Positions 1 to 33,128 of a stretch of DNA of 33,128 nt are shown one piece after another. This DNA comes from Bacteroidales bacterium (GTDB lineage: Bacteria > Bacteroidota > Bacteroidia > Bacteroidales > JAADJA01). A program made the translations under genes and the position numbers. The stretch's first letter is position 1. Every line of letters begins with the position of its first letter. Location of the stretch: the NCBI GenBank assembly GCA_016783885.1, contig JADHVR010000042.1:1-33128 (forward strand), written 5' to 3'. Under the pieces are notes generated by a model. That model did not search any database, was not told the origin of the DNA, and saw nothing but the letters and a program-made list of their open reading frames with translations.

Positions 1-3000
1 CTGTACCAATACCAACACCTAATATATAGGTTGCCCAACCTCCATTATCTTCAATGTAAAAAGCATTCATCATATTTGTTTTATCCCAGCCGGAAGCTGC
101 ATCCCAGTCAATTCCAGAACAATATGGATTTGAAACTAAATTATTCCCGAAATTATCACCTGCTCCTGACCTTGTCATATTATCAGCAGAACCAAACGTT
201 TCTGTATTTAATGTACCGGGATATGTGAATGTCCAACCCGTGCCAACAACCCAGGCAGCATAACCTTCCATTGGATTTAACAGTGTAGTAACCGGTACTA
301 CATCACTATATGTATTTGTTGGCTCATCAAAACTTTGCAAATAAACATCCGGTTGTCCGGCTGCGAGATGGAATACATCGGCTGTTGCTCCGGTAACAGG
401 TGAGCCGACAAAGTGCCATAGACCTGCCGAAATATAGCTCTCAACATAAGCTGTTCCGTTAACTGTAAGATATCCGTTATCAAGCAGTGTAGCATAACCT
501 GAAGCATTAGCTTCAATTGTTATATCATTACATGCAGCCGAAGCGCTAATAGTTGGATATGTTGTAAGTCCGGCTGGAATAGTAACATCAGTAAAAGGTC
601 CGGGAATTCCAGTATCCCAGTTGCCTGCATTGTGCCAGTCGTTGCTCTTTGCACTGCCATTCCATGTTGCAGCAGTAGGTATAGTATGAGCACAGATATC
701 AAACGGGCCAAATACATTATTTCCATATTCCCAAACGCTGAAATAGAGAGTTTCTCCGGCTAATCCCATATCATTGATCTCAATTAATGGCATTAGTCCC
801 GGTCCGTCATCATCATCACATTCGTATTCGGTCAAACTTGCGCAAGTTCCTGACCAGGCTGACATGCCGCCATCAGTAAAGCCACCGTTAACAGCACATT
901 CAACTACCAAATATCCGGTAGCAGGTACAACAGCGCTGAACCAAACATCTCCGCCATTGTAAGATGCACAAGTGGGAGTTTCACCGGAATCTGTTGCCCC
1001 AACATTTGAGCCTGTTGTATAAGTACAGGTATAATTCACCGGAAGACTTATTGCACCGGAACATTCATCATTTGCAGGAGGAGTTATTACCTGTACTTCA
1101 TTAGAATAATCTGATGTACCATCAGTATAAACAGCAGTTACTGCATAAAAATATGTAGTGGAACCTGAGACGGTGGCATCTGTATATGAAGTTGGTATTA
1201 TACCAGTAAAAGTAGTTGTGTATGTACCAGAAGCAAGTCCGCGGTGTACAGTATAGCTTTGTAATATTTTGGAACCCTCAGATGTATTCATCCCGGGAAT
1301 AGGATAGCTTAAATCATTGTTTGCAATTTCATTTTCCTGATTTTTTTCATTCCCTTTTATTGCTATAACAGGTAAATTTTCCGAACCAGGTATTGGTTTG
1401 CTTGGAGTTACAATAACAAAATCTTTGGGAGAACTCATATATGCACGCATAATCCAGTTAGAAGCAAAAGCAGTCCAATTTGTACCACCATCAAATGAAT
1501 AGGCGCATCTACCTGAACTATTATTATTATCTGTTCCTACATAAGGACCATCAGTATTACCATCAGGCCACTGGGTAACCATATAGAATACATCATTTAA
1601 TGCCATAGCTATTGGAGTGTTTAGCTGTAATAAATTCCATTCACCTGTTGTTGAATTAACTGCCGGAGTAGCAAAAGTTTCATGTGCATTTGCGAGATCG
1701 GGTTTGCCAGTACCATCATCAGGGCAAACATATATTGCATGCCAGTTATTGCCGGCTGCACTGTTTCTGTTATAAACAGCAACATAATTCAGATTACCGG
1801 CTACCGGTGCATTAAACTTTGTATAAAACATATGGGTTAATGCAGATGGGTCAGCCGCCCAGAACCATTGCTCTGCGCTTCCGTCATCATATTTTACTTC
1901 ACCTTCGGGTATAGGTATATCCCAGGTTAGATCAACTGACGGCGTAGCAGTGGCAGTGCCTGTAAGGTTACGTGGCGGCGCTACATAAGCCGTACCAATT
2001 AGTGTAACATCGTGGTCTGCTTTGGCGTCTGCAACAACTCGAAGTGTAGTTGTTTTTGCACCTGTTGAATTTGGTGTAAAGCTGACATCAAATGTCATTG
2101 TTTGTCCGCTTGTTAAACTAACGGGATAAGTGTTGCCATCGGTTAATGTAAATTGAGTTACATCTCCACCAGTTAAACTGGTGCTTGAAACATTTAATGT
2201 TCCTGCACCAACATTCTCTACTGTAAATGTTTGATTATAATATCCCGATGAATAATTATTTAAAGGATATTCTCCGTAATCTTTTGTGCCGGCAGGAGTT
2301 ATGCTGAATATTGGAGTTGTTACATTGTAAACGTTTACATCATCAATAGCCATATCACCAGCCCAACTACTACCACGAATACTACGAAATCTGAATTTAA
2401 CAACTTGTCCGGAGTAAGCACTAAGATTTACCGTTCTTTGCAGCCAGGGGTCTAATTGTGCTGATTGTTGCTGCCCTATCAAAGGTGTCATAATATCATT
2501 TACCCAACCTGAACCTGCATCTATATCAAGGTGGAGTTCTCCCATAGACGCTCCATACATGTGGTACCAAAACTCAATCATAGGACAAGCTAAGGCTGTA
2601 AAATCATATAACGGAGTATAAACATAGGCTTCAGAGGCAGTAACACCACTTGAGGCTTCAGTAAAAAGATAAATGCCTGCATCAGTTCCTGTGGTATGGT
2701 CAACAGTAGGTCCTGTATTTGATGAAGTCGTTCCACCTGCGTCAACATTCCAGCGAAAAAGAGCAGTTGTATTTGAAGGGCTTGTACTCCAGCAGTTTGT
2801 ATAACCTGTAGCATTATTTGCTACTGAAAATGTTTCAAAATCTTCTAAAGAAGGGAATGTTGTTATTGTAGCACAAACAGTTTTAAAACTCCAAACAGGA
2901 CCATCAGTTGTTCCGGTGCCATCTGTTTCACATACTCTCCAATAGTACCAGGTATTATTTAAAAGATCACTTGCTTGATTGTAACTTAAATAAACTGTAC

Positions 3001-3538
3001 TTGGAGAACCATTCAGAACCCTTGCGGCTAAAGCTTTATTTTGAACATCAGTTAGAGATGTGGAGAAATATACTTCATTATAATCTGGAGCACCCTTTTT
3101 CGATGGATTTGTCCATGAAATATCAGGATTATTATCAACAGCTATGCCAGTAGCACCATCTGTTGGGTTTGGATTTGTCGGGAGCCCTGGTCCTGTTGGT
3201 GTTGCTAATGTGAATGTGAATGTAGCAAATGAGCCGGTACAACTACCAGAAAGATCACCACTTCCTGTAAATGTGCCAACATTTACAACATATGATTCAC
3301 CACCATCACCATAACCATCAGTGAGATCAACAGTGTAGGTATCTGCTCCAGGTAAAGCTAAGTTTATCGTTTGATAAGCTGCCGTCCAACCACCGGTTCC
3401 AATCAATCCATTTGTTGCACCTGTGACAGTATATCCTCCTTCTGAATACCAATAATCAATAGTCAAATCGATTGATTGACTAAACGCCGAACTTGCTGTA
3501 AACAGCATGACTGACAAAAACATAAGTAATTTTTTCAT
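1..3538 (-). CDS. Large secreted multi-domain surface protein (5' part; C-terminus outside window)
   Basis: An open frame of 1179 codons runs from ATG at 3538 off the left edge without a stop. An in-frame ATG six bases upstream (3544) is an equal alternative start. The N-terminus (MKKLLMFLSVMLF, then ASSAFSQ) is a signal peptide cleaved around residue 21. Visible modules, approximate residues: fibronectin III-like (120-215, DGATGIAVDNNPDISW); a MAM/jelly-roll-like adhesion domain with FWYHMYGASMGELHLDID (220-400); a choice-of-anchor-D-like Ig domain (403-516); a second fibronectin III-like domain (about 750-816, TYFYAVTAVY); a domain starting NDECSGAISLPV (819-950), common in Bacteroidota surface proteins; and a TWNGSAKSNDWHNAGNW segment. 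No catalytic motif is seen. By analogy with its neighbours the missing C-terminus probably carries a T9SS sorting domain, but this cannot be seen. The role is probably adhesion or substrate binding at the cell surface. Confidence 0.85.
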   Translation of the reverse strand, partial: MKKLLMFLSVMLFTASSAFSQSIDLTIDYWYSEGGYTVTGATNGLIGTGGWTAAYQTINLALPGADTYTVDLTDGYGDGGESYVVNVGTFTGSGDLSGSCTGSFATFTFTLATPTGPGLPTNPNPTDGATGIAVDNNPDISWTNPSKKGAPDYNEVYFSTSLTDVQNKALAARVLNGSPSTVYLSYNQASDLLNNTWYYWRVCETDGTGTTDGPVWSFKTVCATITTFPSLEDFETFSVANNATGYTNCWSTSPSNTTALFRWNVDAGGTTSSNTGPTVDHTTGTDAGIYLFTEASSGVTASEAYVYTPLYDFTALACPMIEFWYHMYGASMGELHLDIDAGSGWVNDIMTPLIGQQQSAQLDPWLQRTVNLSAYSGQVVKFRFRSIRGSSWAGDMAIDDVNVYNVTTPIFSITPAGTKDYGEYPLNNYSSGYYNQTFTVENVGAGTLNVSSTSLTGGDVTQFTLTDGNTYPVSLTSGQTMTFDVSFTPNSTGAKTTTLRVVADAKADHDVTLIGTAYVAPPRNLTGTATATPSVDLTWDIPIPEGEVKYDDGSAEQWFWAADPSALTHMFYTKFNAPVAGNLNYVAVYNRNSAAGNNWHAIYVCPDDGTGKPDLANAHETFATPAVNSTTGEWNLLQLNTPIAMALNDVFYMVTQWPDGNTDGPYVGTDNNNSSGRCAYSFDGGTNWTAFASNWIMRAYMSSPKDFVIVTPSKPIPGSENLPVIAIKGNEKNQENEIANNDLSYPIPGMNTSEGSKILQSYTVHRGLASGTYTTTFTGIIPTSYTDATVSGSTTYFYAVTAVYTDGTSDYSNEVQVITPPANDECSGAISLPVNYTCTYTTGSNVGATDSGETPTCASYNGGDVWFSAVVPATGYLVVECAVNGGFTDGGMSAWSGTCASLTEYECDDDDGPGLMPLIEINDMGLAGETLYFSVWEYGNNVFGPFDICAHTIPTAATWNGSAKSNDWHNAGNWDTGIPGPFTDVTIPAGLTTYPTISASAACNDITIEANASGYATLLDNGYLTVNGTAYVESYISAGLWHFVGSPVTGATADVFHLAAGQPDVYLQSFDEPTNTYSDVVPVTTLLNPMEGYAAWVVGTGWTFTYPGTLNTETFGSADNMTRSGAGDNFGNNLVSNPYCSGIDWDAASGWDKTNMMNAFYIEDNGGWATYILGVGIGT

Positions 3539-3833
3539 TTTCATAAGAATTAAAATTTAAGTTAATAAATAATTTGTTTTAATTGTTTTCTAATGATTTA
3601 TATATTGAATTTTAATAACAAAATAATTTTTAAATAAAAACTCTGATAAATATATATTTATAGAATAGAAATGGCGTTAAAAATAATTTCCAAAATTACG
3701 GGATAATATAAGGAAAAGAAGTATCCTTGTAATTTTCAATGTTTTAATCAATTTCATCAGGGGTTCGATTAATTTAAAGTTCAACAAAGATAATAAAATA
3801 TTAATAAACAAGTAAAAAGATAAAAAAAAATGT

Positions 3834-3930
3834 TGAATTAGTGAATAAGGGAAAATTGTTGAATCGGTTAATTAGTTAATTGGCGAAAGGGCGAGGGAGT
3901 GAAGGGGCGAAAGGGTGAAGGGGTGATTAA
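3834..3930 (+). repeat. Degenerate 8-bp tandem iteration
   Basis: The tract can be cut into about twelve consecutive octamers, for example gttgaatc, ggttaatt, agttaatt, ggcgaaag, ggcgaggg, agtgaagg, ggcgaaag, ggtgaagg. The left half is AT-rich and the right half is purine-rich, but the period of 8 is kept throughout. This is read directly from the sequence. Function is unknown, and it is likely a slippage-prone intergenic satellite. Confidence 0.7.
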
Positions 3931-3975
3931 TGATGGTCTGGCAGGATGATAAAATGTACTCTGTAGCAAAGCCAA

Positions 3976-4029
3976 GACCTTCCATAGTTCGAAGGGTAGG
4001 TTTGTGTTTGAGGGAACATGGAAGAGTCG
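3976..4029 (+). repeat. 54-nt intergenic repeat, copy 1 (left of ATPase gene)
   Basis: It begins gaccttccatagttcgaag and ends tggaagagtcg. It aligns without gaps to 5431-5484 with about 46 of 54 identical bases. The ends are imperfect inverted repeats of each other (gaccttcca / tggaagagtc). Together with the right-hand copy it brackets the ATPase gene in direct orientation. Confidence 0.8.
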
Positions 4030-4115
4030 GTTGGGGAAAGGGAGGTGTTATTCAACAGGAGACCTTAATTCTAATTTTGTCATTTATACATGATAAATTA
4101 CAAATAAATATAAAA

Positions 4116-4150
4116 TTTGTAACATATAAGTAATTTTTATTATATATTTG
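4116..4150 (+). promoter_or_regulatory. Candidate Bacteroidota promoter for the ATPase gene
   Basis: TATATTTG at 4143-4150 fits the Bacteroidota -7 box TAnnTTTG, and TTTG at 4116-4119 could be the -33 box. Spacing is 23 nt, slightly long. The box lies only 6 nt upstream of ATG 4157, so transcription would begin at or next to the start codon (leaderless) or just before the next in-frame ATG at 4166. Confidence 0.4.
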
Positions 4151-4156
4151 CAAAAA

Positions 4157-5401
4157 ATGTCATTTATGCCGAATGAAAATCAATATCACTTCAGGAAATA
4201 TATTAGAGATTATATTGAGCGGGATATTTATTTCCAAAAAATTGTTCCTTTTATAGATAAGGATATTATTAAGGTCTTTATTGGTCAAAGAAGGGTTGGG
4301 AAAAGCTACATAATGTACCAGATAATAAATTACATCGCTGATAATAAGCCCGGAAGCAATATAATTTATATAAACAAGGAACTTTCGGATTTCGATTTTA
4401 TAACCAACCATGATGAACTGAACAATTTTGTTCAAACCCAAACTTTGCCGGGTAGAAATTATTTGTTTATTGACGAGGTACAAGACATATTGAATTTTGA
4501 AAAATCTTTAAGGAGTTTACTGGCTACAGGTAAATACGACATCTATTGCACCGGAAGCAATTCACAGCTCCTTTCGGGCGATATAGCAGGCCATTTAAGT
4601 GGCAGATATATCGAAATTAAGATTTACAGCCTGTCGTACAAGGAGTTTTTACAATTCCATAAATTAGAAAATGGAGTTAATGCATTAAAAAAATACATAA
4701 ACTTCGGAGGATTGCCGTATTTAATCCATCTTAAACTTGAAGAAACCATTGCTTTTGAATACTTAAAAAATGTATATGCTACTGTTTTGTTCAAAGATGT
4801 GGTAAGAAGGCATAACATCAGAAATGTGTATTTCCTTGAAGGACTGGTGAAGTTTCTTTCGGATAATACCGGAAGTTTGATATCTGCCACCAAAATAAGT
4901 AAGTACTTAAAATCGCAAAGGGTAAACATGTCCACACAAATTGTACTTAATTATTTATCTTATTTAACAGATGCTTTACTGGTTTTTAAAGTTGGAAGGC
5001 AGCATATTCAGGGGAAAAAAATTTTTGAAACCAATGAGAAATATTATTTCGAGGACTGGGGTCTCCGAAACTCAATTGCAGGATTTAAACCGTCGGATAT
5101 TGGTAAACTTATTGAAAACATTGTGTTTTTGCATTTACTGATATGCGGTTATCAAATACGTGTCGGGGTATTCGGAGAAAATGAAATTGATTTTGTTTGC
5201 CAAAAGCAAAATGAAAGAACGTATGTGCAGGTGGCTTATTTAATTATAGACCAAGCTACCATCCAACGGGAATATGGAAATTTATTAAAGATTAAAGACA
5301 ACTACCCGAAATATGTGATTTCGATGGACGAATTTCAGGGGAATACATATAAGGGTATCCGGCATTTGTTTTTAAGGGAGTTTTTGAGTAATTATCGGTG
5401 A
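4157..5401 (+). CDS. AAA-family ATPase with DUF4143 C-terminal domain
   Basis: A 414-residue cytoplasmic protein. The Walker A motif GQRRVGKS is at residues 43-50, Walker B YLFIDEVQD at 102-110, and a sensor-1-like YCTGSNSQLLSG at 130-141. The C-terminal half (from about 200) has the layout of DUF4143, ending in a PD-(D/E)XK-like segment, NEIDFVCQKQNERTYVQVAY, in which the usual basic residue after V-x-V is not seen. Length is typical of the family. A TTG codon at 4148 would add three residues, but ATG 4157 is preferred; MPNENQ from 4166 is also possible. The gene stands alone on the plus strand between opposing neighbours and is flanked by direct copies of a 54-nt repeat, consistent with arrival as a cassette. 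The family is widespread, often multicopy and of unclear cellular function. DNA- or chaperone-related ATPase work is only an inference. Confidence 0.9.
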   Translation: MSFMPNENQYHFRKYIRDYIERDIYFQKIVPFIDKDIIKVFIGQRRVGKSYIMYQIINYIADNKPGSNIIYINKELSDFDFITNHDELNNFVQTQTLPGRNYLFIDEVQDILNFEKSLRSLLATGKYDIYCTGSNSQLLSGDIAGHLSGRYIEIKIYSLSYKEFLQFHKLENGVNALKKYINFGGLPYLIHLKLEETIAFEYLKNVYATVLFKDVVRRHNIRNVYFLEGLVKFLSDNTGSLISATKISKYLKSQRVNMSTQIVLNYLSYLTDALLVFKVGRQHIQGKKIFETNEKYYFEDWGLRNSIAGFKPSDIGKLIENIVFLHLLICGYQIRVGVFGENEIDFVCQKQNERTYVQVAYLIIDQATIQREYGNLLKIKDNYPKYVISMDEFQGNTYKGIRHLFLREFLSNYR

Positions 5402-5430
5402 TGATTTACTAAGATAGTAATAAACGACCA

Positions 5431-5484
5431 GACCTTCCATAGTTCGAAGTGTAAGCCGGTGGGTGAGGGAACCTGGAAGAGTCG
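5431..5484 (+). repeat. 54-nt intergenic repeat, copy 2 (right of ATPase gene)
   Basis: It starts 30 nt after the ATPase stop codon with the same 19 bases as copy 1 (gaccttccatagttcgaag) and ends cctggaagagtcg. It is in direct orientation with 3976-4029. Its right end forms one arm of the perfect stem described at 5471-5508. Confidence 0.8.
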
Positions 5485-5528
5485 CTGTGTATCTCGACTC
5501 TTCCAGGTGCTGCGCACTCTGGAAGGTC
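5471..5528. repeat. Inverted pair of the repeat: 14-bp perfect stem plus inverted short copy
   Basis: acctggaagagtcg (5471-5484) and cgactcttccaggt (5495-5508) are perfect inverted repeats around a 10-nt loop. The bases 5495-5528 are a shortened inverted copy of the same family (minus strand: gaccttccag ... cctggaagagtcg). The structure could end transcription of the ATPase gene, but no T tract follows, so a mobile or structural repeat is more likely. Confidence 0.75.
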
Positions 5529-5576
5529 TTTGAGGTCTTTTCATTTGCTCATTAGAGGCAGGTTTCATATTACATG

Positions 5577-5652
5577 TTTCAGGTTTCAGGTTTCAGGTTC
5601 TGAGGATTGAGGACTGCTGCCTGCCGACTGAAGACTGCCACCTGCCAACCTC
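5577..5652 (+). repeat. Heptamer iterations between ATPase and TPR genes
   Basis: Three exact tttcagg units (5577-5597) are followed by a degenerate run with the same period of 7: gaggatt, gaggact, gctgcct, gccgact, gaagact, gccacct, gccaacc. The tract lies 13 nt downstream of the TPR gene's stop codon (stop at 5665 on the minus strand). No gene is seen between 5402 and 5664. Confidence 0.7.
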
Positions 5653-5664
5653 TTAGCGGTTCAG

Positions 5665-6288
5665 CTACTTTATCATGTCCAGCCCTTCCAGAGCCGATTC
5701 ATCATTTGGCTGGTTCATCAGCACTTTATTAAAAAGCACCTCCGCCTCACGAAACTTGCCTAATTTAAGGTTTGTCCAGGCGTACATTAACAAACCATCA
5801 TAATCAAAGGGATAAAGATTTACAACTCTTTCAAAATATTTAAGGGCGGTGGTATAATCTTCATTGCCGTAATAAATAGAGCCAAGCTTATAATTTGCCA
5901 TCGAATTTTGCGGGTCGATCTTCAGTATTTCATTGTACTGCTTTTTCACCTGTTCCCAATTACCAAGAGCCGACGCAGGGTAAACATACCCGAATTTTGC
6001 CTCAATTGACAATGGTTTCAATTCAATGGCTTTTTGATAATATGCCGTTGATTCGGTAAAAAAGCCAGCCATGTATGTAAGCCAGCCCAGCCTGAGATTT
6101 ATCTCATATGATTCTTCATCATAAACATTTTTCAGAGCATCAATAGCTTTTGAATAGTCGCCGCTGTATTCGTACAGGTAGCTTTTCTCAAATGCATCCT
6201 GTATGGTTTTATAATCCTGTGCTTGCGAAGTAACGGTAATAATTAGTCCCGTTAAAGTCAATAAAAATAATTTCCTTAAAGTTTCCAT
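5665..6288 (-). CDS. Small exported tetratricopeptide-repeat protein
   Basis: A 207-residue protein with a signal peptide (METLRKLFLLTLTGLIITV, then TSQAQD) cleaved near residue 23, and about five TPR units, for example YYQKAIELKPLSIEAKFGY, YNEILKIDPQNSMANYKLG and YFERVVNLYPFDYDGLLMY. The mature protein should be periplasmic, since no lipobox cysteine is present. It is the last gene of the urea-transporter/barrel operon. Its ATG overlaps the previous gene by 13 nt and has an unusually good Shine-Dalgarno sequence inside that gene. TPR proteins act as protein-binding scaffolds, so a partner for the barrel protein or the M23 protein is inferred. Confidence 0.88.
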   Translation of the reverse strand: METLRKLFLLTLTGLIITVTSQAQDYKTIQDAFEKSYLYEYSGDYSKAIDALKNVYDEESYEINLRLGWLTYMAGFFTESTAYYQKAIELKPLSIEAKFGYVYPASALGNWEQVKKQYNEILKIDPQNSMANYKLGSIYYGNEDYTTALKYFERVVNLYPFDYDGLLMYAWTNLKLGKFREAEVLFNKVLMNQPNDESALEGLDMIK

Positions 6289-7826
6289 TTTAGTCCTCCT
6301 GTTATTGTGTTGTTTTGATAATCTGAACCTATTGTTTTATAAGAATTTTCTCCATTATACCTGATCAGATAACATTCCTCATTAAAAAATTGGTAACGGA
6401 GCGATAATTCAATTTTGTGCGACAAAGTTATTATTAAATTAGTTCCTGCCCTGAATTTGATCTTATCCCCCAAATTATGAACGATAAAACCATTCTTTTC
6501 ATTGTAATTTATCATTTCGCCAATAGTAATAAATCCTTCTGTCCATATCTTAGGTGAAACTTTTACTCCGGCAAGTTGTTCAAATACAAACCTGTTTTTT
6601 TGTTCTCCCCAGGCAGAAACAAGGGTGGAGGTCGTATAAAAATCAAGATTGCCTTTTGGAAACCAGGTGAATAACGTGCCAAGCTGATATTGATTTTTAT
6701 TGTTCAGGTTTGAATATGAACCGAATAACCCGAGATTAAACACAGAGATATTTTTATACAAAGCTAAAGAGGCAACGTAATTATTAAAGGAAGTATCTTT
6801 TTGCTTTATCGAGTAAACAGGTATTGAAGGAATGGTGTCATAAGACTGGGCATATTTCATTTTAATGTTTGCATAAATTGTATTATACCTGACATTTATC
6901 CAATGAAAAGCAGGTATCAGGGTAAATCCTTTTCCCAGAGCAATATTTGCATTAATGTAAACCTGGTTTTGATAAAGTTTATAGTTTTGATTATACATGT
7001 TTGAATTCCTTTTATAAAGTGTGTCAACATAATACGATCCGTTATAAAGTATTGTATCGTATCCCGTTTTCACTATTTCGGGAGCCTGAATTTGTTTAAG
7101 CTTTGAAATGGTAAGATTGGTATAGCCTAAGTAAACTGAAAATCTTTTTCCGATGTATTGCCTGAGTCCTAATTGAAGATAGTATTTGTTATCGTTCAGG
7201 TCTTGCTCGCCATAAATACTGTCTCTACCCATCAGGTTCCGCCTTTTGTTTTTGCTTATATTGTTACTAAATGTCGGGCCTGTTCCAAAATAAATATTGT
7301 TTATGATCCTGTTCGGGTCTGGCTTAATTTTTTGTTGTAGGCTTTCAGAGAAATGTTCCGATAATTCATTGGCTTCCAAATCCCTGTTTGTGTTCAGATA
7401 GCAGTAGTACAGGTATTCCAAAGTGCTTTGGTCGTTTGTATTGAATTTTATGGCTTTTTCAAATTGATATGCTGCTTTACGGTAATTATCAATTTCATAA
7501 AAAGCAATCCCGATTCTCATTCTGAGATAGAAATAGTCGATGTTTTCTTTGAGGGCTTGTTTGCTAATAATAATCAGAGAATCCCAATTTTTTTGCAGGT
7601 AAAGCCGGTATGTTTTTTTGTCAATGGTTTTGGAATTTAGGTCTGTGGGCTGTGCTAGGATTGAAGGTGAAATAATGATGATTACAAGAAGCATGATCAC
7701 CCCCCCCCTAATCCCCCCAAGGGGGGAGAAATCCATCACTTTTCCACCCTGGTGCGGCTGAGACCTTATTATCCCCCCCTGAGGGGGGCTGGGGGGGGAA
7801 TGCCTTTGGAAAATATTTTTTTTCAT
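6276..7826 (-). CDS. TPR plus outer-membrane beta-barrel protein
   Basis: A 516-residue protein. Residues about 59-150 hold TPR-like helices (AAYQFEKAIKFNTNDQSTLE). From about 155 to the end there are alternating amphipathic strands (YYLQLGLRQYIGKRFSVYLG, FTLIPAFHWINVRYNTIYA), ending GGLKWKL, as expected for an outer-membrane beta-barrel, resembling YaiO-like TPR-barrel proteins. The start at 7826 overlaps the previous gene's stop by 4 nt (ATGA). Residues about 9-43 are encoded by a GC-rich repeat (7700-7798) inserted between MKKNIF and the hydrophobic core MLLVIIIISPSILAQ, so the signal peptide is split or re-started at Met45. Substrate and partners are unknown. Operon context suggests an envelope-spanning function with the M23/urea transporter protein. 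Confidence 0.82.
   Translation of the reverse strand: MKKNIFQRHSPPSPPQGGIIRSQPHQGGKVMDFSPLGGIRGGVIMLLVIIIISPSILAQPTDLNSKTIDKKTYRLYLQKNWDSLIIISKQALKENIDYFYLRMRIGIAFYEIDNYRKAAYQFEKAIKFNTNDQSTLEYLYYCYLNTNRDLEANELSEHFSESLQQKIKPDPNRIINNIYFGTGPTFSNNISKNKRRNLMGRDSIYGEQDLNDNKYYLQLGLRQYIGKRFSVYLGYTNLTISKLKQIQAPEIVKTGYDTILYNGSYYVDTLYKRNSNMYNQNYKLYQNQVYINANIALGKGFTLIPAFHWINVRYNTIYANIKMKYAQSYDTIPSIPVYSIKQKDTSFNNYVASLALYKNISVFNLGLFGSYSNLNNKNQYQLGTLFTWFPKGNLDFYTTSTLVSAWGEQKNRFVFEQLAGVKVSPKIWTEGFITIGEMINYNEKNGFIVHNLGDKIKFRAGTNLIITLSHKIELSLRYQFFNEECYLIRYNGENSYKTIGSDYQNNTITGGLKWKL
6294..6300 (-). promoter_or_regulatory. Strong Shine-Dalgarno site for the small TPR gene
   Basis: AGGAGGA on the minus strand lies 5 nt before ATG 6288, inside the C-terminal codons of the upstream barrel gene (codons for GG of ITGGLKWKL). 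Strong Shine-Dalgarno sequences are uncommon in Bacteroidota. Here it fixes the start and suggests coupled translation. Confidence 0.7.
7700..7798. repeat. GC-rich intragenic repeat inserted in a signal-peptide coding region
   Basis: This 99-nt (33-codon) block is far more GC-rich than its surroundings. It begins and ends with C or G homopolymers and contains two hairpins, ccccccaagggggg (7713-7726) and a C6/G6 stem (7773-7788). It encodes PPSPPQGG and FSPLGGIRGG, peptide strings I recognise as typical of a common Bacteroidota inserted repeat. The long homopolymers are also sites where sequencing indels are likely. Confidence 0.75.
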
Positions 7827-10021
7827 TCTGCCTTTTCTGCTTCTATTGTTTTGTTACCGGCAACGACAACAAATTTTTGTATCCGGTTAGATTCAATCGC
7901 AAACTCAAAGTTTAATTCTTTAGTGACTTTTTTATTTCGTTTTACCTGCACTCCTGAAATAAGTAAAATTTGACTCTCAGTCATGTTGTCCTTTATCCGG
8001 GCATATTCCAAAGTATATTCCGATTTAATAAACCTGTAAAAAGGCGCGATAAAATCCTGAAGAAAGATCAGATATTTGTTATTGAGAGTATTTATCGGTA
8101 GCTGATCCGATATTGTTAATCCTTTGTAAAAACCGAAGATAACCTTATATGCTCCAAGATAGAAGTAAAATAGCAGTGATTTTTTATCACCCTCAAAATG
8201 TGTGAAATAATGAATGCTGCCATCGTTTTTAAACCAGGCTTTTGATTTGGTTTTCTCGCAATAAATACAGGAGTTATTATAAATATCCGTTTGAACTTCC
8301 CATGTCGTCTTTTCTTCTTTCCCCGATTTTGTTACTTTAAACGTGATTTTTTGTCCGGGAATAAAATGGAATGCCTTGTACAGTGTCTTATTTTTCTCGA
8401 TATTCGAAATAACCTCATCCTTTAAAGGTTTGTCATAAGATATTAAAACAAAATCTTTTTTCTTTCGCAAAATATAATGCCCTATTGGATAATCCAGGGT
8501 TTCTGAACCGATAAAAGGGTTTTCCTGAATTTGAAAATGGATATGAGGTTCCGGCGACCGCCCCGAGTTGCCGCAATAAGCAAGAATATCGCCTTTTTTT
8601 ACAGTATCGCCTTTTTTTACTTTGAATGATTCTTTTTTAATATGGCTGATCTTAGAATAAAGTTTTTCGGCATGTTTAACAATAATAGTGTTTCCCCAGT
8701 TTTGTTCAAGGTTCATATCACCGATTTCATTATCATCAACTCCATCAACGATTTCTTCCACCCAGCCGTCAGCAGGAGAAATAACAGGTTTATTATAGCA
8801 ATAAAAATCTTTTTTTTCGGCGCCGTTTCCCTTGTGATTATAACCGTTTTCATCCACAATTTCAAAATCCCAGGCATGAGCCCAGCTTTCTTTGTGGGTA
8901 TATTCGCCATGATGCGCCTGTGTTACAATCCATTCTCCCCAAAACGGTAACGAAAAGGGTATATATTTAAAATTGTGGAATCTTTCTTTATTATTTAATT
9001 GGGAATATAGATTTTTTTCAGGTGAAAATTGCTGATACACCACAATTTCCGGTTTGTGATAATATCTTTCCCTGAACTTGAGGATATAAAGAAACAACAG
9101 AACAATAAAGTTGAATGGTAGCGAATAAATAGAAAGCTGGAATAATGACATTATTGCCATTGTGCTGGTAACGGTAATGGAGATCAGGGGTGTAAGAAGT
9201 ATAACCCAAAGAAATGAATATTTTGACGGAACAATAAAGAAGCCACCGACTGCAATGGCTGTTAAAATAAAGTTAAAACCGATATAGCTGTAACTAAGCT
9301 CATATATGTTTCCGCCAACAAACTGGTAAAGAAAATATGCAGAAAAAAATCCAATGATTGATAAAAGAAAAGCTATCCTTGAATAAATTAGTAAGCCAAT
9401 TGCGATAACAATCCCCGCAAACAGGTGATACTGAAAGAATATAGCACCCAAAGACCTGAAATAAATGACGATTGATTCGTGAAGGTTAAGGTTGGAGAAC
9501 CAGTTATAAATGCCTACAAAAAAATAACCGCCAATGCTGAACAGTTCATTTGCCATAAAAATTCCCCTTTCACTGATGGCAAGGGCAGTAAATTCGCGGG
9601 AGGCAAGGGTTACTGTCCATATTCCGAACAGAAATGATAAGCTCAGGAAAGGCAAGCCGTATTTGCCTATCACTCCCTCAAGTAAAATCGTAACAAATAA
9701 AGTGAGAATGGAAGCAAAAAGCAGAACAAGTAAAAATTCCATGCCCATCTGGTAATAAATGCCCAATCCCAAACCAACCAGTAAAGAATTAAAACCATAA
9801 TAACCTGATTTTATGTTAAACCTGTTGAAGCCAACAAGGTATGCCGTAATGTTGGATGACAGAACAGCTATCAGCCCGCTTATTCCTGCGTTCAGATCAA
9901 AAAAAGAAACAATAAGCAGGATAATGCCAAATACCTTGCTGTTTGAGAAAAAAATTTGTGTATAGCTGTTAAGTATGCTATTGATGAAATGAGGGAATAT
10001 GTTTTTTAGCTTTTTGAGCAT
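7823..10021 (-). CDS. Urea transporter (UT/SLC14 fold) fused to M23 peptidase domain
   Basis: A 732-residue polytopic protein. Residues 30-315 form a urea-transporter-like membrane domain with two pseudo-repeats: GYYGFNSLLVGLGLGIYY (73-90) with LPFLSLSFLFGIW (123-135), and YIGFNFILTAIAVGGFF (246-262) with SLPFNFIVLLF (300-310). Residues about 360-500 are an M23/LytM metallopeptidase: H382-x-x-D385 (AHAWDFEI), H460 and H493-x-H495 (EPHIHFQIQ) match the zinc and catalytic ligands. About 230 further residues of unassigned sequence follow. It is first in a three-gene overlapping operon. ATG 10021 is clear. M23 enzymes cut peptidoglycan cross-links or act as non-enzymatic envelope regulators; coupling to urea or a small amide solute is inference. 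The basic segment after the last helix (KFRERYYHK) would put the peptidase in the cytoplasm by the positive-inside rule, which conflicts with a wall substrate. Confidence 0.88.
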   Translation of the reverse strand: MLKKLKNIFPHFINSILNSYTQIFFSNSKVFGIILLIVSFFDLNAGISGLIAVLSSNITAYLVGFNRFNIKSGYYGFNSLLVGLGLGIYYQMGMEFLLVLLFASILTLFVTILLEGVIGKYGLPFLSLSFLFGIWTVTLASREFTALAISERGIFMANELFSIGGYFFVGIYNWFSNLNLHESIVIYFRSLGAIFFQYHLFAGIVIAIGLLIYSRIAFLLSIIGFFSAYFLYQFVGGNIYELSYSYIGFNFILTAIAVGGFFIVPSKYSFLWVILLTPLISITVTSTMAIMSLFQLSIYSLPFNFIVLLFLYILKFRERYYHKPEIVVYQQFSPEKNLYSQLNNKERFHNFKYIPFSLPFWGEWIVTQAHHGEYTHKESWAHAWDFEIVDENGYNHKGNGAEKKDFYCYNKPVISPADGWVEEIVDGVDDNEIGDMNLEQNWGNTIIVKHAEKLYSKISHIKKESFKVKKGDTVKKGDILAYCGNSGRSPEPHIHFQIQENPFIGSETLDYPIGHYILRKKKDFVLISYDKPLKDEVISNIEKNKTLYKAFHFIPGQKITFKVTKSGKEEKTTWEVQTDIYNNSCIYCEKTKSKAWFKNDGSIHYFTHFEGDKKSLLFYFYLGAYKVIFGFYKGLTISDQLPINTLNNKYLIFLQDFIAPFYRFIKSEYTLEYARIKDNMTESQILLISGVQVKRNKKVTKELNFEFAIESNRIQKFVVVAGNKTIEAEKAE

Positions 10022-10144
10022 AATTAAAAATAAGTGGCGAAAATAAAGAATTATTCTTTAGACTGGTTTAATTGAAAAAGGTTGAATTATCTAAAGAGAG
10101 CTTTTAAGATTTTATTTTTATTTGGAAATCCTGCATAATTTAAA

Positions 10145-10190
10145 AAGTGAAAAATATCGGATAATTTTCATTTGCCAAGTGAAAAATATC
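10145..10190 (-). promoter_or_regulatory. Paired 14-nt direct repeat upstream of the urea-transporter operon
   Basis: aagtgaaaaatatc occurs exactly at 10145-10158 and 10177-10190, 32 nt apart (about three helical turns). It lies 124-169 nt before the operon's ATG in a gene-free region. Same-face spacing is compatible with a two-site operator. No convincing TAnnTTTG box was located for this operon. Confidence 0.35.
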
Positions 10191-10213
10191 TAAAAAATAA
10201 ATTGGAATTAATT

Positions 10214-10267
10214 ATTCGTCAGACCTCTTCGCACAAGGCAAACGCACAGGACAGTGGTCAGACGAAT
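10214..10267. repeat. Imperfect inverted repeat after the decarboxylase gene
   Basis: attcgtcagacc (10214-10225) and ggtcagacgaat (10256-10267) pair at 11 of 12 positions around a GC-rich 30-nt centre. It starts 9 nt past the decarboxylase stop codon on the minus strand. It could be a terminator hairpin, but no T run follows, so a small repeat element is equally likely. Confidence 0.5.
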
Positions 10268-10275
10268 ACACAAAT

Positions 10276-11634
10276 CTACAACTCAAACTCCTTCAAATGA
10301 TCCGGCACCTTTTCCATCGCAATTATCCTTTCAATGGTTTCATTTTCTCTAATCACGTATGCTTTACCTTTTTCATCAATCATCACCACTTTAGGTCTCA
10401 GGGTTATGAACTGCATCCATTGGGTCATATTATAAGCTCCAACGTGATGGATCACAAAATTGTCGCCTTTATTCAATAATGGCAGGCTTATACTTTCGCG
10501 TATAACATCAATATTCATGCACAGAGGTCCGTAAAGCGTTGTGTCTTCGGTATAATGTGTAAACGGCTGTGCAGGTGAGATCTTGTGGTCGTACCAGAAA
10601 GAAGTGAAAAGAATATTTACACCAATATCAATAATAGTGGTTCGTTTACCTGCAGAAGATCGTTTATTTGAAATAACCGTACCTAAAAGGAATCCTGCAT
10701 CATCAATTAAAGCCCTACCCGTTTCAAGGACGAGCATCGGAAGATTATCGGGTTCGAAATCCGAATTGATCAGGGCGCTTGTAATAGCTTCGGCAAAATC
10801 ATCGAATGTCGGGTTGGTATCATCGCCGGGCAGGTAAGAACCTTTAAGCGTATTTTTTGATGCAAATCCGCCGCCCATGTCAATGTATTTTATATCGTGA
10901 TTGTATTTCTTTTTCACGCCCAATGCCAGGTCAGCCATTTTAAAAGCAGCCGTTCCGTAAGCTTGGGCAGTAAGCATAAAAGTACCGATGTGGCAATGTA
11001 ATCCCACCAGTTCCAGTTTATCCGACCGCATAATCTTGTTCAAAGCATCCCATGCCTGTCCGTTTTCATAGTTGAACCCGAAACGATCCCACATAGGATA
11101 AATGCCTGTGTCCATGTTCACCCTGATAGCTACTTTAGGTTTTTTCTTTAGCTTATCAGTTAGCTCGATAATGGAATAAAGCTCGTCGAGGTGATCGATA
11201 TGAATGATCGATTCGTTTTTAATGGCTTTTTCAAGGTCTTCTTCAGTTTTGTCGGGTCCGTTAAAAATGATTTTGCTTCCATCAACTCCGTTCAGGATAG
11301 CTTTATCGTATTCAAATCCCGAAACCACTTCAGCCCATGAGCCTTCCTGGTGGAAGACATTGCAAACAGCGCCCAGGTAATTGGTTTTATACGACCATGC
11401 AAATTGCACTTTAGGATACCTTGTGGTAAATGCTTTTTTTGCATCCTTGTATGTCTTTCTGATTGTTGATTCGGAGATCACAAACAAAGGCGAACCGTAT
11501 TCCTTAATAAGGTCTTTTACTGCTACTCCGTCAATATGTGTTTTCGGGACGTATTCGGTTCGCAGTCCGAATTTATTTGGCATATTGGTTTCCAGCTTTT
11601 TTAAAACCGGTCGTTCATATCTTAACTTTTCCAT
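10276..11634 (-). CDS. PLP-dependent decarboxylase, fold type III (DapDC/LysA-like)
   Basis: A 452-residue cytoplasmic enzyme with alanine-racemase-type barrel and C-terminal beta domain. Visible motifs are the PLP lysine K83 in AWSYKTNYLGAVC, HCHIG (213-217), the phosphate-binding GGG (254-256), ETGR (304-307), and the second-subunit active-site motif GPLCMNIDV with C372 and D376. These match diaminopimelate, ornithine, arginine or carboxynorspermidine decarboxylases. The substrate cannot be read from motifs. The sequence around K83 (YKTN rather than YAxKAN) and the long N-terminal extension differ from housekeeping LysA. It lies downstream of an ATP-grasp and a PqqD-like gene on the same strand with a 144-nt repeat-filled gap, so a specialised pathway, not lysine synthesis, is suspected. 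Confidence 0.88.
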   Translation of the reverse strand: MEKLRYERPVLKKLETNMPNKFGLRTEYVPKTHIDGVAVKDLIKEYGSPLFVISESTIRKTYKDAKKAFTTRYPKVQFAWSYKTNYLGAVCNVFHQEGSWAEVVSGFEYDKAILNGVDGSKIIFNGPDKTEEDLEKAIKNESIIHIDHLDELYSIIELTDKLKKKPKVAIRVNMDTGIYPMWDRFGFNYENGQAWDALNKIMRSDKLELVGLHCHIGTFMLTAQAYGTAAFKMADLALGVKKKYNHDIKYIDMGGGFASKNTLKGSYLPGDDTNPTFDDFAEAITSALINSDFEPDNLPMLVLETGRALIDDAGFLLGTVISNKRSSAGKRTTIIDIGVNILFTSFWYDHKISPAQPFTHYTEDTTLYGPLCMNIDVIRESISLPLLNKGDNFVIHHVGAYNMTQWMQFITLRPKVVMIDEKGKAYVIRENETIERIIAMEKVPDHLKEFEL

Positions 11635-11658
11635 GTTTATTATTTGTGTTAAATTATT

Positions 11659-11697
11659 AATCGTAAATCGTAAATCGTCATTCGTAAATCGTCAATC
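11659..11697 (+). repeat. 7-bp tandem repeat (aatcgta type)
   Basis: Five and a half heptamers, aatcgta, aatcgta, aatcgtc, attcgta, aatcgtc and aatc, lie in the gap between the decarboxylase and ATP-grasp genes. It is clearly visible and its function is unknown. Confidence 0.85.
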
Positions 11698-11709
11698 TTT
11701 TTCTAACCA

Positions 11710-11776
11710 GACTCTTCCATGTCCCCTGACTGTCTCTTCCATCCAGATAACTATCGGGATTCGGACTCGGAAGGTC
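11710..11776 (-). repeat. Divergent copy of the 54-nt intergenic repeat family
   Basis: On the minus strand it begins gaccttcc and ends acatggaagagtc, matching the ends of the copies near the ATPase gene, but with a longer and different centre (67 nt). It begins 2 nt after the ATP-grasp stop codon. It may separate the ATP-grasp and decarboxylase genes transcriptionally. Confidence 0.55.
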
Positions 11777-11778
11777 AG

Positions 11779-12822
11779 TCAGAGTTCTCCTGTTGTTGAA
11801 ATCCGGTGAAATTCCTCCACGTCAACGATCATTTCATTGGAATACCTGATAAACATTTTACCGACAGCATATTCCTTATAAGGTTCAACTTTTTCGCCCA
11901 AAGCAAGTTTAACAAGTGCTTTCGGAATATTCTGACCCACACCTACCGAAAGGTATATCCATGCAGGCATACGCGGATTTATCTCTAACAGGTTGTATTC
12001 ATTATTGTGATCTTTAAGTAATTCAAGTTCAAATGCACCGCGCCACTTGGTTGACGAAATAAAATGATTCGTCAGTTTAAAAATTTCTTTATCATCAACG
12101 GAAATGCCACCCCATGCTTTGCCTTTATCAGTGATATATTGTTTCCGCATAGGCACAATTGAAATTGTATTTCCTTTTCCATCTCCCAGTCCTGCCACGT
12201 CGTATTCAGTACCATGAATAAATTGCTGTATAATAATAGGCAACCCCCATTTACTGCTGATCTTATTGTAGTAAGTGTTGACCTGTTCGGGCGTGTGGGC
12301 TATTTCGGCATCATATAATTTTCCTTTGACCGCAACAGGGTAAGAAAATTCATCGGTCAAACCACCGATTTCTGCAGTTGAATAAATAGCTTTGCTGTGA
12401 GGGACTTTAATATTGTATCGTTTCCCAAAGTCGGGCAGGTTAATCTTATGACGTTCTTCAAATTGTTCGGCTGTTGGCAAAAAAGTGTTTATACCCATTT
12501 CTTTCAGCCTGGATTCGAGCTTTATCATAGGGAACAATTCCGCATCGAAATTAGGAATGATCACATTTAGGTCTTCCGCATTGTTTATGTATTCAAGTCT
12601 TGCCAATAAATTATCCGTTCCGGCTGTAGGGTAGGGTATTTGATAGGTTTTGTCGATAAGGTTGTGCATATAAATGCCAGGTTCAAGCGATTCATAAGCC
12701 AAACCAATAATCTTTACATCAAGAGACTTTGCTTCACGCAAAGCCCTGATCACGGCTATTCCCGGACCGGGGCTGTCAATAGCATTTAATCCTGATACCG
12801 CAATATTAATTTTCTTTTTCAT
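11779..12822 (-). CDS. ATP-grasp carboxylate-amine ligase-like protein
   Basis: A 347-residue cytoplasmic protein. A Rossmann-like N-terminus (KINIAVSGLNAIDSPGPG) resembles carbamoyl-phosphate-synthase-like ATP-grasp enzymes. The ATP-grasp fold shows YPVAVKGKLYDAE (ATP-binding lysine), IIIQQFIHGTEYDV, the GAFELELL strand and the metal-binding LLEINPRMPAW. ATG 12822 is chosen over an upstream TTG (12834); it overlaps the PqqD-like gene by 17 nt, so the two are co-translated. ATP-grasp enzymes join a carboxylate to an amine or thiol through an acyl phosphate. The substrate is unknown. With PqqD and a decarboxylase nearby, modification of an amino acid or peptide is inferred. Confidence 0.88.
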   Translation of the reverse strand: MKKKINIAVSGLNAIDSPGPGIAVIRALREAKSLDVKIIGLAYESLEPGIYMHNLIDKTYQIPYPTAGTDNLLARLEYINNAEDLNVIIPNFDAELFPMIKLESRLKEMGINTFLPTAEQFEERHKINLPDFGKRYNIKVPHSKAIYSTAEIGGLTDEFSYPVAVKGKLYDAEIAHTPEQVNTYYNKISSKWGLPIIIQQFIHGTEYDVAGLGDGKGNTISIVPMRKQYITDKGKAWGGISVDDKEIFKLTNHFISSTKWRGAFELELLKDHNNEYNLLEINPRMPAWIYLSVGVGQNIPKALVKLALGEKVEPYKEYAVGKMFIRYSNEMIVDVEEFHRISTTGEL

Positions 12823-13066
12823 TTTCGGTTTCAATTAACAGATGTTGTTTAAGCATTCCCATAAAATCATTATAATCTTTTTCGAATGTAGCTTCATCGG
12901 TATTATACCTTGCAAGCATGGTTTTACTGATCTCTTCATAAGATTTTCCTTCTTTCAGGAAATTAAAGATTTCTATAGCAATGGGATTTACTGAAAAGGA
13001 TTCGCCTGTTGATGGGTTAAATACATATCCTGATTCGCTGGTCGCAATGTTTTTTTTGATTTTCAT
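12806..13066 (-). CDS. PqqD-like protein (RiPP recognition element fold)
   Basis: An 86-residue protein with the PqqD-family pattern: GYVFNPSTGESFSVNPIAIE (14-33), the short helix EIFNFLKEGKSYEEISKTML, a Y-x-x-D segment and a helix ending in MLKQHLLIE. PqqD-type domains are winged-helix peptide chaperones that bind leader peptides of ribosomally made, modified peptides (RiPPs). Some stand-alone relatives have other roles. It is the first gene of the trio and overlaps the ATP-grasp gene. No precursor-like short gene with a core peptide was found within about 500 nt on either side, so the partner may be elsewhere or may be a free amino acid or carrier. Confidence 0.82.
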   Translation of the reverse strand: MKIKKNIATSESGYVFNPSTGESFSVNPIAIEIFNFLKEGKSYEEISKTMLARYNTDEATFEKDYNDFMGMLKQHLLIETENEKEN

Positions 13067-13119
13067 TATGAAAAATTTAAGGTTTAGATAAAATTTTAAA
13101 CAGATGGTTTAAATATATA

Positions 13120-13503
13120 TTACCATATTATTTTCACATCATACTTTCTAAAATTTTTATCTATTGTTACAATGTTAAATCTATTATAAATTGATTGGGC
13201 AATAATTAACCGGTCAAAAGGGTCTCTATGATGATACTGAAGTGATAATAATGTTATAAGGTGGTCAAAATTATAATCAAGGATAGAAAAGCCATTTTCT
13301 AAAAGGAATTTTTTTAAATCATCAAAACCAATAGAAATTTTTAATTTCCCAAGACTTATCTTGATAGCTAATTCCCACAAACTTGCTTTACTAACAAAAA
13401 CCTGATTATTCAAGTTTTCAATCGCTGAAATAGCTGTTTTTGATAACCTTTTTTCTCCTTCAATATACCAAATTAATGCATGTGTATCAATAATTATATT
13501 CAT
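13120..13503 (-). CDS. vapC: PIN-domain toxin, VapC-like
   Basis: A 127-residue PIN ribonuclease of normal length. Acidic active-site residues are visible: D6 in MNIIIDTHALIWY, E44 in SLWELAIK, D97 in HRDPFDRLIIAQ and D115 in TIDKNF. The start ATG overlaps the antitoxin stop by 4 nt (ATGA), the usual antitoxin-first order. VapC toxins cut tRNA or rRNA and are held inactive by the antitoxin. The symbol is a family name only. Confidence 0.85.
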   Translation of the reverse strand: MNIIIDTHALIWYIEGEKRLSKTAISAIENLNNQVFVSKASLWELAIKISLGKLKISIGFDDLKKFLLENGFSILDYNFDHLITLLSLQYHHRDPFDRLIIAQSIYNRFNIVTIDKNFRKYDVKIIW

Positions 13504-13712
13504 TGCATGTATTCTTTAAAGTCATCCAACGATTCATCAAAATCATCAGATACATAAGTAAAAATACCTTTTCCACAGCCAAATTTTCGCTTTTTCAAAG
13601 GCTTAGGTTGTTTTAAACTTCCAATAAAATTTTCAACTTCCCGAATTATTGATATATCATTAATTTGAATTATCCAGTCCAGTAATTCAAGTTTTTTTGT
13701 TTGAATATTCAT
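13500..13712 (-). CDS. VapB-like antitoxin, DUF2281 family
   Basis: A 70-residue protein with an N-terminal helical part (ELLDWIIQINDISIIREVEN) and a C-terminal toxin-binding tail, KFGCGKGIFTYVSDDFDESL then DDFKEYM, as in DUF2281 proteins that accompany PIN toxins. No separate DNA-binding fold is obvious. It precedes the PIN gene with a 4-nt overlap and lies between the proteases and the PqqD module. Confidence 0.78.
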   Translation of the reverse strand: MNIQTKKLELLDWIIQINDISIIREVENFIGSLKQPKPLKKRKFGCGKGIFTYVSDDFDESLDDFKEYMQ

Positions 13713-13735
13713 AATAATAAGATATTAAATTTTTT

Positions 13736-13743
13736 CAAAAATA
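13736..13743 (-). promoter_or_regulatory. Candidate -7 box for the toxin-antitoxin pair
   Basis: TATTTTTG on the minus strand fits TAnnTTTG and ends 23 nt before the antitoxin ATG. A clear TTTG at the right distance upstream is not visible, so this is a weak call. Confidence 0.35.
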
Positions 13744-13776
13744 CAAATTTAATAATTTATTTTAAATTTTCCTTTG

Positions 13777-16700
13777 CTAATTTGTTTTAACGATTTTAAT
13801 AACGGAAATATTTTCTTTTGTTTTGAGGTGGCATATATAAATTCCATTTGTGATATTATTTTCTTCCCATTTTACGGAATGTAATCCGGCTGGGAATTTC
13901 TTTTCCGAAATAATTGTTGTTATTTTATTACCATGAATGTCATAAATACTAAGATTAATTTTATCTTCCTCTGCAAGATTGAAATTTATTGTTGTTTGCC
14001 CTGAGAATGGATTCGGGAAACTTAATAAAACAGGCTGATGCGAAACTGATGATTTACACTTTTCTGAAGTTATGACACCATCTACGCCAAAGAATTCCAG
14101 GATTTTCGCCATTAAATTCTTTTTAGTCGAAGGTGGCAAACCATCATCTAAGCCGCTGAAATCAAGAGTAGAGCCAATTGTTTTATAATTGCCGTTATCA
14201 AAAGCCACGGCAAAACCATGTTCCTCTTCAATACCGTGTAAAATAGTAAATGCGAGGGCTACAGGTACAGGTGCTAAGTAATAATTATAATACGGCATGG
14301 TTCCGGCATAACCAAATTCCATTCCTTCGGTGAAGGTTTCATTTATCCCAAAAACAGAGTCATTTAACGTCCATGTTATTGCTTCGGTTTCAATATTAAA
14401 CATAGGATGAACAACTGTTTGCGGATCATCAAACCAGGTAACTCCGCCTTCCATGTAAATGTTTCCACCGGCGTTCAGGAAGTCTGCCAGCTTCTGACCT
14501 TCAACTTCAGTTAAAATATGTTGTCCTAACTTTCTTCCTAAAACAACCAAAATATTCTGGTAAACATCCGGTTCATTTGGAATATAATTTTCGTAGTCAA
14601 ACGAAACATTTAATTCTTCAATAGTTGATTTAATAACCGGACCGGAAAGCAATTCAGGGTCCATATCAACAATCAGAACCGGAAAGCGTCCGATTAAAAG
14701 GTCGAAAGATTCGTAAATCATAAAGTCAGGCAATGCCGTGATACCGAAATCAAAATATACCAGATGACCCAGCGGAGTATTATCGGCAACTGTTAAATTT
14801 ATTGTGTCGCAGGCTGTTCCTCCTTTCGGGATATTTCCATAAATAAACTGCCCAGATCCGTTAAAAGTTATGTATGGATCAACCGTATTTAGATAACCTT
14901 CTACACCATTAGCAGTTGAATGACCATAGTTGTTTACCGGAATGATTAGATTAGCAGTTTCGCCGGGATCAAGTTTGCCGTTATCGTTATCATCTACAAT
15001 TGGAGTGCCCATTATTAGTATGGGTGAATAAGCTGTTAAATTGAATTTGCTTTCCCATAAGTTATTCAAGGAATTAAATATAGCAGAAAACGAAAGATCA
15101 TATTCATCAGGCACATTAGTATCAACGGAAAAAGATATAGCATCAGCAAGATTAATTGTTTGCCCGGGATTAACAGTGCCGATATATTCAGTACTATCGA
15201 GCATACTGATGAATGGATCGCTTATCTGAATATCAAAAGATACGTTATATATTGGTTGATTACTGATATTTTTAACAATAAAGCTTAATACAGGAGTTTC
15301 TCCGTAGTCAATCCGGTTATCATCGCCGGAGACAACTGAAAAGTAAAAAACAATTCCGTCAGAAAGCTGGTAAGTTTTTTCAGTTGAAATATTATTATAA
15401 TCAGTGGCTCTAATTGTAATGTTATAAATTTTATTATTTTCCTCCGGAAAAACAGTTAAAAGTCCATCATCGTTAATGTTCATGGATGACAGATAATTTT
15501 GGGGAGTATATGTAACAACCTGCTGTGATTCTGTTGGCAATAGATTAGAAAATTCAGCTATTTCATAATTTATTCCATCTCCGTTTGAGACGCCGGTTAT
15601 CCTGTAAAGATATTCGGGATTTTCAAAATTATCGTAATAATATTCTATACGCCCATCAGGATACAATATTGCAGTAAAATCCAACGGATATTCACCATTC
15701 TCACCCACGAGTGTTACAATCCATCTGAAGGCAGCGAAATTTTCATCTCCTTCGTACCACAAACCATCACCGGCAGAAGCATTGATTTTTAAATCCTGGT
15801 TCAGGAATAAAGCTGCCATAGGTTCATATTTGAATAACAGCATATCATCCACCTGGTAAGGAGTAGGATATTTAATTTCATTAAACATAAGAAATCCGTC
15901 AGTATGAATAGTGATGCTGTCATGATTTTCTCCGTAAAACGGAAAGGAAAAACCGATAGCCTGAGTAACATATCCGCTGGTACTGCTGTTAGGTATTATC
16001 TGTTGCCCCAGTATGTCAGGATAATTATCTTCAAATTGATTTTCGGAGTACCCGGTCAATATATCCCAGTTGTATGGTTCTGTGCCGCCTGTTGCTGTGA
16101 TTTGACAAGTAAATTGCTGATACGGAATAAAAGCCGGTAATTCTTCAGTTTCAATTATTATGTCATCAAAAGTTAAAGTATGAATAACCGCTAATGTTGT
16201 ATAGCCATTTTCAATTAGCGGCACATCGGTATCAGGACAGGCAATTTCTTGTCCGCCGTTGATATAATCCATCAGGGCGAAATAAATCAAATCACCTGTT
16301 GCTTCGTCTCCCGGGTCATGTTCATGAATCTGAAGAAAAAACTTAGCCGGCTCTCCATTGTTAACAAAACTCAATAATGGAGTTATGTCCAAGCCGAATA
16401 TAATAGTTTTATGCTGGTTTATCGTGTCATTACCTTGCATATAATGGTCGCCGCCCTGGTAGTTGAAAAGAGCAAAATCCATGGTATGTGCAGGCCAAAC
16501 ATCTGTTGTATCGGCTGACACACCGGCAATAACTTTTATTTTATGCCTTGAGTTATGCTTAAGCGTTACTTTGAACGTGAGTTTTGGAGAATAATCTCCT
16601 TTAACATTAATTATATGCACCGATTTATTCCATATTCCCCCATCGAATTTCTCCTCAGCCAGGGTTTTATACATCATATAGCAAAATCCGCTGTCAGCCC

Positions 16701-17577
16701 AGTCTTCTCCCCAACTGTTTGCGAATTTCATTCCTCCTATTTCCCAGTCTTTCATATTAACAACGCCATCACCATTAATGTCGATATGATTTGTATATTG
16801 CCCGTCGTTGTTATAATCCCACCTGATTGAATCGTTCCAGCCTATTATCGTCATAGCATGGCCATTATAAGCCCCCCAGAGTGGAACAACAAACTTGCCT
16901 TCTTCGGGTGTTCCGGGCGGAAGGTTATATAATGCCGGAACATCAGAATAGAAGTTGGCGACTCCACCATCAGGCGATCCGTTTAAATGGTCATACAGCC
17001 AGTATTTCAAAGCAAGAAATCCTTCTTCATCCCCAACATAAATCGAGTACATATCGGCAACCCGGTTAAACATGCCGTTATAATACTTATCATATCCTGA
17101 GAGCCATCTCAGATGGCTTCCACCCATTCCCCCGTAATCATAAACATTGGGAGTGCCATTGGATTTTAGTAAATCAAAACTGTAGAAATAACCCACACCC
17201 TGATCATAAATTCCATCATTATAAAAATTAAAAGCAAATTGCGTTGGATATTGGTTTACGGATGTGTTGCCTGCAACATTTCTCGCTCTGTTTATTTCGT
17301 AAGTAAAGTTGTATCCTATGCTTGCAGCCTGACCACATGACCATCCATCCTGCATAAAAATCGGACGGAAGTAAGGCAATTCGCTGTTGTCCAAAACCGA
17401 AGGCAGAAGCGGGGCATCCGGGCTTTTGTAGAAATCGGGTAACTTAAGCTGTGGCAAATTGATTAAATAAATCGAATCTGCAGCAGGGATTTTTGTTGAT
17501 TTAAATTGAAATTCCTGGGCATAAATGAACAGGTTTATTATAGTAAATAAAATAGTGAAATGTAGTTTTTTACTCAT
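13777..17577 (-). CDS. Secreted C1A papain-fold protease with NIDO-like, CARDB-like and T9SS domains
   Basis: A 1266-residue protein with a signal peptide (residues 1-20, ending IYAQ). The papain-type catalytic set is visible: Q76 and C81 in MQDGWSCGQAASIGY, H240 in GHAMTIIGW and N287 in FANSWGEDW. Between His and Asn is an EF-hand/dockerin-like calcium insert, DYNNDGQ (254-260) and DINGDGVVNMKD (266-277). After the protease come an Ig-like domain near 500 (TATGGTEPYNWD), a NIDO-like domain (about 530-660, DSITIHTDGFLMFN), a CARDB-like domain (about 750-950), a GATase1/flavodoxin-like domain (about 960-1160, GQKLADFLNAGGNIYMEGG) and a type A T9SS sorting domain (about 1190-1266, LLSFPNPFSGQTTINF). 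It starts 15 nt after the paralogue at 17593-21381 and is probably co-transcribed. It is probably an extracellular peptidase anchored or released through T9SS. Confidence 0.9.
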   Translation of the reverse strand: MSKKLHFTILFTIINLFIYAQEFQFKSTKIPAADSIYLINLPQLKLPDFYKSPDAPLLPSVLDNSELPYFRPIFMQDGWSCGQAASIGYNFTYEINRARNVAGNTSVNQYPTQFAFNFYNDGIYDQGVGYFYSFDLLKSNGTPNVYDYGGMGGSHLRWLSGYDKYYNGMFNRVADMYSIYVGDEEGFLALKYWLYDHLNGSPDGGVANFYSDVPALYNLPPGTPEEGKFVVPLWGAYNGHAMTIIGWNDSIRWDYNNDGQYTNHIDINGDGVVNMKDWEIGGMKFANSWGEDWADSGFCYMMYKTLAEEKFDGGIWNKSVHIINVKGDYSPKLTFKVTLKHNSRHKIKVIAGVSADTTDVWPAHTMDFALFNYQGGDHYMQGNDTINQHKTIIFGLDITPLLSFVNNGEPAKFFLQIHEHDPGDEATGDLIYFALMDYINGGQEIACPDTDVPLIENGYTTLAVIHTLTFDDIIIETEELPAFIPYQQFTCQITATGGTEPYNWDILTGYSENQFEDNYPDILGQQIIPNSSTSGYVTQAIGFSFPFYGENHDSITIHTDGFLMFNEIKYPTPYQVDDMLLFKYEPMAALFLNQDLKINASAGDGLWYEGDENFAAFRWIVTLVGENGEYPLDFTAILYPDGRIEYYYDNFENPEYLYRITGVSNGDGINYEIAEFSNLLPTESQQVVTYTPQNYLSSMNINDDGLLTVFPEENNKIYNITIRATDYNNISTEKTYQLSDGIVFYFSVVSGDDNRIDYGETPVLSFIVKNISNQPIYNVSFDIQISDPFISMLDSTEYIGTVNPGQTINLADAISFSVDTNVPDEYDLSFSAIFNSLNNLWESKFNLTAYSPILIMGTPIVDDNDNGKLDPGETANLIIPVNNYGHSTANGVEGYLNTVDPYITFNGSGQFIYGNIPKGGTACDTINLTVADNTPLGHLVYFDFGITALPDFMIYESFDLLIGRFPVLIVDMDPELLSGPVIKSTIEELNVSFDYENYIPNEPDVYQNILVVLGRKLGQHILTEVEGQKLADFLNAGGNIYMEGGVTWFDDPQTVVHPMFNIETEAITWTLNDSVFGINETFTEGMEFGYAGTMPYYNYYLAPVPVALAFTILHGIEEEHGFAVAFDNGNYKTIGSTLDFSGLDDGLPPSTKKNLMAKILEFFGVDGVITSEKCKSSVSHQPVLLSFPNPFSGQTTINFNLAEEDKINLSIYDIHGNKITTIISEKKFPAGLHSVKWEENNITNGIYICHLKTKENISVIKIVKTN

Positions 17578-17592
17578 TGTTAGATTTTTAAA

Positions 17593-20500
17593 TTAAAATT
17601 TTATTATTTTTTCAGTAGAGATATTTTTTTCTGTTTTAAGTCTGCAAATATAAATTCCATTTGAAAATTTTTTTCCGTCCCACAATACCGAATGTTTTCC
17701 TGCCGGAAATTCTTTTCCTGTCAAAAGGGTTGATACTTTAACACCGTGAATATCGTATATGTCAATATATATGTTTTCAGTTCGGGTAAGTAAAAAGGAG
17801 ATTGTTGTATTTTCAGAAGTCGGGTTTGGATAACAAAATAATACCCGATTTTCCAAATCATAATAATTCTTATTAATGGCGCTGGTAGTGTCTAATCCAA
17901 AAAAAATAAGCATTTTCATCATTAGATTATTTTTGGTTGATGGCGGCAGGCTGTCATTAAGTCCGCTGAAATCAATTATAGAACCTATTGTTTTATAATT
18001 TCCGTTATTATAGGCTACTGCAAATCCATGCTGCTCACTTGCCCGTTGCAATATGGTATATGCCGGTTCAACCGGTTCCAGGTAGTAATTGTAATATGGC
18101 ATATCCCCCGAAAAGGTAAATGATAGTCCTTCGGTAAATGTATTGATGATGCCAGATACGGTATCAATCAAATTCCATGTAAGAGGCACTGTGTTAATAT
18201 TAAACATGGGATGAACAGCAGTCTGCGGGTCATCGAACCAGGTCATTCCTCCTTCCATATAAATGTTTCCACCGGTATTCAGGAAATCTGCCAGCTTTTG
18301 ACCTTCGTATTCTGTTAAAATATGTTGTCCGAACATTCTTCCCAATACAATAAAAATATTTTGAAAAATATCCGGTTCGCCTGGGATGTAATATAAATAA
18401 TCAAACAAAACATTCAGTTCTTCCAATGTTGATTTAATAACCGGACCTGAAAGCAACTTCGGATCCATATCTATTATCAGGATAGGATATCGTCCTATTA
18501 ACATGTCGAAAGATTCTTCAATTATAAAATCAGGTAATGCTGTGATTTCGAAATCAAAGTGTGATGAATGTCCCTGAGGAGTGTTATTAGCAACTGAAAT
18601 ATTAATTGTATCATATACAGAACTGCCTTTCGGGATGTTGCCAAAGTAGAATTGATTTGAACTGTTCAGAGAAATATAAGTATCGTATGTGGTTAACAGT
18701 CCTTCAACGCCGATAGCGTTTGAATGTCCATAATTATTCACCGGTATTATAAGGTTTACTGTTTCTCCGGGGTCAAATATTCCATTATCATTGTCATCCA
18801 CAAAAGGACTACCCAAAGAAAGAACCGGGGCATAAGCTTTTACGTTAAAGCTTCCTTCCCACGAACCGGTTGCTGTATTTATTATCACATCAAATGTCAG
18901 GTTGTAATTATCAGGAATACCTGTTTCCGTTGAAAATGAAATTGCATCAGGTAAATAAATGGTTTGCCCCGGATAGATAGTCCCGATATTTTCCGTACTG
19001 TCGGTCATTGTAATGAAAAGATCATTTATTTGAACTGTCAGTATAACATTGTTTACAGGTTGATTTCCTGTGTTTTTAATTGCAAAGCTCAAAACAGGGG
19101 TTTCACCGTAGTCAATCCGGTTATCATCTCCCGATGTAATTGTGAAGTAAAAAACAATACCATCAGAAAGCTGAAAGGTTTTTGAATCTGAAATATTATG
19201 GTAATCAGTGGCTTTAATTGTAATGTTGTAGATTTTATTGTTTTCATCCGGGAGAACAGTTAAAAGTCCCTCATCGTTAATGTTCATTGATGAAATATAA
19301 TTTTGGGGAGTGTAAGTAACAACCTGAGGCGATTTTGCCGGAAAGAGATTTGAAAACCCTGCAATCTGATAATTAATTCCATCTCCGTTTGAGATGCCTG
19401 TTATCCTGTAAAGATATTCGGGATCATTAAAATTATCGAAATAATATTCTATATTTCCATCAGGATATAAAATAGCAGTAAAGTCCAGTTGATAGTTTCC
19501 ATTTTCCTCCATAAGCGTTTCAATCCATCTGAATGCTGCATAATTCGCATTTCCCTCATACCACAATCCGTTTCCTGCCGATGAATTGATAATTAAATCC
19601 TGGTTAAAGAAGGGAGCTAACATTGATTCATATTTAAAAGGAAACATATCGTCAACCTGGTAAGGGATCGGATATTTCAATGTATCGAACATCAGGAATC
19701 CATCTACATGAATTGTAACGGTATCATACATATTACCATAGAAGGGAAAGGGAAATTCAATGGCTTGTATAGCGTATCCTGAAGAACTGCCGTTTGGATT
19801 TAACTGTTGACCCTGTATGGCTGGGTAATCGTCTTCGTATTGATTTTCGGAATACTCCATTAAAAGTTGCCACTTATAAGGCTCTGTACCTCCTGACGCT
19901 GACATTTGGTGAGTATATTGCTGTCCGGATATACAGGGTGGTAATTCTTCTGTGTCAATATTTACTTTATTTATGTTAACCTGATGAACAACCGATAAGG
20001 TTGTATAACCGTTTTCAATTATTGTAACATTAGTATCGGAACATACTATCTCCTGCAAACCATTGGAATAGTCCATCAATGAATATTGCAAAAGGGAACC
20101 ATTATAAAAATTGTACGGGTCGTGCTCTTTAACCTGTATGAAAAATTTGACAGGCTCTCCCGGGTTTATATAACTTATTAAAGGTGTAACATCCAGCCCA
20201 AACTCTATTGTTTTATTTGCTTCAATAATGTCGATTCCCTGCATATAATGATTGCCTCCCTGGTAATTGAATATTGGAAAATCAAGGATGTGTGCAGTCC
20301 ATACGTCAGTTGTGTCGTTTGAAACACCTGCAGAAACTTTTATTTTATTTCGTGAACTATGTTTAAGTTTAACCTTGTAAGCCAATGTTGGAGAATAATC
20401 CTCTTTCACTTCTATTATATATACTGATTTATTCCATATTCCTCCATCCAGTTTTTCTTCAGCCAGGGTTTTGTACATCATATAGCAAAATCCGCTGTCA

Positions 20501-21381
20501 GCCCACCATTCGCTATAACTGTTTATAAATTTCAATCCGCCGATTTCCCAGTCTTTCATGTTAATAATTCCATCCTCATTTATATCTACATCATTGGTGT
20601 ATAAACCGTCATTATTGTAATCGTACCGGATTGAGTCATTCCAACCGACAATGGTCATAGAATGTCCGGAATAGGGTCCCCATTGAGTAACCACACACTT
20701 ACCTTCTTCGGGTGTGCCTGGAGGCAGGAATGTATGTGTGTAATAATCCGTATAAAAATTTGCCAGACTTCCGTACTCTGATCCGTTAAGATGATCAAAC
20801 AGCCAGTATTTTAAAGTAATTAAGCCGTTTGAATCTCCAACATAAATTGAATAAACATCCGAAATACGATTGTTCATGCCGTTATAATATTTTTCATACC
20901 CTGTCATCCATTTTAATTGGTTATCACCCATTCCGCCATATTCAATAACATTCGGTTGACCGTTTGATTTTATTGCTTCCCATGTATAATAAAAACACAC
21001 TCCCACATCGTTTTCCGCATTATTGAAAAAGTTCCAGGTAAACAACGGGGGATATTGGTTGGCGCTGTCTTTAGCAGGAAGATTCCGAACACGGTTTATT
21101 TCATAAGTAAAATTATATCCGATACTGCTTGCCTGTCCGCATGAATAAGAGTATTGCAGAAAGGGCGGACGTAAAAATGGCAATTCGCTGTTATCGTGGA
21201 TTGCAGGAAGTTGGGGAGCATAAGTCCCTTTATAATTTTCAGGCAATGTAAGTTGCGGCAGGTTTATTAAACAGATAGAATCCTGAAACGTAAGTTTTTT
21301 TGCAGATAAAGGATAATTCTGAGCGTTCAGATGCAGGCTGATAAAAGTAATAATGAGATAATGTAATAGTTTGATTTTCAT
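17593..21381 (-). CDS. Secreted C1A papain-fold protease paralogue with degenerate NSWG motif
   Basis: A 1262-residue protein, collinear along its whole length with the 1266-residue neighbour. It has a signal peptide (1-20), C81 in LQYSYSCGQASSIGY, H240 in GHSMTIVGW and the EF-hand insert (DYNNDGL, DINEDGIINMKD). Asn287 is kept, but the usual NSWG is NSYSEWW, so activity may be altered. Ig-like, NIDO-like, CARDB-like, GATase1-like and type A T9SS domains follow, ending in NGIYICRLKTEKNISTEKII. A strong promoter match lies just upstream (21411-21442), so this gene leads a two-gene transcript. It is a tandem-duplication product with the next gene; divergence looks substantial, so the duplication is not recent. 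Confidence 0.9.
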   Translation of the reverse strand: MKIKLLHYLIITFISLHLNAQNYPLSAKKLTFQDSICLINLPQLTLPENYKGTYAPQLPAIHDNSELPFLRPPFLQYSYSCGQASSIGYNFTYEINRVRNLPAKDSANQYPPLFTWNFFNNAENDVGVCFYYTWEAIKSNGQPNVIEYGGMGDNQLKWMTGYEKYYNGMNNRISDVYSIYVGDSNGLITLKYWLFDHLNGSEYGSLANFYTDYYTHTFLPPGTPEEGKCVVTQWGPYSGHSMTIVGWNDSIRYDYNNDGLYTNDVDINEDGIINMKDWEIGGLKFINSYSEWWADSGFCYMMYKTLAEEKLDGGIWNKSVYIIEVKEDYSPTLAYKVKLKHSSRNKIKVSAGVSNDTTDVWTAHILDFPIFNYQGGNHYMQGIDIIEANKTIEFGLDVTPLISYINPGEPVKFFIQVKEHDPYNFYNGSLLQYSLMDYSNGLQEIVCSDTNVTIIENGYTTLSVVHQVNINKVNIDTEELPPCISGQQYTHQMSASGGTEPYKWQLLMEYSENQYEDDYPAIQGQQLNPNGSSSGYAIQAIEFPFPFYGNMYDTVTIHVDGFLMFDTLKYPIPYQVDDMFPFKYESMLAPFFNQDLIINSSAGNGLWYEGNANYAAFRWIETLMEENGNYQLDFTAILYPDGNIEYYFDNFNDPEYLYRITGISNGDGINYQIAGFSNLFPAKSPQVVTYTPQNYISSMNINDEGLLTVLPDENNKIYNITIKATDYHNISDSKTFQLSDGIVFYFTITSGDDNRIDYGETPVLSFAIKNTGNQPVNNVILTVQINDLFITMTDSTENIGTIYPGQTIYLPDAISFSTETGIPDNYNLTFDVIINTATGSWEGSFNVKAYAPVLSLGSPFVDDNDNGIFDPGETVNLIIPVNNYGHSNAIGVEGLLTTYDTYISLNSSNQFYFGNIPKGSSVYDTINISVANNTPQGHSSHFDFEITALPDFIIEESFDMLIGRYPILIIDMDPKLLSGPVIKSTLEELNVLFDYLYYIPGEPDIFQNIFIVLGRMFGQHILTEYEGQKLADFLNTGGNIYMEGGMTWFDDPQTAVHPMFNINTVPLTWNLIDTVSGIINTFTEGLSFTFSGDMPYYNYYLEPVEPAYTILQRASEQHGFAVAYNNGNYKTIGSIIDFSGLNDSLPPSTKNNLMMKMLIFFGLDTTSAINKNYYDLENRVLFCYPNPTSENTTISFLLTRTENIYIDIYDIHGVKVSTLLTGKEFPAGKHSVLWDGKKFSNGIYICRLKTEKNISTEKIIKF

Positions 21382-21410
21382 TTTGCGAAACTATGTTCTT
21401 TATTTGTTAG

Positions 21411-21442
21411 CAAAAATAGTGAATCGCACCGATAAAACCAAA
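21411..21442 (-). promoter_or_regulatory. Bacteroidota-type promoter for the duplicated protease pair
   Basis: On the minus strand TTTG (21442-21439), 20 nt, then TATTTTTG (21418-21411) fits the -33/-7 consensus TTTG and TAnnTTTG. The start point would be near 21405, giving a leader of about 24 nt before ATG 21381. This is the clearest promoter match in the window. Confidence 0.65.
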
Positions 21443-21563
21443 TTTGAATCAGGTAAAGGTTCGGATAGGTAAGTTAACGGTTATCTTCATGTTATCTTTT
21501 TAGGTTGCTGTCAAGTAATGGGGTATCTAAAAAAGCATTATAAATTATACAAAATTTGCCTAA

Positions 21564-24116
21564 TTACCTTAAAATGATTTTTTTCCCTGCAATATAATCA
21601 CCTGCTTTCAAGTGTAGAAAATATATGCCTTTTGAAAGTTTATTCCCATTATTATCACTGCCGTCCCAAACCTGAGAATGATTGCCAGACTTAAGTTTGT
21701 TGCTTGAAAGGAGTGTTTTTATTATCTGTCCTTTCAAATTAAAAATTTCAATATCTACAACGGATTCGTTTTGAAGATAAAATGTAATCGTTGTTTTTTC
21801 GGAAAACGGATTCGGATAATTTTTCAAACTATAACCTTTTATTTCATCATAATAATCATCAACACTTGTAATTATTGTTGAGAATTCCAAAGTCTTCATA
21901 GAGAAGATACCTGAATAATCAGTTACCATAAACGTGATGTCCCATATCTGGTTTTCTTCAATTGGTGTTCCGTAAAAAATTCCATCTGCCGAAACCTGCA
22001 TACCGGCAGGGAATTCAGGATAAATAAATTTTGTGGCATAATCACCCGGAATAGCATAAGCATTTGATATTTGGGCAATGGTATAACTGCTACCGTCTCC
22101 ATTCGAGATACCCGCCCCCCAGCTTAATCCTTCGGTTATATCATTTCCGTAGAAAAATTGTATCTCGCCATCAGGAAACAGCTTGATGGCTGTTTCAACG
22201 TCCACCCAGGGTTCATCGTATTTAGATGTTTTCCACCGGATAATTGCTCCGTTTTCATCTCCGCTGTACCACATTCCGTCATCCTGTTCCGGATAAATCA
22301 TAAGGTCGGCGCAATATGCAGCGATTGCCTTGTTAGCAATTATTGTTTCTTCACTCCTGATGTATAAAAAATCTTCTTCAAATACGATTGCACCATCAGT
22401 CAGTACTGTAATCTGGTCATACTCCTGTCCGTAAAACGGAAACGTAAAATCAAGGGATTTCACTGCATATCCATCATCGTTGTTAGTGGGAATAAGTTGC
22501 TCATCTGTTATTTGGGGGAAAGTTCCCTGAAGGTCTTCTTCTTCATAATCAATTTTTATGCTCCACAAATATGGCAGGGTTCCGCCGGTTGCCTCAAGCT
22601 GATAATTATATGGTTCATTAGCAACAGCCACCGGTAATGTTTCAGTTACAATAGAAACTTTATCGAATTCAATTGCCTTTATAACCGCTAAGGAAGTAGT
22701 GTCGTTATTTACAAGCGTAACATTTTGCTGCTCGCAAATAACCTCTTCAACACCATTTGTATAATCGATGATGGAATATATAACTATCTCACCCCCGCCT
22801 GTATTGTAAGGGTCTTTTTCTATTACCTGTAAGAAAAATTTAGCATCTTCACCGGGATCAGCATAACTTAACAAAGGTGTTATATCCAGTCCGATTTCGA
22901 TATATTTATCCGATTGAGAATATCCGCCCTGCATGTAAAGATCGCCGCCCTGATAATTGAAACAAGGAAATGAGATGAAATTTGACGGTTGATCGCTGCT
23001 TATATCATTTGAAATACCTGCAATGATTTTTATTTTGTTTCGCGAATCATGTTTTACCGTTGTTTTAATTGTAAGAAAGGGAGAATAGGATGGCTTAGTC
23101 CTGATAACATGAACGGTATTGCTCCAGATTCCCCCATTGTCGAGTTCTTCAGCTAAATTTTTATACATGGTATAAGCAAAGCCTCCGTTTCCAAAGTAAG
23201 AACCCCAGCTATTCGCTAATTTTAACCCGCCAATCTCCCAGTCTTTCATGTCAACAGTTCCATCTCCGTTAATATCCATATCATTTGTATATTGACCGTC
23301 ACCATTAAAATCATATCTTATTGAATCGTTAAACCCTACGAAAGTCATGGCATGGTTTACACTTTCGTCCCAATGTGTTACGACTGCCTTACCTGCTTCA
23401 GGTGTGCCATAAGGAAGATAATTCATATCGAATGACCCGGACACTCCGGCGGCAAAAGAAGCAATACCGCCTGCCTGTGAACCATCAATATGGTCGTATA
23501 TCCAATTTTTGAAGATTTCCAGACCATCAGGGGTGCCGACATTTATCGAATAAATATCATAAACTTTATTATACATTCCATTGTAATATTCATCATACCC
23601 GCTCATCCACCTGGTTTCTCCGCCATAAGCAAAAGACCCGCCCCAGTCAGGTATATTGGGACATCCGTTTGCCTGGACGATTTTCCATCCGTCGAAATAC
23701 CAGGAGCCGCCTCCATAACCTCCATTCAGAAAGTTCCATGTATAGTGAGTCGGGTATTGGTTAGGTAATATGTTTGCCGGAATTTCTCTTTCATAATCAA
23801 TTTCATAGGTAAATACATACCCGATCCCGCTCGCCTGTGCGCAACTTCCTCCTTCTTGTGACAAAATGGGCCGGAAATAAGGCTGTTCGGAATTATCAAC
23901 AACGGCAGGCAGGTCTTTTCCTTTTTGATCCGCCGGAATTTGTAGTTTTGGTAAAGAATTAAGATATTCAAAGTCTTCCGGAGTTAAAGGACGGAGCTTC
24001 CCAACCCACCAGGGTTCTCCGTTTGGGTCAGGATTAACATTTATTAATTCCGTTTGAGAAAATAACTGTAACTGGGAAAAAAGTACGAAAGCCAACAGGT
24101 AAATAATTGTTTTCAT
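21564..24116 (-). CDS. Secreted C1A papain-fold protease with T9SS sorting domain (short paralogue)
   Basis: An 850-residue protein from ATG 24116 (MKTIIYLLAFVLFSQ); an upstream TTG at 24152 adds residues before an obvious signal peptide and is rejected. Q87 and C92 lie in SQEGGSCAQASGIGY, H255 in NHAMTFVGF and N302 in ANSWGSYFG. An EF-hand-like insert between them (DFNGDGQ, DINGDGTVDMKD) matches the two larger paralogues. An Ig-like domain (LEATGGTLPYLWS) and a NIDO-like segment (DQITVLTDGAIVFEED) follow, then a type A T9SS domain (LKNYPNPFSEKTTITF ... GIYFLHLKAG). The CARDB-like and GATase1-like modules of the paralogues are absent. It is separated from the next protease gene by 182 nt that contain a promoter. 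Confidence 0.9.
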   Translation of the reverse strand: MKTIIYLLAFVLFSQLQLFSQTELINVNPDPNGEPWWVGKLRPLTPEDFEYLNSLPKLQIPADQKGKDLPAVVDNSEQPYFRPILSQEGGSCAQASGIGYVFTYEIDYEREIPANILPNQYPTHYTWNFLNGGYGGGSWYFDGWKIVQANGCPNIPDWGGSFAYGGETRWMSGYDEYYNGMYNKVYDIYSINVGTPDGLEIFKNWIYDHIDGSQAGGIASFAAGVSGSFDMNYLPYGTPEAGKAVVTHWDESVNHAMTFVGFNDSIRYDFNGDGQYTNDMDINGDGTVDMKDWEIGGLKLANSWGSYFGNGGFAYTMYKNLAEELDNGGIWSNTVHVIRTKPSYSPFLTIKTTVKHDSRNKIKIIAGISNDISSDQPSNFISFPCFNYQGGDLYMQGGYSQSDKYIEIGLDITPLLSYADPGEDAKFFLQVIEKDPYNTGGGEIVIYSIIDYTNGVEEVICEQQNVTLVNNDTTSLAVIKAIEFDKVSIVTETLPVAVANEPYNYQLEATGGTLPYLWSIKIDYEEEDLQGTFPQITDEQLIPTNNDDGYAVKSLDFTFPFYGQEYDQITVLTDGAIVFEEDFLYIRSEETIIANKAIAAYCADLMIYPEQDDGMWYSGDENGAIIRWKTSKYDEPWVDVETAIKLFPDGEIQFFYGNDITEGLSWGAGISNGDGSSYTIAQISNAYAIPGDYATKFIYPEFPAGMQVSADGIFYGTPIEENQIWDITFMVTDYSGIFSMKTLEFSTIITSVDDYYDEIKGYSLKNYPNPFSEKTTITFYLQNESVVDIEIFNLKGQIIKTLLSSNKLKSGNHSQVWDGSDNNGNKLSKGIYFLHLKAGDYIAGKKIILR

Positions 24117-24217
24117 GATTATTGTTTTTAAATTAATATAGTTGTTAGACAATTTTATATTGAATTAAGTTGTCAATTAAGGTGAATTCGGGATTAAAAA
24201 AAGCTATGCTATATTTT

Positions 24218-24261
24218 CTTTCGGATTAGCCATCACTAATTCCTGCGCATAAATCCGAAAG
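24218..24261 (-). terminator. Hairpin after the FG-GAP/PKD gene, possible terminator and repeat-family member
   Basis: ctttcggatt (24218-24227) and aatccgaaag (24252-24261) are perfect 10-bp inverted repeats. On the minus strand they start 21 nt after the FG-GAP gene stop codon, and a run of seven T follows about 15 nt later. The same arms recur at 28915-28958, so it may be a repeat used as a terminator. Confidence 0.45.
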
Positions 24262-24282
24262 AGCGGTGTAGATCGAAGAGTA

Positions 24283-26586
24283 TCATTTCAAAATGATTTT
24301 CTTCGTGATAGTCCTGTGATCGGTTTCAAGTTTAATTAAATAAATACCTGGTTTAAGCTTGTTACCCGAATTATCTTTTGCATCCCAGATTATTTTATTA
24401 TTTTTCCCCGGCATTTTCTTTCCATCAACCAAAACCCAAATTCTATTTCCTTTCAAGTTGTGGATTGTTAAAGAAACATAAGATTCTTTAATAAGCGAGA
24501 ATTTTATCGTAGAATACTCATTAAAAGGATTTGGAAATATTTCCAGGATTTTATTTTCTACAAATAATCTTTTAGTATAGCTTGTAATGATAATTGATAT
24601 ATAATCCTCTTTAACGAGGCTGTCATACGAAAGACCATTTCCTACAATCAATTTTACTGAGAATACCCCTGCTGAATCATATATGTGAATAGGATTCTCT
24701 TCAAAAGAATCAATTAATCCATCATTCTCAAAATCCCACTCCCAGTAACTATTACTTCCGGGGTTATCGCAAGTGAAATTTACTTCAAGAGGAGCATAAC
24801 CTGAAAGTGGATCGGCAGTGAAATTTGCAACCGGTGGATGCAGCACTTCGATATAATTTTCTTTTATTTCAGTTGATGAATTCTGACCGTCGCTAATTGT
24901 AAGAGAAACTGTATAAATTCCCTCTAAACTGTAAATCCAGTCTGGGTTTTGATCATATGAATCAATATTTCCGTCATTATCAAAATCCCATTCCCAGCTT
25001 GTAATGTTACCTAAAGACAAATCAGTAAAATGAACTTCAAAAGGAGCTTCTCCGTAAGTTGAATCAGCAATAAATTCAGCTTCCAGCACAGCATCACCAA
25101 TTATCGTAAATGGCACTGTATTAATATGCGCAGAAGTATCTGAGTCAGTCAGGACAGTATATTTTATAAAACAATTAGGGGAATTCGCTTGAGGTATATT
25201 CCATTGATACCTTCCGTTATTTGGCAGACTATCGGCAATCAAAGACCAGGGTCCGTTGGAGCCAAAAATTGAATATTCCAACTTTATCATAGAGGATACA
25301 TTACCCGGAACAGCCGATATCCAATCAATGAATTGAGCTGAATTTTCATAAAACACCTCATTGCCATGTGGAAAAATGGCTATAATCGATAGACTGTCGG
25401 GAGCAGAGGTTTCTTTATAACATTTCATGTGGTTTTGATAATTGGGCCATGAGCCGCCTTCAGCCACCAGAACAATATCCGGATACCCGTTGTGATCAAT
25501 ATCCCCACCAACTCTGAAAGCAGCGCAATAAGTTATTCCGGTCGTAGTAAATTGTGTTTCCTGTGTCCAGTTTCCTGTTCCGTCTCCAAGCCAAAGTGTG
25601 AATGTTCCGTTACCGTATGCAGCCAGGTCGATATTACCATCAGCATTCATATCGTATAACTGAGTTTCCTCATAGCTCCCGCTAACAGGAAGACTGCTGG
25701 ATAAATTGACCCATTGTTCCTCACTTTCATCCCAGGTCCAAACCTGAACACCACCACTCAATGCAAAAGCAAGTTCTTTGCTTCCGTCATTATTTATATC
25801 TCCAAGTGAGGGCCCTGTTACACCAAGCGATCCCGGATTGGGAAGATTATAATCAGATAAAACAAAATTTCCCGTTCCATCACCAAAGTAAGCTATTCCA
25901 TATTGATGTGCCACTACAAAATCAGCATTCCCATCATTGTTCATATCGCCAAATACAAAGCGCATACTGGAATTACCGTTCAAAAATCCGTAAGACTGAA
26001 CCCATGATCCGTCCATCTGGTTTAGATAGACATGAACGCCGGCACAACAACCAAAAGAGGTGCTTCCAACATCAAGGTCTCCGTCATTATCTACGTCAGC
26101 GAAGTCGGTTCCAAACATTCCCCAGTCTTCACCGTTTGTAGCCAGTCCGTCGTCCCAGGCAGTCCAGTTAATGCCTGTGCCATCTCCCAATGCTACCTCA
26201 AGAATTTGGTCACCCAAATCTGTGGATGAGTAATCGTGATGAATACCATAACCGGCATCCCAGAATCCATCGTCATTCACATCACCGATGGCTATTCCAC
26301 CATAGCCAAAATTACCGGTCATCTGAACGGTCCATGAGCCGGTTCCGTCATTAAAATATACCATGATGCCATGCTGGGCAGTATTAATATAAGGGTTTCC
26401 ATGATCACCAACTGAAACAATATCAACAAATCCATCACCATTCATATCGGCAAATTCGAGTTCGGAATTACCGCCATCCCAGTCGGGGTAGTTCAAACCA
26501 TTGGAACTTTCAATATAGGAAAGTGATTTGTTTTGTGAGAAAGTTAAAAACGGAACTAAAAACAGAAAGATTATAAAAGTTTTCAT
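24283..26586 (-). CDS. Secreted FG-GAP/VCBS seven-bladed propeller with two PKD domains and T9SS domain
   Basis: A 767-residue protein from ATG 26586 (signal peptide MKTFIIFLFLVPFLTFSQ); an upstream TTG at 26634 is rejected. Seven calcium-binding FG-GAP/VCBS motifs are visible: DMNGDGFVD, DVNDDGFWD, DVDNDGDLD, DMNNDGNAD, DINNDGSKE, DMNADGNID and DIDHNGYPD. This fits a seven-bladed beta-propeller of the integrin-alpha type. Two PKD domains follow (WEWDFDNDGNIDSYD and WEWDFENDGLIDSFEE), then a type A T9SS sorting domain (ILEIFPNPFNEYSTIKF). No catalytic residues are seen. A surface-adhesion or polymer-binding role is inferred. It is probably co-transcribed with the propeller gene upstream (61-nt gap). 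Confidence 0.9.
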   Translation of the reverse strand: MKTFIIFLFLVPFLTFSQNKSLSYIESSNGLNYPDWDGGNSELEFADMNGDGFVDIVSVGDHGNPYINTAQHGIMVYFNDGTGSWTVQMTGNFGYGGIAIGDVNDDGFWDAGYGIHHDYSSTDLGDQILEVALGDGTGINWTAWDDGLATNGEDWGMFGTDFADVDNDGDLDVGSTSFGCCAGVHVYLNQMDGSWVQSYGFLNGNSSMRFVFGDMNNDGNADFVVAHQYGIAYFGDGTGNFVLSDYNLPNPGSLGVTGPSLGDINNDGSKELAFALSGGVQVWTWDESEEQWVNLSSSLPVSGSYEETQLYDMNADGNIDLAAYGNGTFTLWLGDGTGNWTQETQFTTTGITYCAAFRVGGDIDHNGYPDIVLVAEGGSWPNYQNHMKCYKETSAPDSLSIIAIFPHGNEVFYENSAQFIDWISAVPGNVSSMIKLEYSIFGSNGPWSLIADSLPNNGRYQWNIPQANSPNCFIKYTVLTDSDTSAHINTVPFTIIGDAVLEAEFIADSTYGEAPFEVHFTDLSLGNITSWEWDFDNDGNIDSYDQNPDWIYSLEGIYTVSLTISDGQNSSTEIKENYIEVLHPPVANFTADPLSGYAPLEVNFTCDNPGSNSYWEWDFENDGLIDSFEENPIHIYDSAGVFSVKLIVGNGLSYDSLVKEDYISIIITSYTKRLFVENKILEIFPNPFNEYSTIKFSLIKESYVSLTIHNLKGNRIWVLVDGKKMPGKNNKIIWDAKDNSGNKLKPGIYLIKLETDHRTITKKIILK

Positions 26587-26647
26587 GTTGAACTTTATTT
26601 GCCAAAATTTAACGAATTTTATAAAAGTTAACAATTACAAAAAATGA

Positions 26648-28666
26648 TCAATCAAGCAATATTATTTTCCCTGATTCCTGAAACTCGTCTGAAAAAATCC
26701 TGTAATAATATGTTCCTGCCGGGACTTTATTATTCCCGTTATTGGTTCTGTCCCAAATTATCAGACAGGTTAATCCTTTACCTGATTTTTCAGTAAATGT
26801 TTTGATTCTTTCTCCTAAGGAATTAAAAATGTTGAGATCGAAACTGCTGTTTTTTTCCAAATTAATCCCAAAGTGTATTTTGCTTTTTGATGGATTTGGA
26901 TAAACCTGAAGGAAATCAGTATTTTGATTGTTCATTCCAATAAGCAGATCTTCATTAATGGCGATAATAACTGTATGGGTATCAGTTTCTGAAATAATAT
27001 TTAACGGCTCGTAAACATATCCGGTAATTTGTTCAGATGTTATGTACTCAAAATAGACATCCAGTATCAAACTATCACCGGAAAGTAAATCATAAGGAAG
27101 GTTGGGGTATGGATTAACCATCCAGAAATACATTCCATATTCGTCAACGTAAGTAATGGTATAAACGTCAAGGGTATTATTTATGATATGAATTTGTTTT
27201 GTCTCCGGATTTTCTTCAAAAAATAATGTGTCAGGAAAAATTTCTAATTCTCCCGGGATTATTACAGGACCCAAAGTACCATCCAACTGAATATTCTGTC
27301 CGTAAATATCCCCGTTCCCATTCCGCCTGTCTCCCCAAACAGATATCCATTGGTTGTTATAAAAAGGATTGGCAACACAATGCAACTTTTCAGATTGTAC
27401 AGAACTCATTGTGATTTTTTCTTCCGTCCAGACATAATTTCCATCCGTATCAATTCGCATGGCTTTAATACCGGTATCCATCGCATTAAAATATTCTTCG
27501 TAAATCACTATCATATCGGTTTCAGAATTTCTTGCTGCAACAGGGTAAACATTGGTTGAGGAGATTTCAATGAACGATTTACCATTGTCTGTCCACAATC
27601 TTTCACCTGAAGACGAAATCTTCTGACCATAGATGCCACGGTCGTTCTGGTTGGCGTCCATTTCATTCCAGAAAACAAATACGTCATCCGAACCGGGAGG
27701 CAAAGCCAATTCGGCATAAAAGTGATTTCTGTTTGGCATAACGGAGGCTTCAATACCATCATCAGCAAAAAGTATTTGCCCGTCGGAGCCGATATACTGA
27801 ACAAAGATGCTTGCCAGCATATTATTATCGCGGTCATCATGCCATGCAATGTAAAAGCCGTCATTTCCATCGCTGATGAACGGGAAGACCTGTGTCCATG
27901 CAGAAATACCGCCGGCATCGGAAATAACTGTTGTTTGTAACCAGACTGTATTTCCATCTGCATCATACCGTTGTGCAAACACATGGCGTGTGGGAGCATA
28001 TGGAGGACCGGAATCTTCAAAATATTTCAAAATAACATCATCGTCGCCAACCGGCAACAATTGAGGCCAGGAGAATGTATTGCTTCCGCTGAGAGTAATT
28101 CCGTTGGCGCCCCATTGTAAAATCCCATCAGGACTAATTTTTTGTAATATAACTACATCACCAGATGCCCAGGCAATAATTGCATTTCCGGCATTTGTTA
28201 CTGTAACTTTGGGCGAAACGTCAAACGCAGTGCTGTTGGAAAGTTCCAATCCATCCTCTCCCCAGATAAATTCACCATCCGGCGAAATCCGGTAGGCATA
28301 TATATTATTATTCCCTGTTCGGATGTCCTGGAAAGTAACAATGGCGTATTCTTCCTGGTCAATGGCAAGGTCCCAGTCTGTTAACCAGGTCATAGCAGGA
28401 TGATCACTGATAAGGAGACCTTCATCCGCCCAGAGTTTATTTCCGTAAACATCCAGCTTTTGCAATCGTACATTGTAATTGCTGTTTTCGTTTGAGAACC
28501 AGGAGACGTAAGATGTTCCGCTTTCGGCAGTAACGATCTTTGGTATTGCCTGGTCTCCGCTGGCAATGGCAATAGGTGTGTTTTCTGATGGATCGCTGCT
28601 CCACTGGGCAAGGCTAATAGCCGGGATTAGGAAAAGCAAATTGAAAAGAAACGTTGACTTTTTCAT
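26648..28666 (-). CDS. Secreted repeat protein, predicted beta-propeller, with T9SS domain
   Basis: A 672-residue protein with signal peptide MKKSTFLFNLLFLIPAISLA. Seven or eight repeats carry the pattern x-DG-x(3)-W-x(2)-x-G followed by a serine-rich strand, for example ISPDGEFIWGEDGLELS, ISPDGILQWGANGITLS and IDTDGNYVWTEEKITMS. This spacing (roughly 45-60 residues) suggests propeller blades. A short Ig-like segment (about 480-570) and a type A T9SS domain (LQVYPNPSKSKIHFGINL) end the protein. It is the first gene of the minus-strand cargo run and diverges from the LRR gene. No enzymatic motif is seen. Confidence 0.88.
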   Translation of the reverse strand: MKKSTFLFNLLFLIPAISLAQWSSDPSENTPIAIASGDQAIPKIVTAESGTSYVSWFSNENSNYNVRLQKLDVYGNKLWADEGLLISDHPAMTWLTDWDLAIDQEEYAIVTFQDIRTGNNNIYAYRISPDGEFIWGEDGLELSNSTAFDVSPKVTVTNAGNAIIAWASGDVVILQKISPDGILQWGANGITLSGSNTFSWPQLLPVGDDDVILKYFEDSGPPYAPTRHVFAQRYDADGNTVWLQTTVISDAGGISAWTQVFPFISDGNDGFYIAWHDDRDNNMLASIFVQYIGSDGQILFADDGIEASVMPNRNHFYAELALPPGSDDVFVFWNEMDANQNDRGIYGQKISSSGERLWTDNGKSFIEISSTNVYPVAARNSETDMIVIYEEYFNAMDTGIKAMRIDTDGNYVWTEEKITMSSVQSEKLHCVANPFYNNQWISVWGDRRNGNGDIYGQNIQLDGTLGPVIIPGELEIFPDTLFFEENPETKQIHIINNTLDVYTITYVDEYGMYFWMVNPYPNLPYDLLSGDSLILDVYFEYITSEQITGYVYEPLNIISETDTHTVIIAINEDLLIGMNNQNTDFLQVYPNPSKSKIHFGINLEKNSSFDLNIFNSLGERIKTFTEKSGKGLTCLIIWDRTNNGNNKVPAGTYYYRIFSDEFQESGKIILLD

Positions 28667-28695
28667 TGATATAGAGATTTATAAATGAATGAAGT

Positions 28696-28703
28696 CAAAG
28701 GTA
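28696..28703 (-). promoter_or_regulatory. Candidate -7 box for the cargo operon
   Basis: TACCTTTG on the minus strand fits TAnnTTTG and lies 29 nt before ATG 28666. The expected TTTG is only approximated (TTTCG near 28726-28730), so confidence is modest. Confidence 0.4.
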
Positions 28704-28914
28704 ATAAATTTAAACTGAAACTGATCGAAAATGCAACATAAAAGGTATTTCCTGCCCATCACAGCCGTAATTAAACATACGGTTACAATTATGTTTGCCA
28801 GTGTAATGGAATTGCTTAACTTTTTTATTTTCCGTTGGCAGCAGTGAGATGGCTTCCATCATCAAATCTTTAACGGGGAAGGAAGCAGGCAGGATCAGGT
28901 CAGCCACCCGGGCT

Positions 28915-28958
28915 TTTTCGGATTTGAGATAGGAAATGCGGGAAAGCTAATCCGAAAT
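28915..28958. repeat. TTTCGGATT/AATCCGAAA hairpin repeat
   Basis: Arms 28916-28924 and 28949-28957 are perfect 9-bp inverted repeats. The same element, 44 nt long and in the opposite orientation, is at 24218-24261, and a degraded copy is at 31929-31967. Confidence 0.65.
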
Positions 28959-29182
28959 ATCTATGTAATCGTTAATTGACTAATGTAATTTATTTTCCCC
29001 GCTTTTTCTGTGTTATAGGACTTTATCTGATAAATATACGTAATATCCCGCATAAAATTTGCGTGTTTTCCCTGATTAAAATTGGGTATTTTCCCTTATT
29101 GTTTTATGTTTTTAATTTGCATAAATTTGCTGCATGATTTGATATGTTTATAATTTCTTTAAATTAATTGCCTACAAATAAA

Positions 29183-29271
29183 TTACCTGTTTCTATATTT
29201 CGTATCTTGCACGTGCGGGAATATTACTTTGATTTTAAAACATTAAACGGTTAAGAATAAATAAATGATTA
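29183..29271 (+). repeat. LRR-flanking direct repeat, left copy
   Basis: It aligns almost without gaps to 31989-32078. The last 34 nt (29238-29271, aaacattaaacggttaag...) match 33 of 34 bases. It lies about 130 nt upstream of the LRR gene start. With the hairpin at 28915 it forms a longer composite, of which the right copy has lost about 200 nt. Confidence 0.8.
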
Positions 29272-29402
29272 AACCGCTTATACACGGATTTATAGTTGGC
29301 AATTGGTGAATTAATTAAATTCTACATAAAAAACTGGAGTTGCGTTTATAAACAAATTATGCACAATGCAAAAATTCAGTGTAAACTAAAAATAAAACTA
29401 TC

Positions 29403-31811
29403 ATGAAAAAATTAACATTATTGATCGTTTTAGCCTTGATCATCCAGGCTTATGTATCATCTCAACCCTGCCTGCCACAAGGAATCACATTTAACACACA
29501 GGCTATGATAGACAATTTTCAAATCAATCATCCCAACTGTACAGAAATTGAAGGAATTGTGCTTATATATGGAGATGATATAACTAATTTAAACGGTCTG
29601 AATGTTTTAACTTCAATCGGGGCAGGTCTTACGATAGGGAATTATTTAAGTGGTACTCCCAATCTGACCAGTTTAACAGGCCTTGACAACATAACTTCCA
29701 TTGGGGGAATCCTTTCAATTGGGTACAACAATACACTAACAAGTTTAACGGGATTGGATAATTTAACTTCCATCGGGGGAAACCTTGAGATTCGGAACAA
29801 CGCAGCCCTGACAATTTTAACAGGACTGGACAATGTGACTTCCATAGGAGGAGAACTTGAGATTGAAAATAACAGCGCCCTGACAATTTTAACGGGACTG
29901 GACAATGTGACTTACATCGGGGGGGGCCTTTATATTAATAACAGCGCCCTGACCAGTTTAACAGGCCTTGCTAATGTGACGTCCATAGGGGGATACCTTG
30001 GGATTTACGAAAACGATGCTCTAACGAGTTTAACAGGTATTGACAATATAAATTCCATTTGGGGAACCCTTTCAATTGGGTACAACGCTACCCTTACAAG
30101 TTTAACAGGCCTTGACAATGTGACTGCCATAGGGGGAAACCTTCATATTAATTATAACGCTACCCTTACAAGTTTAACAGGCCTTAATAATATCAATGCA
30201 ACTTCTATAGATAATTTGTACATATGGCATAACATTTCCTTATCAACTTGTGAAGTTGAAAGCATTTGCGATTATTTAGCCAGTCCTAACGGTGGAATCT
30301 CAATTCAAGATAACGCACCCGGCTGCAATAATCCATCTGAAGTGGCTAATGCTTGTGGGTTTAATTTACCTTGTTTACCAGAAGGCATTACATTTTCAAC
30401 ACAGACAGAAATCGACAATTTTCAATTCAACTATCCTAACTGTACAGAGATTGAAGGGGATGTAGAAATCAATGGAGATTATATTACTAATTTATACGGT
30501 TTAAATGTTTTGACTACTTTCATGGGAGATGTTGTTATACGTGAAAACGAAGCCCTAACAAGTTTAACAGGGTTGCAAGGGGTGACTTCCATCGGAGGAG
30601 TCCTTGAGATTGAAAATAACAGCGCCCTGACCAGCTTAATAGGCCTTGACAATGTGACTTCCATAGGGGGAAACCTTTGGATTAGGGAAAACGATGCCCT
30701 GACAAGTTTAACAGGACTGGACAATGTGACTTCCATAGGGGGAAACCTTTGGATTAGGGAAAACGATGCCCTGACAAGTTTAACAGGTCTGGATAATTGG
30801 ACTACCATAGGGGAAAACCTTGTGATTAGTGAAAACGCTACCCTGACAAGTTTAACAGGCCTTGACAATGTGACTTCCATAGGGGGAGTCCTTTTTATTT
30901 CGGAAAACCCTGCCCTGACAAGTTTAACAGGCCTTGACAATGTGACTTCCATCGGAGGAAACCTTTGGATTAGGGAAAACGCTGTCCTGACCAGTTTAAC
31001 AGGCCTGGATAATTTGATTACCATTTGGGGAAACCTTTTTATTGAGGACACCGAAGCCCTGACAAGTTTAACAGGCCTTGATAATGTGACTTCCGTCGGA
31101 AACCTTTTAATTTGGAACAACGCTTCCCTGATCAGTTTAGCGGGATTAGAAAGCATAACTTTTATTGAGGCAGATATAGCTATTGGTAATTCTTATTATG
31201 GTGGAAACCCATCCCTGACTAGTTTAACAGGACTGGACAATTTGACTTCCATCGGAGGAGACTTTTATATTGAAAGAAACGCTGCCCTGACAAATTTAAC
31301 AGGACTGGACAATTTGACTTCCATCGGAGGAGGGTTTTGTATTTATAACAACGCTGCCCTGACAAGTTTAACAGGATTGGATAGTATAGATGCAGGCTCT
31401 ATTGATGATTTGTACATTTGTGATAACAATTCCTTATCAACTTGTGAGGTGCAAAGCGTTTGTGATTATCTGGCCAGTCCAAACGGTGGAATTTCAATTC
31501 ATGATAATGATAGCGGCTGCAATAGCCAGGCAGAAGTGGAAGCAGCTTGTGAGGCAGGTTGGGTTCCAAACATAAATTTCGAATCTGAATTTTCAATATA
31601 TCCCAACCCTGCAAAAAAGGAGATTTTTATTTCAAGCAAGAATGGAGCAATAATAAAAGAAGTAAATATTTATAACCAGATTGGGCATAAAGTATTATAT
31701 GAAAAAATAATAACCAATACAATTGATGTTTCAATGCTTCAGCAAGGAATGTATATTATTGAATTGGTCTTAAACGAATCGAAAATCAGAGAGAAATTGA
31801 CAATAAGGTAG
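29403..31811 (+). CDS. Secreted leucine-rich-repeat protein with T9SS sorting domain, internally duplicated
   Basis: An 802-residue protein with a signal peptide (MKKLTLLIVLALIIQAYVSS). Two homologous halves each start with an N-cap of the form CLPxGITF ... IDNF ... PNCTEIEG (near residues 24 and 325) and end with a cap of the form SLSTCEVxSxCDYLASPNGG. Between the caps are about 10 and 14 repeats of 24 residues on the consensus LTSLTGLDNVTSIGG then LxIxxNxA, resembling receptor-L/LRR solenoids. Cysteines in the caps probably form disulfides. A type A T9SS domain (FSIYPNPAKKEIFISS ... GMYIIELVLNESKIREKLTI) ends the protein. It is expected on the cell surface as a binding protein. It is plus-strand, alone, and lies between two copies of an intergenic repeat. 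Repeat number is likely variable. Confidence 0.92.
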   Translation: MKKLTLLIVLALIIQAYVSSQPCLPQGITFNTQAMIDNFQINHPNCTEIEGIVLIYGDDITNLNGLNVLTSIGAGLTIGNYLSGTPNLTSLTGLDNITSIGGILSIGYNNTLTSLTGLDNLTSIGGNLEIRNNAALTILTGLDNVTSIGGELEIENNSALTILTGLDNVTYIGGGLYINNSALTSLTGLANVTSIGGYLGIYENDALTSLTGIDNINSIWGTLSIGYNATLTSLTGLDNVTAIGGNLHINYNATLTSLTGLNNINATSIDNLYIWHNISLSTCEVESICDYLASPNGGISIQDNAPGCNNPSEVANACGFNLPCLPEGITFSTQTEIDNFQFNYPNCTEIEGDVEINGDYITNLYGLNVLTTFMGDVVIRENEALTSLTGLQGVTSIGGVLEIENNSALTSLIGLDNVTSIGGNLWIRENDALTSLTGLDNVTSIGGNLWIRENDALTSLTGLDNWTTIGENLVISENATLTSLTGLDNVTSIGGVLFISENPALTSLTGLDNVTSIGGNLWIRENAVLTSLTGLDNLITIWGNLFIEDTEALTSLTGLDNVTSVGNLLIWNNASLISLAGLESITFIEADIAIGNSYYGGNPSLTSLTGLDNLTSIGGDFYIERNAALTNLTGLDNLTSIGGGFCIYNNAALTSLTGLDSIDAGSIDDLYICDNNSLSTCEVQSVCDYLASPNGGISIHDNDSGCNSQAEVEAACEAGWVPNINFESEFSIYPNPAKKEIFISSKNGAIIKEVNIYNQIGHKVLYEKIITNTIDVSMLQQGMYIIELVLNESKIREKLTIR
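30648..30787 (+). repeat. Recent exact duplication of a 72-bp LRR unit
   Basis: The 68 bases at 30648-30715 recur exactly at 30720-30787, a period of 72 nt (24 codons). Neighbouring repeats of the same gene differ at several bases, so this pair is the newest expansion step. The whole 24-residue array runs from about 29650 to 31380 with a gap at the internal cap. Confidence 0.9.
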
Positions 31812-31928
31812 AATTTTAATAGTGCATGCAGCGACTGTTGCGGTTTGACAAGAAAAGAGTGAATTTTAACGAAATAGTAATTTGAAACTTGACTGCGGGA
31901 AAGCGGCACGCGCCATTCCCTGCTCATA

Positions 31929-31967
31929 CGGATTTGAGTGATAGACATCAGGATTAGCTAATCTGGA
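31929..31967. repeat. Degraded copy of the TTTCGGATT hairpin family
   Basis: cggatttgag at 31929-31938 and agctaatctgg at 31956-31966 match the ends of the 28915-28958 copy (cggatttgag, agctaatccg). The stem is no longer perfect. Confidence 0.5.
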
Positions 31968-31988
31968 TGGAAATAATATAAAGATAAT

Positions 31989-32078
31989 TTACCTGTTTTT
32001 GAATTTCGATTCACAAAGCTTCGGGACTATTACGTTAATTTAAGAAACATTAAACGGTTAAGCATAAATAAATGATTA
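31989..32078 (+). repeat. LRR-flanking direct repeat, right copy
   Basis: It aligns to 29183-29271. The 34-nt end (32045-32078) differs from the left copy by a single base. The two copies are about 2.8 kb apart in the same orientation and bracket the LRR gene. Confidence 0.8.
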
Positions 32079-32223
32079 TAAACGGTTATAAATGCTTACA
32101 AATGAGAATAGAAACGGATTTAAAATTATAAATCAAGCAGTTAAAAAATAGAATAATTTCTCATAGTAGAAATAAACGAAATACTTATATTTACAAGTTA
32201 CCTACAAGCATAAAAAATACGAA

Positions 32224-32862
32224 ATGAATTTACTACAATACTATACTGATAAAGGAGACTTGATAGAAGTTTCAGTTGATGAATTAAAATTAATGTTATC
32301 AGACCAAACAAGAAAAGATGAAATTTCTGATTTCATTTACAAAAGACATTATTATAGATATATCAAACCTTTTGAGTATAAATCAAAAAAAAAACTTAGA
32401 AGTAAGAAATCTGATCTTTTGATAGATGAGTACTCGTTATTATTTAAGAATGGCTTCTCGGTTATGGCTAATTGCTGCTTGCTGATTGAAACTATTGAAA
32501 GTTTTTATAGAGGTTGGTCGAATTCGAACTATAGAAGTGAATTAGGTTTTTTGAAATTCTTTACACGCGACAAAAATTTTAAAGAATTCAGTACTAAGGA
32601 TATTCCGACTGAATTTTATAAAAACATAAGATGTGGTATTCTACATCAGGGAGAGACTACTGGTGGATGGTCTGTTACACGAACCAAAGAAAAGATGTTA
32701 GACTTAGAAAACAAGCTAATTGACGCTACTTTATTTCATGAAATGCTTAAACAATCATTGACTGACTTCAAAAAGGAATTGGAAGCATCTGATTGGAACT
32801 CTCCCCTTTGGAAAAATATTAGAACTAAATTAAAATCAATAATAAAATCAACTGAAAAGTAA
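32224..32862 (+). CDS. Hypothetical protein with HEPN-like Rx4H motif
   Basis: A 212-residue soluble protein with no signal peptide and a Lys/Glu-rich, mostly helical composition. A helix around 78-98 (FSVMANCCLLIETIESFY) and the segment NIRCGILHQGETTGGW with R136-x4-H141 resemble HEPN-superfamily domains, where R-x(4-6)-H is the RNase motif in toxin, CRISPR and abortive-infection proteins. No adjacent antitoxin (MNT-type nucleotidyltransferase) is seen. It follows the LRR-flanking repeat and precedes an inverted-repeat element and an IS end, so an accessory origin is plausible. The start ATG is clear; the family assignment is tentative. Confidence 0.65.
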   Translation: MNLLQYYTDKGDLIEVSVDELKLMLSDQTRKDEISDFIYKRHYYRYIKPFEYKSKKKLRSKKSDLLIDEYSLLFKNGFSVMANCCLLIETIESFYRGWSNSNYRSELGFLKFFTRDKNFKEFSTKDIPTEFYKNIRCGILHQGETTGGWSVTRTKEKMLDLENKLIDATLFHEMLKQSLTDFKKELEASDWNSPLWKNIRTKLKSIIKSTEK

Positions 32863-32879
32863 TGCAAGTAAGTAACAAT

Positions 32880-32987
32880 GTGTAAAAATAATAGCCGGGA
32901 TAGTAGGTTTTTCAGGGTCTGTAGCCTGCCTCAAACCTGTAACAGTTTGATAGTTGATTCTTCCGCAATCGGCTACTATTCTTACAC
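32880..32987. repeat. 108-bp inverted-repeat element next to IS end
   Basis: gtgtaaaaataatagccg (32880-32897) pairs with cggctactattcttacac (32970-32987) at 16 of 18 positions. The interior also holds an aggttt/aaacct pair. It ends a few bases before the predicted IS left end. It could be a small non-autonomous element, a structured RNA or an IS target hairpin. Confidence 0.55.
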
Positions 32988-32993
32988 TCACCG

Positions 32994-33128
32994 TCAGACT
33001 GTCTAAAAAGCTAACACCATTTTGTTAATAATTTCATTGTTCTAAAAACAGGAGCTTTTTATAAATTGAGTATCTTTAAAGCATGAAATTTATAACAGGA
33101 TTAAACAGAAATCAGGCCGCCCTTTTCC
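32994..33128 (+). mobile_element. Left end of an insertion sequence, cut by the window
   Basis: The region from about 32994 (cagactgtctaaaaag) to the edge looks like an IS end: a short terminal sequence, an AT-rich leader and the start of a transposase at 33083. The exact left boundary is uncertain because the right end is not in the window. Confidence 0.5.
33083..33128 (+). CDS. IS1182-type transposase, first 15 codons only
   Basis: From ATG 33083 the frame reads MKFITGLNRNQAALF to the window edge. The KFI-x-G-x-x-R-x-Q start is characteristic of IS1182-type DDE transposases as I know them. TATCTTTA just upstream (about 33070-33077) is close to the Bacteroidota -7 consensus. Only 46 bases are visible, so the family call is tentative. 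Confidence 0.55.
   Translation, partial: MKFITGLNRNQAALF

Follow-up and report, generated by a model that had tools for sequence, protein, structure and literature searches.

A PqqD-like protein of a six-gene Bacteroidota operon may recognise the leader-like tail of a partner decarboxylase

Introduction

RiPP recognition elements (RREs) are known from RiPP pathways, in which they bind the leaders of precursor peptides. In a 33,128-nucleotide stretch of DNA from a Bacteroidales bacterium (contig JADHVR010000042.1; the whole stretch is called the window here), a gene for a small stand-alone PqqD-like protein lies beside genes for an ATP-grasp ligase and a PLP-dependent decarboxylase. What does such a protein hold when no precursor peptide is at hand? 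A preliminary description of the locus proposed a three-gene module that might act on a remote peptide, a carrier or a free amino acid; its observation is confirmed below, and its interpretation is partly supported. Our analysis points to a biosynthesis system of six genes, whose PqqD-like protein probably serves as an RRE and has as its ligand the tail of the decarboxylase, not a free precursor. A biosynthetic pathway organised around an RRE that captures an enzyme tail would be unusual. The open-licence literature searched yielded no description of the six-gene set or of its logic, and the available parts of papers on graspetides (PMC8939145) and on Bacteroidales RiPPs (PMC10352776) do not describe the set.

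Operon layout and distribution

Gene calls and Pfam matches confirmed the PqqD-like, ATP-grasp and decarboxylase genes and their reading frames, all on the minus strand. The module was thus real as to its genes, but these are only the leading three of six operon genes; the other three lie at 10021-5665:

12806..13066, minus strand: pqqD-like gene, putative stand-alone RRE protein, 86 aa (PF05402, 44 bits; present at 81 of 81 loci and 40 of 40 further loci)
11779..12834, minus strand: ATP-grasp ligase, 351 aa from a TTG start (PF15632, 48.1 bits)
10276..11634, minus strand: PLP-dependent alanine-racemase-fold decarboxylase, 452 aa, FigC/FslC-like (7kh2 closest by sequence and fold)
11566..11634, minus strand: leader-like N-terminal tail of the decarboxylase, residues 1-23 (MEKLRYERPVLKKLETNMPNKFG), with Y6, P9, L11, K21 and G23 (motif conservation and low pLDDT)
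7823..10021, minus strand: 732-aa fusion of a urea-transporter (UT) domain, an M23 metallopeptidase domain and a C-terminal part rich in beta structure
6276..7826, minus strand: TPR and probable outer-membrane beta-barrel protein, ORF of 516 aa (conserved operon position)
5665..6288, minus strand: secreted TPR protein, 207 aa (TPR_2, 72.3 bits; conserved as the last operon gene)

The 17-nt overlap reported for the first two genes is correct when the ligase starts at the alternative ATG at 12822. The ligase exceeds the ATPgrasp_Ter cut-off of 29.1 bits and scores 90.2 bits against PRK12767.1-4, under the cut-off of 390; the decarboxylase matches Orn_Arg_deC_N (PF02784, 104.7) and Orn_DAP_Arg_deC (PF00278, 47.5).

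The genes keep company well beyond this genome. With 80 of the 146 relatives retained, every one of 81 loci has pqqD on the upstream side of the ATP-grasp gene, and pqqD is also present at 40 of 40 further loci, which were picked by ATP-grasp match and some of which (L162-L201) may share species with some of L003-L082. The decarboxylase follows the ATP-grasp gene at 65 of the 65 loci having at least 2 kb of sequence beyond the latter; three of the 81 (L003, L006, L057) stop short of it. These counts assign one best family per ORF and come out the same when every match of each query is counted. Of 395 Bacteroidota genomes sampled, 34 carry the ATP-grasp gene and these 34 also carry the UT-M23 gene, with no others having either; no UT-M23 gene was found at L007, L040 or L080 within the 5.2-8.6 kb of sequence past the decarboxylase. 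The gene arrangement is more than chance.

Searches for a precursor peptide

Mechanical ORFs of at least 40 aa were clustered over the 81 loci, and clusters present in at least five loci were listed. Besides the operon genes themselves, they comprised frames that from their position were antisense or overlapping, other clusters such as an AraC-type regulator (33 loci) and DUF2202 proteins (12), and minor scattered clusters of at most 10 loci each, type IX-tailed proteins for example; three clusters were named by Pfam from one member each. No conserved separate precursor-like ORF of at least 40 aa was among them. The earlier statement that no precursor peptide is seen nearby therefore holds for separate genes of this size, and the fourth conserved short ORF that it was suggested to look for did not turn up as a precursor. 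Within its own genome, a profile of the decarboxylase tail gave as a second copy only an 11.3-bit match (E 1.36), and the DNA pattern [YF]E[RS]PxI gave 4 matches versus 12 for a reversed control. On the ORF clustering, the tail profile and the DNA pattern together, a separate precursor gene was rejected; the only leader-like sequence found was the decarboxylase tail itself.

A lasso peptide cluster was rejected too, since a Pfam scan of 14 window ORFs showed no Asn-synthetase-like cyclase (PF00733) and no B2 protease; the two PF00733 matches of the genome are on other contigs.

The PqqD-like protein and the decarboxylase tail

The PqqD-like protein matches PF05402, the profile of the discrete RREs of lasso peptide (B1, LppB) and PqqD systems, well over its cut-off of 23.4 bits, and N27 (121 of 121 loci) and F68 (116 of 121) are conserved. 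In the available text on LppB, D70 of the RRE hydrogen-bonds the leader Tyr and N33 stabilises a Pro kink (PMC13381572). By sequence spacing, N27 would correspond to LppB N33, F68 to PbaB1 F83 and position 64, which is D or N at 91 of 121 loci, to LppB D70; on this spacing, the Asn at the Pro contact and the third-helix Phe are alike in the two groups, and members with a Tyr tail would share D or N at the putative Tyr contact. The protein thus carries the sequence hallmarks of an RRE, as the preliminary description had supposed. Its C-terminus is variable, with no conserved attachment residue, and a carrier protein with such a residue was rejected on this ground.

Lasso leaders read YxxPx[L/V/I/A/F]; here the corresponding motif, [YF]xxPx[ILV], sits not on a precursor peptide but on a 452-aa enzyme, at the N-terminus of the decarboxylase at 118 of 118 loci. 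It is followed by Lys at +15 (117 of 117) and Gly at +17 (116 of 117). According to the available part of PMC10368454, a lasso precursor has its motif at -17 to -12, a special residue at -2 and Gly at +1, so that motif and distances are the same in the decarboxylase tail, which appears to be built like a lasso-peptide leader. The two differ at tail position 6, which is Phe in 29 of 118 tails, where the cited lasso consensus has Tyr or Trp; E7 (110 of 111) and R8 (101 of 111), also conserved here, do not belong to the lasso motif. An AlphaFold model leaves the tail unplaced (pLDDT 39-55 over residues 1-30), and residues 24-32 form a variable linker (29.6% identity, versus 56.3% for residues 4-23). 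As background, a looser form of the pattern occurs in 21 of 559 mechanical ORFs from outside the operon (150 aa or longer) and in 1 of 16 non-operon related decarboxylases, there through a chance YDLPYL.

At L039, where the decarboxylase is broken, the N-terminal piece reads YERPVI. At L022 the ATP-grasp frame continues directly into the tail as a fusion; no natural fusion of the RRE to the tail was found. The conserved tail had been missed in the preliminary description.

Tail and PqqD-like protein vary together. A Tyr at tail position 6 pairs with D64 (85 loci) or N64 (4), a Phe with Y (19), S (8), A (1) or H (1), without exception in 118 loci; D or N is found at position 64 with 89 of 89 Tyr tails and 0 of 29 Phe tails. 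When 1,716 columns of the other operon proteins, four in number, were compared, only position 6 of the decarboxylase sorted the position-64 state perfectly (L022 and ORFs under the length limit dropped), and the pair 64-6 ranks first of 21,600 PqqD x decarboxylase pairs (72 loci), with a score of 0.495. Shared ancestry contributes to this covariation, because other decarboxylase columns follow D64 closely as well (Q193, 0.441; H396, 0.358). The covariation needs just four changes on the ATP-grasp tree, from which identical ATP-grasp sequences alone were removed, and starred branches give one to two independent pairs (sign test p 0.5-1).

The tail motif, the covariation of positions 6 and 64 and the correspondence to the LppB Asp lead us to predict that the PqqD-like protein binds the tail. 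It seems to hold the decarboxylase tail instead of an antibiotic precursor peptide, and the recognition sequence most likely lies on the enzyme's own N-terminus, not on the remote peptide considered earlier.

Identity of the decarboxylase

K83, C372 and D376, noted earlier as intact, are present in 111 of 111 aligned decarboxylases, as are H213 and E304; 111 of the 118 sequences entered this alignment, L022 and ORFs under the length limit being dropped. By sequence and by fold the best solved relative is 7kh2, the N-citrylornithine decarboxylase FigC, followed by DapDC, with BtrK also found; against NF041039 (FslC/FigC) the score is 237.5 bits, under the cut-off of 500. Fold and catalytic residues are those of FigC/FslC, SbnH, AcsE, MccE and BtrK. 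With FigC as the sole comparison, the catalytic Lys and Cys are kept and the substrate Arg and Cys-adjacent acidic residue of DapDC are likewise lost. When FigC positions are mapped from the sequence alignment to 7kh2, the pocket residues T327, Y331 and M355 are kept as T344 (110 of 111), Y348 (108 of 111) and M373 (111 of 111), whereas the proposed citrate contacts H357 and R387 become I375 and Q405 (111 of 111 each). The enzyme thus resembles, as far as alignment can tell, an N-citrylornithine decarboxylase without its proposed citrate contacts. It further differs from the FigC group in its leader-like tail and from FigC in its partner ligase, which is an ATP-grasp enzyme and not an NIS synthetase.

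BtrJ is an ATP-grasp enzyme, and the operon follows the same logic as butirosin BtrI/BtrJ/BtrK, where an ATP-dependent ligase is likewise combined with a small protein and with a decarboxylase that has this fold. BtrI, of 87 aa, carries the substrate as a thioester with BtrK as its decarboxylase partner, as given in the available part of PMC7857480; the PqqD-like protein, in contrast, matches a peptide binder and is without a conserved C-terminal attachment site. The same part names MccE of microcin C, a RiPP precedent for this fold (PMC7857480), which qualifies the view that the fold is not a usual RiPP partner.

Proposed mechanism and alternatives

By gripping the tail, the RRE would deliver its enzyme, the decarboxylase, to the ATP-grasp ligase. 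The latter, judging from its family, would form an amide, with either the tail or a small amino acid as the site, and the decarboxylase would then strip the alpha-carboxylate from the conjugated amino acid, by analogy with FigC, SbnH, MccE and BtrK, which are precedents for decarboxylation of acylated or carrier-bound substrates. The M23 domain might free the product or the tail by cutting beside the channel, and the two TPR proteins might serve the outer envelope. ATP-grasp acylation is likely to be coupled to a decarboxylase step on the conjugate, with a putative substrate and product.

Another possibility is a free small-molecule pathway in which the PqqD-like protein and the tail do no more than form a scaffold. 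It would lead to an N-acyl diamine, a siderophore-like compound or a polyamine conjugate, with the ATP-grasp ligase in place of an NIS synthetase and the FigC-like decarboxylase acting next. The closest relatives, FigC and then DapDC, with BtrK too, fit this well, and FigA/FigC set a precedent (available part of PMC7857480), but the proposed citrate contacts are replaced, the operon genes include no siderophore receptor and the M23 domain is left unexplained. This domain would find a use if the tail were a true fused precursor, presented by the RRE, modified by the ATP-grasp ligase (at K21, for example, or at the G23 alpha-amine after an F22/G23 cut) and trimmed by M23, with the decarboxylase as both enzyme and substrate carrier, in the manner of the borosins and their fused precursors. 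The spacing equal to that of lasso precursors (PMC10368454, in the part available), the near-invariant K21 and G23 at a fixed distance, the variable linker behind them and the intact M23 residues favour this reading, which we nevertheless consider doubtful: agreement in register at the final two positions alone has an estimated chance of about 1 in 66, and in L022 the ATP-grasp frame runs directly into the tail. Bolder still, and quite unlikely as a whole, would be a self-loading enzyme. The RRE would capture its tail, the channel-bound cytoplasmic M23 peptidase would cut the tail or expose it at F22/G23, and the ATP-grasp ligase would charge it with an amino acid on K21 or the Gly23 amine, which the enzyme itself would decarboxylate in cis before release via the UT-type channel; if true, RiPP recognition would have shifted from peptide products to the assembly of metabolic enzyme complexes.

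A RiPP system with a remote precursor, in which the decarboxylase tail mimics a leader and competes for or regulates the RRE, would suit the normal role of RREs and the failure to find a separate peptide gene near the operon; the weak second match of the tail profile in a genome that is 89.65% complete and the excess of reversed-control matches make it improbable. Ordinary lysine biosynthesis is the least credible reading. The operon decarboxylase is the sole TIGR01048 (LysA) match in this incomplete genome, and no match in 17 genomes of the same genus exceeds the cut-off. Its own score, however, is 222.5 bits, short of the 297.9 required, and the DapDC substrate Arg and acidic residue are T344 (110 of 111) and M373 (111 of 111), whereas non-operon relatives keep [LM]RPxxY in 13 of 16 and CExxD in 11 of 16. 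Five related genomes, moreover, hold both the operon gene and an over-cut-off LysA. A housekeeping LysA was rejected on profile score, substrate residues and this coexistence, in line with the preliminary description.

Should the RRE here read an enzyme tail by the code used for leaders (Tyr/Asp, Pro/Asn), PqqD genes that stand alone and have no precursor may in some cases encode factors for enzyme assembly and not belong to RiPP loci. Whether D64 and Y6 pair in the manner of LppB D70 and the leader Tyr is a question that can be addressed with two proteins.

Membrane and envelope proteins

The membrane protein of the operon is odd in that its UT channel is joined to a peptidase, for which a cytoplasmic location is predicted. 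UT-type pores are narrow, and this one may be unable to pass a sizeable product. The UT domain (residues 13-314) has a PF03253 match and the UT fold, the M23 domain spans about residues 350-517, and Foldseek and VIA matches fall on these two parts. Known separately from dvUT (3k3f) and from LytM/M23 peptidases, the two are fused here. H376, D385, H460, H493 and H495, which we take to be the M23 zinc/catalytic residues, are intact in 55 of 55 proteins; the UT residue aligned with dvUT E187 is Ala in 51 of 55.

The window copy of the TPR/probable barrel protein has no Pfam match; its relatives show weak TPR matches and a sub-threshold DUF2490 (NCBIfam, Pfam). It is a probable outer-membrane beta-barrel, and its true start probably lies later than that of the 516-aa ORF. 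The 207-aa TPR protein carries a signal peptide, judged by eye.

Gene content and conservation of the operon

The preliminary description had assigned PqqD-like, ATP-grasp and PLP decarboxylase domains to three genes of the window, and domain profile scans found all of them again. The genes belong to a six-gene operon, the parts of which are of known kinds:

13066-12806, minus: PqqD-like protein
12834-11779, minus: ATP-grasp protein
11634-10276, minus: PLP decarboxylase
10021-7823, minus: urea-transporter domain joined to an M23 peptidase domain (UT-M23), 732 aa
7826-6276, minus: TPR/probable barrel protein
6288-5665, minus: secreted TPR protein

To get a view of conservation, GTDB genomes were scanned with the ATP-grasp protein, yielding 146 relatives, the best 80 of which were retained and, together with the window, gave 81 loci. 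pqqD lies upstream of the ATP-grasp gene in 81/81 loci, and the decarboxylase gene follows in all 65 loci with at least 2 kb beyond ATP-grasp. The UT-M23 gene comes next in 52 of the 55 loci with at least 4 kb past the decarboxylase (exceptions: L007, L040, and L080), and among the 41 loci with 7 kb or more, 39 have the complete six-gene set (all but L007 and L077). Spacing is operon-like: with mechanically assigned starts, pqqD and ATP-grasp overlap in 60/81 loci, and UT-M23 overlaps the next gene in 42/51. The decarboxylase-UT gap, 254 bases on the same strand in the window, is below 100 nt in 46 of 65 loci (maximum, 3,089).

When 395 genomes drawn from the phylum were searched with E-value limits of 1e-30 for ATP-grasp and 1e-40 for UT-M23, each protein was found in 34, and these were the identical 34 genomes, the window's genome among them. 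Forty further loci, picked for matching ATP-grasp (33 from this draw), all contain pqqD, decarboxylase, and UT-M23 genes, the last in two pieces in L164. The TPR gene is present in 37 and a barrel candidate in 23, some of the latter as a smaller protein (~280 aa) that matches weakly. In divergent families, weak matches place this separate candidate either after UT-M23 and TPR (L170, L178, and L185) or before the TPR gene (L191 and L192).

Several loci show additional features. At L022:5600-8107, ATP-grasp and decarboxylase are joined in a single 835-aa frame that retains the leader-like tail internally, either a natural fusion or an assembly error. An AraC-type regulator cluster (one member checked, HTH_18 58.8 bits) occurs in 33/81 loci, mostly ~1 kb upstream of pqqD (e.g., L019:8995-9609), and a DUF2202 protein lies near the operon in 12 loci (one member checked, L010:3002-3796); these neighbours suggest a shared regulon. 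In the window, a toxin-antitoxin-like pair, a PIN-domain gene with a DUF2281 partner (13120-13712, minus), separates the operon from secreted proteins; the PIN gene adjoins the operon in L004 too.

The decarboxylase has a leader-like N-terminal tail

The decarboxylase fold starts near residue 33, and residues 1-23 form an extension with the consensus MEKxxYERPxIKKLxxGMPNKFG. The pattern [YF]xxPx[ILV] was present in the tail in 118/118 loci scored; by comparison, among 559 mechanically called ORFs of 150 aa or more that lie outside the operon in the 81 loci, 21 fit a looser pattern. The tail consensus was absent from all 16 same-superfamily decarboxylases outside the operon; the loose pattern is matched once, fortuitously, by YDLPYL in L128. 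Most discrete lasso-peptide RREs (RiPP recognition elements) are described as recognizing [Y/W]xxPx[L/V/I/A/F/Y] (PMC13381572), and the lasso leader motif has been assigned to positions -17 to -12, ahead of a special residue at -2 and of Gly1 (PMC10368454). With Y6 set as -17, K21 (117/117) falls at -2 and G23 (116/117) at +1. Given the motif, we estimate a chance of ~1 in 66 for the two most conserved positions outside it to land there, so this match in register is only suggestive. The tail also conserves E7 (110/111) and R8 (101/111), neither of which is part of the lasso motif.

In the AlphaFold model of the decarboxylase (mean pLDDT 84.4), residues 1-30 are the lowest stretch (39-55); within the body, two ten-residue blocks score 57 and 63. 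In sequence conservation, tail residues 4-23 nearly equal the first folded stretch (identity 56.3% versus 58.2%). Because it is conserved like the fold yet modeled with the lowest pLDDT, the tail looks like a ligand for another partner.

The PqqD-like protein as the predicted partner of the tail

PqqD-like proteins contain N27 in 121/121 and F68 in 116/121 members. By spacing, N27 matches LppB N33, position 64 matches LppB D70, and F68 matches PbaB1 F83. LppB N33 is described as stabilizing the leader Pro kink, LppB D70 as hydrogen bonding the leader Tyr, and PbaB1 F83 as the Phe between two pockets in published complexes (PMC13381572). Across 118 loci, without exception, a Tyr6 tail is paired with D64 (85) or N64 (4), and a Phe6 tail with Y (19), S (8), A (1), or H (1) at position 64. 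Decarboxylase position 6 was the only column that sorted the position-64 state perfectly (runner-up, 0.947) among 450 decarboxylase, 347 ATP-grasp, 717 UT-M23, and 202 TPR columns (111, 117, 94, and 88 loci, respectively). The 64-6 pair also ranked first among 21,600 background-corrected PqqD-decarboxylase column pairs (0.495, 72 loci); other decarboxylase columns track position 64 too (Q193, 0.441; H396, 0.358).

On the ATP-grasp tree, four changes suffice for each trait, every one of them shared, and starred branches provide 1 or 2 independent pairs, so that formal significance cannot be assigned to the covariation. Tyr members within the Phe clade (L035, L046, and L047/L051/L062) have D or N at position 64, as a hydrogen bond predicts. 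In our judgement, the PqqD-like RRE protein very likely binds the decarboxylase tail.

From family chemistry, the RRE would deliver the decarboxylase to the ATP-grasp enzyme, which would form an amide; the amino-acid part of this amide would then be decarboxylated, and the M23 domain would release something beside the channel. The tail may act as a docking tag alone or double as a substrate. A self-loading variant, in which the tail would be charged with an amino acid that the same enzyme decarboxylates in cis ahead of release via the UT-type channel, appears improbable. In targeted literature searches, no paper was found describing an enzyme that uses a RiPP leader code in a system lacking a precursor.

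Identity of the decarboxylase

The decarboxylase missed the cut-offs for both LysA (diaminopimelate decarboxylase, DapDC; 222.5 versus 297.9 bits) and FslC (237.5 versus 500 bits). Its best solved relative, both by sequence and by fold, is the N-citrylornithine decarboxylase 7kh2. In our sequence alignment with 7kh2, FigC and the decarboxylase share a Thr (T344) replacing the DapDC Arg and a Met (M373) replacing the acidic residue adjacent to the catalytic Cys. In contrast, FigC T330 is replaced by Trp (W347), and H357 and R387, proposed as citrate contacts (PMC7857480), by Ile (I375) and Gln (Q405). The FigC/SbnH/MccE/BtrK group is described as acting on acyl- or carrier-bound substrates (PMC7857480). 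By analogy with that group, and given these replacements, an amino acid bearing a neutral attached group is the probable substrate.

Five related genomes (G018, G023, G026, G038, and G040) carry both the decarboxylase gene and an over-cut-off LysA. No second LysA-like match was found in the window's genome, and over-cut-off LysA (TIGR01048) was absent from all 17 genomes of the genus, the window's included (four are 94-97% complete). Six of the 17 carry a distant relative of ~470 aa.

Other features of the window

Three tandem secreted proteins are encoded at 13777-24152 (minus), the first and third with type IX sorting tails (Pfam). Papain-like motifs (SCGQA, HAMT, and NSWG) were seen by eye in these proteins; the first and third had no Pfam peptidase match. 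A relative adjoins the operon in the near-identical L003. At 29403-31811 (plus) lies a gene for a surface protein with leucine-rich repeats (BspA-type LRR_5) that carries a type IX sorting tail.
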